The translations under genes were made by a program, and so were the position numbers. A stretch of 64,000 bases of DNA. Source: Desulfobaculum xiamenense. GTDB lineage: Bacteria; Desulfobacterota; Desulfovibrionia; Desulfovibrionales; Desulfovibrionaceae. The notes below the pieces were generated by a model. It did no database searches and was not told the origin of the DNA. It saw nothing but the letters and a program-made list of their open reading frames with translations. The stretch is from the NCBI RefSeq assembly GCF_011927665.1, contig NZ_JAATJA010000002.1, positions 372,001-436,000 on the forward strand, given 5' to 3'. The stretch's first letter is position 1. Each line of letters opens with the position of its first letter. Of the stretch, positions 1-64,000 are shown in pieces.

Positions 1-1
1 C

Positions 2-271
2 TACACCGGCGACCCCGACAGCTTCGCCACCGTCGCCGAGTCCTGCTGCGTCCCCGTCGTCATCGCCGGAGGTCCGAAGCTGGACAGCACGCGCGACCTT
101 CTGCGCATGGTGCACGACAGCGTGCAGGCGGGCGGCTCCGGCCTCTCGATCGGGCGCAACGTCTTCCAGCACAAGAACGTGACACTGCTCCTCAAGGCTC
201 TCAACGGCATCGTCCACAAGGACTGGGATCTCGATCAGGCCGTCGACTTCATGGGCGACGAACTGGACTAG
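2..271 (+). CDS. 2-amino-3,7-dideoxy-D-threo-hept-6-ulosonate (ADH) synthase, C-terminal part
   Basis: This is the last 89 residues of a DhnA/class I aldolase-like protein; the start lies outside the window. The visible part has the phosphate-binding end of the TIM barrel (VVIAGGPK, then GLSIGRNVFQH). The family includes class I fructose-bisphosphate aldolase and ADH synthase. ADH synthase is favoured because the next gene, 25 bases on, is 3-dehydroquinate synthase II, its pathway partner. In methanogens the pair makes 3-dehydroquinate from a 6-deoxy-ketohexose phosphate and aspartate semialdehyde, bypassing DAHP synthase and AroB. The sequence alone does not exclude a plain aldolase; the assignment rests on context. 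Confidence 0.8.
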   Translation, partial: YTGDPDSFATVAESCCVPVVIAGGPKLDSTRDLLRMVHDSVQAGGSGLSIGRNVFQHKNVTLLLKALNGIVHKDWDLDQAVDFMGDELD

Positions 272-296
272 CGCAAACCACACGGGAAGTGAGACG

Positions 297-1271
297 ATGA
301 AGAAGATATTCGTGCAGGCCGTGCCCTTCGATAAGCATCTGGTGACCCTCGCGCTGGAATCCGGCGTGGACGGCGTCATCGTGGACCCGGCCGACCGGGA
401 CAAGGTGGCCACCCTCGCCCGTACCGAGGTGCTCGGCACCGACGCCTTCACCTACGTGACCCTTGGTGGCAAGGACGACGAGAAGACCGCCGCCGAGGCG
501 CTGGCCGCTGGCGGGCGTGTGGTGCTTCGCGAGGGCTGGGAGATCATCCCCGTGGAGAACCTTCTGGCGCAGGGGCAGGGCCTCGGCGTCGAGGTCGCAT
601 CTCTTGAGCGCGCAGTGCTCGCGGCGGGCATTCTGGAGCGCGGCGTGGACTTCATCGTGGTTCCGCCGTCCGCGTCCGCGGACCTCAAGGCCATCGTGGC
701 CGAGCTGAAGCTCAGTCAGGGCGTGCTCGACCTCGAAACCGCCACGGTCACCGCCGTGGAGCAGGCCGGGCTGGGCCACCGCGTGTGCGTGGACACACTG
801 AGCATGCTCCGGCGCGGACAGGGCATGCTGGTGGGCAATTCCAGCGCCTTTACCGTCCTCGTCCATGCCGAGACGGAGTCCAATCCCTACGTGGCCGCGC
901 GGCCGTTTCGGGTCAACGCCGGTGCCGTGCACGCCTACGTCGTGATGCCCGGCGACCGCACCAACTACCTCGAAGAGCTTTCCGCCGGAACGCAGGTGCT
1001 CATCGTGGACGCGACGGGACGAACCTCCCTTGCCACGGTGGGTCGGGTGAAGGTGGAGGTGCGGCCCATGCTGCTCGTCACGGCCCGTACCGCCGATGGT
1101 ACGCTCGGGCGGGTCTTTCTTCAGAACGCGGAGACCATCCGCGTGGTGCGCGCCGACGGCTCGCCGGTGTCCGTGGTGGAACTGAAGCCTGGCGACGAGA
1201 TTCTCGTGCGGACCGACGCGGCGGGGCGGCACTTCGGCATGCGCATCAGCGAAGACATCAAGGAAGGCTAG
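297..1271 (+). CDS. 3-dehydroquinate synthase II
   Basis: The protein has 324 residues and is a full-length member of the archaeal-type 3-dehydroquinate synthase II family (MJ1249 type), unrelated to bacterial AroB. It converts ADH, the product of the upstream gene, by NAD-dependent oxidative deamination and cyclisation into 3-dehydroquinate. The N-terminal half is barrel-like (VDGVIVDPADRDKVATL). The C-terminal part has the conserved stretch PYVAARPFRVNAGAVHAYV and the ending GDEILVRTDAAGRHFGM. The ATG follows GGGAAGTGAG. The stop is 2 bases before pheA, so the genes are probably translated together. It acts in the cytoplasm at the entry of the shikimate pathway. Confidence 0.9.
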   Translation: MKKIFVQAVPFDKHLVTLALESGVDGVIVDPADRDKVATLARTEVLGTDAFTYVTLGGKDDEKTAAEALAAGGRVVLREGWEIIPVENLLAQGQGLGVEVASLERAVLAAGILERGVDFIVVPPSASADLKAIVAELKLSQGVLDLETATVTAVEQAGLGHRVCVDTLSMLRRGQGMLVGNSSAFTVLVHAETESNPYVAARPFRVNAGAVHAYVVMPGDRTNYLEELSAGTQVLIVDATGRTSLATVGRVKVEVRPMLLVTARTADGTLGRVFLQNAETIRVVRADGSPVSVVELKPGDEILVRTDAAGRHFGMRISEDIKEG

Positions 1272-1273
1272 TC

Positions 1274-2431
1274 ATGGCGGACCAGAAAGACGACGTGACA
1301 CGCATCCCCGCCAAGCCCGAAGCCGACGAGCGTTTGGGCGTCCTGCGCGGCGAGATCGACGAACTCGATCTGCGCATCGTGGAGCTGTTGAACCGGCGGG
1401 CATCGTGCTCGCTGGAAGTGGGGCGCATCAAGCGTGGCGCGGGGGACTGCATCTTCAAACCCGTGCGCGAGCGGCAGGTCATGGAGCGCCTGCTGGTGCA
1501 TGCCGACTCGCTTCCCGAACGCCACCTGCGCGCCATCTACCGCGAAATCTTCTCCTCCAGCCGCCATCTTCAGCGGCCCCAGCAGGTGGCATACCTCGGT
1601 CCCGAGGGCACCTTCTCCTACTTCGCAGGCATCGAATTCCTCGGCCACAGCGCCGACTACATCCCCCAGAACGATCTTGAAGGCGTGTTCCGCGCCGTGT
1701 CCACCGGCGAGGCCGAGCTTGGCATCGTGCCGCTCGAAAACTCGTTGCACGGCACCGTGGGCCAGAGCCTCGATCTGTTCCTGCGCTTCGGCGTGAGCAT
1801 CCAGAGCGAGCTGTTCTGCAAGATCAGCCACAATGTGCTCGGCATGGGCACCTCGCTTGCCGACGTGCGCCGGGTGTACTCGCACCCGCAGCCGCTGGCC
1901 CAGTGCGCGCGCTGGCTTCGGGCCAACATGCCGAATGCCGTGCTCGTGCCCGTGGAGAGCACCGCCGCCGCTGCGGCCCGCGTTCAGAACGAGCCGGACG
2001 CCGCCGCCATCGGCCACGTCCGCCTTGGGGACATCTTCGGCCTCAACGTGCTGGCGCGCGGGGTGGAGGATCTGCCGGACAACTGGACGCGCTTCGTGGT
2101 CATCGGCATTGGCGGCGAGAGCGGCGGCGGGCGCGACAAGACCTCGCTCCTGTTCACGCTGCCCGACAAGCCCGGCGCGCTGTCCGGCGTGCTGGACGTC
2201 TTCGCCCGCCACGGCGTGAACATGAAGAAGCTGGAATCGCGCCCCATGCGGAGCGAGAAGTGGAAGTACGTATTTTTCGTCGATGTGGAGTGCGACCTCG
2301 AACGCGGGGAATACGCCTCGGCGCTGGCCGAGATGCGCGAGCGCTGCCACACCGTGCGGATACTGGGATGCTACCCCGCGGGGCCGTCGCTGGACGTTTC
2401 CGCGGACCTCGGGGCCGATGGCCCGGAATGA
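1274..2431 (+). CDS. pheA: Bifunctional chorismate mutase / prephenate dehydratase
   Basis: This 385-residue P-protein makes phenylpyruvate from chorismate. An AroQ chorismate mutase domain covers about residues 20-100 (LRGEIDELDLRIVELLNRR). The prephenate dehydratase domain runs from about 105 to 285; it starts VAYLGPEGTFSYFA and carries the catalytic TRF motif near residue 271 (NWTRFVVIG). The C-terminal ACT domain holds the ESRP phenylalanine-binding motif near residue 320, so feedback inhibition by phenylalanine is expected. The same frame is open upstream to 785, but the ATG two bases after the preceding stop gives the normal length. It shares chorismate with tyrA and trpE downstream. 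Confidence 0.96.
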   Translation: MADQKDDVTRIPAKPEADERLGVLRGEIDELDLRIVELLNRRASCSLEVGRIKRGAGDCIFKPVRERQVMERLLVHADSLPERHLRAIYREIFSSSRHLQRPQQVAYLGPEGTFSYFAGIEFLGHSADYIPQNDLEGVFRAVSTGEAELGIVPLENSLHGTVGQSLDLFLRFGVSIQSELFCKISHNVLGMGTSLADVRRVYSHPQPLAQCARWLRANMPNAVLVPVESTAAAAARVQNEPDAAAIGHVRLGDIFGLNVLARGVEDLPDNWTRFVVIGIGGESGGGRDKTSLLFTLPDKPGALSGVLDVFARHGVNMKKLESRPMRSEKWKYVFFVDVECDLERGEYASALAEMRERCHTVRILGCYPAGPSLDVSADLGADGPE

Positions 2432-2455
2432 TACCGTCTTGAAAGGGGTGCGTGA

Positions 2456-2680
2456 ATGAAGGTGAATTACGACGCGCAGAAGGACGTGCTGCGGATTGTG
2501 CTGTCCACAACGCCCGTGCGCAAGTGTGATTACGACAAGCCGGGCATCGTGCTCGGATACGGCAGCGACGGCTCCCTCGTCGATCTCGAGATCAGGGACG
2601 CCTCGCGCCGCATCGACGATCCCCGCAGCGTGGACCTGGCCATGAACGGCCGTAGCGTCCACGGCGTGCGGCTTTTGTAA
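2456..2680 (+). CDS. DUF2283 family small protein
   Basis: The 74-residue protein begins MKVNYDAQKDVLRI and contains GIVLGYGSDGSLVDLEI, which fits the DUF2283 family of small proteins of unknown function. AAAGGGG precedes the ATG. It lies between pheA and aroA with gaps of 24 and 22 bases, so it is transcribed with the aromatic pathway genes. No catalytic motif, signal peptide or membrane segment is visible. Some relatives are found near toxin-antitoxin genes, but no partner is seen here. A role in the pathway is only suggested by position. Confidence 0.75.
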   Translation: MKVNYDAQKDVLRIVLSTTPVRKCDYDKPGIVLGYGSDGSLVDLEIRDASRRIDDPRSVDLAMNGRSVHGVRLL

Positions 2681-2702
2681 ACCGCGACACAACGGAACGA
2701 TC

Positions 2703-4040
2703 ATGAACATTGCGCATGCCACCGTCCGGGTGAAGGCTCCGGCCAGCAAATCCATGTCCCACAGGGCCGTCATCGCAGCGGCCCTTGCCGGGGGCAGAAG
2801 CGAGTTGACCGGGGTTCTGGACAGCGTGGACCTTGAACGGACCATGGGGTGCCTGCGCGCCTGCGGGGCCGTCATCGAACGCCGGGGCGACGTTGTCGTC
2901 GTCGATGGCGTGGCGGGGCGGCCCATGGGCGGCAAGGACGAACCGGCGGACTTGAACGTGCACGAATCCGGCACCACCTGCCGCCTGATGACGGGAGTCG
3001 TCGCGGCGGGAGACGGGCGCTTCCGCATTCACGGAGCGCCGCGCATGCACGAGCGTCCCATCGGCGCGCTTGCCAGCGTGCTCGAAGACCTCGGCGCGGG
3101 TTTCGCATGGGAAGGGAAAAAGGGGTATCCGCCCTTCGTTCTTGCCGCTTCGGGCATTCCCGGCGGCGAGGTGCTCGTGGACGCGGGCGAGAGCAGCCAG
3201 TACATCTCCGGCGTGCTTTTGGCCTGCGCCTGCGGTCGTTCCGAAACCATCGTCGGCCTTGGGGGGGCCAAGGTCGTGTCGTGGCCGTACGTGGCCCTCA
3301 CCCTGCAGATCATGGACGACTTCGGCGTGCCGGTGCGCGTCCAGATTGCGCAGGGTGACGGATGGATCGACGCCGACTGGCGCGACATGGACGAGGCCGC
3401 TCCCGGCCGCGTGCGTTTCGTGGTCAGCCCCGGTAGCTACCGTGCGCAGGATTACGACGTCGAGGGCGACTGGAGCAACGCTTCCTACTTCCTCGCGGCG
3501 GGCGCGGTGGGGCCGCATCCCGTGGCCGTGTCCGGCCTGCGCATGGATTCCCTGCAGGGCGACCGCGCCATGCTCGATATTCTCGGCTTCATGGGCGCGC
3601 GCATCACGTGGCAGGCCGACGGTGTACTCGTGGCCCCGCCGGTGACGGGCTGTCTGCGCGGCGTGGAGGTCGACATGTCCTCCTGTCCGGACATCGTGCC
3701 CACCGTGGCCGTCGTGGCCGCACAGGCCGCCACGCGCACGGTCATCACCGGCGCGGCGCACCTGCGCATCAAGGAGTGCGACCGCCTCGACGCTACGGCT
3801 ACCCAGCTGCGCAAGGTGGGGGCCCGCGTCGCGGTCACCTCGGACGGGCTGATTATCGATCCTGCGGCCATCACGCCCGGTCCCGTGGATTTCGAGACCT
3901 ACGGCGACCACCGCATCCCCATGAGCCTTTCCGTGCTGGAACTGGCCGGGGTGCGGCCGACCTTCGACAATCCCGGCTGCGTGTCCAAGTCCTTCCCCGG
4001 CTTCTGGGACGAGTGGGCCAAGGTCCACCCCCGGCGCTAG
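2703..4040 (+). CDS. aroA: 3-phosphoshikimate 1-carboxyvinyltransferase (EPSP synthase)
   Basis: The 445-residue enzyme transfers enolpyruvate from PEP to shikimate 3-phosphate, the sixth shikimate step. It starts with VKAPASKSMSHRAVIAAALA, the substrate-binding lysine region. It also has HESGTTCRLM, EGDWSNASYFLAAG with the catalytic aspartate, IKECDRL, and the C-terminal DHRIPMS motif. Length is normal and both halves of the inside-out alpha/beta barrel are present. It lies between the DUF2283 gene and tyrA. The chorismate synthase that follows it in the pathway (aroC) is elsewhere in this window at 24.7 kb; aroD, aroE and aroK are not in the window. Confidence 0.96.
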   Translation: MNIAHATVRVKAPASKSMSHRAVIAAALAGGRSELTGVLDSVDLERTMGCLRACGAVIERRGDVVVVDGVAGRPMGGKDEPADLNVHESGTTCRLMTGVVAAGDGRFRIHGAPRMHERPIGALASVLEDLGAGFAWEGKKGYPPFVLAASGIPGGEVLVDAGESSQYISGVLLACACGRSETIVGLGGAKVVSWPYVALTLQIMDDFGVPVRVQIAQGDGWIDADWRDMDEAAPGRVRFVVSPGSYRAQDYDVEGDWSNASYFLAAGAVGPHPVAVSGLRMDSLQGDRAMLDILGFMGARITWQADGVLVAPPVTGCLRGVEVDMSSCPDIVPTVAVVAAQAATRTVITGAAHLRIKECDRLDATATQLRKVGARVAVTSDGLIIDPAAITPGPVDFETYGDHRIPMSLSVLELAGVRPTFDNPGCVSKSFPGFWDEWAKVHPRR

Positions 4041-4065
4041 GAAACCATTCGCAACACATGCAACG

Positions 4066-4845
4066 ATGAACGAACGAGACATGCAGATAGAGACTATCCT
4101 CGTCATTGGCAGTCAGGGCCGCATGGGACGGCTGTTCGCCACGCGCGCACAAGCCGCTGGTCTTGGCGTGCGCGGTGTGGACAGGCCGCTGTCGCCTGCG
4201 CTGGTGGCCGAGGCCGCGCGTGGGGCCGACCTCGTGCTGCTGGCTGTGCCCGCCGCCGCCATGGTCGACGTGGCCGTCATGTGTGCCGGAGTCATGGACG
4301 CCTCACAGATTCTGGCCGACATCTGCTCGGTGAAGGTCAAGCCCGTGCAGGCCATGCTGGCCGCATATTCCGGCCCCGTGGTGGGCACGCATCCGCTCTT
4401 CGGGCCCGAGCCGAAGGACGGCGAGACACGCGTGGCCGTCACCCCCGGACGCGACGACGCGGCCCGCGACGCGGTGGAAGCCTTCTTCGCGCGGATGGGC
4501 TTCGCTCCCTTCCGCACCACGGCCGAGGAGCACGACCGCGCCATGGCCGCCATTCAGGGCCTCAACTTCGTGACCACGGTCTCCTACTTCGCCGCGCTGG
4601 CCGACAGGCCTGAGCTGGAGAATTTCATCACGCCGTCCTTCAATCGCCGCCTCGACGCGGCGCGCAAGATGCTGACCGAGGACGCGGAACTCTTCTGTGG
4701 TCTCATGGACGCCAACCCCTTCACGCAGGAATCCGTGCGCGCATTCCGTTCCATGCTCAACATCGCCGCTGGCGGCGATATCGAACTTCTGGCCGAAAAG
4801 GCCAACTGGTGGTGGCGCGAGCGCAATTCAGGGGGAGACGTGTAA
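4066..4845 (+). CDS. tyrA: Prephenate dehydrogenase
   Basis: The 259-residue protein has an N-terminal Rossmann motif (ILVIGSQGRMGRLF) and the family signature PVVGTHPLFGPEPKDG. It oxidises prephenate to 4-hydroxyphenylpyruvate, the tyrosine branch. There is no fused chorismate mutase or ACT domain, so it is a short form. Two ATG codons are possible: 4066 and 4081 (MQIETILV). Neither has a strong ribosome site, and the second would give a start closer to the nucleotide-binding fold. A strong terminator follows at 4877, so this is probably the last gene of the first aromatic transcription unit. Confidence 0.92.
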   Translation: MNERDMQIETILVIGSQGRMGRLFATRAQAAGLGVRGVDRPLSPALVAEAARGADLVLLAVPAAAMVDVAVMCAGVMDASQILADICSVKVKPVQAMLAAYSGPVVGTHPLFGPEPKDGETRVAVTPGRDDAARDAVEAFFARMGFAPFRTTAEEHDRAMAAIQGLNFVTTVSYFAALADRPELENFITPSFNRRLDAARKMLTEDAELFCGLMDANPFTQESVRAFRSMLNIAAGGDIELLAEKANWWWRERNSGGDV

Positions 4846-4876
4846 CCTTTTGCCAGTCGTCAGCACGACAGTCATA

Positions 4877-4910
4877 GGGCCGCATCCTCTCCCGGGGATG
4901 CGGCCCTTTT
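4877..4910 (+). terminator. Intrinsic terminator after tyrA
   Basis: An 11-bp perfect stem (GGGCCGCATCC / GGATGCGGCCC) with an 8-base loop is followed by TTTT. It separates the adh-synthase to tyrA unit from trpE. Confidence 0.85.
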
Positions 4911-4948
4911 CGTTTCCCGCCCACGGCGGACGAAGCGACAGGGACGGT

Positions 4949-4975
4949 GTGACGAATCGAAATATGGCGTAGAAT
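4949..4975 (+). promoter_or_regulatory. Possible sigma-70 promoter of the trp operon
   Basis: The -10-like TAGAAT (4970-4975) lies 62 bases before trpE and downstream of the terminator. The best -35-like match is GTGACG at 4949, at a short 15-base spacing. A promoter is expected in this gap, but the match is weak. Confidence 0.3.
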
Positions 4976-5037
4976 GGAACAAGGCGCGTCCGAAACATGG
5001 TGCGCATAACAGGAACCCGCGAACGGCGGAGGACGAC

Positions 5038-6453
5038 ATGAGCGAGATAACGGTGAGGCAACACGGCAGATGGATGCCGGCGGATATACAGACGCCCATC
5101 AGCCTCTTTCTGGGACTGGTGGGGCAGAAGCAGGGCATTCTGCTCGAAAGCGCGCAGGTAGACGGCAGGCTCGGCCGCTACAGCATCGTGGCGTGGAATT
5201 TCGCTCTGCGTCTGTCCTGCGCGGACGGACGGCTGGAGGTCGGCGTGCGGGACTCGCGCTTTGAGCCGCTTCGCGAACTGGCGGGGCAGCCCTTTATCGA
5301 GGGCGTGCGCGAGGCCATGCGGCGCATACGCATCGAGCCGGAAGAGGGCTTCGAGGACCTGCCGTCCATCGCCCGTAGCCTCGTGGGCTATTTCGGCTAC
5401 GGCACGGCCGGGCTGTTCGAACCAAAGCTCGCGGAGGCACTGCCGCCGGAGGACGCCGAGGCCTGCCTCGTGCTGCCGGGCTGCGTGGCCATCCTCGACC
5501 ACCTGCGTAGCAGGCTATGCCTTCTGACCCTGAGCCCGGGCATGCGCCCCGCCGTGGACATGAAGGCCGTGGCGCGAGCCATGGTCAATCCGGACATCGG
5601 CGAGGTCACCGCCAACCCCGGCGAGCGCGACTACACCCGCGCCGTGGCCGACGCCATCGAGCTCATCCGGCAGGGCGAGTGCATCCAGACTGTGCTCTCC
5701 ACGCGCTTCTCGGCCACCTTCTCCGGCGACGCCTTCGTGCTCTACCGCAGGCTGCGGCAGGTGAATCCCTCGCCGTATCTGTTCTTCATGCGCTTGCCGC
5801 GCATCGAGCTGTTCGGCTCCTCGCCGGAACTCCTCGTGCGCTGCGACGGTGGGCAGCTCACCACCTGCCCCATCGCGGGCACCCGAAGGCGCGGGGCCAC
5901 CCCCGCCGAGGACGAGGCCCTCGCCCGCGAGCTGCTGGCCGACCCCAAGGAGCGTGCCGAGCACGTCATGCTGGTGGACCTCGGGCGTAACGACCTCGGG
6001 CGCATCGCCACCCCCGGAAGCGTCAGCGTGGACACGTTCATGCAGGTGGAGCGCTTCTCCCATGTCATGCACCTCACGTCCTACGTCAGCGCGACGCTTC
6101 GCGACGGGCTGGATGCGCTGGACGTGCTGGCCTCGGCCTTTCCCGCTGGGACCGTCTCGGGCGCGCCCAAGGTGCGGGCCATGGAGATCATCGCCGACCT
6201 CGAACGCCGCCCGCGCGGGCCCTACGCCGGAGCCATTGGCTGGCTTGGGCTGGACCGGGACCGCGTGGACATGGACACCGGCATCACCATCCGCAGCATG
6301 TGGGTGCGCGATGGAAAGCTCCATTGGCAGGCGGGCGCGGGGATCGTGTTCGATTCCGACCCCGTGCGGGAATGGGAGGAATGCGCCAACAAGGCGCGCG
6401 TGCTCGGAGAAATCCTCACCGGACGCGGAGGCTGCGATGTTCTTGCTGATTGA
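5038..6453 (+). CDS. trpE: Anthranilate synthase component I
   Basis: The 471-residue chorismate-binding enzyme makes anthranilate using ammonia from TrpG. The N-terminal LLES motif (GILLESAQVDG), which binds tryptophan for feedback inhibition, is present. The chorismate-binding domain shows IAGTRRRG, DLGRNDLGR, FPAGTVSGAPK and GAIGWLGLD. The start has a good GGAGG seven bases upstream. It is the first gene after the 4877 terminator and overlaps trpG by 17 bases, so the two subunits are translationally coupled. The family also includes aminodeoxychorismate synthase, but the complete trp set downstream settles the assignment. Confidence 0.96.
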   Translation: MSEITVRQHGRWMPADIQTPISLFLGLVGQKQGILLESAQVDGRLGRYSIVAWNFALRLSCADGRLEVGVRDSRFEPLRELAGQPFIEGVREAMRRIRIEPEEGFEDLPSIARSLVGYFGYGTAGLFEPKLAEALPPEDAEACLVLPGCVAILDHLRSRLCLLTLSPGMRPAVDMKAVARAMVNPDIGEVTANPGERDYTRAVADAIELIRQGECIQTVLSTRFSATFSGDAFVLYRRLRQVNPSPYLFFMRLPRIELFGSSPELLVRCDGGQLTTCPIAGTRRRGATPAEDEALARELLADPKERAEHVMLVDLGRNDLGRIATPGSVSVDTFMQVERFSHVMHLTSYVSATLRDGLDALDVLASAFPAGTVSGAPKVRAMEIIADLERRPRGPYAGAIGWLGLDRDRVDMDTGITIRSMWVRDGKLHWQAGAGIVFDSDPVREWEECANKARVLGEILTGRGGCDVLAD

Positions 6454-7021
6454 TAACTACGACTCGTTCACCTTCAATCTCGTGCAGGCGTTCCAGCGCC
6501 TCGGGCACGATCCGAAGGTCCTGCGCAACGACGACCCCGCCGTTCTCGAACTGGCGGACTCCGGCCGTCTGCGCTGCGTGTGCATCTCGCCGGGACCCGG
6601 CCGTCCCGAGACCGCCGGGCTGTGCCTCGAATTCCTGAAGCGCCTGCCCGCGACGGTGCCCGTGTTCGGCGTTTGCCTCGGGCACCAGATTCTCGGCGCG
6701 TTCGCTGGTGCGCCCGTGGTGCAGGCCGAGCGCATCATGCACGGCAAGACCTCGCCCGTCCGCCACGACGGCACCGGCCTCTTCGCGGACCTGCCGAATC
6801 CCGTGGAGGTCGGCCGCTACCACTCGCTCCTCGTGGATGTGGACGCCGCGCCAGAGGACGTTCGCAAGCGCCTCGTCGTCACCGCGCGTACCGACGAGGG
6901 CGAGGTCATGGGCCTGCGCTACGCAGACCGCCCATGGGCAGGCGTGCAGTTCCATCCCGAATCGGTGCTCACCCCGGATGGCGACCGCCTCATCGCGCGG
7001 TTCCCGGATGGCATCGTGTGA
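6437..7021 (+). CDS. trpG: Anthranilate synthase component II (glutamine amidotransferase)
   Basis: The 194-residue class I glutamine amidotransferase supplies ammonia to TrpE. It starts MFLLIDNYDSFTFNLVQ and has the nucleophile Cys80 in VFGVCLGHQILG and the catalytic histidine-glutamate pair in VQFHPESV. The ATG lies inside the end of trpE (17-base overlap). There is no phosphoribosyltransferase fusion. The stop is followed by 260 bases of non-coding DNA holding repeat copy A before trpD, unusual inside an otherwise tightly packed operon. Confidence 0.95.
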   Translation: MFLLIDNYDSFTFNLVQAFQRLGHDPKVLRNDDPAVLELADSGRLRCVCISPGPGRPETAGLCLEFLKRLPATVPVFGVCLGHQILGAFAGAPVVQAERIMHGKTSPVRHDGTGLFADLPNPVEVGRYHSLLVDVDAAPEDVRKRLVVTARTDEGEVMGLRYADRPWAGVQFHPESVLTPDGDRLIARFPDGIV

Positions 7022-7052
7022 TGGGGTGGGGCGGCGAGGTGCGGCGGGGAAA

Positions 7053-7251
7053 GGCCTCCGGCGGCCGGGCTCTGCCCGGACCCGGTCAAGGGGGTGACCC
7101 CCTTGACAATCCTCACTAGGGCTTCGTCGCGCAAAGCCGCACGGTGCGCCAAGGGCACCCACGGTTATCGCATGTCGGGGGTCCAGGGGGCCAGCGGCCC
7201 CTTGGCCGGCGGAGCCTACGGCTTGCACCAGTCAATGAACGATACGGCCAG
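7053..7251 (+). repeat. Structured intergenic repeat, copy A (type 1)
   Basis: About 200 bases, bounded by GGCCTCCGGCGGCC on the left and GGCCGGCGGAGCC plus a conserved edge (GATACGGCCAG) on the right. Internal inverted repeats are CCGGGC-TCT-GCCCGG (7065-7079), GTCAAGGGGGT / ACCCCCTTGAC with one base between (7085-7107), GGCTT/AAGCC, and a CCAGGGGGCC-AGC-GGCCCCTTGG arm pair (nearly perfect in this copy). It matches copies at 14.2, 22.3, 29.5, 41.1 and 58.7 kb. This copy separates trpG from trpD. Confidence 0.9.
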
Positions 7252-7281
7252 ACACACGCACATAACCCGCAAAGGGAGACG

Positions 7282-8316
7282 ATGACGATGACGATGACGC
7301 AGACAACGGACGCGAAGGGAATGCACATGGCGGAGGTCTTGGAGCTTCTGGCCTTTCACAAGGATTTGCCGCAGGACATGGCGGACGAGAGCTTTCGGCG
7401 GCTGATGGACGGGACCATGAGTCCGGCGCAGGCTGGGGCCTTCCTGATGGGGCTCAAGACCAAGGGCGAGACGGCCCGCGAACTGACGGCAGCGGTGAAT
7501 GCGGCCCTTGCGCATGCGCGGCTGGTGCCGGGCTTGAGCGGAGCGCGCATCGACACCTGCGGCACCGGCGGCGACGCGACGTGCAGCTTCAACTGCTCCA
7601 CGGTGGTGGCGCTGACCTTGGCGGGCATGGGCTACAAGGTGGTGAAACACGGCAACCGGTCGGTGTCGAGCACCTGCGGCAGCGCGGACGCGCTGGAGGC
7701 CGTGGGCCTGTCCCTGACCACGAAGCCCGAGGCCGTTGCCGGGGAATTGGAACGCTGCAATTTCGCGTTCCTGTTCGCGCCGGAGTACCACCCGGCGTTC
7801 CGGCACATCATGCCCGTGCGCAAGGAAATCGGCTGTCGGACGCTGTTCAACATGCTGGGTCCGCTGCTCAACCCGGCGCGGCCCACGCATCAGCTTCTCG
7901 GCGTGGCGCTGCCGCAGTTTTTGCTGCGCATGGCCACAGTGCTCGCCAATACCGGCGTGCGCCGGGCGGCGGTGGTGCATGGGGCCGGGGGCTTCGACGA
8001 ATTGACGCCCTTCGGCGTGAACCGGATGGTGGAGGTGCGCGACGGCTGGCTGCGCGAGGCGGAGTTTGACCCAGCGGACTACGGTTTCGCGCGGCACGCG
8101 CCGGAGGCCGTGGCCGTGACCGGACGCGACGAGGCCGTGGCCGTGCTGCGCGAGGTGCTGGCCGGCGGCGGACCCGAGGCCATGCGCGACATGGCGGCGC
8201 TGAACGTCGGCATGTGCGTGCATCTGTTGGAGGACGGCATGGACATGGCGCAGGCCATGGACGCGGCGCGTGCGGCACTGGCCGCCGGAGCCGGGGAGCG
8301 GGTGCTCCATGCTTGA
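7282..8316 (+). CDS. trpD: Anthranilate phosphoribosyltransferase
   Basis: The 344-residue enzyme attaches phosphoribose from PRPP to anthranilate. Family motifs are CGTGGDATCSFNCST (PRPP pyrophosphate loop), KHGNRSVSSTCGSADALE and FNMLGPLLNPA. The chosen ATG follows GGGAG and opens a run of three ATGACG units (MTMTMT); ATGs at 7288 and 7294 or the one before AEVLELL are alternatives. The frame is open further upstream into repeat A, but that part is not protein-like. It overlaps trpC by 8 bases. Confidence 0.95.
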   Translation: MTMTMTQTTDAKGMHMAEVLELLAFHKDLPQDMADESFRRLMDGTMSPAQAGAFLMGLKTKGETARELTAAVNAALAHARLVPGLSGARIDTCGTGGDATCSFNCSTVVALTLAGMGYKVVKHGNRSVSSTCGSADALEAVGLSLTTKPEAVAGELERCNFAFLFAPEYHPAFRHIMPVRKEIGCRTLFNMLGPLLNPARPTHQLLGVALPQFLLRMATVLANTGVRRAAVVHGAGGFDELTPFGVNRMVEVRDGWLREAEFDPADYGFARHAPEAVAVTGRDEAVAVLREVLAGGGPEAMRDMAALNVGMCVHLLEDGMDMAQAMDAARAALAAGAGERVLHA

Positions 8317-9085
8317 TGCCTTCGCGAAAGCCAAACAGGCCGAGATTGCGGCGCTTGAGGCGCTGGCGGCGGCGGGGGATTTCCCCGCGCCATGGGCTGG
8401 GGAACGTCCGTCCTTCGTGGAATCGCTGCTGCGGCGGGGACCGGGCGCGATCATCGCCGAATACAAGCGCGCCTCGCCGAGCCGGGGGGACATCGCCCCC
8501 GAACTGCGGGCGGCGGACGTGGCCATGGCCTACGCCAGGGGCGGCGCGGCGGCGGTATCCGTCCTGACGCAAGAGGAGCATTTCCGCGGGCGGCTGGAGT
8601 TTCTGGACGAGGCTGCAGGCTGCGGGCTGCCGCTTCTGCGCAAGGATTTCATCCTGCACCCCTTGCAGGTGCGGCGCACGGCGGCCACGCCCGCCTCGGC
8701 GGTGCTGCTCATCGCGCGGATGGTGCCGGTGGAGCGCCTCGCCCTGCTGGTGCCCCTGTGCCGCGAACTGGGGCTGACCGCCGTGACCGAAATCTTCGAC
8801 GAGGCGGACCTCCACCGTGCACGGCAGGCCGGGGCGCGGGTGATTCAGGTCAACAATCGCGATCTGGATACGCTGGCCGTGAACCTCGACGTGTCGCGCG
8901 CGATGGTCGCGCGGCGCATTCCCGGCGAGATATGGATCAGCGCCAGCGGCATCACCCGCCACGCGGAGGTCGCGGAAATGGCTGCGAAAGGCTATGACGC
9001 CGTGCTCGTCGGCACCTCGCTCATGGAGGGCGGCGACCCGGCGGGCGCTCTGGAGCGGTTGCGGTCCGGGGAGGGCGAGACATGA
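8309..9085 (+). CDS. trpC: Indole-3-glycerol-phosphate synthase
   Basis: The 258-residue TIM-barrel enzyme closes the indole ring. It has IIAEYKRASPSRG (substrate-binding lysine), SVLTQEEHFRG, LLRKDFILHPLQV (catalytic lysine), VNNRDLDTL and a phosphate-binding end GYDAVLVGTSLM. It is a stand-alone TrpC, not fused to TrpF. The ATG lies in the end of trpD, and its own stop overlaps trpF by four bases (ATGA), so translation is probably continuous. Confidence 0.96.
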   Translation: MLDAFAKAKQAEIAALEALAAAGDFPAPWAGERPSFVESLLRRGPGAIIAEYKRASPSRGDIAPELRAADVAMAYARGGAAAVSVLTQEEHFRGRLEFLDEAAGCGLPLLRKDFILHPLQVRRTAATPASAVLLIARMVPVERLALLVPLCRELGLTAVTEIFDEADLHRARQAGARVIQVNNRDLDTLAVNLDVSRAMVARRIPGEIWISASGITRHAEVAEMAAKGYDAVLVGTSLMEGGDPAGALERLRSGEGET

Positions 9086-9768
9086 CGCCGCGCCGTTTAC
9101 TGGTGAAGGTGTGCGGCATCACGAGGCAGGTGGACGCCGAGGCCTGTGTCCGCCATGGGGCGGACCTCGTCGGCTTCATCTTCCATCCGGCCAGCCCGCG
9201 CTTCATAGAGCCGGGCAACGCGGCGCAGATCGACACGGGGCGCGCCCTGCGCGTGGGCGTGTTCGTGGAGCAGGACGCCGCCGAGGTGCGGGACATCATG
9301 GACCGCGCCCGGTTGGATTACGCTCAACTGGCCGGGGAGCACGATCCGCAGTGCTGCCGCGCCGTGGGGCCGGGGCGTGTGATTCGCGTGTTTCGCCCGC
9401 AGCGCCATGCGGATGTGGCGGGGCTTGCGGCGGAGATGGCGCAGTATGCGCAGTGCATGACCATGGCGCTTCTGGACGCGGGAACCGCAGGCGGTGGGCA
9501 CGGGCGTACGCTTGACTTTGCGGCGCTATCCACGCTTCGCGCGCCGGTGCCGTGGCTTCTGGCCGGTGGGCTGTCGCCGCGCACGCTGCCCGAGGCGCTG
9601 CGGCTGGTCGCGCCCGACGGCTTCGACCTCAACTCCGGGCTTGAAAGCGCCCCCGGCATCAAGGATGAAACCCTCGTGCGCGAGGCGATACGCCTCATCC
9701 GCACGTTTGACGAAACGAACGACCCCCGCGCGGACGCACCGCGCGGGTCTGGAGGATGCATCGGATGA
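9082..9768 (+). CDS. trpF: Phosphoribosylanthranilate isomerase
   Basis: The 228-residue TIM-barrel enzyme does the Amadori rearrangement before TrpC. The N-terminal [16 protein letters not shown] contains the catalytic cysteine, and [17 protein letters not shown] contains the catalytic aspartate. [17 protein letters not shown] and [16 protein letters not shown] form the phosphate site. It starts in ATGA at the trpC stop and ends in ATGA with trpB. A GC-rich inverted repeat lies in its last codons (GACCC..GCGCGG / CCGCGCGGGTC, about 9721-9749), just before the trpB ribosome site. Confidence 0.95.
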
Positions 9769-10931
9769 AGAAGGGATACTTCGGCGATTTCGGTGGGCAG
9801 TTCGTGCCCGAGCTGCTCATGCCGCCGCTTCGTGAGCTGGAGGAGGCGCAGCAGACCATCGTGCGTTCGCGCAATTTTCTCACGGACTATGCGCAGCTTC
9901 TGGCCGACTACGTGGGCCGTTCCACGCCGCTCTACCTGTGCCGCAACATCTCGCGCGAGCTTGGCGTGAATGTGTGGCTCAAGCGCGAGGACCTCGCCCA
10001 CACCGGCGCGCACAAGATCAACAACACCATCGGACAGGCGCTTCTGACCCGCCACATGGGCAAGGAAACGCTTCTGGCCGAAACCGGGGCGGGCCAGCAC
10101 GGCGTGGCCTCGGCCACGGCGGCGGCCATGCTCGGCCTCAAGTGCATCGTCTACATGGGCGCGACGGACGTGGAGCGTCAGGCCCACAACGTGCGGCGCA
10201 TGGAGCTTCTGGGCGCGCAGGTGCGCCCGGTTGAGAGCGGAACCCGCACCCTCAAGGACGCCATCAACGCCGCGCTGCGCCATTGGATCGCCGAGCAGGC
10301 GACCACGCACTACTGCATCGGCTCCGTGGTCGGTCCCCATCCCTTCCCCGAACTGGTGCGCGATTTCCAGTCCGTCATCGGGCACGAGTCGCGTCAGCAG
10401 AGCGTGGAGAAGTTCGGCACCCTGCCGGACGCCGTGGTGGCCTGTGTGGGCGGCGGCTCCAACGCCATCGGCATCTTCCATGCCTTCGTGGAGGATCGAG
10501 AGGTGCGTCTGGTGGGCGTGGAGGCGGCGGGAACCGGCGAGGCGGGCTGTTACCATTCCGCCACCGTGACGCAGGGGACCGACGGTGTGCTGCACGGCAC
10601 CAAGAGCAAGCTGTTGCAGACCGAAGACGGGCAGATTCTGCCCTCGCATTCGGTGGCACCCGGGCTGGACTACCCCGGCGTGGGACCGGAGCACGCCTTC
10701 CTCGATGCCTCGGGCCGCGCGGAGTACGTGAGCGTCACCGACGATCAGGCCCTGCGCGCCTTCCATCGGCTGTGCCGCAGCGAGGGCATCATCCCCGCCC
10801 TCGAATCGTCCCATGCGCTGGCCTACGTCTTTGAGAACGCGGACACCTTCGAGCGCGGAAGCAACGTGGTGGTCTGCCTTTCCGGACGTGGCGACAAGGA
10901 CCTCGGCATCATCGCGGGACTCGGCGCGTAG
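9765..10931 (+). CDS. trpB: Tryptophan synthase beta chain
   Basis: The 388-residue PLP enzyme joins indole and serine. [15 protein letters not shown] carries the PLP lysine (Lys84), GGGSNAIG binds the cofactor phosphate, and the sequence is of the TrpB1 type that pairs with TrpA. The start at 9765 overlaps the trpF stop (ATGA) and lies nine bases after GGAGG; the ATG at 9756 touches the ribosome site and is less likely. It is followed after 53 bases by trpA. Confidence 0.96.
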
Positions 10932-10984
10932 GCGCGGGAACCGCTCACACCTTTCGCGGCATGGCCGCAGTGGAGCGATACAAC

Positions 10985-11758
10985 ATGAAGGAATCGAAAC
11001 TGACGCAGAGCATACGGCAGGCGCGGGCCGAGGGCCGCACCGCGCTCATCCCCTACATCCCGGCGGGCTTTCCGGGGCTTCAAGAGTTCTGGAACGTGCT
11101 GGCCGAGCTGGACGCCGCCGGGGCGGACGTCATCGAGATCGGCGTGCCGTTCTCGGACCCGGTGGCCGACGGCCCAACCGTGGAGCAGGCCTCGCTGGAG
11201 TGCATCGAACGCGGCGTGACCCTGTCGTGGATTCTGACCGAACTCGAAGGGCGGCGTGCAGGCATTCGGGCGGCCATCGTGCTCATGGGCTACGTGAATC
11301 CCTTCTTCCGCTACGGCTACGAGCGCCTCGCCAAGGACGCCGCGCGCGCCGGGGTGGACGGATTCATCGTCCCGGACCTGCCCTTCGAGGAGTCTGGAGA
11401 CCTGCGGGCCGCACTGGCGGACACTGGCATCGCGCTGGTGCCGCTGGTGGGCCTCAACACCCCCGCCGAGCGCATGAAGCTCTACACCAAGGGCTTCGGC
11501 GGCTTCTGCTACGTGGTTAGCGTGATGGGCGTCACCGGCGAGCGGGTGGACATCTCCGGCGATGTGGCGCGTACCATCGCCGAGGCGCGGGCCTGCTTTG
11601 ACATCCCCGTGGCCCTCGGCTTCGGTCTGAAAACGCCGGACCAGCTTGCGGCCATGGCCGAGAAGCCGGACGCGGCGGTTTTCGGCAGTTCGCTCATCAC
11701 CCACCTGCGTGGCGGTGGTAGCGCCGGGGAATTCATGAAGGTCTGGACCGGGCGCTAG
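10985..11758 (+). CDS. trpA: Tryptophan synthase alpha chain
   Basis: The 257-residue TIM-barrel subunit cleaves indole-glycerol phosphate and passes indole to TrpB. The catalytic glutamate and aspartate are Glu51 and Asp62 in EIGVPFSDPVADGP. The phosphate site is near GFGLKTPDQ and GSSLI. The ATG at 10985 has GGAG nine bases upstream; an in-frame ATG at 10961 has none and would add eight unlike residues. It is the last gene of the trp operon and is followed by a hairpin terminator. Confidence 0.95.
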   Translation: MKESKLTQSIRQARAEGRTALIPYIPAGFPGLQEFWNVLAELDAAGADVIEIGVPFSDPVADGPTVEQASLECIERGVTLSWILTELEGRRAGIRAAIVLMGYVNPFFRYGYERLAKDAARAGVDGFIVPDLPFEESGDLRAALADTGIALVPLVGLNTPAERMKLYTKGFGGFCYVVSVMGVTGERVDISGDVARTIAEARACFDIPVALGFGLKTPDQLAAMAEKPDAAVFGSSLITHLRGGGSAGEFMKVWTGR

Positions 11759-11803
11759 GCCCGAAGGCGTCCGGCGCGCGCGTGAGCGGGCGTTCGGATT
11801 TCG

Positions 11804-11838
11804 CGAGGCGGGGCGGCCTGTGCGCCCCGCCCTCGTTT
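11804..11838. terminator. Terminator between trpA and the prepilin peptidase gene
   Basis: A GC-rich stem (CGAGGCGGGGCG / CGCCCCGCCCTCG, one bulge) is followed by TTT. It lies between two converging genes and may serve both. Confidence 0.7.
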
Positions 11839-11840
11839 GG

Positions 11841-12662
11841 CTAGCCGAGAAGGGCGAGCCAGCGGTGGCCCCACAGGATGCCCGCCGTTATGGCGATGCA
11901 TAGGAAGGGGCCGAAGGGCAGGGGGGCCTTCGCGGATTCTTCTGCCCCGCGTCTGCCAACCAATGCGGCAAGCCCTGCGAGCGCCGCGCCAAGCGCGATG
12001 ACCGGGGGCAAGAGTCCCACGCCGAGGAGCGCTCCCGCAAGCGCGACGAGCGCCATGTCCCCCACGCCGAGCCATTGCCCGGAGCGCAGGCGTGCGCTGC
12101 CGAGGCGCAGGACCCAAAACAGTCCGGCTCCCACCGCTACGCCGAAGAGCGAATCCCGCAGGGGAACGCCAAGCAGCGTGGGAGCGACGACGAGGGCCGC
12201 AGCCGCGCCGATGAGCAGGGACCGCGTGGGCATGATCCGCGTGTCGAAGGCGAGGAAGCTCGTCACGATGAACAGGCCCGTGAAGGCCATATGCACGGCC
12301 CACTGCGGGCCGGGGCCGAAGCGCAGCGCCAGTGCCAGCGCAACGACGCCGGTGAGGGCCTCCACCATCGGATAGCGTGGGCTGATGGGCAGGTGGCATT
12401 GGCGGCAGCGACCGCGCAAGAGCAGGTAGCTGACGAGGGGAACGTTTTCCCACCATGCGAGAAAGTGCCCGCACTTTGGGCATTTCGAACGTGGCGGATT
12501 GGTCACGGTCTCGCCGGAGAGCGTGCGGTGGATGCAGACGTTGTAGAAGCTTCCGAGGCACAGGCCCAGTACGAGGGCCAGCCCCTGGAATGCATGCAGA
12601 TAGAGGTCCATGCGCAATTCCGTGTTGGGTCCGAGGTTGAACGGCGGCCTGAATTGAGGCAT
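11841..12662 (-). CDS. Type IV prepilin leader peptidase / N-methyltransferase
   Basis: The 273-residue inner-membrane aspartic protease cleaves and methylates type IV pilin-like proteins. The N-terminal GLCLGSFYNVCIHR segment and two CxxC pairs (CPKCG, CRQCH) belong to the A24 N-terminal domain. The catalytic aspartates fit LAFDTRIMP and GVGD. Two usually conserved neighbours differ: the residue after the proline is Thr rather than Asp, and GVGDM is followed by Ala instead of Lys. The ATG follows GGGAG; an in-frame ATG at 12611 is an alternative. No pilin genes are adjacent. Confidence 0.88.
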   Translation of the reverse strand: MPQFRPPFNLGPNTELRMDLYLHAFQGLALVLGLCLGSFYNVCIHRTLSGETVTNPPRSKCPKCGHFLAWWENVPLVSYLLLRGRCRQCHLPISPRYPMVEALTGVVALALALRFGPGPQWAVHMAFTGLFIVTSFLAFDTRIMPTRSLLIGAAAALVVAPTLLGVPLRDSLFGVAVGAGLFWVLRLGSARLRSGQWLGVGDMALVALAGALLGVGLLPPVIALGAALAGLAALVGRRGAEESAKAPLPFGPFLCIAITAGILWGHRWLALLG

Positions 12663-12769
12663 TGTCTCCCGGTTCGGGCACTCCTGCCGTGATCGTTAAT
12701 GAATTTTAGGGGTTCGGACAAGCGCGAACACGCTTGCGCCCCATTGCAAGTCAAAGGAGACTGCGGCGT

Positions 12770-14068
12770 ATGCAGTACAAGGACCGTTTCATTCCGCTTC
12801 TTTCCGAGGAACAGATCCGCGACACCCAGCTCAACGGTCTCAAGTGGACGGTGCAGCATGCAGCGGCCGGAAGCCCTGCCTACGCCGCGAAATTCCGCGA
12901 GGCGGGCATCGACCCGGCGGGTGTGCAGAGCCTCGACGACCTCCAGCATCTGCCCTTCACCTCGGTGGAGGACCTGCGCGACGGCTATCCCTTCCCCCTG
13001 CTTTCCGTGCCCGAGGAGGAAGTGGTGCGCATCCATGCCTCCAGCGGCACCACCGGCAAGCGCAAGGTGCTCTGCTACACGCAAAAGGACGTCAACGACT
13101 GGAAGAACATGATGGCCCGCTGCTTCGAGCTGGCCGGGCTCTCCCGGCTCGACCGCATCCAGATTTGCGCGGGCTACGGCCTGTGGACGGCGGGCGTCGG
13201 CTTCCAGCTTGGCTGTGAGCACTTCGGTGCCATGGCCGTTCCCGTCGGCCCCGGCAACCTCGACATGCAGCTTCAGCTCCTCACGGACATGGGCGTCACC
13301 TGCATGTGCTCCACGGCCAGCATGGCGCTGCTCATGGGCGAGGAAGTCGAGAAGCACGGCCTGCGCGACAAGCTGCGCCTGCGCACCTGCATCTTTGGTT
13401 CCGAGGCCCACACGCCCAAGATGCGCCGCCGCTTCGAGGAGCTTCTCGGCATTGAGGACAGCTTCGACATCTCCGGCATGACCGAACTCTACGGTCCCGG
13501 TGCCGGTCTCGAATGCCCGGCCCACGAGGGTATCCACTACTGGGCCGACATGTACATCGCCGAGATCATCGACCCCGAGACGCTCAGGCCCGTCGCCCCC
13601 GGCGAGGTGGGCGAGCTGGTCCTCACCTCCCTGCGCAAGGAGGCCGCGCCCCTCGTGCGCTACCGCACCCACGACCTCACGCGGCTCATCCCCGGAACCT
13701 GTTCCTGCGGCGTCACCATGCCGCGCCACGATAAGATCATGGGCCGCTCCGACGACATGATTATCTTCCGTGGCGTGAACATCTACCCCGGTCAGATCGC
13801 CGCCGTTCTCGAAGGCTTCCCCGGCGTGTCCTCGGAATATCAGGTCCGCCTCAGCCGCGTCGAAGGCCGCGACAACATGACCATCTCCATCGAGCGTGCC
13901 CGTGATGCGCATTCCGGTGGCGACGCCGATCTCGCTCGCGCAGTTGGCGGCGTGATGCACAAGCAACTCATGGCTCGCGCCGGGATCGAGATCGTTGATC
14001 ACGGGAGCCTGCCACGTTCCTTCGGCAAGACCCGCCGCATCATCGACGACCGCGAAAACGGCAACTGA
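12770..14068 (+). CDS. paaK: Phenylacetate-CoA ligase
   Basis: The 432-residue AMP-forming ligase activates phenylacetate or a related aryl acid to its CoA ester. The ATP loop is SSGTTGKRKVLCYT, and other family motifs are SGMTELYGPG, EVGELVLTSLRKEAAPLVRYRTHD and GRSDDMIIFRGVNIYP. Such genes in anaerobes often serve aromatic amino-acid fermentation with indolepyruvate oxidoreductase, but no such partner is adjacent. The ATG follows AAAGGAG by ten bases. The gene stands alone and ends in a strong terminator. Confidence 0.92.
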   Translation: MQYKDRFIPLLSEEQIRDTQLNGLKWTVQHAAAGSPAYAAKFREAGIDPAGVQSLDDLQHLPFTSVEDLRDGYPFPLLSVPEEEVVRIHASSGTTGKRKVLCYTQKDVNDWKNMMARCFELAGLSRLDRIQICAGYGLWTAGVGFQLGCEHFGAMAVPVGPGNLDMQLQLLTDMGVTCMCSTASMALLMGEEVEKHGLRDKLRLRTCIFGSEAHTPKMRRRFEELLGIEDSFDISGMTELYGPGAGLECPAHEGIHYWADMYIAEIIDPETLRPVAPGEVGELVLTSLRKEAAPLVRYRTHDLTRLIPGTCSCGVTMPRHDKIMGRSDDMIIFRGVNIYPGQIAAVLEGFPGVSSEYQVRLSRVEGRDNMTISIERARDAHSGGDADLARAVGGVMHKQLMARAGIEIVDHGSLPRSFGKTRRIIDDRENGN

Positions 14069-14103
14069 CGCCGCATTTCGCACCTGCGCCATATCGAAAC
14101 GAC

Positions 14104-14137
14104 AAGGGGCGGCATCCGACGGATGCCGCCCCTTTTT
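14104..14137 (+). terminator. Intrinsic terminator after paaK
   Basis: A perfect 14-bp stem (AAGGGGCGGCATCC / GGATGCCGCCCCTT, loop GAC) runs into TTTTT. Confidence 0.93.
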
Positions 14138-14161
14138 CACGTTTGACGTGTGGGGGGAAAA

Positions 14162-14400
14162 GCCTCCGGCGGCCGGGCGTGGGGGCGGGAGGGATGCCTC
14201 CGGCGGCCGGGGCTTTGCCCCGGACCCCAGTCAAGGAAATGATTTCCTTGACAATCCTCACTAGGGCTTCGTCGCTCAAAGCCGCACGGCTCGCCAAGGG
14301 CGCCCACGTCCATCGCATGTCGGGGTTCCAAGGGGCCAGCGGCCCCTTGGCCGGCGGAGCCTACGGCTTGCATGCGGCAAAGACCGATACGGCTGGCCAC
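14162..14400 (+). repeat. Structured intergenic repeat, copy B (type 2)
   Basis: The main copy is about 14196-14400. A duplicate of its left edge (GCCTCCGGCGGCCGGG) sits just before it at 14162. Hairpins are CCGGGGC-TTT-GCCCCGG (14207-14223) and GTCAAGGAAAT / ATTTCCTTGAC (14230-14252), where four base pairs differ from copy A but pairing is kept. The last arm pair is perfect: CCAAGGGGCC-AGC-GGCCCCTTGG. It lies between the converging paaK and AI-2E-type genes. Confidence 0.9.
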
Positions 14401-14424
14401 AGCGCCACAGCGCCCCGTGTGCCG

Positions 14425-15558
14425 TCAGGCGTCGCTGTCGGGCGGCGCGGGTGCTGCGGCTGGGGTGAGTGTGCCGAGGTAGCGTTGCCAGTAGGCCCAG
14501 AGCAGGCAGGTGCAGGGGATGGCCATGAGCAGGCCGAGCATCCCGAGGAGCTGGCCCCAGATGGACAGCGACAGCAGGATGAATGCTGGCGACAGGCCGG
14601 TGACCTTGCCCATGATGCGCGGGGTGAGCACGGCGTCCTGAATGATCTGGACCACGGCGAACACGGTGAGGATGAGGGCGGTTTCGGTCCAGATGGGGGT
14701 TCCGGTCTCCAGCGCGTGGACGATGCCGAGGGCGAGGGCCGGGATGAAGCCGACGATCTGGAGGTAGGGCACCATGTTGAGCAGGCCGATGAACAGGCCG
14801 AGGAGAATGCCAAGCGGCAGGCCGATGAGGCCGAAGCCGATGGCGAACAGGACGCCCACGAGCCCCGCCACGGCGGCCTGCGCGCGGAAGTAGCGGCTCA
14901 TGGCGGTGCTGAATTCGTCGATGAAGGCGGTGACGCCCTCGCGGCGGGCGGGCGGGATGACTTGGGTCCAGCCCTCGCGTACGCGGCGGTAGTCGATGAG
15001 CAGGAACACGAGATAGAGCAGGATGACGAACAGACCGACCACGCCGAAGAGCGCGTTGGCCGCGCCCTGCATGATTCCCCACATCCCCGGCAGGAGCTTG
15101 GAAAGGACGGTGCGTGCGAGGGAGAGGACGTCGGGCGAGGCGAGGATGTCGCGCACGTTCTGCTGGGCGAGAGTGTCCTTGACGGCCTGCCAGAGTTCAG
15201 GGGGCAGGCTTTGCAGGGCCTTGTGGTCGAGGGTGGAGCCGTCGGCCATTTCGGCGACGAGCCGCGCCATGTGGCGGATTTCGCCAGTGATGACCGGCGT
15301 GAGCAGCCACAGGGCGAGCCAGATGGCCGCCCCCACGAGGGTGAGGGCGGCGACGACGGCCGTGGCTCGATTGCCGATGCGGCGTTCGATGACCTCGGTC
15401 AGCGGGTTGAGCAGGTATGCCAGAACGAGGGCCACGACGAAGGGGATGAGCGCGTCGGCCAGAAGGTTCAGCAGCCAGACCCCGGCAGCGAGGACGCCCG
15501 CCGACAGGGCAAGACGTACGACACGGTCGAGGGTGTAGGGGCGGTTGTCTGAAAACAC
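14425..15558 (-). CDS. AI-2E family transporter
   Basis: The 377-residue membrane protein belongs to the PF01594 family (PerM/TqsA/YdiK type). Several hydrophobic helices are visible: near residues 14-50, about 60-85, and a cluster from about 150 to 330 with GLIGLPLGILLGLFIGLLNM and the conserved PYLQIVGFIPALAL. Substrates vary in this family, from autoinducer-2 export to ion/proton exchange, and cannot be told here. The start is GTG after a good GGGAGG. The C-terminus is alanine/proline-rich. The gene is followed on its own strand by the neighbouring repeat B. Confidence 0.85.
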   Translation of the reverse strand: MFSDNRPYTLDRVVRLALSAGVLAAGVWLLNLLADALIPFVVALVLAYLLNPLTEVIERRIGNRATAVVAALTLVGAAIWLALWLLTPVITGEIRHMARLVAEMADGSTLDHKALQSLPPELWQAVKDTLAQQNVRDILASPDVLSLARTVLSKLLPGMWGIMQGAANALFGVVGLFVILLYLVFLLIDYRRVREGWTQVIPPARREGVTAFIDEFSTAMSRYFRAQAAVAGLVGVLFAIGFGLIGLPLGILLGLFIGLLNMVPYLQIVGFIPALALGIVHALETGTPIWTETALILTVFAVVQIIQDAVLTPRIMGKVTGLSPAFILLSLSIWGQLLGMLGLLMAIPCTCLLWAYWQRYLGTLTPAAAPAPPDSDA

Positions 15559-15616
15559 GCGGACCTCCCGCTGTGCCCGCTGCCGGGCGTTATGGTTCGT
15601 GGCGCGCTGCGCCGGG

Positions 15617-16897
15617 TCAGTCTCCTCCGTCGCGAAGGGCCAGCCAGAGCAGCTTGTCCAGCACGCGGGCGAGCTTGGCGAAGAGTCCGCCGTATTGCAT
15701 GTGCTGGCCGAAGAGGGCGGTGCGCTGCTCGCGCAGGCTGTCGCTCGGGATGTCGCCGGACGATTCGGGAACGCTCATGGCCAGCCGCTCGGCCAGCAGG
15801 TATCCGGCCAGCCCGTGGCTGAACATGTCGAGATTTTCGAGGAAGGCGTCGCAGTGGTTTTTCCAGTAGGCCTCGGCCTCGGGCGTGGGCACGAGGTTCT
15901 GGGCCTGACAGGCCATGGAGTAGAGCGAATTGATGTACGCGCCGGGGATGCCGCGCCGCCAGCCCAGAAGCCACGAGTTGCGCCGGAAGATGAGCAGGTG
16001 GTCCATGCCGAGGGCGATGATTTCTTCGAGGGCGGCCTTGGCCGCGGCCAGTGCCTCTCCGCCCGCAGCATCCGGCCAGCGGCGCTCGAGGCTGTCGAGA
16101 TTCCACGCGGGCAGGACCGAGGGCGAGCCTACGGCGGGGGACAGGCCCGTCAGGCGCTGCAGGATATGCGCAAACCAGAGGTTGGCGTCGGGCGATGAGG
16201 GCGTTTCGAGGTGCGCGTAGGACAGCAGATAGCGTCCCTTGCCGAAATTGCCTTCAATGATGCAGGGCTGGTCGGTCATGAATTCCGGCCAGATGCGGAT
16301 GCCGTACTGGGTTTCGAGGTCGGCCAGCGGCTGCTTGGGCATGCTGTCCAGCGGCAGGTCCGCCACCCAGAAATCCGGGCCGGGAGCCTCGTAGGTGGCC
16401 AGCACGCGCACGTCGTCGCGCGGCTGGTACTCGAAGCGGGCGGGCCACCACACGGGGATGAGCGGCCGCTCGGGCAGAACGTCCGGGGTCAGGCCGCCGC
16501 GTTCGCCGAGGCGGGTGAACATGTGCCCGCTGCATGCGTGCTGAAGGCGATCCGTGAAGGCGCGGCGCTTCCACGGGCACAGGCCGAGACCGTAGGGCCC
16601 GGTGAGGGCGAGGCCGGTGCCGCCGCAGAAGCCCATGTACACGCCGCCGTGGCGGATGTAGCTGCGGACTTCGGAGACGCCCTGCTCGCCGAGGTGATCG
16701 TATTTTGCCCGGGCCCAACCGCCGGGAACCAGCAGCATGAGGGGCGGTTCGGCAGAAAGAAGGCCGTCCGCGATTTCGTCGCCGCGTACGAGACGATGCG
16801 GCAACCCCCACGATTTGATGGCTCTCCAGGCCAGAAGACCCCACAGGTGCGACTCGTCCCAGTATATATAGATGCTTGACATTGCGTGTGTGCTCAT
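15617..16897 (-). CDS. BPL_N-like (class I glutamine amidotransferase fold) protein
   Basis: The 426-residue protein begins with SIYIYWDESHLWGLLAW and has MLLVPGGWARAKYDHL followed by YMGFCGGTGLALTG. This is the arrangement of the biotin-protein-ligase N-terminal-like family, with a cysteine at the nucleophile elbow. A second stretch (CIIEGNFGKGRYLLSYAHLETP) is also typical. The C-terminal 170 residues look alpha-helical without a recognised motif. The substrate is unknown, and biotin ligase activity is not implied because no ligase domain is present. The start is uncertain: ATG at 16897 or 16882, neither with a clear ribosome site. It lies 58 bases upstream of the AI-2E-type gene and may share its transcript. 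Confidence 0.75.
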   Translation of the reverse strand: MSTHAMSSIYIYWDESHLWGLLAWRAIKSWGLPHRLVRGDEIADGLLSAEPPLMLLVPGGWARAKYDHLGEQGVSEVRSYIRHGGVYMGFCGGTGLALTGPYGLGLCPWKRRAFTDRLQHACSGHMFTRLGERGGLTPDVLPERPLIPVWWPARFEYQPRDDVRVLATYEAPGPDFWVADLPLDSMPKQPLADLETQYGIRIWPEFMTDQPCIIEGNFGKGRYLLSYAHLETPSSPDANLWFAHILQRLTGLSPAVGSPSVLPAWNLDSLERRWPDAAGGEALAAAKAALEEIIALGMDHLLIFRRNSWLLGWRRGIPGAYINSLYSMACQAQNLVPTPEAEAYWKNHCDAFLENLDMFSHGLAGYLLAERLAMSVPESSGDIPSDSLREQRTALFGQHMQYGGLFAKLARVLDKLLWLALRDGGD

Positions 16898-17087
16898 TAG
16901 GCTGTGGTGCCGCGCTGTTCCGCGGTGGCTTGTCCGGGCGGAGCCTTCCGCGTTCGCTGCGGCGATTTCAGCTCCGCAACATGGTCATTGAATCCCATCT
17001 GCGGGCCGTGTATGAACGGGCGCGTTCCCCGGACGGGGAGAATCTACGGAAATTACGTCAAGAAGTGAAGACGAGGAGATAATCGCC

Positions 17088-19742
17088 ATGGCAGCAAAGA
17101 CCCTGCCCAAAGGTTACGAGCCCGCGGACGTTGAGTCCCGTTGGCGCGCCTACTGGGAAGAGAACAAGACCTTCACCCCCGACGTGGACGCCGAGGGCCA
17201 GCCCTATTCCATCGTCATTCCCCCGCCGAACGTCACCGGCCAGCTCCACATCGGCCACGCGCTGAACCTCACCCTGCAGGATATCCTGTGCCGTTACAAC
17301 CGGCAGCAGGGCCGCAAGGTGCTGTGGGTTCCCGGCATGGACCATGCGGGTATCGCCACCCAGAACGTCGTCGAGCGTAAGCTCGCCACCGAAGGCCTCA
17401 AGCGCGAGGATCTCGGCCGCGAGAAGTTCATCGAGCGCGTGTGGGAGTGGAAGGAGGAGTACGGCGGCAAGATTCTGAACCAGATTCGCCGCCTGGGCTG
17501 CTCCGTGGACTGGACCCGCGAGCGCTTCACCATGGACGAGGGCCTGTCGCGCGCCGTGCGTGAGGTGTTCGTGCAGCTCTACGAAGAGGGCCTCATCTAC
17601 AAGGGCGACTACATCGTCAACTGGTGCCCGCGCTGCAACACCGCGCTGGCCGATGACGAGGTCGATCACTCCGCCGAGAAGGGTGCCCTGCACTACATCA
17701 CCTACAAGCTCGAAGACGGCTCCGGCGACATCACCATCGCCACCACCCGTCCCGAGACCATGCTCGCCGACACGGCCATTGCCGTGCATCCCGAGGACGA
17801 GCGCTTCAATCACCTCATTGGCAAGTACGCCATCCTGCCGCTGGTGGGCCGCCGCCTCATCATCATCGGCGACAAGTACGTCGACCGTGAGTTCGGCACC
17901 GGCTGCCTGAAGGTGACCCCCGCCCACGACATGAACGACTGGGAGCTTGGCCGCAAGCACAACCTCGAAGTCATCTCCATCCTCAACGAGGACGGCACTC
18001 TCAACGAGAAGGCCGGTGAGTTCGCGGGCATGACCTGCCCCGATGCGCGCAAGAAGATCATCGGCATGCTCGAAGAGGCCGGTCATCTCGTGCGCATCGA
18101 CGAGCACGAGCACAACGTGGGCCACTGCTACCGTTGCAAGACGGTCATCGAGCCGTTCGTGTCCACCCAGTGGTTCGTGGCCGTGAAGAGCCTCGCCGAA
18201 GAGGCCGCCAAGGCCGTCGAGGACGGACGTACCAAGATCTACCCCGCGTCGTGGAACAAGACCTATTTCCACTGGCTCGACAACATCCGCGACTGGTGCA
18301 TCTCGCGCCAGCTGTGGTGGGGCCACCGCATCCCGGCGTGGACCTGTGAGGAGTGCGGCGAGCTTGTCGTGTCCCGTCAGGATCCCACCACCTGCCCCAA
18401 GTGCGGCGCAAGCCGCCTCGTGCAGGACGAGGACGTGCTCGACACCTGGTTCTCCTCCGCCCTGTGGCCCTTCACGACCATGGGCTGGCCGGACAAGACC
18501 CGCGAACTGGAACAGTTCTACCCCACGTCCTGCCTGAGCACCGGCTTCGACATCCTGTTCTTCTGGGTGGCCCGCATGATGATGATGGGCCTGCACTTCC
18601 TGGACAAGGTGCCCTTCAACGACGTGTACATCCACGCCCTCGTCCGTGACGGCGAAGGCAAGAAGATGTCCAAGTCCACCGGCAACGTCATCGACCCGCT
18701 CATCATGTGCGACAAGTACGGCACGGACAGCCTGCGCCTCACTCTCGCCGCGCTGGCGGCCATGGGCCGCGACGTGAAGCTCGCCGAGGAGCGCATCGAG
18801 GGCTACCGCCACTTCATGAACAAGATGTGGAACGCCGCACGTTTCGCCATGATGAACCTCCCCGAGGAAGTTCCGGCCGTGGACGTGCGCGACGCATCGA
18901 GCGTGGCCGACCGCTGGATCCTCACTCGCATCGAGGAAGTGAAGGACGCCGTGCAGGAGGCCATCGAGGGCTACCGCTTCAACGATGCCGCGCAGGCGAT
19001 CTACAACTTCACTTGGCGTGAGTTCTGCGACTGGTACCTCGAAATGATCAAGGGCGACCTGAACGGCGAGGACGAGGCCCGCAAGGCCATGACGCAGAAG
19101 GTCCTGCACACCGTGCTGAGCGAACTGCTGACCCTCGCCCATCCGATCATCCCCTTCATCACCGAGGAGATCTACGCCACCCTGCCCGGACACGAGGACG
19201 CCGACCTCGCCAGCGAGCGCTATCCCGAGCGCCGTCCCGAGTGCCGCATGGCCGGTGTGGTGGAGCACATGCAGCTTCTGCAGGATGTCATCGTCAGCGT
19301 GCGAAACATCCGTGGCGAGCTGAACATCAAGCCGTCCCTGCCCCTCGACGTGCTCGTGCGCACCACCGACGACGCCACCCGCGACTTCCTGATTGATCAT
19401 CAGGACCTCATCGTGGCCCTCGCCCGCGTGCAGAGCGTCACCGCCGGGACCGACGTCGTCGCTCCCAAGGCCTGCGCCTCGCATGTGGTGTCCGGCAACG
19501 AGGTTTTCGTGCCGCTCATCGGCGCGGTGGACTTCGATGTCGAACTGGCGCGCATGGACAAGGAACTCGGCAAGGTGGACAAGGTGCTCTCGGGCATCGA
19601 GAAGAAGCTTGCCAATACCTCCTTCGTGGAGAACGCCCCGGCCGAGGTGGTCGAGGGTGAGCGTGCCAAGGCCGCTGAACTCCAGGAAAAGAAGGAAAAG
19701 CTCGCTCGGCTTCAGCAGCGTCTGCGCGACGCCATGGCCTAG
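17088..19742 (+). CDS. valS: Valyl-tRNA synthetase
   Basis: The 884-residue class Ia synthetase has the HIGH-type motif in PPNVTGQLHIGHALN (about residues 45-60) and KMSKS near residue 525. Between them lie the CP1 editing domain and a zinc-like CxxC pair (CEECGELV..CPKCGA). The C-terminal anticodon domain ends in the coiled-coil arm expected of ValRS (about residues 820-884, rich in Lys, Glu and Leu). GAGGAG lies about eight bases before the ATG. The 190 bases upstream show no T-box. A terminator follows at 19758. Confidence 0.97.
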   Translation: MAAKTLPKGYEPADVESRWRAYWEENKTFTPDVDAEGQPYSIVIPPPNVTGQLHIGHALNLTLQDILCRYNRQQGRKVLWVPGMDHAGIATQNVVERKLATEGLKREDLGREKFIERVWEWKEEYGGKILNQIRRLGCSVDWTRERFTMDEGLSRAVREVFVQLYEEGLIYKGDYIVNWCPRCNTALADDEVDHSAEKGALHYITYKLEDGSGDITIATTRPETMLADTAIAVHPEDERFNHLIGKYAILPLVGRRLIIIGDKYVDREFGTGCLKVTPAHDMNDWELGRKHNLEVISILNEDGTLNEKAGEFAGMTCPDARKKIIGMLEEAGHLVRIDEHEHNVGHCYRCKTVIEPFVSTQWFVAVKSLAEEAAKAVEDGRTKIYPASWNKTYFHWLDNIRDWCISRQLWWGHRIPAWTCEECGELVVSRQDPTTCPKCGASRLVQDEDVLDTWFSSALWPFTTMGWPDKTRELEQFYPTSCLSTGFDILFFWVARMMMMGLHFLDKVPFNDVYIHALVRDGEGKKMSKSTGNVIDPLIMCDKYGTDSLRLTLAALAAMGRDVKLAEERIEGYRHFMNKMWNAARFAMMNLPEEVPAVDVRDASSVADRWILTRIEEVKDAVQEAIEGYRFNDAAQAIYNFTWREFCDWYLEMIKGDLNGEDEARKAMTQKVLHTVLSELLTLAHPIIPFITEEIYATLPGHEDADLASERYPERRPECRMAGVVEHMQLLQDVIVSVRNIRGELNIKPSLPLDVLVRTTDDATRDFLIDHQDLIVALARVQSVTAGTDVVAPKACASHVVSGNEVFVPLIGAVDFDVELARMDKELGKVDKVLSGIEKKLANTSFVENAPAEVVEGERAKAAELQEKKEKLARLQQRLRDAMA

Positions 19743-19757
19743 GCCGAGCCGCTCTCC

Positions 19758-19786
19758 GGCGGCGTGCCCCACGGGACGCCGCCTTT
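19758..19786 (+). terminator. Intrinsic terminator after valS
   Basis: Stem GGCGGCGT..CCC / GGG ACGCCGCC, followed by TTT. A second strong hairpin without a T-run (ACCGGGCA... / ...TGCCCGGT, 19805-19838) lies just downstream and could belong to the leader of cobA-hemD. Confidence 0.7.
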
Positions 19787-19956
19787 GACATGACAGGAAT
19801 GCCAACCGGGCATCCCGGCGCACGCCGGGGTGCCCGGTCACGTACTGCGGGGCCGCGCAATGCGGCGTGTCCGTGGGCGCTTTCCGTCGCGTCGCAGCAT
19901 TTCGAACCCAGACGGGGCGCACCCCTGTTGCCGCAGTCATCTGCAAAGGAGCCAGA

Positions 19957-21465
19957 ATGGCAGACGTGTATCTCATCGGCGCGGGACCCGGAGATCCGGG
20001 GCTTCTGACCCTCAGGGCCAAGGAGATTCTGGAGACCGCCGATATCCTGGTCTACGACTATCTCGCCAACGACGAGTTCCTGAACTACGCCAAGCCCGGT
20101 GCCGAGATCATCTACGTGGGCAAGAAGGGCGGCGATCACACCCTGCCGCAGGACAAGATCAACGACCTTCTGGTGGAGCGCGCCCGCGAGGGCAAGACCA
20201 TCGCCCGGCTCAAGGGCGGTGACCCCTACGTCTTCGGACGCGGTGGCGAGGAGGCCGAGGAACTCATTGCCGCAGGTCTGACCTTCGAGGTCGTGCCCGG
20301 CGTGACCGCTGGCGTGGCCGCGCCCGCCTACGCGGGCATTCCTGTGACCCACCGCGAGCACACCACCTCGGTCTGCTTCATCACCGGCCACGAGGACCCC
20401 ACCAAGGAGCGCACCGGACACAACTGGGACGTCTACGCCAAGAGCGAGAGCACCCTCGTGTTCTACATGGGCGTGAAGAACCTGCCCATGATCGCCGAGC
20501 GTCTCATCTCCGGCGGTCGCGATCCCAAGACCCCCGTCGCCCTCGTGCGCTGGGGTACCCGCTGCAATCAGGAGTCCATGGTCTCCACGCTGGAGAACGT
20601 GGCCGACGAGGCGGCACGCCGCAATTTTCAGGCTCCGTCCATCATCGTGGTCGGCAGCGTGTGCTCCCTGCACGACAAGCTCAACTGGTTCGAGAAGCGT
20701 CCGCTTCTGGGCAAGGGCGTCGTGGTCACCCGCGCTCGCGAGCAGGCCAGCGGCTTTGCCGACATCCTGCGCGAACAGGGCGCATGCGTCATGCAGTTCC
20801 CCACCATCAGCATCAATGCGCTGCCGGATTATGCCGAGGTGCGCGAGGCCATCGGTGGCATCGACAGCTACGACTGGGTGGTCTTCACCTCCGTCAACGG
20901 CGTCCGGCATTTCTGGAACGTGCTCGAATCCATGAATCTCGACACCCGCGTCCTCGGCGGACGCAAGGTGGCGGCCATCGGTCCCGCCACGGCCGAGGAA
21001 CTCGCCCTGCGCGGCATCCGTGCGGACTTCGTGCCCGACAAGTACGTCGCCGAGCACGTGGTGGAGGGGCTTATCGCCCGTGGCGTGGGGCAGGGCACCA
21101 AGGTGCTCGTCCCCCGTGCGCGCGTAGCCCGCGAGGTGCTGCCCGACGAACTGCGCAAGGTCGGCGCCGAGGTGCGCATCCTGCCCGTCTACGAGACCGG
21201 TCTCAACGAGAGCGGCCCCGAGGCCCTCGTGAAGCGCCTCGAAGCGGGCGAAGTGGATTTCGTGACCTTCACCAGCTCCTCCACCGTGGAGAACTTCTTC
21301 CGCCTGTTGCCCCCGGACGAGTTGCGGAAGCATCAGCCCCGTGTGAAACTGGCCTGCATCGGTCCCGTCACGGCCAAGACTCTCGAAGGCTTCGGCTTCA
21401 CTCCCGACATCCAGCCCGAGGACTACACCATCCCCGCGCTGGCGCGGGCACTGGCTGAGGCCTAG
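19957..21465 (+). CDS. Uroporphyrinogen-III C-methyltransferase / uroporphyrinogen-III synthase fusion
   Basis: The 502-residue protein fuses two enzymes of tetrapyrrole synthesis. Residues 1-250 are a SUMT (CobA type): VYLIGAGPGDPGLLTLRA, PYVFGRGGEEAEEL, and GTRCNQESMVSTL. Residues about 254-502 are HemD-like (GVVVTRAREQASGFADIL ... VDFVTFTSSSTVENFF ... IGPVTAKTLEGFG). Together they would make uroporphyrinogen III and methylate it to precorrin-2, the branch to sirohaem and cobalamin. Sirohaem is needed for dissimilatory sulfite reductase, and corrinoid for the dehalogenase at 61 kb. The start follows AAAGGAG; purN is 34 bases downstream. Confidence 0.93.
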   Translation: MADVYLIGAGPGDPGLLTLRAKEILETADILVYDYLANDEFLNYAKPGAEIIYVGKKGGDHTLPQDKINDLLVERAREGKTIARLKGGDPYVFGRGGEEAEELIAAGLTFEVVPGVTAGVAAPAYAGIPVTHREHTTSVCFITGHEDPTKERTGHNWDVYAKSESTLVFYMGVKNLPMIAERLISGGRDPKTPVALVRWGTRCNQESMVSTLENVADEAARRNFQAPSIIVVGSVCSLHDKLNWFEKRPLLGKGVVVTRAREQASGFADILREQGACVMQFPTISINALPDYAEVREAIGGIDSYDWVVFTSVNGVRHFWNVLESMNLDTRVLGGRKVAAIGPATAEELALRGIRADFVPDKYVAEHVVEGLIARGVGQGTKVLVPRARVAREVLPDELRKVGAEVRILPVYETGLNESGPEALVKRLEAGEVDFVTFTSSSTVENFFRLLPPDELRKHQPRVKLACIGPVTAKTLEGFGFTPDIQPEDYTIPALARALAEA

Positions 21466-21499
21466 GCCAACGGCTCACGCAGCAACAAGGAGCACGCGA

Positions 21500-22174
21500 A
21501 TGTCCCTGCCCTTAGCGGTTCTGGTTTCCGGCGGCGGGTCCAACCTCCAGGCCATCATCGATGCTGTGGAGGCGGGCCGGATCGACGCGGAAATCCGGCT
21601 GGTCCTGTCCAACCGGGCCGATGCCAATGGCATCGAGCGGGCGCGCAAGCATGGCATCCCCACCGCGGTGGTGGAGCACGCCGCCTTTGCCTCGCGTGAG
21701 GACTTCGACCGCGAAATGATCCGCATCATCCGCGCCCACGGCGCGGAGGTCATCGTGCTGGCGGGCTTCATGCGGCTGCTGACGCCGATGTTCATCCGCG
21801 AGTTCGCGCCCAACATCGTGAACATCCATCCGGCACTCCTGCCGAGCTTCCCCGGCGTGCACGGTCAGCGTGACGCCGCAGCCTACGGCGTGAAAATAGC
21901 CGGATGCACCGCGCACTTCGTGGACGAGATCATGGACAACGGCCCGGTGATCATTCAGGCCGCCGTGCCGGTCATGGCGGGCGAGGACGGCGCGGCCCTC
22001 GGCGAGCGCATCCTCGCCTACGAGCATCGCATCTATCCGCAGGCCATCAAGTGGCTGGCCGAAGGACGCCTGCGCGTCAACGACCGCCACGTGCACCTCG
22101 AACCCTCGGACGCGCCGCTCGCGGCGCAGCCGCAGGGCGCACTGGTCAGCCCGCCGCTCGAAGAGGGCTTTTAG
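21500..22174 (+). CDS. purN: Phosphoribosylglycinamide formyltransferase
   Basis: The 224-residue enzyme transfers a formyl group from 10-formyltetrahydrofolate to GAR in purine synthesis. VLVSGGGSNLQAIIDA is the phosphate loop. The catalytic Asn-His pair is in NIVNIHPALLPSFPG, and the aspartate is in HFVDEIMDNGPVI. AAGGAG precedes the ATG by about eight bases. The last 20 residues extend slightly beyond the usual length. It may be co-transcribed with cobA-hemD, and it is followed by repeat C. Confidence 0.95.
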   Translation: MSLPLAVLVSGGGSNLQAIIDAVEAGRIDAEIRLVLSNRADANGIERARKHGIPTAVVEHAAFASREDFDREMIRIIRAHGAEVIVLAGFMRLLTPMFIREFAPNIVNIHPALLPSFPGVHGQRDAAAYGVKIAGCTAHFVDEIMDNGPVIIQAAVPVMAGEDGAALGERILAYEHRIYPQAIKWLAEGRLRVNDRHVHLEPSDAPLAAQPQGALVSPPLEEGF

Positions 22175-22214
22175 GGCGGGTGGCGAGCGCGTGGCGTAGC
22201 GCACGGGCGCAGTT

Positions 22215-22434
22215 GCCAGCCGTATCGTTCATTGACGGGTGCGAGACGTAGGCTCCGCCGGCCAAGGGGCCGCTGGCCCCTTGGAACCCCGATCTGCGAT
22301 AAACGTGGGTGCCCTTGGCGAGCCGTGCGGCTTTGAGCGACGAAGCCCTAGTGAGGATTGTCAAGGGGGTCACCCCCTTGACCGGGTCCGGGCAGCGCCC
22401 GGCCGCCGGAGGCCATGCGCGACCGCCGGAGGCC
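22215..22434 (-). repeat. Structured intergenic repeat, copy C (type 1)
   Basis: Reverse-oriented copy from GCCAGCCGTATCGTTC to GGCCGCCGGAGGCC, with the CCGCCGGAGGCC edge repeated again at 22422-22433. Hairpins: GTCAAGGGGGT / ACCCCCTTGAC (22360-22382), CCGGGC-AGC-GCCCGG (22388-22402) and CCAAGGGGCC-GCT-GGCCCCTTGG near 22263-22285. It lies directly downstream of purN. Confidence 0.9.
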
Positions 22435-22463
22435 TCGTTTCCAGCGCATTCATACGAATCGAC

Positions 22464-22498
22464 AAGGCCCGGAACGGTTTTACCGTTTCGGGCCTTTT
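22464..22498 (+). terminator. Intrinsic terminator downstream of purN and repeat C
   Basis: A 15-bp stem (AAGGCCCGGAACGGT / ACCGTTTCGGGCCTT, loop TTT, one mismatch) ends in TTTT. Confidence 0.88.
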
Positions 22499-22608
22499 GC
22501 GTGGTGTTCGGGAGGCGGGGCTTTACTCGCGCGGCGTGTGTCCGTATGGTCTCCACGCGTCGCGGGCTTCATCGCGGCGGCAGAAAACGCATGCGAGGCG
22601 AAAGGGAC

Positions 22609-23673
22609 ATGCAGAAGATCATCGACAGGCTTGCGGAAGGCGGACGCATCTCGGTTGACGAGGCGCTTGTGCTCGCCGAATCCTGCGACATCCACACGCT
22701 GGGCGAACTGGGGCTGGCCGCCCGCAGACGGCGCTTCGGCGACAAGGCCTTCTGGGTCTACAACCAGCATCTGAATTTCACGAACGTGTGCGCCAATGCG
22801 TGCCGTTTTTGCGCATTCTCCAAGCGCGCCGGGGACGATGGCGCGTACACCTATTCCATCGACGACATCCGCGCCAGAATCCGCGAGCGCGCCCACGAGC
22901 CCATCCGCGAGGTGCACATCGTTGGCGGCCTGAATCCGGATCTGCCGTACTCCTACTACATGGACCTCATCGCCGCCGTGCGCGAGGAAAGCCCGAGCGT
23001 GGCCATCAAGGCCTTCACCGCCGTTGAGGTGGCCTATCTGGCCGGGCACACCGGGCGCAGCGTGCGCGAGGTGCTGGCTGACATGAAGGCGGCAGGACTG
23101 GACGCACTGCCCGGCGGCGGGGCGGAAGTTTTCTCGCCCGAGCTGCGCAAGCGCCTGTGCCCGGAGAAGCTCTCCGGCGAACAGTGGCTGGAGATTCACG
23201 AGACGGCCCACGGCATGGGCCTGCCTACCAACTGCACGCTACTCTTCGGACACATCGAGACGTGGCGCGACAGGCTGGAGCACATGGACGCCCTGCGCAG
23301 TTTGCAGGACCGCACCGGCGGATTCCAGGTCTTCATCCCGCTCCAGTACCAGCCGAAGAACAACCCGCTGGAGGCCGAGGGCACCGACGGGGCGGACTAC
23401 CTGCGCATGATCGCCATTTCGCGCCTGTTCATGGACAACGTGGCGCATCTCAAGGCGTACTGGGCATTCTCGGGCATCAAGCCCGCCCAGATGGCCCTGC
23501 ACGCCGGTGCCGACGATTTCGATGGCACCCTCGTGGAGGAGAAGGTGGGCCATGCTGCTGGAGCGTCCTCGCCCAAGGGCATGACCGTGGAGCGCCTGAA
23601 GGAGACCATCCGTCAGGCCGGATTCGTGCCCGTGGAGCGCGACACCTTCTTCCGTGAGACGGAAGGGGCCTAG
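22609..23673 (+). CDS. mqnE: Aminofutalosine synthase (radical SAM)
   Basis: The 354-residue radical SAM enzyme makes 6-amino-6-deoxyfutalosine in the futalosine route to menaquinone. The cluster cysteines are Cys61, Cys65 and Cys68 (NVCANACRFCAFSKR). HIVGGLNPDLPYSYY, LPGGGAEVFSPELRKRLCP and NCTLLFGHIETW match MqnE better than the paralogue MqnC. The ATG at 22609 is preceded by AAAGGGA; the ATG at 22591 lacks one. Other mqn genes are not in the window. The gene is separated from repeat C by the 22464 terminator and is followed after 17 bases by a DUF1848 gene. Confidence 0.9.
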   Translation: MQKIIDRLAEGGRISVDEALVLAESCDIHTLGELGLAARRRRFGDKAFWVYNQHLNFTNVCANACRFCAFSKRAGDDGAYTYSIDDIRARIRERAHEPIREVHIVGGLNPDLPYSYYMDLIAAVREESPSVAIKAFTAVEVAYLAGHTGRSVREVLADMKAAGLDALPGGGAEVFSPELRKRLCPEKLSGEQWLEIHETAHGMGLPTNCTLLFGHIETWRDRLEHMDALRSLQDRTGGFQVFIPLQYQPKNNPLEAEGTDGADYLRMIAISRLFMDNVAHLKAYWAFSGIKPAQMALHAGADDFDGTLVEEKVGHAAGASSPKGMTVERLKETIRQAGFVPVERDTFFRETEGA

Positions 23674-23690
23674 GCCGCGCCGGGGCGACA

Positions 23691-24629
23691 GTGATCGTCA
23701 GCGCCAGCAGGCGGACCGACATTCCGGCCTTCTACGGGCCGTGGTTCGAGCGCCGCATCCGCGAGGGCTTCGCGCTGGCCGTGAATCCGCGCAATCCGGA
23801 GCAGGTCCGCCGCGTGCCGCTAACGCCGCAGGACGTGGACCTCATCGTCTTCTGGACTAAACATCCCGCACCGTTCTTTCGATGCCTGAACCTCCTCGAC
23901 GAGAGGGGGTTCAGGCATCTTTTCATGTATACGCTAAACGACTATCCGCAAGCACTGGAGCCGCGTCTGCCGCCGCTTTGCGAGCGGGTGGCGACCTTTC
24001 GCAGGCTTGCCGAGCGCCTTGGACCTCGGCGCGTGGTCTGGCGGTACGATCCGGTGATCATCTCGGAGCGGACGCCGCCGGAATACCACGCCGAGGCCTT
24101 TGGACGTCTGGCGCGGGCGCTTCGCGGCTCGACGCTGCGCGTGGCCGTGAGCCTCTTGGCCGTGTATCGGCGAAATGGCGGGCGGCTGGAGCAATTGGCC
24201 CGGCAGCACGGCATGCGCTGCGAGGACGTGCGGGGAGAGCATGAATTGGTGGGGAGCACGGCGCGGGCCCTTGCGCAGGCCGCGCGGGAGAACGGCATGG
24301 CCATCCACGCCTGCGCGGAGTCCGCAAACCTTGCTCCCTACGGCATTCCGGCCGGGGCGTGCATCGACGGGGAACTCGCTTCGGAGGTGGCGGGACGGCC
24401 CGTGATCGGCGGGCGCGATGGCGGACAGCGGACGTTGTGCCGCTGCGTGCCGTCTGTGGACATCGGTGCCTACGACACCTGCCGCTTCGGCTGCGCCTAT
24501 TGCTATGCCACCACGAGCGAACAGGCCGTGGCGGCCACGGTGGCCCGTCACGATCCGGGCTCGCCCGCGCTGGTGGGGCATCCTGACGTCCCGCCCGAGC
24601 GGCCGCGTCAGTTCAGGCTGCCGCTGTAG
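23691..24629 (+). CDS. DUF1848 family protein with C-terminal cysteine cluster
   Basis: The 312-residue protein starts with GTG (IVSASRRTDIPAFYGPWF) and matches DUF1848. This family is of unknown function, with a probable iron-sulfur cluster. Near the C-terminus it has CRCVPSVDIGAYDTCRFGC and AYCYAT, a cysteine array resembling a radical SAM cluster but placed at the end of the chain. The middle is barrel-like (VVWRYDPVIISERTPPEYH). It is 17 bases after mqnE and probably co-transcribed. No function is claimed. Confidence 0.8.
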   Translation: MIVSASRRTDIPAFYGPWFERRIREGFALAVNPRNPEQVRRVPLTPQDVDLIVFWTKHPAPFFRCLNLLDERGFRHLFMYTLNDYPQALEPRLPPLCERVATFRRLAERLGPRRVVWRYDPVIISERTPPEYHAEAFGRLARALRGSTLRVAVSLLAVYRRNGGRLEQLARQHGMRCEDVRGEHELVGSTARALAQAARENGMAIHACAESANLAPYGIPAGACIDGELASEVAGRPVIGGRDGGQRTLCRCVPSVDIGAYDTCRFGCAYCYATTSEQAVAATVARHDPGSPALVGHPDVPPERPRQFRLPL

Positions 24630-24686
24630 CGTCCGGCGTCATGGGCGTGCGGAACGGGTGGGCCGGGGCGCGCCGGGGCGTGGCGG

Positions 24687-25739
24687 TCAGGCGTTGCGCT
24701 TTTGCAGCAGCCAGAAGTCCGCGAGGGTGAGGAGTGTCATGGCCTTCAGCACGGGATTGATGCGCGGAATGGCCGCAATGTCGTGCCTGCCGCCCACGGT
24801 GATGGTCGTGGCCTCGCCGGAGCGGGTGATGGTTTGCTGCTCGCGGGAGATGGACGGGATGGGCTTCACGGCCACGCGGGCCACGATGGTCTGGCCGCTG
24901 GAGATGCCGCCGAGGATGCCGCCAGCGTTGTTGGAGGCGAAGCCCTGCGGGGTGATGGGGTCGTTGTTGGTGCTACCGTTGGCTTGGGCGGCGGCGAATC
25001 CGGAGCCGATCTCCACGCCCTTGACCGCGCCAACGCCCATGAGAGCGTAGGCAAGCCGCGCGTCGAGCTTGTCGAATACGGGTTCGCCCAGTCCTGCGGG
25101 AACGCCGGTGGCGACGATTTCCACGATGCCGCCGAGGGTGTCGCCGCGCCCCTTGGTCTCGCGCACCAGTTCCTCCCAGCGGGGGACGATGTCCGGATCG
25201 GGGGCGAAGAAGGGGCGGTCCTGCGCGCCCTGCGGGTCCGCAATCTGCGCGCGCACGCTGCCGAGTTCCAGCGTGTAGGCCGTGACGGCGATGCCCGCGC
25301 GGGCCAGAAGCGCCTGCGCCACCGCGCCGCCCGCCACGCGCGAGACTGTCTCGCGGCCGGAGGAGCGTCCGCCGCCGCGATAGTCGCGCACACCAAATTT
25401 GGCGTCGAAGGTGAAGTCCGCGTGGCCGGGGCGGTAGACCTCGCTGATGGTGGAGTAGTCGCGCGAGCGCTGATCCTCGTTGGCGATGTGGAAGGCGATG
25501 GGCGTGCCTGTGCTGCGGCCCTCGAAGACGCCGGAGAGGATGCGTACGGTGTCGCTCTCCTTTCGCGCTGTGGATGCCGAGCCCTGTCCGGGCTTGCGGC
25601 GGTCCAGCTCGCGCTGGATGATCTCCTCGGAAAGCTCCACGCCGGGCGGGCAGCCGTCGATGACGCCGCCGAGTCCGGGGCCGTGGGATTCGCCGTAGGT
25701 GGTCAGCCGAAAGAGTGTGCCGAAGGTGTTTGCGCTCAT
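24687..25739 (-). CDS. aroC: Chorismate synthase
   Basis: The 350-residue flavin-dependent enzyme makes chorismate from EPSP, the product of AroA at 2.7 kb. Family signatures are TYGESHGPGLGGVIDGCPPG at the N-terminus, RPGHADFTFDAKFGVRDYRGGGRSSGRET, and GGISSGQTIVARVAVKPIPS. The ATG has a strong GGGAGGAA. It stands alone, apart from the other aromatic genes, and converges with the DUF1848 gene. Confidence 0.96.
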   Translation of the reverse strand: MSANTFGTLFRLTTYGESHGPGLGGVIDGCPPGVELSEEIIQRELDRRKPGQGSASTARKESDTVRILSGVFEGRSTGTPIAFHIANEDQRSRDYSTISEVYRPGHADFTFDAKFGVRDYRGGGRSSGRETVSRVAGGAVAQALLARAGIAVTAYTLELGSVRAQIADPQGAQDRPFFAPDPDIVPRWEELVRETKGRGDTLGGIVEIVATGVPAGLGEPVFDKLDARLAYALMGVGAVKGVEIGSGFAAAQANGSTNNDPITPQGFASNNAGGILGGISSGQTIVARVAVKPIPSISREQQTITRSGEATTITVGGRHDIAAIPRINPVLKAMTLLTLADFWLLQKRNA

Positions 25740-25876
25740 GTTTCCTCCCGATGCCTCACACCGTTAGCAGAAAAGCCGCCGCCCGGCCAAGGGCGGAGTT
25801 TGGCGTCCCCCAGGGGGTATGGTTCCTGCATGCCCCGTCGTAGGCGGAAGAACCTGCCGCCATTGGAGGAATCGTC

Positions 25877-26458
25877 ATGGAAATCGGAGCGATCGGCTCG
25901 GGGGTGCAGAGTGTTTTTGGCACCATGTCCGGTGCCCCCGGCACGCGCGCCTCACGCGGCGGAGCGACCTCGCAGGAGGCCTTTGACCGTGCCGTCGAGA
26001 AAGAGCGTGAGGAGCGCGAACGCAGCGAGGCCGAGGCCGCCGCGCTACCCAAGCAGGGCATAGACTATGTGCGGGAGTATGTTCGCTCGAAGGGCGCGCC
26101 CGAGGAGCTGGAGCGCGATCGGGCCGAGGAGAGCTTTTTGGAGTATCTCCAGCGCGAGGGCGAGGACCCGAAGAAACATCTGCCGGGGCTGGCCCATGAG
26201 ACCCTGGCCATGGCCGTGCAGGACCCCGAGGACGAGGGCAAGGTCCACGTCTACGCCACCAAGATCGACGCCAAGGGCAATGGGAAGATCACCCGCTCCA
26301 TGAGTTTTGATTCCGGCGACGGCGAGGATCGCAGTCAGTTGACCCCTGCCCGGCGCAGAGCCATGAAGGCCTATGCCGAGGCCGCTGCGGACGAGGATGC
26401 AACGCGGGCGGAGGGCGAACGTACCACGCGGCGGGAGAAGCGGAAGTCCGTGGTCTGA
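25877..26458 (+). CDS. Hypothetical protein, charged
   Basis: The 193-residue protein is not recognised. It starts MEIGAIGSGVQSVFGTMSG, followed by a highly charged Glu/Arg-rich stretch (about residues 34-60) that may be coiled coil. The centre is structured (YVREYVRSKGAPEEL ... FLEYLQREGEDPKKHLPGLA), and the end is basic and Ala/Glu-rich. There is no signal peptide or membrane helix. A clear TTGGAGGA lies nine bases before the ATG, and codon use matches neighbours, so it is a real gene. It is monocistronic, with 320 bases of non-coding DNA after it. Confidence 0.7.
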   Translation: MEIGAIGSGVQSVFGTMSGAPGTRASRGGATSQEAFDRAVEKEREERERSEAEAAALPKQGIDYVREYVRSKGAPEELERDRAEESFLEYLQREGEDPKKHLPGLAHETLAMAVQDPEDEGKVHVYATKIDAKGNGKITRSMSFDSGDGEDRSQLTPARRRAMKAYAEAAADEDATRAEGERTTRREKRKSVV

Positions 26459-26778
26459 TATGCATCGACCGGCCGTCGATGTCTGCAAGTGTGATTTTCG
26501 CTGTCCGTGTCGCACGGCCGCATCGCTGCCGAGGGCGCTTTCGGCATTGCCTGCGGGACGTTGACGCCGTCGCGTCGCGCCGAATTTTCCCGTTTAACCA
26601 ACGTCTGGTCCCACGTCGTGCATGACCGTCCGCTCGGCATGCTCACGCGGGGCTTGCCGCACGGCCTCTTCGCTGGTAGGAACTGCGTGCAACGCGCGCG
26701 CAGGGGCCGCACAATCAGCGCCATTCGATCAATCCATCCCCGCCCGCCGCGCGCAAATCCAATTCCGGAGATCATCCC
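26459..26778. other. Gene-free stretch before ychF
   Basis: No convincing gene is seen in these 320 bases. There is a short palindrome ATCGAC/GTCGAT just after the upstream stop. A TTGACG box near 26560 lacks a good -10 partner at normal spacing. It may hold the ychF promoter. No repeat copy or terminator with a T-run was found. Confidence 0.4.
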
Positions 26779-27879
26779 ATGGGACTGAGCATAGGTATCG
26801 TCGGCTTGCCTAACGTGGGCAAGTCCACCCTTTTCAATGCGTTGACCAAGGCCCAGAACGCCGAAAGCGCGAACTATCCCTTCTGCACCATCGAGCCGAA
26901 CAAGGCCGTGGTTCCGGTTCCCGATCCGCGCCTCGACAAGCTCTCCGAGCTGGTGCACCCCCAGCGCGTGCTCCACGCCACCGTGGACTTCATTGACATC
27001 GCCGGTCTGGTGAAGGGTGCCAGCCGTGGCGAGGGTCTTGGCAACAAGTTTCTCGCCAACATCCGCGAGGCCGATGCCATCCTGCACGTGGTGCGCTGCT
27101 TCGAGAACGATGACGTGGTGCATGTGGACGGCTCCGTCGATCCCATTCGCGACATCGAGGTCATCGAGGCCGAGCTGGTCATGGCCGATACCCAGACCCT
27201 CGAAAATCGCCTCGACCGCATGCGCAAGCAGCTCAAGGGCGATAAGAAGCTTCAGGCCAAGGTGGACTGCTGCGCCGCGCTGCTCGAACACATGAGCGCC
27301 ATCCGCCCCGCATCCAGCTTCCCCGGCCGCGACAACGACGCCTGCCGCGAACTCATGCGCGAACTCCAGCTCATCACCGACAAGAACATCATCTACTGCT
27401 GCAACGTGGACGATGACGCGCTGGTCGATGACAACGAATTCGTCACCCGCGTGCGCGAATACGCCGCGCAGTCCGGCTCCGGCGTGGTCAAGATCAACGC
27501 GCGCATGGAGGAGGAGCTTGTGGGCATGGAGGACGAGGAGTACCGCGAATTCCTTGAATCCTACGGCGTGAGCGAGAGCGGTCTCGACCTTATCATCCGC
27601 TCCGGATATGCCACCCTCGGCCTTATCAGCTACTTCACCGCCGGCGTGAAGGAAGTGCGCGCATGGACCATCCATGAGGGCGACACCGCGCCCAAGGCCG
27701 CGGGCGTCATTCATACCGATTTCGAACGCGGCTTCATCCGCGCCGAGGTCATCGGCTACGACGACTACGTGGCCAATGGCACCGAGGCCGCCTGCCGCGC
27801 CAAGGGCGTGCTGCGCGTGGAAGGCAAGGAATACGTCGTCCACGACGGCGACGTCATGCACTTCCTGTTCAACGTCTAA
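26779..27879 (+). CDS. ychF: Redox-regulated ATPase YchF (Obg family)
   Basis: The 366-residue protein is a universally conserved P-loop NTPase that binds ribosomes and prefers ATP. The P-loop is GIVGLPNVGKSTLFNAL. Further motifs are DIAGLVKGASRGEGLGNKFL (G3 region), a helical coiled-coil insertion about residues 130-200, and the C-terminal TGS domain (ARTFTIH-like RAWTIHEGDTAPKAAGVIH, then FERGFIRAEVIGYDDY). Length is standard. It is followed after 30 bases by the trmJ-type methyltransferase gene, probably in one transcript. Confidence 0.95.
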   Translation: MGLSIGIVGLPNVGKSTLFNALTKAQNAESANYPFCTIEPNKAVVPVPDPRLDKLSELVHPQRVLHATVDFIDIAGLVKGASRGEGLGNKFLANIREADAILHVVRCFENDDVVHVDGSVDPIRDIEVIEAELVMADTQTLENRLDRMRKQLKGDKKLQAKVDCCAALLEHMSAIRPASSFPGRDNDACRELMRELQLITDKNIIYCCNVDDDALVDDNEFVTRVREYAAQSGSGVVKINARMEEELVGMEDEEYREFLESYGVSESGLDLIIRSGYATLGLISYFTAGVKEVRAWTIHEGDTAPKAAGVIHTDFERGFIRAEVIGYDDYVANGTEAACRAKGVLRVEGKEYVVHDGDVMHFLFNV

Positions 27880-27909
27880 GGTCGCCTCCGCGCGGCTCGG
27901 AGATTCCGG

Positions 27910-28668
27910 ATGCTCGACAATTTGACCATCGTCCTCTTCCACCCCAAGTTCCCCGAGAACGTGGGCAGTGCCGCGCGCGCCTGCGCCAATATGGGCTGTC
28001 CGAACCTCGTGGTCGTCTCCCCGAGGAACTGGGACATGGGCCGCGCCGGCGCACTGGCCACGCCCAAGGGCGAGGACATTCTGCGTTCCATGCGCGTGGT
28101 GGACGATCTGCCCACGGCGCTTGCCGGATTCCAGCACGTCTACGGCACCACCGCCCGCACTGGCGGCTGGCGCAAGGGCCTGTGGACGCCGTCGCGCGCC
28201 GCCTCGGAAATGGTCGCCCAGATGCAGGGCGCGAGCCGCGTGGCCGTCGTCTTCGGTCCCGAGGATCGCGGCCTCACCAACGAGGAGACCGAAATCTGCG
28301 GACGGCTCCTCACCATCCCCACCTCGCCAGAGGCCAGCTCGCTGAACCTCGCGCAGGCCGTGCTGGTGGTCCTCTACGAGTGCTTCAAGCACTCCGTGGA
28401 GAATCCCGAGGCCGAGGACGCACCGGCTCCCACCCCCGTGACCTCGAACCTCGCCACCCATGAGGAGATGGAACTGCTCTTCGCCAATCTCAAGGACACG
28501 CTCGCGGCCATCGACTACCTGAAGGACGAGAACACGGACTACTGGATGCTGCCCGTGCGGCGCTTCCTCCAGCGTGCGCCTTTCCGCCGCAGCGAGTTCA
28601 ACATGCTTATGGGCATCTGCCGTCAGGTGAAGTGGGTCGCCGATAAGGCCTCCCGCTCGGACGGCTGA
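27910..28668 (+). CDS. TrmJ-type tRNA/rRNA 2'-O-methyltransferase (SPOUT)
   Basis: The 252-residue SPOUT enzyme has VLFHPKFPENVGSAARAC at the start and the SAM-binding knot motifs VAVVFGPEDRGLTNEE and TIPTSPEASSLNLAQAVLVVLYE. These are typical of TrmJ, which methylates tRNA position 32. The C-terminal helical extension (about 170-252) is also TrmJ-like. The exact RNA target is inferred from the family. It ends in a strong terminator. Confidence 0.87.
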   Translation: MLDNLTIVLFHPKFPENVGSAARACANMGCPNLVVVSPRNWDMGRAGALATPKGEDILRSMRVVDDLPTALAGFQHVYGTTARTGGWRKGLWTPSRAASEMVAQMQGASRVAVVFGPEDRGLTNEETEICGRLLTIPTSPEASSLNLAQAVLVVLYECFKHSVENPEAEDAPAPTPVTSNLATHEEMELLFANLKDTLAAIDYLKDENTDYWMLPVRRFLQRAPFRRSEFNMLMGICRQVKWVADKASRSDG

Positions 28669-28689
28669 ACCGCCACTCCCATGACGACG

Positions 28690-28724
28690 AAAGGGGCGCT
28701 CTTCTCAAAGAGTGCCCCTTTTTT
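28690..28724 (+). terminator. Intrinsic terminator after the trmJ-type gene
   Basis: Stem AAGGGGCGCTCTT / AAGAGTGCCCCTT, loop CTCA, then TTTTTT in total. It is close to the converging AMMECR1 gene and may act on both strands. Confidence 0.92.
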
Positions 28725-28763
28725 GCGTCGTGCGCCCTGTGTGTGGCGTTTTCGTCATCCAGG

Positions 28764-29321
28764 CTAGAAGACCTCCGCCTCGAACCAGAATATCTGCGCA
28801 CCTGGCTCCTGCCACGAATCCGGCGGCAGGCCCGCCTTGTGGCAGGTCTGCTTCAGGAACGTCTCGCGGTCCCAGCCCCATTCCACTGGCACCTGCGGCA
28901 GCAGCAAGCCAGAGTGGCCCCTGTGGCTGATGAGCAGTCCATGGCGGCCCACCGTCACCAACTCCGGGTTCGGGCACACAGTCAACTGGCTCAGGATTGA
29001 AATCTCGATCTCCACGCGCCCAAACTCCTCGGCCGTGAGCGGCGAAAAGCGTGGGTCGCCGAAGGCCGCCTCCTGCGCCATGGCGTGCACCGTGGTCCAC
29101 AGCGGCCTGTCGCCGATGACGCGCCCGATGCAGCCGCGAAGCTGCCCGCCGAGGGTCAGCGTCACGAACGCTCCGAACGTCTCCAACAGGCGTGGCGTCG
29201 GCGGCTCCCCGGCGGGCTCGGCACGGCCCGTCTCCAGACGGCTGGCGATGGCGCGCCGCACAAGGCCCTTCAGGGCGGTCTTCTCTTCGTCCGTCAGCGT
29301 GAAACTGAACCTTTCGGGCAT
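28764..29321 (-). CDS. AMMECR1 domain protein (AmmeMemoRadiSam system protein A)
   Basis: The 185-residue protein is a complete AMMECR1 domain, with the signature GGQLRGCIGRVIGDRPLW and AAFGDPRFSPLTAEEFGRVEIEISILS. In bacteria it is often linked to a Memo protein and a radical SAM protein; neither partner is present here. Biochemical function is not established. It is transcribed alone on the minus strand. Repeat D lies about 150 bases upstream of its start. Confidence 0.9.
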   Translation of the reverse strand: MPERFSFTLTDEEKTALKGLVRRAIASRLETGRAEPAGEPPTPRLLETFGAFVTLTLGGQLRGCIGRVIGDRPLWTTVHAMAQEAAFGDPRFSPLTAEEFGRVEIEISILSQLTVCPNPELVTVGRHGLLISHRGHSGLLLPQVPVEWGWDRETFLKQTCHKAGLPPDSWQEPGAQIFWFEAEVF

Positions 29322-29469
29322 TGGCGGCCTCCATCCGATGCGTGATGCGTTGCGATACCCGTAGAATACGTCCCACCAACGTCGCGCGCAAGGGTGCGGT
29401 GGGCTGGGGCGCGGCGCTGGGGGGGAGTGGCTGTAGGGGCAGTGGGCGGTTGGGGCGCAGTGGGCGGGG

Positions 29470-29642
29470 CGTATCGTTCGTTGACGGGTGCAAGACGTAG
29501 GCTCCGCCGGCCAAGGGGCCGCTGGCCCCTTGGAGCCCCGATATGTGATAACCGTGGGGGCCTTTGGCGTGGCGTGCGGCTTTGCGCGACGAAGCCCTAG
29601 TGAGGATTGTCAAGGGGAGGGCTTGACCGAGGTCCGGGGCAG
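29470..29642 (-). repeat. Structured intergenic repeat, copy D (decayed)
   Basis: Reverse-oriented and shorter than the others. The edge (CGTATCGTTCGTTGACGGGT) and the CCAAGGGGCC-GCT-GGCCCCTTGG arms are intact. The GTCAAG/CTTGAC hairpin is reduced to six base pairs (29609-29627), and the CCGGGGC hairpin and left edge are lost. It borders the AT-rich island. Confidence 0.85.
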
Positions 29643-29719
29643 CGGGGAGTGGGATGGATGCAAGCCGTAGAGTTTTGTCGATGGATTCGAGATGAATGGA
29701 GGCGGCTTGAAATGTGGCT

Positions 29720-29756
29720 CATCCAGATGCCATTGGATGACAATGGCATCTGGATG
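29720..29756. repeat. Perfect 16-bp inverted repeat
   Basis: Arms CATCCAGATGCCATTG and CAATGGCATCTGGATG flank a 5-base loop (GATGA). There is no T-run on either side. It lies 11 bases past the stop of the minus-strand membrane-protein gene and may stabilise or end its transcript. Confidence 0.8.
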
Positions 29757-29766
29757 ACGGTGTATT

Positions 29767-30231
29767 TTAGGCGTGCTGGGGGGCTTCAGACATGATCTGA
29801 TGCTTTCTGTAAACGTTTTCCATGTCGTTGATGCAGTAGTTGATATAAAAGATATTGAAGATGCAGGTGTAGAATCTGTTCATGGGCAAGTCGAGCTTGA
29901 GCTCATGCAGCGCGTACTCTTGGATTTGAGTCTTCATCTTGAATGCTGCGGTAATGTACAAAACGAAGTTGCCGAGACCAAGCAAGCCCGAAATTCCGAT
30001 CATCAGTTCGTTTGTGGGGTCGGAGGAGAAAACTCCGCACAGGCCAGCACAAACAGCGATCCAGATAATGAGCAGATCGTTAACGCCGGTGATTTTTGTA
30101 ATCTTGTTGATGATAGGAGCTTTTCTGTAAAGCCACATGATAGGGAAAATGCCGCCAGTGGCAGCGGCGAGAAGAACAAGGTTCCATGTTTTTGTGGCGA
30201 CTTCATTTTTCAGTGTGTGAATTTCAGCCAT
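29767..30231 (-). CDS. Small membrane protein (DUF4234-like), in AT-rich island
   Basis: The 154-residue protein has three hydrophobic helices: about residues 14-36 (LVLLAAATGGIFPIMWLY), 52-70 (LLIIWIAVCAGLCGVF) and 78-98. The overall look, with a Trp/Tyr-rich first turn and a C-terminal YCINDMENVYRKH, recalls DUF4234 membrane proteins; this is tentative. The ATG at 30231 is six bases after GGGAGG, while the ATG at 30237 touches it. Base composition is clearly AT-richer than all neighbours, which suggests recent acquisition. Confidence 0.6.
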   Translation of the reverse strand: MAEIHTLKNEVATKTWNLVLLAAATGGIFPIMWLYRKAPIINKITKITGVNDLLIIWIAVCAGLCGVFSSDPTNELMIGISGLLGLGNFVLYITAAFKMKTQIQEYALHELKLDLPMNRFYTCIFNIFYINYCINDMENVYRKHQIMSEAPQHA

Positions 30232-30717
30232 TTTCATCCTCCCTTAATGTTGGTAAAAATATGTGTACCGTTATACGCGCCGCCAATGTGGATAATGTTC
30301 CTATATATAGAAGTCAATAAGCTGTTGCTATTTTCGCAGATACGGATAGTGGCTTTGGATGTCTGATTTGTAAAAATAGCATCCACCTATAACGAAAGCG
30401 ATATCGGCGTTGGGCTTTAATGAATCAAGCATTGGTTGTGTACAGTTCGACGGCATAAGGCAAGAAAGATTAGTATATGATTGGGGTAGGTGGGGGATGT
30501 TTGAGAGTATATGCCTTATGAGGCGTTTATGTGAATATTACACTATTCTCAGTTCAGCTATTAATCCGAGTTTTAAGGAGTTTCTTGCGCATCAATATAT
30601 GGTTTTGACTTTGCAGTAGGTGTATACTGTGCCGTATGGATTTGAAATGAGCGGTCACGAGCTCAAATGTAGATTTGTAGAGGGATATGTTCGGCGTGCC
30701 GGGTGTGACGGCATGCG
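30232..30717. other. AT-rich gene-free stretch
   Basis: This stretch is much richer in A and T than the rest of the window. It contains the ribosome site of the minus-strand membrane gene, several TATA-like runs (for example CTATATATAG near 30301) that could be its promoter, and only short open frames. I see no convincing gene; a 69-codon frame from 30410 would need a TTG start without a ribosome site. Confidence 0.5.
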
Positions 30718-30758
30718 AAAACGGCCCGGTTCGTCGTGTGACGAATCGGGCCGTTTTT
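30718..30758. terminator. Bidirectional terminator downstream of sppA
   Basis: A long stem (AAAACGGCCCGGTTCGTC / GACGAATCGGGCCGTTTT, one mismatch, loop GTGT) has T-runs on both strands. It ends the minus-strand rpsA-sppA unit and marks the end of the AT-rich island. Confidence 0.92.
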
Positions 30759-30780
30759 CGCAGGTCGTTATGAGACGGGC

Positions 30781-31668
30781 CTAGTGGATAACGAGGCCGG
30801 GGTTCAGGCCTTCGGAGGTGATGTTGATATTGATGGACGAGGTGAGGATGTCGCGCAGCCAGCCGGATTTCTTTTCGGGGGCCTCGACGAGGGGGACCTT
30901 TTCGGTGATCTCGCAGAGCTTCTTGAGTTCTTCGATGGCCTCTTCCATACCGCCGAGCGTGTCCACGAGGCCGAGTTCCAGCGCCTGACGCCCGGTGAGG
31001 GCGCGGCCGTCGGCTATGGCGCGTACGGCGTCGATGTCCATTTCGCGGCCTTTGGCCACGGCCTCGACGAACTGTTCGTGCATGTCGTTGACGATGCCCA
31101 TGAGGTACTCGCGTTCCTTCTGGGTCATGGGACGGAAGGGCGATCCGGCACCCTTGAGGGCGCCGCTGGTGAGGCTTTGACGCTTCACGCCGATCTTATC
31201 CATGAGTTCCTGGAGGTTAGAGAGTTCCATGATGACGCCGATGGACCCGGTGAGTGTGGACGGGTTGGCGACGATGAGGTCGGCCGGGGCGGCGGCGTAG
31301 TAGCCACCGGAGGCGGCGACGGTGCTCATGGACACGACCACGGGCTTTGCCTGTGCGAGGCGCTCCACGGCGCGTGCGATCTCCTGCGAGGGCGCGACAG
31401 CGCCGCCGGGGGAATTGATGCGCAACAGCACGCCGCGGATGGATTCGTCCTCACGCAGGGTCCGAATCCAGTCCGTGGTTTCCTCGGAGTCGGTAATCAT
31501 CCCTTCGATGCGGACGAGGCCGAGGCGGGTATCGGAGGAGAACCCGTCGTCGGAGAAGCCGATGCGAAAAGCGGCCGTGACCCCCGCAAAGAGGATCACG
31601 GCCGCGACGATCAGCGTAAGTCCGAAGATGAAGGGATGCTTCTGAGAGAAGCTACTTCCTTTCTGCAT
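30781..31668 (-). CDS. sppA: Signal peptide peptidase SppA
   Basis: The 295-residue short-form SppA is a membrane-anchored serine-lysine protease that degrades cleaved signal peptides. One N-terminal helix spans about residues 13-34. Ser120 (STVAASGGYYAAA) and Lys172 (TSGALKGAGSPFRPM) are 52 residues apart, the same spacing as the catalytic pair in the Bacillus enzyme. INSPGG is also present. Its start overlaps the end of rpsA by 17 bases, so the two are probably translated together. Confidence 0.93.
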   Translation of the reverse strand: MQKGSSFSQKHPFIFGLTLIVAAVILFAGVTAAFRIGFSDDGFSSDTRLGLVRIEGMITDSEETTDWIRTLREDESIRGVLLRINSPGGAVAPSQEIARAVERLAQAKPVVVSMSTVAASGGYYAAAPADLIVANPSTLTGSIGVIMELSNLQELMDKIGVKRQSLTSGALKGAGSPFRPMTQKEREYLMGIVNDMHEQFVEAVAKGREMDIDAVRAIADGRALTGRQALELGLVDTLGGMEEAIEELKKLCEITEKVPLVEAPEKKSGWLRDILTSSININITSEGLNPGLVIH

Positions 31669-33385
31669 CCTCGATTTCAGCCCTCAGCAGATCACCAAGG
31701 TTGGTGCCTGCGGCTTCGCCGGTAGAGGCGCGGAACTCCTTGGGAGCCTTGCGATCCTCTTCGACCTTCAGCTGCTTGATGGACAGGCCGAGGCGACGCT
31801 CGTCAGCGGAGACGTGGATGACCTTGGCCTGGATGGACACGCCTTCCTTGAACAGCTCGGAGGGAGACTTGACCTTCTTGCGGCTGATTTCGGACACGTG
31901 GACGAGACCCTCGATGCCTTCCTCGACCTCGACGAAGAGACCGAAGTCGGTGATGTTGGTCACCACGCCCTCGACAATGGTGCCGATGGGGTAGCGATCG
32001 GGGACCATGAGCCACGGATCCTCGGTGAGCTGCTTGACGCCGAGGGTAAACTTCTCGGCTTCCTTGTCGACGGTCAGGACCTTGGCCTGAACGGTGTCGC
32101 CGACCTTGTACAGCTCGTTGGGGTGACGGATCTTCTTGGTCCAGGAGATGTCGGACACGTGAATCAGGCCGTCGATGCCGTCCTCGATGCCGATGAACAT
32201 ACCGAACTCGGTGATGTTCTTGATGGTGCCCTCAAGGATGGTGCCCTCGGGGTACTTCTCGGCCACGAGATCCCAAGGATTGGGGCTGACCTGCTTCATG
32301 CCAAGAGAGATGCGCTTCTTGTCGGGATCGACACCCAGGATGACCACTTCGACTTCGTCGCCGGTGTGGACCATCTGGGAGGGGTGGCGCAGCTTGCGGG
32401 TCCAAGACATCTCGGAGATGTGCACCAGGCCCTCGACGCCCTCTTCCAGCTCCACGAACGCGCCGTAGTCCACCAGATTGGTGATGCGGCCGCTGAAACG
32501 CTTGCCTTCGGGGTACTTGGCGTCGATGCTCTCCCACGGATCGGGAACGAGCTGCTTCATGCCAAGGGAAACCTTGTGGTTGTCCTTGTCGAAGTTGAGG
32601 ACCTTCAGCTCAAGCTCGTCACCAAGGGAGACCATCTCCTTGGGATGCTTGATGCGGCGCCAGGACATATCGGTGATATGCAGCAGACCGTCGAGACCGC
32701 CGAGGTCCACGAACACGCCGTACTCGGTGATGTTCTTGACCTTGCCCTTGACCACCTGACCCTCGTCCAGGGTGCCAAGAAGCTCCTGGCGCTTGGACTC
32801 GCGCTCCTCCTCGAGGAGAACACGGCGGGACACGATGACGTTCGAGCGGCGGCGATTGATCTTGAGAATGCGGAAATCGTATTCCTGATCCACCAGCGCG
32901 TCCATGTCGGGCACGGGGCGCAGATCGACGTGGGAGCCGGGGAGGAAGGCTTCGATGCCACCGAGGTCGACCGTGTAACCGCCCTTGATGCGGCGCACGA
33001 TGCGGCCCTTGATGGTGTTGTCCTTCTCCTGGATCTCTTCGATGGAATCGAAGAGCTGCATGCGCTTGGCCTTCTCCCGGGAGAGGATGATGGTGCCTTC
33101 GGACTCGTTCTTGCGAACAACGTAGACGTCCACCTTGTCGCCCACGGAGACGGTGACTTTGCCGTCAGCGCTGAGGAACTCGGAAACCGGGATCTGTCCC
33201 TCGGACTTGAAGTTCACGTCAACGAGGACATGCTCCTCGCCAACCTTGACAACTTCGCCGGGGACGATGCTGCCCTCATCCAGATCGCCGGAATTGGCGC
33301 TGGGAAGGTAGTTTTCCAGAGCATCCTCAAAGCTGACTTCGTCGGCAGACAGGATGTTTTCCATTTCTTCGGTCGTTGCTACCAT
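31652..33385 (-). CDS. rpsA: 30S ribosomal protein S1
   Basis: The 577-residue protein has six S1/OB repeats, the typical layout of long bacterial S1. The first two repeats (about residues 38-200) bind the ribosome. Repeats 3-6 are clear from recurring VxNITDFGxFVxxxxGIxGLxH-like units, for example VFVDLGGLDGLLHITDMSW. It recruits mRNA to the 30S subunit. The ATG follows GGAGGT. Co-transcription and overlap with sppA is an unusual pairing. Confidence 0.97.
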   Translation of the reverse strand: MVATTEEMENILSADEVSFEDALENYLPSANSGDLDEGSIVPGEVVKVGEEHVLVDVNFKSEGQIPVSEFLSADGKVTVSVGDKVDVYVVRKNESEGTIILSREKAKRMQLFDSIEEIQEKDNTIKGRIVRRIKGGYTVDLGGIEAFLPGSHVDLRPVPDMDALVDQEYDFRILKINRRRSNVIVSRRVLLEEERESKRQELLGTLDEGQVVKGKVKNITEYGVFVDLGGLDGLLHITDMSWRRIKHPKEMVSLGDELELKVLNFDKDNHKVSLGMKQLVPDPWESIDAKYPEGKRFSGRITNLVDYGAFVELEEGVEGLVHISEMSWTRKLRHPSQMVHTGDEVEVVILGVDPDKKRISLGMKQVSPNPWDLVAEKYPEGTILEGTIKNITEFGMFIGIEDGIDGLIHVSDISWTKKIRHPNELYKVGDTVQAKVLTVDKEAEKFTLGVKQLTEDPWLMVPDRYPIGTIVEGVVTNITDFGLFVEVEEGIEGLVHVSEISRKKVKSPSELFKEGVSIQAKVIHVSADERRLGLSIKQLKVEEDRKAPKEFRASTGEAAGTNLGDLLRAEIEDAERK

Positions 33386-33731
33386 GTGTTACCTCCAACA
33401 ACAATAATCCGGGCTACGTATCAGACCCACGTCCGCCTTGCAAGCCAAATATTTTTGCGGCTTCGGCGTTCTCCGCTCGTGGGCGGTTTGCCCATGCCGG
33501 AGGAAAGGTCCGTGTCGGATCGTCGTCTTGAATGTATAGGTGATCCATCGCAGTGCGTCCACACGGCAATGCTGTTTCATGCAAAAATGCGTGTCCGTCG
33601 CTTTGTCCGCTGCCGAAACAGGATTGATTTGCCGCGTGCGCGTGTGCTGATGTTTTTGGAAAAATCGTGTGAACCCCGCCGTGCAGGCGTTTTCCGTCGG
33701 ACGTCGTGCGCGGGGTTCCCCGCAGGACTCG
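33386..33731. other. Intergenic stretch between rpsA and rimO
   Basis: These 346 bases hold no convincing gene. A minus-strand -10-like TATACA (33533-33538) lies about 150 bases upstream of rpsA; its -35 is poor. A 9-bp inverted repeat (GAACCCCGC 33671-33679 / GCGGGGTTC 33710-33718) followed on the minus strand by TTTTT is a possible rimO terminator. Confidence 0.35.
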
Positions 33732-35033
33732 TCAGGCCAGCGCCACCAGATCGTAGTCCTGCGCTTCCTCGATGTTGGCGCGGACCATGGCGCCCGGTGC
33801 CACTCCGGGGCCGGAGACGTAGGTCACGCCGTCCACCTCGGGGGCCTGGAACCATGTGCGCCCCACATGCAGGCCGGGCCACTCCGGATGCACCGCATCC
33901 ACCAGCACGTCCTGCACGGTGCCCGCGTGCTCGGCGAGTAGTTCCGCGCTGATCTCGCGCTGCACTTCCATGAGCCGGGCGCGCCGCTCCTCGATGACCT
34001 CGGCGGGCACCTTGTCCGCAAGCTCGTGGGCGCGGGTGCCTTCCTCGTCGCAGAAGCCGAACACGCCCAGATGCGTGAAGCGGGCCTCGCGCACGAAATC
34101 GACCAGCGCGTCGAAGTGCGCGTCCGTCTCTCCGGGGTAGCCGACGATGATCGAGGTGCGAAGCGCCGCCTCCGGGAAGCGCGAGCGAACGCGCTCCAGC
34201 GCGATGCGCGGGTCGCGCGCGAAGGGGCGGCCCATGCTCTTCAGAATGTCCGGATGGGCGTGCTGGAGCGGGATGTCGAAATAGGGGACAAGCGGCGATC
34301 CGGCCTGGCGCATGAAGTCCAGAAGTCCGTCGGTGAGGCCGCCGGGATAGAGATACATCGGGCGCAGCCAGCGCAGGCCGTCGATGGGGAGCAGGCGTTC
34401 GAGCAGCGGCACCAGTCCGTCCTTCTCGCCCCGGTCCATGCCGTAGGCCGTGAGGTCCTGCGCCACGAGGACCAGCTCGGGCACGCCTGCGGCCACCAGT
34501 TCGCGGGCCTCGCGTTCGATGACGTCCAGCGGGCGGCTGACCAGCCTGCCGCGCAGATTGGGGATGGTGCAGAAGGAACAGGCGTGGTTGCAGCCCTCGC
34601 TGACCTTCAGGTAGGCGAAGCTCGGCCCGGTGGAAAGCGCGCGCTCGAAGGGCTCTGGGATGTGCGGCTCGCGACCCAGCGCCTCGGCGATGGCCTCGGG
34701 CCAGCGGTCCGCTTCGAGGGTCTTGAGCCAGAGGTCAACCTCGGGAATCTCCGGAATCAGTTCGTCGCGGTAACGGCTGACGAGGCAGCCGGTCACGGCG
34801 AGGACCGGACGCGGTTCGAGATCGGCGATTTCCTCGGCAAGCCCGATGATGGTCTCGACGGATTCCTGCACTGCGGGCGCGATGAAGCCGCAGGTGTTGA
34901 CGAGGACCACGTCGGCCTCCTCGGGCGAGTCCACGGGGATGAAGGCCGGCTCGAAGCAGGCAAGCATGCGCTCGGTATCGACCCTGTTCTTGGGGCAGCC
35001 GAGGCTGACGGAATAGATGCGTACGGGATTCAT
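33732..35033 (-). CDS. rimO: Ribosomal protein S12 methylthiotransferase RimO
   Basis: The 433-residue enzyme adds a methylthio group to an aspartate of ribosomal protein S12. The N-terminal UPF0004 domain has SLGCPKNRVDTE, VLVNTCGFI and AVTGCLV, giving the cysteines of the auxiliary cluster. The radical SAM cysteines are in SEGCNHACSFCTIPNLRG. A TRAM domain ends the protein. RimO rather than MiaB fits the LGCPKN and LKVSEGCNH context and length. It lies in the same direction as rpsA-sppA but is separated by 346 bases. Confidence 0.95.
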   Translation of the reverse strand: MNPVRIYSVSLGCPKNRVDTERMLACFEPAFIPVDSPEEADVVLVNTCGFIAPAVQESVETIIGLAEEIADLEPRPVLAVTGCLVSRYRDELIPEIPEVDLWLKTLEADRWPEAIAEALGREPHIPEPFERALSTGPSFAYLKVSEGCNHACSFCTIPNLRGRLVSRPLDVIEREARELVAAGVPELVLVAQDLTAYGMDRGEKDGLVPLLERLLPIDGLRWLRPMYLYPGGLTDGLLDFMRQAGSPLVPYFDIPLQHAHPDILKSMGRPFARDPRIALERVRSRFPEAALRTSIIVGYPGETDAHFDALVDFVREARFTHLGVFGFCDEEGTRAHELADKVPAEVIEERRARLMEVQREISAELLAEHAGTVQDVLVDAVHPEWPGLHVGRTWFQAPEVDGVTYVSGPGVAPGAMVRANIEEAQDYDLVALA

Positions 35034-35102
35034 GGATGACCTCTTGGTGGGATGGGCGGCGCTGCGGCATGCGAGCGTCTCCGCCGGGGGTCGTTACCCT
35101 AC

Positions 35103-35131
35103 TTGAAGTTGGCTTACAAGCCGGGTACAAG
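35103..35131 (+). promoter_or_regulatory. Possible sigma-70 promoter of the histidine kinase gene
   Basis: TTGAAG and TACAAG, 17 bases apart, lie 75 bases before the start. Each box matches four of six consensus positions. Confidence 0.4.
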
Positions 35132-35206
35132 CAGAGGATGATCCCCGTCCCGACCCATCCGGCCTGCAACATGCCGAAAAGGCGCGGCATCGAATAGGAA
35201 GACGCA

Positions 35207-36703
35207 ATGAGAACCTGCTTTTCCCGGGATGACGGAATCGGATACCACATCGCCCTCGCTGGCACGGGCGAGCCGTTCGCGCTGCTCGTCGATCTGCTCG
35301 CCCGTGAGACGGCGGGCGGCGGAGAGGGGCGTGTGGCCTTGGCGGCCGTGCTTTCGCGTGATGTCGCCGATGGCCTGCGCATCCGTCTGGACGAACTTGG
35401 CGTGGCGATCTTTCCCGATGCCGTGGAGATGTTCCGGGCCTGCCCGCAGGTGAACCTCGTCTTCGACCTGTGCTCCGAGGTCGAGGCCGAAGGCGACATG
35501 CTGGCTGGAGTTCCTGTGGACGTGCCGGTGCTTGGGCGTCCGTCGGCGTCGCTACTGTGGGAGCTTCTAAGCGGCGTCGTCCCCGTCACCGGACGCACGG
35601 TGCGCCGCTCCCACGCCCGCGAGATGCTTATGACCATCATCAACGGCGTGGAAGAGGACATTTTGCTCCTCGATGCGCAGGGGCGCATTGTGGACATGAA
35701 CGCGCAGGTCTGCGAGCGGCATGCGCGGTCCAAGGACGAGCTTGTTGGGCATCACTGCCTCGAACTGGAGGGTGACGGCTTCTGCCGCCGCGACGAGGGC
35801 GAGTGCCCCTTCAGCCAGACACTGCGCACCGGGCGCAAGGCCGAGGCCCTGCACACCAGCGTGGACGGGGATGGGCGGGTCTTCTATCACCGCATCTACA
35901 CCTATCCGGTCTTCTCGCCCAAGGGGCGGCTGACCCACGTGGTGGAGATGCGCCGTGACATCACGGACCGCACGCACACCGAGCAGCAACTCCAGCAGGC
36001 CCAGAAGATGGCTGCCATCGGAGAGCTTTCGACCTACGTCGCCCACGAGATACGAAATCCCCTCTTCGCCATCGGCGGCTTTGCCAACTCGCTTCTGCGC
36101 TCACCGGGGCTGACCGAGAGCGAGCGCGAGAAGGTGGGCATTATCCTCAAGGAGTCGCGGCGGCTGGAGACCATCCTCCGGAGCATGCTCAATTTCGCCC
36201 GTCCCACGGATGGACGCTCCGCGGCGGTGGAGGTCAATGCCGTGGTCGAGGAGACGGTGCAGCTCATGCGCTCCGGCTGCGAGCACCACGGGGTGCGTGT
36301 CGAGATGAACCTCGATCTTGGCGTGGCCCGCGCGCGTGGCGTGCCGGAACTTATCAAGCAGTGCCTCATCAACATGGTCAAGAATTCCATGGAGGCCATG
36401 GAGGGCGGTGGGACCGTGCGCCTTGCCACGGGCATGACTGGGCGCTGGGTGGAGATCGTTGTCGCCGACGACGGTCCCGGCATCCCGGAAAACATCCAGA
36501 ACCAGATTTTCAATCCGTTCTTCAGCACCAAGGACAAAGGGTCCGGCCTTGGGCTGGCCATGAGCCGGAAGATCGTGGACGACCTTGGCGGTCGGCTCAC
36601 CCTTGAAAGTCGTCCCGGGCAGGGGACAACGGTCACCATGCATCTCGTGCCGGTGGCGGCCGTGGATGCGTCCGAACTGGACGAGCGGCCCGACCCGGAG
36701 TAA
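35207..36703 (+). CDS. PAS-domain sensor histidine kinase
   Basis: The 498-residue protein has no membrane helix. Residues about 1-125 form an unrecognised domain (VALAAVLSRDVADGLRIRL). A PAS domain follows at about 135-260 and includes a cysteine-containing loop (CLELEGDGFCRRDEGECPF). The dimerisation domain has the phospho-accepting His280 in VAHEIRNPLFAIGG. The ATPase domain shows NMVKNSMEAME, DDGPGIPE and GSGLGLAM. It is a soluble sensor, and no response regulator gene is adjacent. The PAS cysteines could hold a metal or redox cofactor, which is inference. Confidence 0.88.
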   Translation: MRTCFSRDDGIGYHIALAGTGEPFALLVDLLARETAGGGEGRVALAAVLSRDVADGLRIRLDELGVAIFPDAVEMFRACPQVNLVFDLCSEVEAEGDMLAGVPVDVPVLGRPSASLLWELLSGVVPVTGRTVRRSHAREMLMTIINGVEEDILLLDAQGRIVDMNAQVCERHARSKDELVGHHCLELEGDGFCRRDEGECPFSQTLRTGRKAEALHTSVDGDGRVFYHRIYTYPVFSPKGRLTHVVEMRRDITDRTHTEQQLQQAQKMAAIGELSTYVAHEIRNPLFAIGGFANSLLRSPGLTESEREKVGIILKESRRLETILRSMLNFARPTDGRSAAVEVNAVVEETVQLMRSGCEHHGVRVEMNLDLGVARARGVPELIKQCLINMVKNSMEAMEGGGTVRLATGMTGRWVEIVVADDGPGIPENIQNQIFNPFFSTKDKGSGLGLAMSRKIVDDLGGRLTLESRPGQGTTVTMHLVPVAAVDASELDERPDPE

Positions 36704-36774
36704 GGAAGGACGGTCGCGACCGTGTGCGCGATGACCGTTTGACACGAGCACCGGACAGTCCCAAGGAGGGCGCT

Positions 36775-37383
36775 TTGGCCGCAGTCGTTTTGGCAACCCG
36801 CAACAAGGGCAAGATTGCCGAACTTTCGCAGATGCTCGAGGGCTTCGAACTCGAAGTTCTCGGTTTGGACGCATTTCCCGAGATCGGCGAGATCGAGGAG
36901 ACCGGAACCACCTTCGAGGAAAACGCCCGCATCAAGGCGCAGGCCGTGGCGCAGGCCACCGGGCTGGTGGCCGTGGCCGACGATTCCGGCCTCGAAGTGG
37001 ACGCCATCGGCGGCGCGCCCGGTGTCTATTCCGCCCGCTACAGCGGCGAGGGTGCCACCGACGCCCGCAACAACGCCAAGCTTCTGGGCGCGCTCGATGG
37101 CGTTCCTGCCGAGCGCCGCACCGCGCGCTTCCGCTGTGTGATGCTCGCCTGCGCCCCCGGCGGCGAGGAACTCGTGGCCGACGGCGCGTGGGAAGGCCAC
37201 ATCGCCGAGGCACCCCGTGGCGACAATGGTTTCGGCTACGATCCGCTCTTCGTGGACCTCGAATCCGGCCGCCATTCCGCGGAACTCACCCGTGAGGAAA
37301 AGAACGCCCGCAGCCACCGGGGCAAGGCCCTGCGCAGGCTGCTTGCCGACTGGCCCGCATTCTGGACCAGGGTGGGCCGCTAG
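36775..37383 (+). CDS. rdgB: dITP/XTP pyrophosphatase (RdgB/HAM1)
   Basis: The 202-residue enzyme removes non-canonical purine triphosphates. It has VVLATRNKGKIAELSQML, the catalytic DDSGLEVDAIGGAPGVYSARY and FGYDPLFV. I chose the TTG start because AAGGAGGG lies six bases upstream and the motif begins at residue 4, as in homologues; the ATG at 36724 would add 17 unlike residues. Confidence 0.93.
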   Translation: MAAVVLATRNKGKIAELSQMLEGFELEVLGLDAFPEIGEIEETGTTFEENARIKAQAVAQATGLVAVADDSGLEVDAIGGAPGVYSARYSGEGATDARNNAKLLGALDGVPAERRTARFRCVMLACAPGGEELVADGAWEGHIAEAPRGDNGFGYDPLFVDLESGRHSAELTREEKNARSHRGKALRRLLADWPAFWTRVGR

Positions 37384-37490
37384 GCGCAGGTTCCGGCGGT
37401 TCATTTCATCCGTCGTACTCTATTGATAATACCGTGGAGCCGAACGTCCCTTCGGCCACCATCATAAGACGCGAACAAGGATATTTCGAA

Positions 37491-39311
<1,821 letters not shown>

Positions 39312-39334
39312 GGGCTTTTCCCTTAGTGATTTGG

Positions 39335-39373
39335 AGGCGGTCCGCAGTCGGAAGCGACGGCGGGCCGCCTTTT
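39335..39373 (+). terminator. Terminator after glmS
   Basis: Stem AGGCGGTCCGC / GCGGGCCGCCT (one G-U pair) followed by TTT. Confidence 0.7.
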
Positions 39374-39470
39374 GCGTTTCCGGGGCACGGCGCGTCGGGC
39401 GATGTCCCGTCCTTTCGGTCGCTTGCACCGGGGCTTTTCATCATCTGCCAATGCCGCTATGTTCCGCGCC

Positions 39471-40265
39471 ATGACGCCCACCCCCCTCGACGCCATTTCC
39501 ACTCGCGACGTGGCCTGCTCTGGCTTCTGCGCCCACTGTGGCCGCGAGCACGCCTTGCCCGTGGGCGACGCCCTTGTCGCCGCGCGCGAGCTGGCGCGTG
39601 TGTTGGACGTGTCCGGGCGCATGGACTTCGACATGGACGAGGCGCATGCCGATCCGCGTTTGGCCCTCTCGCATCTGTGGGGCGAGGCGCGTGGGCAGAT
39701 GTTCGGGGTCATGGTTTGTGAGGACGCCGAGGGCCGCCGCCATGTGCTGCGCGCCTTTTCTGGCCAGTACAACGGCCTGTGGCGCGTGGATGGCTGGGTG
39801 CCGCCCGTGCTCGATGTGGATGCCTTCCATCGCATCGGCGATCCCGTCGAGCGGGCCATCAAGGCCTTGGGCCGCGAAATGGCCGCTCTTCCCACCTCGG
39901 ACCCGCGCCGCGCCGAGTTGTCTCGCAGGCGCAAGGCCATGTCGCAGCACCTTATGCGCGACTTTCATGATCTCTACCGCTTGCGCAATTTCCATGGCGA
40001 CGAGCGTCCCATGGCCGAGGTCTTTCTCGGCGGTGGCGGCATGCCCACCGGCGTTGGCGACTGCTGCGCGCCGAAGCTCCTCAATCACGCCGTGCGCCAC
40101 GGGCTGCGGCCCCTTGGGCTGGTGGAATTCTACTGGGGGCGCGAGAACCGCTCCGGAACCCGGACGCACGGGCTGTGCTATCCCGCCTGCGACGGGAAGT
40201 GCCGCCCCATCCTCGGATTCATGCTCTGCGGGCTGGACGCCGCGCAGGGCGAAGGACTTTCATGA
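39471..40265 (+). CDS. Protein matching the N-terminal domain of long RluA-type pseudouridine synthases
   Basis: This 264-residue product has no catalytic domain of its own. It contains GGMPTGVGDCCAPKLLNHA, LVEFYWGRENRS and CYPACDGKCRPILGFML. These motifs are known from the extra N-terminal half of long (about 550-residue) RluA-like synthases in other bacteria. Here it ends in ATGA overlapping a separate RluA catalytic gene, so the fused protein is represented by two coupled genes. An N-terminal CSGFCAHC may bind zinc. The start is uncertain: ATG at 39471 is taken because conserved sequence begins there; 39459, 39402 and 39372 are also in frame. Confidence 0.7.
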   Translation: MTPTPLDAISTRDVACSGFCAHCGREHALPVGDALVAARELARVLDVSGRMDFDMDEAHADPRLALSHLWGEARGQMFGVMVCEDAEGRRHVLRAFSGQYNGLWRVDGWVPPVLDVDAFHRIGDPVERAIKALGREMAALPTSDPRRAELSRRRKAMSQHLMRDFHDLYRLRNFHGDERPMAEVFLGGGGMPTGVGDCCAPKLLNHAVRHGLRPLGLVEFYWGRENRSGTRTHGLCYPACDGKCRPILGFMLCGLDAAQGEGLS

Positions 40266-40975
40266 ACGCATCGCTGGAACTCCCCATCCTCTACGCCGAC
40301 GCCAAGATCGTGGTCGTGGACAAGCCGAGCGGCCTGTTGTCCGTGCCCGGGCGCGGTCCCGAGAATCAGGACTGCGTGGTCACGCGCATTCAGGCCATGT
40401 TTCCCGAGTGTCGCAAGTACCCCTCGGTCCATCGGCTGGACATGGATACCTCCGGGCTGCTCGTCCTCGCCCTGACCGCCCGCGCCAACAGCGACCTTTT
40501 CGAGCAGTTTCGCCAGCGGCAGGTCTCCAAGCGCTACTTCGCTCTGCTTGATGGCGTCCTCGACGATGACTGCGGCGTCATCGACCTGCCCATCCGTCTC
40601 GATATCTTCGATCGCCCGCGCCAGATCTACGACCCCGTGCATGGCAAGGCCAGCGTCACCGATTGGCGCAGGCTCGGCGAGGTGCGGGGGCGCACCCTTG
40701 TGGAATTCACCCCGCACACCGGACGCACGCACCAGCTTCGCGTTCACTCCTCCCATTCCTTCGGCCTTGGCAGACCCATCGTCGGCGACAGGCTTTACGG
40801 CACCGGCACCGGTCCCGGACAGCTTCGCCTGCACGCCTGCCACCTGCGCTTTGCCCATCCTAAGACCGGCGAGACCATGGAATTCAACACCCGTCCGTCC
40901 GCAGCCTGGGGCGACGACGTGCTTGCGTTGTGCCCGCCGTGCGATGGCGCTGTGGCTGGCCGTATCGTTCGTTGA
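40262..40975 (+). CDS. RluA-family pseudouridine synthase
   Basis: The 237-residue catalytic domain has KPSGLLSVPGR and the active-site motif SVHRLDMDTSGLLVLA with the catalytic aspartate. It also has PHTGRTHQLRVHSSH and IVGDRLYG. It probably modifies tRNA position 32 and/or 23S rRNA position 746, as RluA does. It starts in ATGA with the preceding gene. The last codons and the stop (encoding AGRIVR) lie inside the edge of repeat E, so the C-terminus has probably been replaced or trimmed by the repeat. Confidence 0.92.
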   Translation: MNASLELPILYADAKIVVVDKPSGLLSVPGRGPENQDCVVTRIQAMFPECRKYPSVHRLDMDTSGLLVLALTARANSDLFEQFRQRQVSKRYFALLDGVLDDDCGVIDLPIRLDIFDRPRQIYDPVHGKASVTDWRRLGEVRGRTLVEFTPHTGRTHQLRVHSSHSFGLGRPIVGDRLYGTGTGPGQLRLHACHLRFAHPKTGETMEFNTRPSAAWGDDVLALCPPCDGAVAGRIVR

Positions 40976-41237
40976 CGGGGGCAAGGCGTTAGGTCCGCTG
41001 GATGCCACGGCCCACGTAGCCGTGCTGCGCTGTGGCCCACCGTATCGTTCTCGGCCACATGCAAGCCGTAGGCTCCGCCGGCCAAGGGGCCGCTGGCCCC
41101 TTGGAACCCCGACATGCGATGGACGTGGGTGCCCTTGGCGAGCCGTGCGGCTTTGAGCGACGAAGCCCTAGTGAGGATTGTCAAGGAAATCATTTCCTTG
41201 ACTGGGGTCCGGGGCAAAGCCCCGGCCGCCGGAGGCC
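40951..41237 (-). repeat. Structured intergenic repeat, copy E (type 2) with duplicated edge
   Basis: The main copy is about 41031-41237, in reverse orientation. An extra copy of its edge (GCTGTGGCTGGCCGTATCGTT and on, 40949-40980) lies 80 bases before it and contains the rluA-type stop codon. Hairpins: CCAAGGGGCC-GCT-GGCCCCTTGG near 41083-41105, GTCAAGGAAAT / ATTTCCTTGAC (41180-41202) and CCGGGGC-AAA-GCCCCGG (41209-41225). Confidence 0.9.
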
Positions 41238-41285
41238 TCGCTTGCGCGTAGCGGCGCGTCGTCCGACGAAGTTATGGCGCATACG

Positions 41286-41322
41286 AAAAAGCGCCCTCCC
41301 GCGTAGTGCGGGAGGGCGCTTT
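41286..41322 (-). terminator. Intrinsic terminator after dksA
   Basis: A perfect 12-bp stem (GCGCCCTCCCGC / GCGGGAGGGCGC, loop five bases) has TTTTT on the minus strand. Confidence 0.92.
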
Positions 41323-41351
41323 CATATTTCGTCGCTTGCTGGCGATGCGGT

Positions 41352-41711
41352 TCAGGAGCCGCGGGATTCGCCTTCTTCCTGGAGGCTCTTGCACTCCACG
41401 CAGAGGGTGGTGACGGGGCGGGCGCGCAGGCGGGCCGTGGATATCGGCTCGCCGCATTCCTCGCAGATGCCGTAGGTGTCTTCCTCGATGCGCTGGAGCG
41501 CCTCGTGGATCTTACGGATCATCTTGTGTTCACGATCCCTCAATCGGCAGGCCATGGAACGCAGGGTCTCGGACGAGGCCCAGTCCGTGGAGTCGGCAAG
41601 CTTGTCGCCTTCGGCGGAAAGTTCGGCAATGGTGGCCTTGCCGTTATTGCTGATGCCATCAAGCATGAGCGTGAGCGTACGGCGGAAGTATTCCTTTTCT
41701 TCGTGCGTCAT
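41352..41711 (-). CDS. dksA: DksA/TraR family RNA polymerase-binding factor
   Basis: The 119-residue protein has an N-terminal coiled coil (about 1-75) and a C-terminal four-cysteine zinc finger, ICEECGEPISTARLRARP followed by CVEC. The coiled-coil tip has DWASSETLRSMACRL. DksA proteins bind the RNA polymerase secondary channel and act with ppGpp on promoters. It is the distal gene of a minus-strand pair, 36 bases after the small OB-like gene, and ends at the 41286 terminator. Confidence 0.9.
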   Translation of the reverse strand: MTHEEKEYFRRTLTLMLDGISNNGKATIAELSAEGDKLADSTDWASSETLRSMACRLRDREHKMIRKIHEALQRIEEDTYGICEECGEPISTARLRARPVTTLCVECKSLQEEGESRGS

Positions 41712-41747
41712 GTACTGCCCTCCGGGCCTGTGGCCCGCTAAAAAAAG

Positions 41748-42035
41748 CTACCAGTCCTCTTCCTCTTCCCATTCGTCGATTTCCGGTGCGTCGATGACGT
41801 CGAAGCGCTGGACGGTGATGAAGTGCTGGCCTTCGCGTTTGGAAACGGTGCCGGTTGCCTTGACATACTCGTCCACATACTCGAGCAGCTGACACCCCTT
41901 GCCGGAGTTCTCGACGACATATTCCTTCGAGTCGTCGGCGACGATGGAAACGGCGACGACCTCTTCGTCCTCGTTCCAGTTGCTGGGGTCCACAAAGCCC
42001 TCAATGGTCATCTGCTGCATGCGCGCCTTTGGCAT
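41748..42035 (-). CDS. Small OB-like protein, member 1 of a local family
   Basis: The 95-residue acidic protein is not a named family to me. Its core (GFVDPSNWNEDEEVVAVSI ... YVVENSGKG ... YVKATGTVSKREGQHFITV) aligns along its length with the 104-residue protein at 46128, and more weakly with the secreted protein at 46483. The alternating hydrophobic pattern and Gly positions suggest a small beta-barrel. The C-terminus is very acidic (EIDEWEEEEDW). GGAG precedes the ATG. It is upstream of dksA and probably co-transcribed. Confidence 0.75.
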   Translation of the reverse strand: MPKARMQQMTIEGFVDPSNWNEDEEVVAVSIVADDSKEYVVENSGKGCQLLEYVDEYVKATGTVSKREGQHFITVQRFDVIDAPEIDEWEEEEDW

Positions 42036-42084
42036 GTCTCACTCCAGTGGGCCGGGTTCGGCGGCCGGCCGGTTGATGTGGTGT

Positions 42085-42759
42085 TCAGGCCGCTTCCCGC
42101 ATGGGGGCGGTGGCGGCGGAAACGCTTGCGGGGGCGTGGGCCATCCACCCGCCGAAAAACTTGAGGACCATCTCCACGCTGAAGGCCATTGCGGCCGTCA
42201 CGGCAAGTGATCTGGCTGCTGGCGCTGGCCCGAGCATGATTGCTCCCGCGGAGAACAGAGCAAAGTCGAAGCCGAGATATATCCGACCGATGGGGATGCC
42301 GAACCAGCGGTTCAGGCAGCGTCCCACGATGTCCATGCCCCCCTGCGATCCGCGTGAGAGCAGGGCCAGTCCGGTTCCTACGCCCATCACCAGCCCCGTT
42401 GCAAGCGCGCCGATGGTGGCGTTCGAAAAATCCATCCGCGTAGGGATGGCGTCGATGAGGATGCCTAGGCAGAACATCCCGTACAGGCTGTACAGGAGGA
42501 ACCGTCGTCCAAGCACCCGCCATGCCACGAGAAAGAACGGCGCGTTTAGCGCGAGGAGCCAGCGTCCGGGCGAGAGCCAGCCTGTGGCCTCGTGCAGCAG
42601 GAGACCCGCTCCGGAAAACCCTCCGAAAATGAGTCCCTGCGGGATTGCCATGGCCTTGCAGGCGAAGGCCGTCACGGTCGCTCCGGCCGTGAGCAAAGCC
42701 ATGTCGCGAACGATGGCCGGAAATGCGTTTTTGCCTATGTTGCGTGCGGTTGTAAACAT
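42085..42759 (-). CDS. YitT family (DUF161) membrane protein
   Basis: The 224-residue protein has five or six helices and the YitT features IPQGLIFGGFSGAGLLL, GLALLSRGSQGGMDIV and GIPIGRIYLGFDF. It lacks the C-terminal DUF2179 domain of many members. Function is unknown. The start is uncertain: ATG at 42759 is taken because homology begins nearby; ATG at 42801 is in frame and neither has a clear ribosome site. It is 49 bases upstream of the small OB-like gene and could start the unit that includes dksA. Confidence 0.78.
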   Translation of the reverse strand: MFTTARNIGKNAFPAIVRDMALLTAGATVTAFACKAMAIPQGLIFGGFSGAGLLLHEATGWLSPGRWLLALNAPFFLVAWRVLGRRFLLYSLYGMFCLGILIDAIPTRMDFSNATIGALATGLVMGVGTGLALLSRGSQGGMDIVGRCLNRWFGIPIGRIYLGFDFALFSAGAIMLGPAPAARSLAVTAAMAFSVEMVLKFFGGWMAHAPASVSAATAPMREAA

Positions 42760-43042
42760 ATTGTGTGCGTTTCTTTTGCGGGAACGTGAAATTCGGCTCA
42801 TGCCGGGGCGAGCCGGGGTGGAACCCGTAAGCAACCGCTGGGCCAAAGATGTTTTACTTATGATTGCGGGATGTTGCCCTGACAGTGTGGCTTTAGATGG
42901 AACTTCCTGTTCCGCTTTTGGGGCGCGGTGGGGTGCGAAAGTGGGCGTTTGGCGCATGAGGACGACGGAAAAAGTCCCGCGAGAGAGGGCGGTTTCTGAT
43001 GTTGGCAATGCGGGGCGGAATTGCGCGGTCCGTCATGGCGGA

Positions 43043-44182
43043 TTAGGAACCCGGAGTTCCCGTTTGCGTGTGCAGTGGGGCGGGGACCAGCGTTTGCTCC
43101 GGGCCGAAAGGGGGCAGGGGGATGTCCGGTGGCGCGGGCGGCAGGGCCTGTGTGGCGCGGTGTCGCCAGCGGTCGATGGGGCGGTCCACCAGCGCGTACA
43201 GGCCCAGCGTAGCGACGGCGGTGCCGAGGACCAGCGCAGCGGAGGAAAGCTCACACGGGGCGGCCTCCCACAGGGCGATGCAGAGGAAATGCACGAGGTA
43301 CAGGGGATAGGACAGGTCTCCGAGCAGGCGGTCGGTGCGGCTGTCACGCGTGAGGGCAAAGATGAAGGGCGTGGCGGAGGCGACAAGGACGGCCAGCGCC
43401 GGGAAGCGCCACGGCGCAGGAGCGACGCCGTGCAGCAGCATGCCCGCGATGGTGAAGGGCAGGAGCCATGCGCCGACGCGACACGCCCATGGGCGGTCCT
43501 TGATGAGCGTGTAGGCGTGATGGGCCAGCGCCCCGGCCATGAACAGCGGCAGGTGCGCGGGCATGAAGCGGTAGGCGAAGGCGTCCGCCGCCGGACCGAG
43601 CGCGTAGAGGGAGAGGCGAAGGGCGAGTCCCGCCGCGAGGATGGCAGAGCAGCGGCGCACCCCGCCGCGCACGAGGAAGGGGGCGGCGAGGTAGAAGAGC
43701 ATTTCCACGGATAGGGACCACGCCTGCGGCACGAGACTGAAGGTGTAGGCCTTCACGGCCGCGGGGTCGCCTGCGGCGAAGTGGAAGTGCCCCAGCGCGT
43801 CAACGCCGGTGACGAAGAGGAGGTCCTGTCCGATGACGAAGAGGGAGGACAGGGCGAGGGCGAGGCGCTCGGGCAGGGGCCAGTCGCCGACGGAGGCGAG
43901 GTAGTCCGCGTCCATGAAGGGGTGCGCGTCGAAGAGCGCGAGGGCGACGAGCGACAGGAGACAGGTGACGAGATAGGCGGGCATGAGCCGCAGGAAGCGG
44001 TTGGCGTAGAACACGCCGAGCGGCCGCGTGGCATAGCGGCCGTTGAGGATGAGGGCCATGTAGAAGCCCGAGAGGATGAAGAAGCACTGCACGGCCGAGC
44101 TTCCCTTGAGGAAGTCGTAACCGGCGATGCCGGAGTGGTGTTCGAAGACGGACAGGGCCAGAAGCAGTCGGAGAAGACCCAT
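43043..44182 (-). CDS. Acyltransferase 3 family membrane protein
   Basis: The 379-residue protein is an OafA/YrhL-type acyltransferase with about ten membrane helices. The N-terminal histidine is in LSVFEHHSGIAGYDFLKG, followed by FFILSGFYMAL and YANRFLRLMPAY. These enzymes O-acylate cell-surface sugars or peptidoglycan; the substrate is not visible. GGAGGT precedes the ATG. The gene is alone between a YitT-type gene and a sigma-54 activator gene. Confidence 0.88.
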   Translation of the reverse strand: MGLLRLLLALSVFEHHSGIAGYDFLKGSSAVQCFFILSGFYMALILNGRYATRPLGVFYANRFLRLMPAYLVTCLLSLVALALFDAHPFMDADYLASVGDWPLPERLALALSSLFVIGQDLLFVTGVDALGHFHFAAGDPAAVKAYTFSLVPQAWSLSVEMLFYLAAPFLVRGGVRRCSAILAAGLALRLSLYALGPAADAFAYRFMPAHLPLFMAGALAHHAYTLIKDRPWACRVGAWLLPFTIAGMLLHGVAPAPWRFPALAVLVASATPFIFALTRDSRTDRLLGDLSYPLYLVHFLCIALWEAAPCELSSAALVLGTAVATLGLYALVDRPIDRWRHRATQALPPAPPDIPLPPFGPEQTLVPAPLHTQTGTPGS

Positions 44183-44325
44183 GCGACCTCCGTGCGGCGG
44201 ACGAGTGTGTTGCGCACGGAAAGCAATCTTCGGGCCATGTAGCCTTGTTTAATGATGACGGTGTGTTGCGAAAAGTATGGGAATGGGATGGGAACTTTGG
44301 ATTCCGCTTGTGCGCAGGCTCCGAG

Positions 44326-45726
<1,401 letters not shown>

Positions 45727-45826
45727 GGTCATCTCCATGGGGTGAAGGGAACTGCTGCGGACTGTACGTGCGCCCTTGGAACCTTGCAACCGGAATCTTT
45801 GTGTGGGGCGGCTTCTCGGGCTGTTC

Positions 45827-45870
45827 GGAACCTTTTGTTCCCCCTCCCGCAATGGGGAACGCGTGGTTCC
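45827..45870. promoter_or_regulatory. Paired GGAAC-N5-GTTCC palindromes, probable activator sites
   Basis: Two perfect 15-bp palindromes lie at 45827-45841 and 45856-45870, 29 bases apart. A third with one mismatch (GGACC-N5-GTTCC) is at 45973-45987. They lie about 60-210 bases upstream of the sigma-54 promoter, the normal place for enhancer sites, and about 100-145 bases upstream of the divergent activator gene. Confidence 0.75.
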
Positions 45871-46040
45871 GAATCCTCAAAAATGGCCGCCGGGCGTGCA
45901 TCCCCGGGTGGAGGGTGGTAGGGTGGTGCCGAGTATCGGCGTTTGTCCGTGCGGTGGGGGTGTCATGATGGCGGACCTCCGTGTTCCGCTTTTTGCGGGC
46001 GTAGAAAAATAAAGTCATGTATCCCCGGTGGTTTGCATGT

Positions 46041-46056
46041 TGGCCCGAGCCTTGCT
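46041..46056 (+). promoter_or_regulatory. Sigma-54 (-24/-12) promoter of the aminomutase operon
   Basis: TGGCCCGAGCCTTGCT matches the consensus TGGCACG-N4-TTGC at all positions but one, with the essential GG and GC at the right distance. The first gene starts 72 bases downstream. Confidence 0.85.
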
Positions 46057-46127
46057 TTCCCTCCGGCACCACGACGGCGCATGGCCGCCGCGGAAGCGCA
46101 CGAACAGTTTTTCCGGAGGAATGAGAC

Positions 46128-46442
46128 ATGCGGCGATCGGATGCGCCCAAATCGCTGGAAGTCACGGGTATCGTCCTGCCCAGCGACTGGGACCACGCAG
46201 GCCGCCTCGTGGAGGTGGTCCTCTACGGCTCGGACGAGTCGGAGTTCGTTCTCAAGGGACCTCGCGTGAAGGATGAGCTTTTCAAGCTCTGCCACTACCG
46301 GCTGCGGGTGACCGGAGACCCGGTGGAGGACAAGGGACGCAAGGCCCTCGAAGTGCTGCATTTCGAGATCCTGGGCAACGAAACAGACTGTGGCTACGAA
46401 ACGAATTTCGATCTTGGCGGAGGCTTTCCGCTGTCCTGGTAG
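46128..46442 (+). CDS. Small OB-like protein, member 2
   Basis: The 104-residue protein is the first gene of the sigma-54 operon. Its core (VTGIVLPSDWDHAGRLVEVV ... EFVLKG ... RLRVTGDPVEDKGRKALEV) aligns with the protein encoded next to dksA at 41748. There is no signal peptide, so it is cytoplasmic. GGAGG lies about eight bases before the ATG. Function is not known; a nucleic-acid or metabolite-binding beta-barrel is only a structural guess. Confidence 0.75.
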   Translation: MRRSDAPKSLEVTGIVLPSDWDHAGRLVEVVLYGSDESEFVLKGPRVKDELFKLCHYRLRVTGDPVEDKGRKALEVLHFEILGNETDCGYETNFDLGGGFPLSW

Positions 46443-46482
46443 GGACGGTGGCCCCTCCCGAACGGGAAACCGAGGAGCAAGT

Positions 46483-46845
46483 ATGAGGATGACGTTGGGA
46501 CGAACCGGACGGCTGGTCATGAGCCTTGCGGCATTCGTCGTGCTGGCCCTTGGCGCTACCGTTGCGCAGGCCGAAGAGGTTTTCAGGGGTATTGTCTTCG
46601 AGGCGGAGACCGGTCTCGTGCTCGGCACGGATGACGACATGGTCTTCGTCCTGGAGGGACGCGACATGAGCCGCTACGTCGACGCGTATGTGTTGGTCGG
46701 CGGCAATGTGCGTGTCGAGGAGGACGGAACGCAGGTGCTCGACGTCACGCGTGTGGAGTTCGAGCCGGAAACCCCCGTCCAGAACGACGATGCCCCGTAT
46801 TTTGACGAATTGCAGCCTCCCGCGGTGGAGGCGAATCCCCAGTAA
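46483..46845 (+). CDS. Exported small OB-like protein, member 3
   Basis: The 120-residue protein has a signal peptide (MRMTLGRTGRLVMSLAAFVV ... ATVAQA) with likely cleavage before EEVF. The mature part (GIVFEAETGLVLGTDDDMVF ... YVDAYVLVGGNVRVEEDGTQ) has the same spacing of hydrophobic and Gly residues as the two cytoplasmic relatives, so it looks like a periplasmic version. A ribosome site (GAGGAG) is present. It lies 40 bases after member 2 and 69 before the aminomutase gene. Confidence 0.75.
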   Translation: MRMTLGRTGRLVMSLAAFVVLALGATVAQAEEVFRGIVFEAETGLVLGTDDDMVFVLEGRDMSRYVDAYVLVGGNVRVEEDGTQVLDVTRVEFEPETPVQNDDAPYFDELQPPAVEANPQ

Positions 46846-46914
46846 CCGTTGCCCTTGCCCCGGGCGGTCGCCGGAAAGGAACCGGTTGGGCCGTCCGAGT
46901 GGGAACAGAGAGAA

Positions 46915-48210
46915 ATGAAAACGATCATCGAGCAAGAAGATCAGCCTCCCTTGCGAGAGGCGGGAATGGCCAGAGTGAGCGACGCGCGCGGCACCATCGA
47001 ATCCGATGCCAGAGCTGCGCGGCGCAAGGCCATGGTCAAGGTCGAGGTCCCGGTCATCAACAAGACCGCACGGGCCTTCCGTGACGCACATTTCCCCGGC
47101 GTTGACGACGCCACGTGGAACGATTGGCGCTGGCAGGTGCGCAACAGGCTTTCCACCGTCGAGGACTTCCGCCGTATGCTCGGCGTGAACGCCCTTGAGG
47201 CCGAAGCCATTGCCATGCAGGGCCTGCGTCTTCCCGTGGCCGTTACGCCGTACTACGCGAGCCTGCTCACCGGGCTCGACTGCTCCGAAGCGCTTCGGCG
47301 CTGTGTCATTCCCGCGGCTGCCGAGCTTGATCGCAGCTACGGCGAATGCGGCGATCCGCTGGCCGAGGACCACGATAGCCCCGTTCCGGGCATCGTGCAT
47401 CGCTATCCGGACCGCGTGCTTTTCATCGCCACCGACATCTGTTCCACCTACTGCCGCTACTGCACGCGCTCGCGCCTTGTGGGCCGTAAGGAAACCCGCG
47501 CCCTGCGCACCCGCGTGTGGGACCAGGCCATCGACTACGTGCGTCGCACCCCGCAGGTGCGCGACGTTCTCGTTTCCGGCGGCGATCCGTTCCTGTTGCC
47601 CGACAGCGCGCTCGAATACATCCTCTCGCGCCTGCGTGCCATTCCGCATGTGGAGATGCTGCGCCTGGGCACCAAGACGCCCATGGTCCTGCCTCAGCGC
47701 ATCACTCCGGCGCTGGTGCGCATGCTCAAGCGTTACCACCCGCTGTTCGTGAGCATTCACTGCACGCACCCCGGTGAGCTGACGCCCGAGGCCGGTCAGG
47801 CCTGCGCGCGTCTGGCCGATGCGGGCATCCCGCTGGGCAGCCAGACCGTGCTGCTCTCCGGCGTGAACGACAACACCGAGACCATGCTCGCGCTTATGCG
47901 CGGCCTGCTGAAGAACCGCGTGCGTCCCTATTACCTGTACCAGTGCGATCAGGTGGAGGGCACCGCCCACTTCCGCACGCCGCTCTCGCGCGGCATCGAG
48001 ATCATGCGCGGGCTTCGCGGCTTCACCTCCGGATACGCCATCCCGCACTTCGTGGTGGACCTGCCTGGTGGCGGCGGCAAGACCCCTGTGCTTCCCGAGT
48101 ACTTCCAGGGACGCGACGGGGACGAGCTCATTTTCAAGAACTATGAGGGCCGCGAGTTCCGTACCCTCGATCCCCTGCCGTCCGCCGATACCGACGCGGA
48201 CCGGCGCTAG
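46915..48210 (+). CDS. kamA: Lysine 2,3-aminomutase family radical SAM enzyme
   Basis: The 431-residue enzyme has the cluster motif at Cys176, Cys180 and Cys183 (DICSTYCRYCTRSR). The PLP lysine is Lys389 in VVDLPGGGGKTPVLPEYF. Asp345 (YQCD) and Asp382 (VVD) correspond to the two aspartates that hold the lysine side-chain amino group in the clostridial enzyme; the spacings (37, then 7 to Lys389) are identical. So lysine is the likely substrate and beta-lysine the product. The length and upstream helical region are normal for KamA, longer than EpmB. It is followed after nine bases by the first ATP-grasp gene. Confidence 0.9.
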   Translation: MKTIIEQEDQPPLREAGMARVSDARGTIESDARAARRKAMVKVEVPVINKTARAFRDAHFPGVDDATWNDWRWQVRNRLSTVEDFRRMLGVNALEAEAIAMQGLRLPVAVTPYYASLLTGLDCSEALRRCVIPAAAELDRSYGECGDPLAEDHDSPVPGIVHRYPDRVLFIATDICSTYCRYCTRSRLVGRKETRALRTRVWDQAIDYVRRTPQVRDVLVSGGDPFLLPDSALEYILSRLRAIPHVEMLRLGTKTPMVLPQRITPALVRMLKRYHPLFVSIHCTHPGELTPEAGQACARLADAGIPLGSQTVLLSGVNDNTETMLALMRGLLKNRVRPYYLYQCDQVEGTAHFRTPLSRGIEIMRGLRGFTSGYAIPHFVVDLPGGGGKTPVLPEYFQGRDGDELIFKNYEGREFRTLDPLPSADTDADRR

Positions 48211-48219
48211 GAGTATGGC

Positions 48220-49248
48220 GTGAGGATTGGTATCACCTACGATCTGCGCAGCGACTACCTCGCTCGCGGATACTCCAAGGCCGAGACGGCCGAGTTCGAC
48301 AGCCCCGTGACCATCGACGGCATCGCAGGGGCGCTGACCCGCGCGGGCCACGAGGTGGAACGCGTGGGCGGTCTGGACGCGCTTATCGAGGCGCTGGCCG
48401 CCGGACGTAGCTGGGATCTCGTCTTCAACATCGCCGAGGGCATGCACGGATACGGCCGCGAGGCCGTGATTCCGGCGCTGCTTGAGGCGCGTGGCATTGC
48501 GTGTACCTTCTCGGACCCGCTGGCGCTGGCCGTGTGCCTGCACAAGCCCACTACCAAGCGCGTGGTGCGCGACGCGGGCGTGCCCACGCCGGAGTTCGCG
48601 GTCATCGCCACCATGGCGGACCTCGATGGCTTCGCGTTGCCGTTCCCGGTTTTCGCCAAACCCGTTGCCGAAGGCACGAGCAAGGGCGTGACCGGCTCCT
48701 CCCTCGTGCATGACGCCGCGCAGTTGGCAGAGGTGTGCGAACGGCTTCTGGCAGCGCATTCCCAGCCCGTGCTGGTGGAGCGCTACCTGCCCGGTCGCGA
48801 GTTCACCGTGGGCATCGTCGGCTCCGGCGCCAAGGCGAAGAGCATTGGCGTCATGGAAGTGCTGGTGGGCGGCAAGGGCGGCAGCGATGCCGTGTACTGC
48901 TACGACACCAAGCAGGAATATCTGGACCGCGTGACCTACCACCTCGCAACGGATGCGCAGGCGCAGGCCGCCGCCGAACTGGCCGTGGACGCGTGGCGCG
49001 CCCTCGACTGCCGCGACGCGGGCCGCGTGGATGTGCGTCTGGACGAGAACGGACAGCCGCGCTTCATCGAGGCCAACCCGCTGCCGGGCCTGCACCCCAT
49101 CGACTCGGACCTGCCGATCATCTGCAGGCTCGGGGGCATCGAGTATGACACGCTCATCCGGGCCATCGTGGCCGGGGCGTGCGAGCGCTGCGGCCTCGAC
49201 GGCGAGGCGCGGACCGGTCGCATTCCCGCGGCCGGAGAGGTCCAGTGA
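48220..49248 (+). CDS. ATP-grasp ligase, D-Ala-D-Ala ligase-like (first)
   Basis: The 342-residue protein starts with GTG after AGGAG. It has a pre-ATP-grasp domain (1-95, GITYDLRSDYLARGYSK, LVFNIAEGMHGYGREA), an ATP-binding region (PVFAKPVAEGTSKGV, LVERYLPGREFTVGIVG) and metal ligands in RFIEANPLPGLHP. The family forms carboxylate-amine bonds through acyl phosphates. It differs enough from Ddl, and sits in such a context, that a cell-wall role is unlikely. Beta-lysine or a product of it is a plausible substrate, by inference. It overlaps the next ligase gene by four bases (GTGA). Confidence 0.87.
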   Translation: MRIGITYDLRSDYLARGYSKAETAEFDSPVTIDGIAGALTRAGHEVERVGGLDALIEALAAGRSWDLVFNIAEGMHGYGREAVIPALLEARGIACTFSDPLALAVCLHKPTTKRVVRDAGVPTPEFAVIATMADLDGFALPFPVFAKPVAEGTSKGVTGSSLVHDAAQLAEVCERLLAAHSQPVLVERYLPGREFTVGIVGSGAKAKSIGVMEVLVGGKGGSDAVYCYDTKQEYLDRVTYHLATDAQAQAAAELAVDAWRALDCRDAGRVDVRLDENGQPRFIEANPLPGLHPIDSDLPIICRLGGIEYDTLIRAIVAGACERCGLDGEARTGRIPAAGEVQ

Positions 49249-50258
49249 TCGTCGCGGTCCTCTACAATCGTCCGCTGCCGGGCTGTGGTGCCGAGGAACT
49301 CGACACCATGGTCCAGGTGCGGGCCGTTTCGGAAACCCTGAGGGAGCTGGGGCATGGTGTCTACACCGTGCCCTTTTCCCTTGATCTGCCCGACGCCGCG
49401 GCGACGCTTCGCGCCCTGCGGCCGGACATCGTGTTCAATCTCGCCGAGGGTGCGGACGGCAAGGGGAGATTCATCCACTTCGCCCCGGCGCTGCTCGAAG
49501 ACCTTGGTCTGCCGTTCACGGGTGCGGACAGTACGGCCATGGCCGTCAGTTCCAACAAGCTCATGGCCAAGGCGCACATGCGTTCCGCCGGGCTGCCCAC
49601 GCCGCCGTGGCGGACCCTGCCCCAGTTGGATTCCGGCGAGCGCGAGGCGCGCGGCACCTTCATCATCAAGTCCGTGTGGGAGCATGCCTCCATCGGCCTT
49701 GAGGGCGATTGCGTCGTGGAGGTGCGAAGCGCCGCCGCGCTGATGGACGCCATGCTCCGTTTGCGCGGGCGCATGGGCGGGGAGTGCTTCGCCGAGCGCT
49801 TTCTCGATGGGCACGAATACTGCGTGGCCATGCTCGATTCCCCGAACGGGCCGCAGGCCCTGCCGCCGGCGCGCATGCGCTTCGGCGGCGGGACGGGCAG
49901 CGAGCGGGTCATCGGCTACCGTGCGAAGTGGGACGAAGAGGCGCCGGAATACGACCTCGTGCGCCGGGACTTCGATTCCTGCGCGGCGGACGCGGCCCTG
50001 TGTCGCGATCTGACGAGCACGGCCCTTGCGTGCTGGAAGGCCTTTGGCCTGTCCGGCTACGCGCGGGTGGATTTCCGTACCGGCGCGCACGGCGAGGTCA
50101 ACATCATAGACATCAACGCAAACCCCTGCCTGTCTCCGGATGCGGGATTCGCCGCGGCCCTCGAACGGGCCGGGATTCCCTACGCCGATGCGGTGCGCAG
50201 GATTCTCGAAGCCGCTCTGGTTTGGCACGACGCGGGGCGATCGGTACGTAGGAAATGA
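49245..50258 (+). CDS. ATP-grasp ligase, D-Ala-D-Ala ligase-like (second)
   Basis: The 337-residue protein starts with GTG in the GTGA overlap. It resembles the first ligase in plan but is clearly diverged: AVLYNRPLPGCGAEELD, DIVFNLAEGADGKGRFIHFA, GTFIIKSVWEHASIGLEG, and metal ligands in NIIDINANPCLSPDAGF. Two unlike ligases in a row suggest two successive couplings or a ligase acting on the product of the first. Its stop overlaps the acetyltransferase gene (ATGA). Confidence 0.87.
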   Translation: MIVAVLYNRPLPGCGAEELDTMVQVRAVSETLRELGHGVYTVPFSLDLPDAAATLRALRPDIVFNLAEGADGKGRFIHFAPALLEDLGLPFTGADSTAMAVSSNKLMAKAHMRSAGLPTPPWRTLPQLDSGEREARGTFIIKSVWEHASIGLEGDCVVEVRSAAALMDAMLRLRGRMGGECFAERFLDGHEYCVAMLDSPNGPQALPPARMRFGGGTGSERVIGYRAKWDEEAPEYDLVRRDFDSCAADAALCRDLTSTALACWKAFGLSGYARVDFRTGAHGEVNIIDINANPCLSPDAGFAAALERAGIPYADAVRRILEAALVWHDAGRSVRRK

Positions 50259-50797
50259 AGAAAGGACTGGATTTCGAATTCCGCCGCACGGTGTGTGAAG
50301 CGGACGTGGAGACCGTGACGTCCATCGTGACGTCCAGCGGATTCTTCACCGAGGAAGAAATAGAGATTGCCGCGTCGCTGGTGCGGGAGCGGCTTGAATT
50401 CGGTCCCTCGACCGGGTATGAGTTTCTCTTCGCGGACGCAGGGGGACAAACCCTCGGATACGCCTGCTACGGGCCGACGGATGACGATCCCACGCTGTAC
50501 GATCTGTACTGGATCGCCATGCAGGATCGACTGCGCGGCTACGGCGTGGGTACGCGGATTCTGCTTGCCGTGGAGGAGCTGGTGCGTCATGGAGGCGGTA
50601 CGGTGCTTCGCATCGAGACGTCGTCCCAGCCGCTTTACACGCCCACCCGTGCCTTCTACGAGGGGCACGGATACACGCTGATCGATGTGACGGAAGACTT
50701 CTACGCGCCGGGAGACGCCCGGTGCACCTATACGCGAAACGTTTGGGAACCCGTGGGGGGCAGCGCCCCCAGCGGCGCAGAGGTGATCAATGGATAG
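50255..50797 (+). CDS. GNAT family N-acetyltransferase
   Basis: The 180-residue protein has the acetyl-CoA loop DRLRGYGVGTRILLAVEE and the typical C-terminal RAFYEGHGYTLIDV. It is translationally coupled to the second ligase (ATGA). In methanogens and other bacteria a beta-lysine acetyltransferase (AblB) partners KamA (AblA) to make N-epsilon-acetyl-beta-lysine. This protein is shorter than usual AblB, but an acetylation of beta-lysine or of a peptide made by the ligases is the obvious hypothesis. The last 20 residues are glycine/alanine-rich and run into cheW. Confidence 0.85.
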   Translation: MKKGLDFEFRRTVCEADVETVTSIVTSSGFFTEEEIEIAASLVRERLEFGPSTGYEFLFADAGGQTLGYACYGPTDDDPTLYDLYWIAMQDRLRGYGVGTRILLAVEELVRHGGGTVLRIETSSQPLYTPTRAFYEGHGYTLIDVTEDFYAPGDARCTYTRNVWEPVGGSAPSGAEVING

Positions 50798-51329
50798 ACA
50801 TGTCGACGGAAACGGATTGGTGCAGCTGGTGACCTTCCATCTCGGCCGCGAACGCTACGGCGTCGAGGTCGTGCGCGTGCGCGAGATTGTGCGCATGCAG
50901 TCCATCACAGCTGTACCCCGCTCCCCGAAGCATGTGCTTGGCGTCACCAATCTGCGCGGCAGCCTCGTCTCTGTCATGGACCTGCGCATGCGCCTCGGCC
51001 TTGAACGCATTCCCTACGGTCCCAAGACCCGTATCCTCATCGTGGAGGCCGGGGTGCAGCCCGTGGGGCTGGTGGTCGATTCCGTGGCCGACGTCATGCG
51101 TCTGCCGCGCGAGGCCATGGGCGAGACCTCGGGCCTGCTTTCCGGCTCCGAGGCGCGCTGCGTGCGTAGCGTGGCCGAGATAGGCGACGGCTCCCTGCTT
51201 CTCGAACTGGATCTCGACGACCTTTTGGGCGGCGAGCAGGATGAGGGGCAGGTGTCGTGCGTGGCCGAGACCTCGGACACGGCCAGTTCCATCGGCCAGT
51301 CCGGCGGAGCAGGCCGCCGCGCCGCCTGA
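50790..51329 (+). CDS. cheW: CheW-like chemotaxis coupling protein
   Basis: The 179-residue protein has a full CheW domain (VQLVTFHLGRERYGVEVVRV ... RSPKHVLGVTNLRGSLVSVM ... GLVVDSVADVMRLP). The 30-residue tail is low in complexity. CheW links chemoreceptors to the CheA kinase. It overlaps the acetyltransferase gene by eight bases and has no promoter of its own that I can see, so it appears to be in the sigma-54 operon. No other che gene is in the window. A terminator follows. Confidence 0.92.
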   Translation: MDRHVDGNGLVQLVTFHLGRERYGVEVVRVREIVRMQSITAVPRSPKHVLGVTNLRGSLVSVMDLRMRLGLERIPYGPKTRILIVEAGVQPVGLVVDSVADVMRLPREAMGETSGLLSGSEARCVRSVAEIGDGSLLLELDLDDLLGGEQDEGQVSCVAETSDTASSIGQSGGAGRRAA

Positions 51330-51379
51330 CGCGTTTCGCTTGCGACACATTCTCCCGCTGCCTTGGGCGCGGGATGCCG

Positions 51380-51422
51380 ATCGGCCCGGACACGCCACGC
51401 GCGTCCGGGCCGATGTCGTTTT
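51380..51422 (+). terminator. Terminator at the end of the aminomutase-cheW operon
   Basis: A perfect 12-bp stem (ATCGGCCCGGAC / GTCCGGGCCGAT) with an 11-base loop is followed by GTCGTTTT. Confidence 0.8.
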
Positions 51423-51478
51423 GTCGAGCGTTGTGGCGTAGGGGGGATGTCGGGGGGGTATCGTCTTGGATGGCGAGC

Positions 51479-51508
51479 TTGCCAACAATCCGGAAAGGCG
51501 ATTAAAAT
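51479..51508 (+). promoter_or_regulatory. Probable sigma-70 promoter of galE
   Basis: TTGCCA and TAAAAT with an 18-base spacer, each five of six consensus bases, lie 92 bases before the galE start and downstream of a terminator. Confidence 0.6.
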
Positions 51509-51599
51509 GGCCGGATTGATCGGGTGCGACGATTCCGGCTCGGGCCGGGGTTCCCGTCACGGCCGAATGCACCTCAACTCGTACACAAGGGCGTCTGGC

Positions 51600-52580
51600 A
51601 TGACCAACATCCTCGTCACCGGCGGAGCCGGATACATCGGCAGCCACACCTGCAAGCTGCTCAAGGCGGCGGGCTACACCCCCGTGACCTTCGACAATAT
51701 GGTCTACGGCCACGACTGGGCCGTGAAATGGGGCCCGCTGGAGCGCGGCGACATTCTCGACCGCGCGGCCCTCGACGCCGTCTTCGACACCTACGCCCCT
51801 GCGGCGGTCATCCACTTTGCCGCCTACACCTACGTGGGCGAGTCCGTGGAAAACCCCGGCCGCTACTACCGCAACAACGTGGCGGGCACGGTGAACCTCA
51901 TGGAGGCCATGCGCGACCACGGCTGCCGCAGCATCATCTTCTCCAGCACCTGCGCCACTTACGGCGTGCCCGAGCGCATGCCCATGACCGAAGACTTGCC
52001 CCAGAAGCCCATCAACCCCTACGGCTGGACCAAGCTCATGATCGAGCAGGTGCTGCGGGACTTCGAAACCGCTCACGGCATCAGCCACATGGCCCTGCGC
52101 TACTTCAACGCCGCCGGGGCCGACCCGGACGGCGAGATCGGCGAGGACCACGACCCTGAGACGCACCTCATCCCGCTCACCGTGCAGGCTGGCCTTGGGC
52201 TGCGCGGTCCCATCCGCATTTTCGGCGACGACTACCCAACGCCCGACGGCACCGCCGTGCGCGACTATATCCATGTGACCGACCTTGCCGACGCGCATAT
52301 CCGCGCGCTGGAGGTGCTCATGGAGGGTGGGGCGAGCCGCATGCTCAACCTCGGCACCGGCCATGGGGCCAGCGTGCGCGAGGTGGTGGACGCCGTGGGG
52401 CGCGTGCTCGGTCAGCCTGTCCCTGCGGAAATGGCCCCGCGCCGGGCCGGCGATCCGCCCATGCTCGTGGCCGATGCCACCCGTGCCCGCAACGAGCTTG
52501 GGTGGGTCCCTCGGCATACGGACATCGACGCCATCGTCGAGACCGCCTGCCGCTGGCATCGCGCGCATCAGCTCGGCTAG
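51600..52580 (+). CDS. galE: UDP-glucose 4-epimerase
   Basis: The 326-residue short-chain dehydrogenase-type epimerase has the NAD motif TGGAGYIGSHTCKLL and the catalytic Ser/Thr with the YxxxK pair (FSSTCATYG, NPYGWTK). The C-terminal part has ALRYFNAAGADPDGEIGE. It interconverts UDP-glucose and UDP-galactose for surface polysaccharides. The ATG is chosen by family length; only a weak AAGG lies upstream. No polysaccharide genes are adjacent. Confidence 0.93.
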   Translation: MTNILVTGGAGYIGSHTCKLLKAAGYTPVTFDNMVYGHDWAVKWGPLERGDILDRAALDAVFDTYAPAAVIHFAAYTYVGESVENPGRYYRNNVAGTVNLMEAMRDHGCRSIIFSSTCATYGVPERMPMTEDLPQKPINPYGWTKLMIEQVLRDFETAHGISHMALRYFNAAGADPDGEIGEDHDPETHLIPLTVQAGLGLRGPIRIFGDDYPTPDGTAVRDYIHVTDLADAHIRALEVLMEGGASRMLNLGTGHGASVREVVDAVGRVLGQPVPAEMAPRRAGDPPMLVADATRARNELGWVPRHTDIDAIVETACRWHRAHQLG

Positions 52581-52739
52581 TCGGGGTGGGGCCGTCCGGG
52601 GTGGATCATCTGGGGAGGCGGCGTGTATTCCGGAACATCCCGTCACGGTTGACAATTTATATTCCTCGGGCCAAGGCATGGGCACTGGTGTTCTTATGCA
52701 ATGGCGGCCATGGCCTGTGCCGGGCCGGGGGAGTTGAAA

Positions 52740-54107
52740 ATGTTTTCGAGATGGCAGGCCAAGGGCGGCTATCGCGACGTGTTTCGCGTGGGGTTGCCGC
52801 TGGTGGCCAGCATGGCCTCGGCCACGGTGATGCAGTTCACGGACCGAGTGTTCCTTGGCAATTATTCGTTGGACGCGCTGGCCGCTTCGCTTTCGGGCAG
52901 CGTGGTCAACTTCGTGTTCATGGCCTTCTTTTCCGGCGTGGCCAGCTACGCCACGGTCTTCGTGGCGCAGTATGTCGGGTCCGGGCAGCCGCGAAACGTC
53001 GGCCCGGTGGTCTGGCAGTCCGTGTGGTTCTCCCTCGCGGCCGGGGCGTGCATGGCGCTTCTGTCGCTTGTCGGGCCGTCCATTTTCGCGCTGGCCGGGC
53101 ATGCGCCCGAGGTGCGCGAGCTGGAGTGCGCCTATTTCTCCATTCTGAGCGTGGCCTCCGGGCTGAACATCTTCGGCGTGAGCCTGGCGTGCTTCTATTC
53201 CGGGCGCGGACTCACGCGCACGGTGATGCTGGTCAGCCTCGCCGGGGCGCTGGTCAACATCCCCCTCGACTACTGTCTTATTAATGGCTACGGCCCGTTT
53301 CCCGAGATGGGCATCCGTGGCGCGGGCTACGCCACGGCCATCGGCTGGGCGCTTTCCGCCGCGCTGTACGCGCTTCTGGTGCTGCGCCGGGCCAACGAGG
53401 CCGAATTCGCCATGCTGTCCGGCTTCCGCTTCGACCGCGAACTGTTTCTGCGGCTCATGCGCTTCGGGCTGCCTAGCGGCACGCAGGTCTTTCTCGACAT
53501 GTTCGGCGTGACCTTCTTCATCCTGCTGGTGGGCCGGATGGGCAATGCCGCGCTGGCCACCACCAACATGGTCTTCAGTCTCGACCATTTTAGCTTCCTG
53601 CCCATGTACGGCCTGCACGTCGCCGCGGAGGTCATGGTGGGGCAGGCGCTTGGCGCGGGGCGGGCGGACGACGCGGCCTATGCCGCCGGTAGCGCGGTGC
53701 GCCTGTGCTTCGGCTGGGCGGTCGTGGTCTCGATCATCTTCGTGTTCTGCCCCGGACCGCTGCTCGACATGTTCCGGCCCTCGTCCTACACGCCGGAGCA
53801 GTACGCGCAGATTCGTCACACCGGCGAGGTGCTACTGCGCTTCGTGGCCGCGTGGGCGCTGTTCGAGGCCTTCGCCATCGGCTACATGGGCGCGCTCAAG
53901 GGCGCGGGGGACACACGCTTCGTCATGCTGCTCATTGGCGCATGCTCCCTGTCCACGCTGGTGATTCCCACCTATTTCGTTGTGGAGGTCTTTGACGCCG
54001 GGCTGTACGCGGCGTGGAGTTGCGTGCTGCTCAACGTGATTCTGCTGTCGGTCTTTGCGCGGTGGCGTTTCGCGCAGGGGCGCTGGAAGCGTATGCGCGT
54101 GATCTGA
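52740..54107 (+). CDS. MATE family exporter (first of a tandem pair)
   Basis: The 455-residue protein has about 12 membrane helices and MATE features: LPLVASMASATVMQFTDRVF at the start, GRGLTRTVMLVSLAGALVNI and PEMGIRGAGYATAIGWALSA. It is a sodium- or proton-driven multidrug exporter by family. The ATG is chosen because the paralogue at 54311 begins at the same place; GGGGGAG lies upstream. The two copies are similar along most of their length, so they arose by duplication. Confidence 0.92.
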   Translation: MFSRWQAKGGYRDVFRVGLPLVASMASATVMQFTDRVFLGNYSLDALAASLSGSVVNFVFMAFFSGVASYATVFVAQYVGSGQPRNVGPVVWQSVWFSLAAGACMALLSLVGPSIFALAGHAPEVRELECAYFSILSVASGLNIFGVSLACFYSGRGLTRTVMLVSLAGALVNIPLDYCLINGYGPFPEMGIRGAGYATAIGWALSAALYALLVLRRANEAEFAMLSGFRFDRELFLRLMRFGLPSGTQVFLDMFGVTFFILLVGRMGNAALATTNMVFSLDHFSFLPMYGLHVAAEVMVGQALGAGRADDAAYAAGSAVRLCFGWAVVVSIIFVFCPGPLLDMFRPSSYTPEQYAQIRHTGEVLLRFVAAWALFEAFAIGYMGALKGAGDTRFVMLLIGACSLSTLVIPTYFVVEVFDAGLYAAWSCVLLNVILLSVFARWRFAQGRWKRMRVI

Positions 54108-54228
54108 GCGGGACAAAAATTTCCCGCATCCGGCACTCCGGCGGGACGGCGGGAATCCATCACGGGATTCCGGGGGTATGCGCGGGCTGCGACGGACTGC
54201 GACATGCCCTTGTGTGCCCGCACGGGCA

Positions 54229-54256
54229 TTGACATTCGGGCCGCAGTCTGCATACT
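54229..54256 (+). promoter_or_regulatory. Probable sigma-70 promoter of the second MATE gene
   Basis: TTGACA (perfect) with CATACT 16 bases on, 55 bases before the start. A 7-bp inverted repeat (GGAATCC / GGATTCC, near 54151-54170) lies upstream and could be an operator or weak terminator. Confidence 0.55.
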
Positions 54257-54310
54257 GGACAGTCGCACATCATTCTTCCGGCATGTCCGTGCCGATTTCC
54301 GGAGACATCA

Positions 54311-55684
54311 ATGATTTCGAGATGGGCCGTGCGCAACGGCTATCGTGACGTATTGACCATTGGCTTGCCGCTCGTGGCGAGCATGGCTTCCAACACCATC
54401 ACCCAATTCACCGACCGCGTCTTCCTCGCCCACTATTCGCTGGAGACGCTTGCCGCCTCGCTCTCCGCGGGTGTGGTGAGCTTTGGGTTCAGTGCCTTTT
54501 TCGCGGGCCTTGCGAGCTATGTGAACGTGTTCGTCGCCCAGTACACCGGTGCGGGGCGCAATCTGCGCGTCGGTCCCGCCCTGTGGCAGGGCCTGTGGTT
54601 TGCTCTGGTGGCTGGCCTGTGCATGAGTGCGCTGGCCCTGCCCGCCGAGTGGATATTCACCGTTGCCGGCCACGCGCCGGTGGTGCAGGCCATGGAGGTG
54701 GACTACTACCGCATCTTGTGCTTCGCCTCGGCCTTCAGCATCCTCGATGTGGTGCTGGGCGGATTCTACACCGGGCGCGGCATCACCCGGCCGGTCATGG
54801 TCGTGAACCTTGCCGGAGCGCTGCTCAACATTCCGTTGGACTACATGTTCATCTACGGCTTCGGACCGATTCCCGAGATGGGCATCCGTGGTGCGGGCTA
54901 TGCCACGGCCATCGCGTGGGGCTTTTCCGCCGCGCTGTTCGCCGTGCTCATCTTCACCCGCAAGAACGAGGAGAGCTTTGCCGTGCGTTCCGGGTGGCGG
55001 GTGCAGCCGGACCTGTTCCGGCGGCTGGTGCGCTTCGGATTGCCGAGCGGCGTGGAGTTCTTCCTCGACGTGTTCGGCTTCACGGTGTTCATCCTGCTGG
55101 TGGGCCGCATCGGCAATGTGGAGCTTGCAGCGACGAACATGGTCTTCAGCCTCAATCAGTTCAGCTTCATGCCCATGATCGGCCTGCACATCGCCGTGCA
55201 ATCCATGGTGGGACAGGCCGTTGGCGCGGGGTGCCCGGACGACGGCGAAGCCGCCGCCACCAGCACCATGCATCTGTGCGTGGGCTGGGCCGCCGTCATG
55301 GCGCTGATCTATCTGCTGCTGCCCGGTCCGCTTACGGACCTCTTCCGGCCCGACGGATTCACGGCGGCGCAGTATGCCCCCGTGCGCGACACCGGACGGA
55401 TTCTGCTCATGTTCGTGGCCTTCTATACGCTGTTCGACGCGGTGGCCATCACCTACCTCGGCGCGCTCAAGGGCGCGGGCGACACGGCCTACACCATGCG
55501 CCTCATCGGCGCGGCGTCCATGTGCGCGATGGTCGTTCCCTCGTATGTGGCGCTGGAAGTGCTGCATGCCGGGCTGTACGCGGGATGGCTCTGCGTGGTG
55601 AGCTATGTGCTCCTGTTGGCCTTCTTCGCGCTACGACGCTTCCGGCGTGGGCATTGGCGCGGGATGCGCGTTATCGAGGCCTAG
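54311..55684 (+). CDS. MATE family exporter (second of a tandem pair)
   Basis: The 457-residue protein is a paralogue of the preceding exporter, with LPLVASMASNTITQFTDRVF, GRGITRPVMVVNLAGALLNI and PEMGIRGAGYATAIAWGFSA. It also has about 12 helices. GGAG precedes the ATG. The separate promoter-like sequence between the genes suggests that the two can be expressed independently. The substrate is unknown. Confidence 0.92.
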   Translation: MISRWAVRNGYRDVLTIGLPLVASMASNTITQFTDRVFLAHYSLETLAASLSAGVVSFGFSAFFAGLASYVNVFVAQYTGAGRNLRVGPALWQGLWFALVAGLCMSALALPAEWIFTVAGHAPVVQAMEVDYYRILCFASAFSILDVVLGGFYTGRGITRPVMVVNLAGALLNIPLDYMFIYGFGPIPEMGIRGAGYATAIAWGFSAALFAVLIFTRKNEESFAVRSGWRVQPDLFRRLVRFGLPSGVEFFLDVFGFTVFILLVGRIGNVELAATNMVFSLNQFSFMPMIGLHIAVQSMVGQAVGAGCPDDGEAAATSTMHLCVGWAAVMALIYLLLPGPLTDLFRPDGFTAAQYAPVRDTGRILLMFVAFYTLFDAVAITYLGALKGAGDTAYTMRLIGAASMCAMVVPSYVALEVLHAGLYAGWLCVVSYVLLLAFFALRRFRRGHWRGMRVIEA

Positions 55685-55802
55685 CCGGAACGCGGCGGAC
55701 CTTGCCAACGCGCGGGCGATGGTTACACTTCAGGACTCGGGCATGCCCCGGCCCCGGCGCGTCGCGTCGGGCGCAACGCAGCCAAGGATTTCAGGACATC
55801 CG

Positions 55803-58586
55803 ATGAGCGGAAACAACTGCATTCATATAGCGGGCGCGCGTCAGCACAACCTCAAGGACCTGACGCTGGACATCCCCCGCGATCAACTGGTGGTGGTGTG
55901 CGGCCCGAGCGGCTCGGGCAAGTCCACCCTGTCCTTCGACATCGTCTACGCCGAGGGCCAGCGGCGCTATGTGGAGTCTCTCTCCGCCTACGCCCGCCAG
56001 TTCCTGCCGCAGATGGACAAGCCGGACGTGGACCGCATCGAGGGCCTCACCCCGGCCATCTCGTTGGAGCAGCAGACCACCTCGCGCAATCCGCGTTCCA
56101 CAGTGGGCACGGTGACGGAGGTCTACGACTTCCTGCGCGTGTTCTTCGCGCGGCTGGGCACCATGTATTGCCCGTCCTGCGGGCGGCCCATTCAGGCCCA
56201 GACCGTGGACGAGATCGTCGAGAACATCGCCGCCATGGCCGAGGGCACGAAGTTCCTGCTCCTAGCCCCGCTGGCCGAGCAGAAAAAGGGCACCCATCAG
56301 GACCTCCTGCGCAAGCTGCGCGGTGAGGGCTTTGTGCGCGTGCGCCTGAACGGCGAGGTGGTCACCCTCGATTCCCTGCCGGAGCTGGACAAGAAGAAAA
56401 AGCACACCATCGATCTGGTGGTGGACCGCCTCGTGGTCAAGGCCGACATGCGCAAGCGTCTGGCCGACTCCGTGGAGCTGGCCCTCAAGTACGGCAGCGG
56501 ACGGCTGTCCGTGGTCCTCGTCGGTGGCGACGAGGACGGGCGGACCATCCTCTACTCCTCCGAGGCCGTGTGCCCGGAGTGCCGCATCAGCCTGCCGCCG
56601 CTCTCTCCGCAGCTTTTTTCCTTCAACAGTCCGCAGGGCGCGTGTCCGCAGTGCTCCGGCATCGGCAGCGTGGAATATTTCGAGCCGGACCTGCTGGCTC
56701 CCAACCGGGGGCTGTCCCTGCGGCAGGGGGCCATCATTCCGTGGAAGAACCCCCGCGTGCTGAGCCGCTACGCCGACGAGCTGAAGACCCTTGGCGAGCG
56801 CCACGGCTTCGGCCTCGATACGCCGCTGGTCGAGTTCTCCGACGCGGCGCGCAAGGCGCTCTTCGAGGGCGACGCGCAGACCGGCTGGCCCGGCGCGCTG
56901 GCGCACATGGAGACGGGCATGCAGTTCGGACCCATCTGGCGTGACGAGCTGGCCCGCTTCCGGCAGAGCCGCCCCTGTCCAGCCTGCGACGGCGCGCGGC
57001 TGCGGCCCGAGTCTCTGGCGGCGCGCGTGGCAGACCTGAACATCTTCCAGTTCACGAGCATGTCCATCGGCTCCGCGCTGGAGTGGCTCTCCGGCCTGTC
57101 CTTCGCGGGGCATCAGCAGATGATCGCCGTGCCACTGCTCAAGGAATTGCGCCACCGCCTGTCCTTCCTTGTCAACGTGGGGCTGGACTATCTGAGCCTC
57201 GGGCGCAACATGGCCACCTTGTCCGGCGGCGAGGCCCAGCGCATCCGCCTTGCCGGGCAGCTCGGCTCCGGTCTCGTGGGCGTGACCTACGTCCTCGACG
57301 AACCGAGTATCGGCCTGCATCCGCGTGACAACGACCGTCTGCTCGGCACCCTGCGCAGTCTGCAGGAGCGCGGCAACACCGTGCTCGTCGTCGAGCATGA
57401 CGAAACCACCATCCGCAATGCCGATCACGTCATCGAGCTTGGCCCCGGCTCCGGCTGGCTCGGTGGTGAGATCGTCTACCAGGGCGACGTGAAGGGTCTG
57501 CTGACCAGTCCGGACAGCCTCACCGGCAAGTACCTGCGTGGCGACATGCGCATCGAGCAGCCCGAGAGCCGCCGTATGGCCAATGGCAGCATCACCATGC
57601 GCAACGTGACCACCAACAACCTGCGCGGGCTGGACGTGTCCATCCCCCTTGGCTGTCTGACCGTGGTCACCGGCGTGTCCGGCTCCGGCAAGAGTTCGCT
57701 GGTGGTGGATTCGCTGTACAAGCATCTCGCGCTGGCGCGCGGCACCAAGGTGGACAGTCCCGGTCGTCTGGCGGGCATCGAGGGCATGGAGGCCGTGGAG
57801 CGCATCATCTCCATCGACCAGACGCCCATCGGCCGCACGCCGCGCTCCAATCCGGCCACCTACACCAAGATATTCGACGAGATACGCAACATCTTCGCCC
57901 AGACGCAGGAGGCCCGCGCGCGCGGCTACAAGCCCGGACGCTTCAGTTTCAACGTCAAGGGTGGGCGCTGCGAGGCCTGTCAGGGCGACGGATCCCTGCG
58001 CGTTGAAATGCACTTTCTGCCCGACGTGTTCGTGAAGTGCGACGTGTGCAAGGGCATGCGCTACAACCGCGAGACCCTCGACGTGACCTACAAGGGCAAG
58101 AACATTCACGAGGTGCTGGACATGACCGTCCGGCAGGCCTCGGCCTTCTTCGAGAACTACCCGGTGCTCAAGCGGCGGCTGGCCATTCTCGAAGAGGTGG
58201 GCCTCGAATACCTGCGGCTGGGGCAGCCCGCCACGACGCTCTCCGGCGGCGAGGCCCAGCGCATCAAAATATCCCGAGAACTCGGCAAGCGCAGCCTGCC
58301 CGGAACACTCTACATCCTCGACGAGCCGACCACCGGCCTGCATATGCACGAGGTGGGCAAGCTTATCGGCGTGCTGCAACGCCTCGTGGATCGTGGCGCA
58401 TCCGTGGTGGTCATCGAGCACAATACCGACGTCGTGCGCGCGGCGGACTGGGTCATCGACCTCGGTCCCGGCGGCGGCGAGAACGGTGGGCGCATCGTGG
58501 CGCAGGGCACGCCCGAGGACATCATCGCCAACCCCGACTCCGTCACCGGCCGATTCCTCGTGGACGAGCCGTCCGCCGCGCGCTGA
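55803..58586 (+). CDS. uvrA: Excinuclease ABC subunit A
   Basis: The 927-residue damage-recognition ATPase has two ABC modules: Walker A GPSGSGKSTLSFD near residue 35 and GVSGSGKSSLV near 625, with ABC signatures LSGGEAQRIRLA and LSGGEAQRIKIS. Zinc modules are CPECRISLPPLSPQLFSFNS with CPQC, and CEACQGDGSLRV with CDVC. The frame is open upstream, but the ATG at 55803 (SGNNCIHIAGARQHNLK) gives the normal start. It is followed by repeat F and a terminator. Confidence 0.97.
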   Translation: MSGNNCIHIAGARQHNLKDLTLDIPRDQLVVVCGPSGSGKSTLSFDIVYAEGQRRYVESLSAYARQFLPQMDKPDVDRIEGLTPAISLEQQTTSRNPRSTVGTVTEVYDFLRVFFARLGTMYCPSCGRPIQAQTVDEIVENIAAMAEGTKFLLLAPLAEQKKGTHQDLLRKLRGEGFVRVRLNGEVVTLDSLPELDKKKKHTIDLVVDRLVVKADMRKRLADSVELALKYGSGRLSVVLVGGDEDGRTILYSSEAVCPECRISLPPLSPQLFSFNSPQGACPQCSGIGSVEYFEPDLLAPNRGLSLRQGAIIPWKNPRVLSRYADELKTLGERHGFGLDTPLVEFSDAARKALFEGDAQTGWPGALAHMETGMQFGPIWRDELARFRQSRPCPACDGARLRPESLAARVADLNIFQFTSMSIGSALEWLSGLSFAGHQQMIAVPLLKELRHRLSFLVNVGLDYLSLGRNMATLSGGEAQRIRLAGQLGSGLVGVTYVLDEPSIGLHPRDNDRLLGTLRSLQERGNTVLVVEHDETTIRNADHVIELGPGSGWLGGEIVYQGDVKGLLTSPDSLTGKYLRGDMRIEQPESRRMANGSITMRNVTTNNLRGLDVSIPLGCLTVVTGVSGSGKSSLVVDSLYKHLALARGTKVDSPGRLAGIEGMEAVERIISIDQTPIGRTPRSNPATYTKIFDEIRNIFAQTQEARARGYKPGRFSFNVKGGRCEACQGDGSLRVEMHFLPDVFVKCDVCKGMRYNRETLDVTYKGKNIHEVLDMTVRQASAFFENYPVLKRRLAILEEVGLEYLRLGQPATTLSGGEAQRIKISRELGKRSLPGTLYILDEPTTGLHMHEVGKLIGVLQRLVDRGASVVVIEHNTDVVRAADWVIDLGPGGGENGGRIVAQGTPEDIIANPDSVTGRFLVDEPSAAR

Positions 58587-58631
58587 GCGTTACGCGGCGC
58601 TGTCGGCGGCGATGAGCCGCTGCGCGGGCGT

Positions 58632-58837
58632 GGCCTCCGGCGGCCGGGCTCTGCCCGGACCCGGTCAAGGGGGTGACCCCCTTGACAATCCTCACGAGGG
58701 CTTCGTCGCGCTAAGCCGTACGGCCCGCCAAGGGGAGACGGCCTATCGCAAATCGGGGTTCCAAGGGGTCCGCGGCCCCTTGGCCGGCGGAGCCTACGTC
58801 TTGCACCTGTCAGTGAACGAAACGGCTGGCCACAGCG
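58632..58837 (+). repeat. Structured intergenic repeat, copy F (type 1)
   Basis: Forward-oriented, from GGCCTCCGGCGGCC to GGCTGGCCACAGC. Hairpins: CCGGGC-TCT-GCCCGG, GTCAAGGGGGT / ACCCCCTTGAC (58664-58686), and a final arm pair CCAAGGGGTCC / GGCCCCTTGG with one change. The middle is more diverged than in A-C. It lies between the converging uvrA and activator genes. Confidence 0.88.
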
Positions 58838-58861
58838 ACTGACCAATCGAGCGTAACCACA

Positions 58862-58911
58862 ACACAAAAAGCCCCCCGTCCGGAGTGATCCGGGCGGGGG
58901 GCTTTTTGTGT
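58862..58911. terminator. Bidirectional terminator between uvrA and the activator gene
   Basis: A very long stem (ACAAAAAGCCCCCCGTCCGGA / TCCGGGCGGGGGGC then TTTTTGT, one G-U pair, loop GTGA) with T-runs on both strands. Confidence 0.93.
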
Positions 58912-58923
58912 TGTCGGCGATGG

Positions 58924-60438
58924 TCAGGACAGGCCGCACTTGAGCAGGCGACGGAAGAGCGTCTTGCGGCTGATGCCGAGGCGGCGCGCCGTCTCCGTGC
59001 GGTTCCAGTGAGTCTTTTCCAACTCTGCGGCGAGGAAGCGCCGTTCGAACATGGTGACTGCCGAGTCGAGATCGAGTCCGGACATCTCGGACACGTCACC
59101 GACAACATCACGCGGCGTGTCGCGTTCCGTGGGGATGCCGAGTTCGCCGGTGGTCAGGTAGCGCCGCAGCACGTTCTGAAGTTCGCGGATGTTGCCGGGC
59201 CAGTCGTATTTCTCCATGGCGGCCAGCACGCTCAAGGGGATGCTGCGGGGGGCGTCTGCGCTCAACTGCTCCCGGAAGAAGTCGACGAGCAGGAAAATGT
59301 CCTCTCCGCGCTCGCGCAGTGGGGGGATGCGGATGGGGATGACGTGAATGCGGTAGTAGAGGTCCTCGCGGAAGGTGCCCCGGCGGACCTCCTCGGCGAG
59401 GTCGCGGTTGGTGGCGGCCACGATGCGCACGTCGGGACGGCGGAATTCCGTGCTGCCGAGTGGCGTGAAGCCTCCGTCCTCCACGGCGCGCAGCAGCTTG
59501 GCCTGATTGGTCAGGCTGATTTCGCCGATTTCGTCGAGGAAGAGGGTGCCCCGGTCGGCGAGGTCCATGAGGCCCTTCTTGTCGCGGATGGCTCCGGTGA
59601 AGGCCCCCCGTCGGTAGCCGAAGAATTCGCTCTCGAAGAGATAGTCCGGGATGGCGCCGCAGTTCACGGGCACGAAGGCTCCGCCAGCGCGATCGCTTAG
59701 GGAGTGCACCGTGCGCGCCACGAGGTCCTTGCCCGTGCCCGATTCGCCGTAGAGCACGATGGGCGAATCGCCCTTGGCGGATTCGAGCACGTCTGCGTAG
59801 ACCTTCTTCATGGCCGCGCTCTTGCCGATGATGCTGCCGAAGCGGTAGCGCTCGCCCGCCGGGGCGTGACGCTCGGTGAGGTCGCGGCGTAGTTCGTAGG
59901 CCTGCCGGTGCTGCTCGCCGATGTCCGTCATGAGTCCCTGAATGTAGAGCAGCCTGCCTTCGGCGTCGTAGCTGCCCACGCAGCGCTCCCACACCCAGCG
60001 GTATTCGCCGGAGAAGGTCCGGATGCGGTAGGACAGGCGGCAGGTTTCGCCCTTGCCCAGTGCCTCCTGCATGGCCTTGTCGACGGGGTCGATGTCGTCG
60101 GGGTGCAGGCGTTCCGCCAGTGACGAGAGCGGGCGGCCGAGAAAGTATTCCGGCGCGTATTCCAGCAGTTCCTCCGTGCCGTCGCTGACGAAGGTGATGC
60201 TGCTTGGCAGGTTTACGAGATCACGCAGTGCGTCACGCGGAACGGGCGGTTCCATGCGTGCCCTGTACAGGCAGGCCATCATGGAGTTCATGAGCGTCAT
60301 GATGCCGTGCTCGTCGAGCTCGACCGCTTCGCGCACCTGTCCGAGGAGTTGTATCTCTCTCTCCAGTTCCCGCCGTTGCCGCCGCAGGCTGTCCAGCATG
60401 TCTGGATCGATGGTCCCGTCTGCCGTGTGTTTTCGCAT
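58924..60438 (-). CDS. PAS-domain sigma-54-dependent activator, probable dehalogenase regulator
   Basis: The 504-residue protein has an N-terminal helical region (about 15-65), a PAS domain (about 75-195, ending in LYIQGLMTDIGEQHR), an AAA+ domain (about 215-445) and a Fis-type helix-turn-helix (RTETARRLGISRKTLFRRLL). Walker A is GESGTGKD and the sigma-54 loop is a canonical GAFTGA. There is no receiver, so it probably senses a ligand or redox state through PAS. It is divergent from the rdh genes, with paired sites and a -24/-12-like element between. Control of the dehalogenase operon is inferred from this layout. Confidence 0.92.
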   Translation of the reverse strand: MRKHTADGTIDPDMLDSLRRQRRELEREIQLLGQVREAVELDEHGIMTLMNSMMACLYRARMEPPVPRDALRDLVNLPSSITFVSDGTEELLEYAPEYFLGRPLSSLAERLHPDDIDPVDKAMQEALGKGETCRLSYRIRTFSGEYRWVWERCVGSYDAEGRLLYIQGLMTDIGEQHRQAYELRRDLTERHAPAGERYRFGSIIGKSAAMKKVYADVLESAKGDSPIVLYGESGTGKDLVARTVHSLSDRAGGAFVPVNCGAIPDYLFESEFFGYRRGAFTGAIRDKKGLMDLADRGTLFLDEIGEISLTNQAKLLRAVEDGGFTPLGSTEFRRPDVRIVAATNRDLAEEVRRGTFREDLYYRIHVIPIRIPPLRERGEDIFLLVDFFREQLSADAPRSIPLSVLAAMEKYDWPGNIRELQNVLRRYLTTGELGIPTERDTPRDVVGDVSEMSGLDLDSAVTMFERRFLAAELEKTHWNRTETARRLGISRKTLFRRLLKCGLS

Positions 60439-60465
60439 GACTCGTCCTATCGCTGAATCGGAAGC

Positions 60466-60569
60466 GGGTCAAATCTGACACGATGCGGGGAGTAAAAGCC
60501 CGTGCGGAGGAATGCGCCGCGAGACGCATGGTTGCGCGTTTCGAGGGGAGGGCGTGTCTGATCTGACCC
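60466..60569. promoter_or_regulatory. Inverted pair of GGGTCA-R-ATC-W-GACA sites
   Basis: GGGTCAAATCTGACA (60466-60480) and, on the other strand, GGGTCAGATCAGACA (60555-60569) match at 13 of 15 positions. They lie about 150-250 bases upstream of the -24/-12-like element and just upstream of the activator gene, as expected for its binding sites. Confidence 0.65.
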
Positions 60570-60718
60570 ACCGCAAGGCCTCTGCGAGGTGATGTGAAAA
60601 TGTGTAAAGTCATATCATTTCAGCGTGTTGTTGCGTAGGCATGGTTGTTGCGGACATATCCTCATCAGGGACACTGCACGGGAGCGTCGTGCAGGCGGCA
60701 TGCTTTTCATTGTTCGTG

Positions 60719-60733
60719 TGGTGTCGCCATTGC
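60719..60733 (+). promoter_or_regulatory. Possible sigma-54 promoter of the rdh operon
   Basis: TGGTGTCGCCATTGC keeps TGG and TTGC at the correct -24/-12 spacing but lacks the CACG part of the consensus. It is 40 bases before the first gene. Confidence 0.5.
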
Positions 60734-60772
60734 CGCCATGACGCGCTGTGGTTCAACGCAAGGAGTGTTGCG

Positions 60773-60985
60773 ATGCGAATCGAAATGGGCCGGGACGATA
60801 TTTCCGGAATTCTCATCTGGTCGTGCTGGCTGGTCGTGCTGGCCGTTTGCCTGAGCCTCGTCACGGGAAGCGCCGGGGAATACGAGCCACTGGCGGCTCA
60901 GCGTTTCGGCATCCTCGCCGCGCTGTGGGCGGCCACGGGGCCGCTTCTGTGGGTGTGGCGCAAGCGCCGCAACGTACGGCGTTAG
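60773..60985 (+). CDS. Small membrane protein, probable reductive dehalogenase anchor (RdhB-like)
   Basis: The 70-residue protein has two hydrophobic helices (about 12-31, ILIWSCWLVVLAVCLSLV, and 45-62, GILAALWAATGPLLWVW) and a basic end. The helices flank EYEPLAAQRFG. RdhB anchors are usually 80-110 residues with two or three helices and precede or follow rdhA. Position 84 bases before rdhA supports this role. AAGGAG is eight bases before the ATG. Sequence similarity alone is too weak to be sure. Confidence 0.65.
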   Translation: MRIEMGRDDISGILIWSCWLVVLAVCLSLVTGSAGEYEPLAAQRFGILAALWAATGPLLWVWRKRRNVRR

Positions 60986-61069
60986 GGGCGGAGCCGTTCT
61001 GACGGGATAGACACATTGAAGCACCAAACGGCGTGTTGCATCGCGCCGCAAGATGACGAGGGAAGTATC

Positions 61070-62518
61070 GTGAAGAGCAGAGAGAATGATGGAGTGAAGG
61101 CGAGTGGGGCGGGCATGAACCGTCGCCAGTTCGCCAAGGCCGCGCTTGGCGGCATAGGTGCCGTGGCCGCAGTGCCAGCCATGCTGGGCGAGGCCATTGC
61201 CAAGGCCGAGGCCGACGAGCGCAAGTCCGTGGAGTTTCGCAGAAACCTCGTGACCACGGTGGACAATCCCATTCTCGTGGACGAGACGGTGCATCGGCGC
61301 TTCTCCAGCGCCAACATTGCCTTCAACGCCTATTCGCGCGATCTCGGCGAATCGCATTGGGCCGTCTACGGCCGGAATTTTGTGAAGAATCTCCAGCAGG
61401 GCAAGGGTGGCACGGACATCGTGGTCGGCTCCTTCGACGATGCACGAGCCGTCAACGCGCTAGAAGCCGCCATGCAGACCGGCAACCGCCTGACCGGCAA
61501 CCACGGCGAGGGCAACGAGAATCGCGGACCGCTGGCATGGGATAACAACATCACCTCCGCCGATCTCGCGTCCTTTCCGCGTACGGAATTGCCGCCGGAG
61601 GACTTCACGCGGCAGGTCAAGGTGGCCGCGCGACTCGGCGGGGCGAATCTCGTGGGTGTGTGCAAGCTGAACCGGCGCTGGGTCTACGAGAGCACCCAGC
61701 GCAACGTCTACAGCCCCGACGAACCCCAGACGCAGCGCATTGTGTTCCGGGATGTGGAGCGCCCCACGGAAACTCCCGAGGAGCTGGTGATCCCGGAGAG
61801 CGTGCAGTACGCGGTGGTCATGGCCGTGGAAATGCCGCGCACCGTCATCCAGTCCTCGCCCGGACCCGCTGCGGGCATCGGCGACGCGCTGGGCTACTCG
61901 CGCATGGGCTGGGCATCCGTGGCCGTGGCCGAGTACATCCGCTGCATGGGCTACATCGCCATTCCCTGCAAGAACGACACGGCGCTTTCCGTGCCGCTGG
62001 CCATCGAGGCCGGACTGGGCGAGGCCGGACGCATGGGGGCGCTCATCACGCCCGAGTTCGGTCCCTGCGTGCGCCTGTGCAAGGTATTTACCAACATGCC
62101 GTTGGTTCCGGACAAGCCCATCCGTTTCGGCGTGGAGGAGTTCTGCAACCACTGCAAGAAGTGCGCGCGCGAGTGTCCGTCCAAGTGCATCACCGAGGGT
62201 GAGCAGACATGGGAGCCTCGTAACGAGTGCAACAACGGCGGCGTGAAGAAGTGGTACAACGACTACAAGAAGTGCCTCGGCTTCTGGGATGAGAACGGCA
62301 TGAGCTGCACCAACTGTGTCGCCGTGTGCCCCTTCACCAAGGGTGATATGTGGGCACACCACTTCACGGAGTGGTCCATCAAGAATATCCACGCGTCCCA
62401 TCCCGTGTGGCTGAACCTTGACGATGCCTTCGGCTACGGGGAGCGTCGCCACGATCTTGATGTCTTCAAGCGTGATTTCGCGCCCTATGGCATGGACCCC
62501 GATAAGATGGAACGCTAG
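61070..62518 (+). CDS. rdhA: Corrinoid reductive dehalogenase catalytic subunit
   Basis: The 482-residue enzyme carries a Tat signal (NRRQFAKAALGGIGAVAAVP) and is exported folded. The C-terminal part binds two iron-sulfur clusters: Cys359, 362, 365 and 369 (FCNHCKKCARECP), and Cys413, 416 and 420 (SCTNCVAVCPF) with the cysteine of KKCLGFW. The central region has GYSRMGWASVAVAEYIRCMG, typical of the cobamide-binding domain of RdhA. It removes halogen from an organohalide as terminal electron acceptor; the substrate cannot be predicted. The GTG start follows GAGGGA; ATG at 61115 is a possible alternative. Confidence 0.92.
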   Translation: MKSRENDGVKASGAGMNRRQFAKAALGGIGAVAAVPAMLGEAIAKAEADERKSVEFRRNLVTTVDNPILVDETVHRRFSSANIAFNAYSRDLGESHWAVYGRNFVKNLQQGKGGTDIVVGSFDDARAVNALEAAMQTGNRLTGNHGEGNENRGPLAWDNNITSADLASFPRTELPPEDFTRQVKVAARLGGANLVGVCKLNRRWVYESTQRNVYSPDEPQTQRIVFRDVERPTETPEELVIPESVQYAVVMAVEMPRTVIQSSPGPAAGIGDALGYSRMGWASVAVAEYIRCMGYIAIPCKNDTALSVPLAIEAGLGEAGRMGALITPEFGPCVRLCKVFTNMPLVPDKPIRFGVEEFCNHCKKCARECPSKCITEGEQTWEPRNECNNGGVKKWYNDYKKCLGFWDENGMSCTNCVAVCPFTKGDMWAHHFTEWSIKNIHASHPVWLNLDDAFGYGERRHDLDVFKRDFAPYGMDPDKMER

Positions 62519-62576
62519 AACCGCGTTCGTGCCTCGTCGTCGAACGGTGAGGACACCAAAGCAGATATGACGTCAT

Positions 62577-62608
62577 GCGGCCGGAGTTCCCGAGGGAGCT
62601 CCGGCCGC
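62577..62608. other. Strong hairpin between rdhA and the ferredoxin gene
   Basis: A near-perfect stem (GCGGCCGGAGTTCCC / GGGAGCTCCGGCCGC overlapping at the loop) has no T-run. It could reduce readthrough or protect the rdhA message, setting unequal expression within the operon. Confidence 0.7.
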
Positions 62609-62649
62609 CGCATTGCCGCGTGGCGACAAGTTTTCCAAGGAATCGAGAT

Positions 62650-63264
62650 ATGAAAGTGACCCGAAGAGCGTTCCTGCGTTACGGTCTGGAGGCTGGGGCC
62701 ATGGTCGGCCTTGTGGGCGGTCTGTCCGTCCTGTCAGTCGACGCCGCCTATGTGCGCCCCCCGCGCGCTCTATCGCCGGAGGCGTTTACCTCGCGCTGCA
62801 TGCGTTGCGGGGTGTGCGTTGAGGTCTGTCCCACGCGTTGTCTGTCCCTCGTGGACCTCACGCTGGATGTGCGTAACATGTCCACCCCCGAGATTGCGCC
62901 GCGTTTTGGCGGCTGCGAGGCGTGGGCCACGGGCTGCAAGGCCTGCGCCGAGGCCTGCCCCACAGGCGCGCTGGACCCGCTGCGCCAGTTGGCCGACGAG
63001 AAGCCCGGGCATGCCGATCTCGAACCGAATCGGTGCGTCAACTGCATGGTCTGTTTCATCCGCTGTCCTGTGCCGGGAGCCGTGCTGTTCCCCAATCCCG
63101 ACGGCGAACCCTTCACCCGCGAGCAGGACATTCCCACCCGGCTCAAGCTACGCACCTCGCCCCTCAAGCCTTACATAGACGCCACGCGTTGCGTGGGCTG
63201 CGGCCTGTGCGTGCATTACTGCCCGGAGCATATCATGTCCCTCGAACCGGAGGTGCGGTTATGA
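62650..63264 (+). CDS. Tat-exported polyferredoxin, NapG/MauM-like
   Basis: The 204-residue protein begins with a Tat-type signal (TRRAFLRYGLEAGAMVGLVG) and binds four 4Fe-4S clusters: CMRCGVCVEVCP, CKACAEACP (preceded by other cysteines), CVNCMVCFIRCP and CVGCGLCVHYCP. NapG-like proteins pass electrons from a membrane quinol oxidase (NapH type) to periplasmic reductases. Between rdhA and a NapH-like gene, it is probably part of the electron supply to the dehalogenase. AAGGAA precedes the ATG; its stop overlaps the next gene (ATGA). Confidence 0.88.
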   Translation: MKVTRRAFLRYGLEAGAMVGLVGGLSVLSVDAAYVRPPRALSPEAFTSRCMRCGVCVEVCPTRCLSLVDLTLDVRNMSTPEIAPRFGGCEAWATGCKACAEACPTGALDPLRQLADEKPGHADLEPNRCVNCMVCFIRCPVPGAVLFPNPDGEPFTREQDIPTRLKLRTSPLKPYIDATRCVGCGLCVHYCPEHIMSLEPEVRL

Positions 63265-64000
63265 CGTCCGTTGCCCGTTGGCGCGGCATCGTTCATGCCG
63301 CCGTATTTCTCGCGATAGGCGCTGCGGCCTTCGTTGGCGTGCCCTTTGCCGGGTGTGCGTACCTCGGCATCGGCACATTGCGGCTGGTATGCCCCGTGGG
63401 CTTCGTCGAGACGGCGCTCGCCTCGCATAGCGTGCCGTGGGGGCTGGTGCCGGGATTTCTCGTCATGTGCGTGCTGCTGGTACTGCTCGGCCGGGCGTAT
63501 TGCGCGTGGGCGTGTCCAGCCTCGTTTCTGGGGATGCAGGTGCGACGGCTGGCCGTGCGACTGCTGCCGGGTGGGATTTCGCGCGGCGTGGGCCGCTGGT
63601 GGCGCGCCCTTGGCGAACGCGTCTCTGCACGCGTGGGTGCGGACCGTGGCGACGGCGTGGCGCTTCTTCTCGGGCTGGCGGCAGGAGTCGCCTTCTTTGG
63701 CTGGCCAGCCTTCAGCGTGGTCTGCCCGGTGGGTGTCGTGTCACGTGGGCTTATCGAGGCCGTGACGCACCACGTCCTGCGTGCGGACCTTGTCTTGCTT
63801 GTGGGGCCGATTCTTTTGGCGCTCCTGTTCCGAAAGGGCTGGAAGTGCGCCTGCCCAGTGGGGACGCTGCGCGGGTTGCTGGCCGCGCCCAACCGGACGC
63901 TGGTTCCCGTTGTGCGTGCCGATGCGTGCCGTGGGTGCATGCGGTGCGCGCGGGTTTGCCCGGCTGGTCTTGATCCCGAGGCCGGAGCCGTGGACCCCAT
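63261..64000 (+). CDS. NapH-like membrane iron-sulfur protein, N-terminal part
   Basis: The open frame runs from the ATGA overlap to the end of the window (246 residues, no stop). It has four or five membrane helices (about 8-30, 60-78, 128-150, 172-190). Cysteine motifs are LVCPVGFVE, GRAYCAWACPASF, VVCPVGVV and CACPVGTLRG, then the ferredoxin motif CRGCMRCARVCP near residue 226. This is the NapH/NosR-type quinol dehydrogenase plan. With the NapG-like protein it probably links the quinol pool to RdhA. The C-terminus lies outside the window. Confidence 0.85.
   Translation, partial: MTSVARWRGIVHAAVFLAIGAAAFVGVPFAGCAYLGIGTLRLVCPVGFVETALASHSVPWGLVPGFLVMCVLLVLLGRAYCAWACPASFLGMQVRRLAVRLLPGGISRGVGRWWRALGERVSARVGADRGDGVALLLGLAAGVAFFGWPAFSVVCPVGVVSRGLIEAVTHHVLRADLVLLVGPILLALLFRKGWKCACPVGTLRGLLAAPNRTLVPVVRADACRGCMRCARVCPAGLDPEAGAVDP

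Follow-up and report, generated by a model that had tools for sequence, protein, structure and literature searches.

Sequence analysis of a gene module predicted to make a reversibly acetylated beta-lysyl peptide, with putative sigma-54 control in the Desulfovibrio lineage

There is a strong case that KamA, AG1, AG2, GNAT and a GNAT-deacetylase fusion protein form one pathway. Observed directly were the clustering of the genes, their co-occurrence, the fusions, and the conservation of control sites and of KamA residues. The four-gene set was found in Desulfobaculum xiamenense, in a stretch of 64,000 nucleotides analysed as a whole (the window). On balance, we slightly favour the view that these genes make a reversibly acetylated small beta-lysyl peptide, which would be sigma-54-controlled in the Desulfovibrio lineage. 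In the proposed pathway, KamA would convert L-lysine to beta-lysine, AG1 would couple beta-lysine with another amino acid, which could itself be beta-lysine, AG2 would append a further unit, and GNAT would transfer an acetyl group onto a free amine. The GNAT-deacetylase fusion would put an acetyl group on, or take it off, an aminoalkyl end, so that the small beta-lysyl peptide would be acetylated reversibly. In the Desulfovibrio lineage, the activator would act on tandem GGAAC-N5-GTTCC operators to drive the sigma-54 promoters of the operon, of an acyltransferase gene and perhaps of a YitT-family gene. We infer every reaction, the order of the steps, the product and its role, as well as the binding of the activator to these operators, from sequence; for the role of the metabolite, we lean towards a stress or compatible solute. 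The operon and its control region consisted of the following features.

44326 to 45726, minus strand: gene for a sigma-54 activator (EBP) whose receiver domain is atypical (Pfam Sigma54_activat 216.6 bits, Response_reg 31.3 bits)
45827 to 45841, no strand: putative operator 1, perfect GGAAC-N5-GTTCC, from a pattern search
45856 to 45870, no strand: putative operator 2, perfect GGAAC-N5-GTTCC, its start 29 bp past that of operator 1
46041 to 46056, plus strand: predicted -24/-12 promoter, TGGCCCGAGCCTTGCT, from sigma-54 consensus scoring
46128 to 46442, plus strand: orf1, small OB-fold protein with no Pfam family (model mean pLDDT 80; OB-type PDB matches)
46483 to 46845, plus strand: DUF5818 protein, OB fold (PF19135 28.8 bits, cut-off 27; model mean pLDDT 73, confident core)
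46915 to 48210, plus strand: KamA, lysine 2,3-aminomutase-type radical SAM enzyme of a separate subfamily
48220 to 49248, plus strand: AG1, D-Ala-D-Ala-ligase-fold ATP-grasp ligase (PF07478 100.6 bits)
49245 to 50258, plus strand: AG2, second D-Ala-D-Ala-ligase-fold ligase (PF07478 50.5 bits)
50255 to 50797, plus strand: GNAT acetyltransferase (PF00583 34.8 bits), near relative of the solved structure 2r7h (profile E 3e-64)
50790 to 51329, plus strand: CheW-like protein, a lineage-specific addition (PF01584 123.6 bits)
about 51380 to 51414, plus strand: strong hairpin at the operon end (z -3.7)

The core unit was KamA-AG1-AG2-GNAT, which was contiguous in most relatives examined and occurred in records labelled with 11 phyla. 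The conserved co-occurrence of the four enzymes, by which an earlier note on this DNA had proposed to check its reading, was supported: KamA stood directly before AG1 in all 32 family loci and in 66 of the 76 testable wide loci, and AG2 directly followed AG1 in 29/31 family loci and 60/72 wide loci. Among 297 genomes of the phylum sample, 49 had both KamA and AG1, three KamA only and 13 AG1 only, with thresholds of at least 640 bits for cluster-type KamA and at least 400 bits for AG1. Ligases scattered without the aminomutase, which that note had regarded as fatal to its reading, were rare. Ten wide loci had no KamA directly upstream; three of them (L099, L126, L133) had KamA nearby, with the AG1 of L099 adjoining a KamA that passed the AblA cut-off (554 vs 525), and in four a good KamA was encoded at another genomic site. 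Three Rhizobiales records had AG1 without a cluster-type KamA (a distant KamA only in two, none in one), which counts against our explanation, as do the loci that missed AG2 or GNAT. AG1 was the most constant partner, and the nine loci with KamA-AG1 and no AG2 directly downstream fit AG1 as the next step after KamA. Fusion proteins of AG2 with GNAT (L052, L059, L133) and of the GNAT-deacetylase-GNAT type (L140, L219) tied the steps to each other. AG-AG fusions (L217, L218) were not counted; their halves both matched AG1, and a KamA was not found in those stretches. The transporters near the module elsewhere varied and indicated no consistent role, which also counts against our explanation. Family genomes were called operon-positive at a KamA match of at least 469 bits, a limit set by hand with the next class starting from 409; gene starts from the Python annotation were approximate.

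The two aspartates of KamA that the earlier note had called lysine-binding were confirmed as present. D319 and D345, presumably the lysine-binding Asp pair, both aligned with 2a5h, the sole PDB match (E 5e-137), and were invariant in 24 orthologues together with one C-terminal Lys. The sequence features that mark AblA, the Asp pair and the Cys motif typical of radical SAM enzymes, were present in KamA. It scored 458 bits against the AblA model NCBIfam TIGR03820, under the cut-off of 525.4, and 235.8 bits against the EpmB model NCBIfam TIGR03821, under the cut-off of 369.3. Three wide relatives of KamA scored 451-475 bits against the AblA model, and three AblA-class paralogues in the family scored 768-779 bits. 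KamA lay below every equivalog cut-off, which counts against our explanation, so that lysine is proposed as its substrate from general resemblance and a handful of residues. From these scores and from the tree, in which it formed a clade of its own, KamA is assigned to a subfamily separate from AblA.

The two D-Ala-D-Ala-ligase-type ATP-grasp enzymes of the earlier note held at the level of the fold: AG1 and AG2 both passed the cut-off of Pfam Dala_Dala_lig_C (24 bits), and both scored too low for the NCBIfam models of Ddl, with 151.5/123.9 bits for AG1 and 106.9/86.3 bits for AG2 against cut-offs of 243/245.65 bits. For the GNAT of the window, the AblB model NCBIfam TIGR03827 (cut-off 205.1 bits) gave no match up to E 0.1, and the AblB of a relative (L065), taken as the positive control, scored 332.3 bits. 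Therefore, the suggestion that KamA plus an acetyltransferase would make acetyl-beta-lysine was not directly transferable, because by the curated models KamA lay outside the AblA family and GNAT outside the AblB family. Ribosomal-protein acetyltransferases were among the profile matches of GNAT ranking below 2r7h. A candidate locus tag for the gene behind 2r7h pointed only to a seemingly unrelated gene in PMC8836040, and nothing here is built on it.

The GNAT-deacetylase fusion protein was present in 26 of the 33 operon-bearing family genomes and in none of the 116 other family genomes, often unlinked to the operon; 13/39 genomes with a partial deacetylase-domain match alone were excluded from this count. 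In the genome of the window, its gene lay about 81 kb from the operon. The full fusion was found in 28 of the 297 phylum genomes (one partial match, G417, excluded), 24 of which also had AG1 or KamA above the thresholds (400 and 640 bits, respectively), and the other four had a divergent KamA-AG1-AG2-GNAT set, with KamA at the opposite end in three. Its absence from seven operon-bearing family genomes and from 41 phylum-sample genomes with AG1 or KamA counts against our explanation. The partner passed the HDAC-type Pfam PF00850 (cut-off 27.9) with 253.1 bits in the genome of the window, 246.9 in L058 and 261 in L140. The nearest PDB matches of the deacetylase domain were acetylpolyamine amidohydrolases (E 2.5e-70), almost tied by the protein deacetylase HDAC6 (E 1.4e-69), which was again counted against our explanation. 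The GNAT-deacetylase partner, the fusions, the broad spread and two further transcription units with similar control sites were outside the earlier note.

The control region was found as that note had described it, with a divergent sigma-54 activator gene just before the stretch it covered, two perfect palindromes, a -24/-12 promoter and seven close-packed genes downstream, all on the plus strand from 46128 to 51329. The first two intergenic gaps were 40 and 69 nt, and the genes from KamA through CheW were 9 nt apart or overlapped by 4 to 8 nt. In the receiver of the activator, and in those of most relatives linked to the operon, Tyr stood in place of the Lys preceding Pro (LTYP), and the Asp was mostly retained (both by eye). 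In 27 of the 32 family loci, the activator gene lay no more than 5 kb upstream of KamA. Six sites of the degenerate operator GGAAYN5RTTCC were present in the 64-kb window versus 0.18 expected, and an operator with at most one mismatch was present in 22/28 activator-to-operon regions versus 0.6 expected from base shuffles; in 6/28 regions there were at least two mismatches. The promoter pattern TGGCMCGN4TTGCT had two sites in the window versus 0.04 expected, and 18 of the 25 regions compared, a set without two loci whose regions were very long, reached a promoter score of at least 10/12 versus 0.26 expected from coding windows. The score threshold was raised to 10 because threshold 9, at which 26/27 regions and 17/27 coding controls passed, was too weak. 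A terminator scan near the operon end gave no site with a T run. With the activator, the promoter and the upstream operators kept across species, the operon is judged to be sigma-54-activated, and binding of the activator is predicted.

Similar control sites were present at two neighbouring genes of the window.

42085 to 42801, minus strand: gene for a YitT-family membrane protein (PF02588 127 bits)
43043 to 44182, minus strand: gene for a membrane acyltransferase-3 (PF01757 74.2 bits), with putative operator and promoter upstream
44222 to 44237, minus strand: predicted -24/-12 promoter of the acyltransferase gene, TGGCCCGAAGATTGCT, from sigma-54 consensus scoring
44291 to 44305, no strand: putative operator upstream of the acyltransferase gene, with a single base changed in one half-site

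The acyltransferase-3 gene, which had a homologue in 6/32 family loci and in 1/100 wide loci by tblastn, probably belongs to the same regulon as the operon. The YitT-family gene, with operators at 42899 and 43046 and a weaker promoter-like site at 42830-42845 (minus strand, 10/12), possibly belongs to it; the 32 family loci yielded no such gene. A gene of YitT-family size followed AblA-AblB in 5/6 relatives' loci, of which L065 alone was checked with the Pfam and AblB models. Genome-wide, the operator pattern had 29 sites, six of them within the window, versus 3 for the reversed pattern. Among the sites of the window and 20 of the 23 others, an operator, a sigma-54-like site of at least 10 and a gene start came together in three window units only, those of the operon, the acyltransferase and YitT. 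Pairings at score 9 (window 60239, L199, L212) were weak, with no convincing gene. Riboswitch control, an idea suggested by PMC9337991, was rejected, with no Rfam match in window positions 40000-55000; an Rfam scan of 21 of 80 wide loci gave one tRNA and nothing else.

The label "OB-like" for the two small proteins of the operon was supported by five-strand models with confident cores and by PDB matches that were mostly OB-fold by name. Among the 50 listed matches of both proteins were SSB, RPA, PriB and lysyl-tRNA synthetase, none with E below 0.001. The N-terminus of the DUF5818 protein resembled a signal peptide (by eye). By tblastn across 100 wide loci, DUF5818 was found in 2 and orf1 in 4, with short divergent proteins possibly missed. 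CheW was indeed part of the operon in the window, as the earlier note had it, but was not core, occurring in only 3/32 family loci besides the window. CheW, the OB proteins and the sigma-54 control were mostly lineage-specific.

The acetylating enzymes could instead act on proteins. GNAT and the GNAT-deacetylase would then modify a lysine residue in KamA or in the ligases, switching the pathway on and off, and would leave the metabolite untouched; a switch of this kind, in which acetyl-CoA synthetase is acetylated and deacetylated, is formed by AcuA/AcuC of Bacillus. The strong match of the deacetylase domain to HDAC6, the ribosomal-protein acetyltransferases among the GNAT matches and the fusion of acetyltransferase with deacetylase agree with it, but acetylpolyamine amidohydrolases were, narrowly, the top deacetylase matches, and some KamA-AG1 pairs had no adjacent GNAT or deacetylase (at the locus level only), and we regard such a switch as unlikely. 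That the operon simply encodes another N-acetyl-beta-lysine osmolyte pathway, its ligases having a different purpose, appears distinctly improbable: KamA with GNAT mirrors AblA-AblB, and YitT-family genes lay near both pairs, but KamA is in its own clade, the GNAT did not match the model on which the AblB of a relative scored 332 against the cut-off of 205, AG1 was the most constant partner, and one genome (G131) had both the operon (L050) and an AblA passing the cut-off followed by an AblB-like gene (L064).

We give very little weight to a third possibility, that the ligases contribute to the cell wall or envelope, making either D-Ala-D-Ala-like units or a beta-lysine side chain, and that the envelope is also where the acyltransferase-3 and an OB protein, which would be exported, act. 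AG1 and AG2 share the Ddl fold, and the genes for a membrane acyltransferase and for a protein whose N-terminus resembles a signal peptide are preceded by similar control sites, but both ligases stayed under the Ddl cut-offs, no Mur or glycan gene was among ten annotated neighbour proteins (a minority of the neighbours), and the tblastn hits in the 100 wide loci were few (acyltransferase 1, DUF5818 2, orf1 4), short divergent proteins possibly being missed.

For the reversibly acetylated beta-lysyl peptide, a wider proposal can be made tentatively. It may represent an undescribed metabolite class of many phyla, in which an aminomutase subfamily dedicated to the task would work with two Ddl-fold ligases to give a beta-lysyl peptide, and a paired acetyltransferase and deacetylase would tune its charge, with a sigma-54 regulon in Desulfovibrionaceae and the YitT-family protein as a possible carrier here. 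In the open-licence PMC literature, no published description of the KamA-AG1-AG2-GNAT set was found. Aminomutase, lysine, ATP-grasp and CheW were absent from the main texts of PMC4641369 and PMC3333781, and PMC5686539 lacked all five lysine- or acetyl-related words looked for. If the proposal is true, a small molecule that anaerobic and sediment bacteria commonly make has escaped notice, many apparent D-Ala-D-Ala ligase genes have another function, an HDAC-like enzyme gains a role alongside a small-molecule pathway, and there is a lead on YitT-family membrane proteins, which are uncharacterised according to Pfam.

Among the known systems, EpmB-EpmA carries out the beta-lysylation of EF-P, for which a KamA-family enzyme produces beta-lysine; the KamA of the window stayed below the EpmB cut-off. 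In the N-acetylglutaminylglutamine amide osmolyte system, an ATP-grasp enzyme and a GNAT give an acetylated dipeptide, a logic like that of the operon; that system, which is marked by ligase, amidotransferase and peptidase families of its own, is not known to include a KamA or a deacetylase. AG1 and AG2 share the fold and the ATP-grasp core of Ddl/VanA in Pfam and PDB profile searches, but their scores were far under the Ddl cut-offs, and where Ddl 8evx had NTLPGMTATSL (aligned), AG1 had NPLPGL..SDL and AG2 NANPCLSPDAG. The C-terminal domain of the partner resembled acetylpolyamine amidohydrolases and HDAC-like deacetylases, with the above E value to a solved amidohydrolase; unlike these, the partner carries one or two fused GNAT domains and is linked with KamA-ligase genes. 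In Bacilli, a lysine 2,3-aminomutase (COG1509) is sigma-54-regulated (PMC12316311), which is likewise a KamA-family gene under sigma-54 control, in another bacterial class and with no ligases mentioned in the passage on it. The relevant passages of PMC13422317 treat AblA-AblB alone. The AblA-AblB pathway for N-epsilon-acetyl-beta-lysine, as described in parts of PMC3543383 and PMC9337991, shares with the operon an aminomutase-type enzyme with the Asp pair, a GNAT and a YitT-family gene nearby, but KamA and GNAT of the operon failed the AblA and AblB models, and the operon system has in addition a pair of ATP-grasp ligases and the fused deacetylase.

The operon, on contig 2 of the Desulfobaculum xiamenense genome (G000), ran in the order orf1, DUF5818, KamA, AG1, AG2, GNAT and CheW, with the activator gene transcribed divergently; the gene set, activator and control sites described in the earlier note were all found. 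KamA is a lysine 2,3-aminomutase-type enzyme, and AG1 and AG2 are ATP-grasp enzymes of the D-Ala-D-Ala ligase (Ddl) fold. The orf1 and DUF5818 proteins were OB domains in predicted structures, with all PDB matches short of E 0.001. Two adjoining MATE-family transporter genes were also seen at 52740-55684 (+) of the window, after a galE-like gene. The control sites and two genes near the activator are:

Operator pair: two GGAAC-N5-GTTCC sites, both perfect palindromes, at a spacing of 29 bp
Promoter: TGGCCCG-N4-TTGCT, 185 bp downstream of the second palindrome's first base
43043-44182, minus strand: acyltransferase-3 gene beside the activator, with an operator and a strong sigma-54-like promoter upstream
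42085-42801, minus strand: YitT-family gene near the activator, with operators and a weaker sigma-54-like promoter upstream

The control sites of the latter two genes resembled those of the operon in kind. A perfect operator was present in 17 of 28 activator-to-operon regions, versus 0.05 in base shuffles, and one with at most one mismatch in 22 of 28 (0.6 in shuffles); a promoter scoring at least 10 was found in 18 of 25 regions (0.26 expected). Named genomes offered five more loci linked to an activator; of these, L098 and L124 carried two operators each and three had none. The activator signal may be other than ordinary phosphorylation, since the receiver domain reads Tyr in place of the usual Lys. 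GGAAYN5RTTCC occurred at 29 sites in G000, versus 3 for the reversed pattern, and most of those examined lacked a sigma-54 site; the half-site may also be used by another regulator. Lysine 2,3-aminomutase genes of Bacilli are under sigma-54 control according to a survey (PMC12316311).

Among 149 sampled Desulfovibrionaceae genomes, 64 had a KamA-family match of some kind and 33 an operon-type KamA (match of at least 469 bits), the other KamA-positive genomes having only AblA-class or more distant proteins; the one other genome sampled in the same genus had no KamA-family match. AG1 was directly preceded by KamA in all 32 other operon loci of the family, AG2 lay immediately 3' of AG1 in 29 of 31 testable loci, in 24 of 27 GNAT was either fused to AG2 or no more than 2.3 kb from it, and 27 of 32 loci had the activator in the 5 kb upstream of KamA. 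CheW was present in 3 of 32.

The core unit KamA-AG1-AG2-GNAT was spread more widely than the earlier note had proposed. Among the best 80 of at least 574 AG1 relatives, obtained by scanning named genomes with an AG1 alignment, AG1 had KamA immediately 5' of it in 66 of 76 testable loci and AG2 immediately 3' in 60 of 72, and a GNAT or deacetylase came within 2.3 kb after AG2 in 51 of 54. In a quickly built KamA tree (110 proteins, two long outgroup branches), one branch with SH-aLRT 100 held 101 of 102 cluster proteins, and six AblA-class proteins and the KamA of locus L099 fell outside it. These 101 proteins bear 11 phylum labels, which may individually be wrong, since most of the wide records are metagenome bins whose names are outdated or loosely assigned. 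Tandem AG1-like ligase pairs occurred in single reading frames (L217:4268-6298, L218:4651-6747), and in one relative two permease-like genes, judged by eye, lay between AG2 and GNAT (L048:12898-14941).

A GNAT-deacetylase fusion was found within or adjoining the operon in relatives' loci, and about 81 kb from it in the window's genome. In the family sample it occurred in 26 of 33 operon genomes versus 0 of 116 others (Fisher 5e-23, kinship ignored). The full-length fusion was present in 28 of 297 sampled phylum genomes, of which 24 had a high-scoring AG1 or KamA and the other four a divergent KamA-AG1-AG2-GNAT set, with KamA at the opposite end in three; it was missing from 41 phylum-sample genomes with AG1 or KamA. 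AG2-GNAT fused proteins (L052, L059, L133) and GNAT joined to deacetylase (L140, L219) were also observed.

The chemistry proposed for the core unit is plausible, and the invariant KamA residues agreed with the solved lysine aminomutase. The occurrence of KamA-AG1 without AG2 directly downstream in nine loci (L061, L063, L073, L075, L089, L094, L120, L136, L141) suggests that AG1 may be the first-acting ligase; AG2 would extend its product, GNAT would acetylate the result, and the GNAT-deacetylase fusion would undo the acetylation. The acetyltransferase and deacetylase could possibly form a protein-acetylation switch instead. For the product of the proposed ligase pathway, the guessed role as osmolyte or signal found no direct support: neighbours vary in other lineages (CorA, Pit, a Ca/Na antiporter and, by eye, a permease), no riboswitch was found with Rfam in window 40000-55000 and 21 of the 80 wide loci, and AG1 stands without the rest of the set in three Rhizobiales records (L078, L088, L123), KamA and AG2 being missing nearby. 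In L078 and L123, AG1 comes after a gene for a class II ribonucleotide reductase.

Model cut-offs ruled out KamA as AblA or EpmB, GNAT as AblB, and the ligases as Ddl. AblA-class loci, named after the aminomutase of the N-epsilon-acetyl-beta-lysine pathway, were present in relatives; three of six fetched were scored, at 768-779 bits against a cut-off of 525.4. All six had an AblB-like reading frame after AblA by eye, and one such frame scored 332 with the AblB model (cut-off 205). In five (L065-L069) a YitT-size gene started about 798 nt after AblA, confirmed by Pfam as YitT plus DUF2179 in L065, and this protein is possibly a carrier for beta-lysine compounds. Neither an operator nor a sigma-54 site scoring at least 9 was found in the 800 nt upstream of any of the six. 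The second KamA-family gene of G000 (L071, G000:C1:1022201-1023295) was nearest to glutamate 2,3-aminomutase, below the cut-off. Compared with Ddl, both ligases kept the ATP-grasp features, but as we read the alignments they diverged in the stretch where Ddl holds its second substrate.
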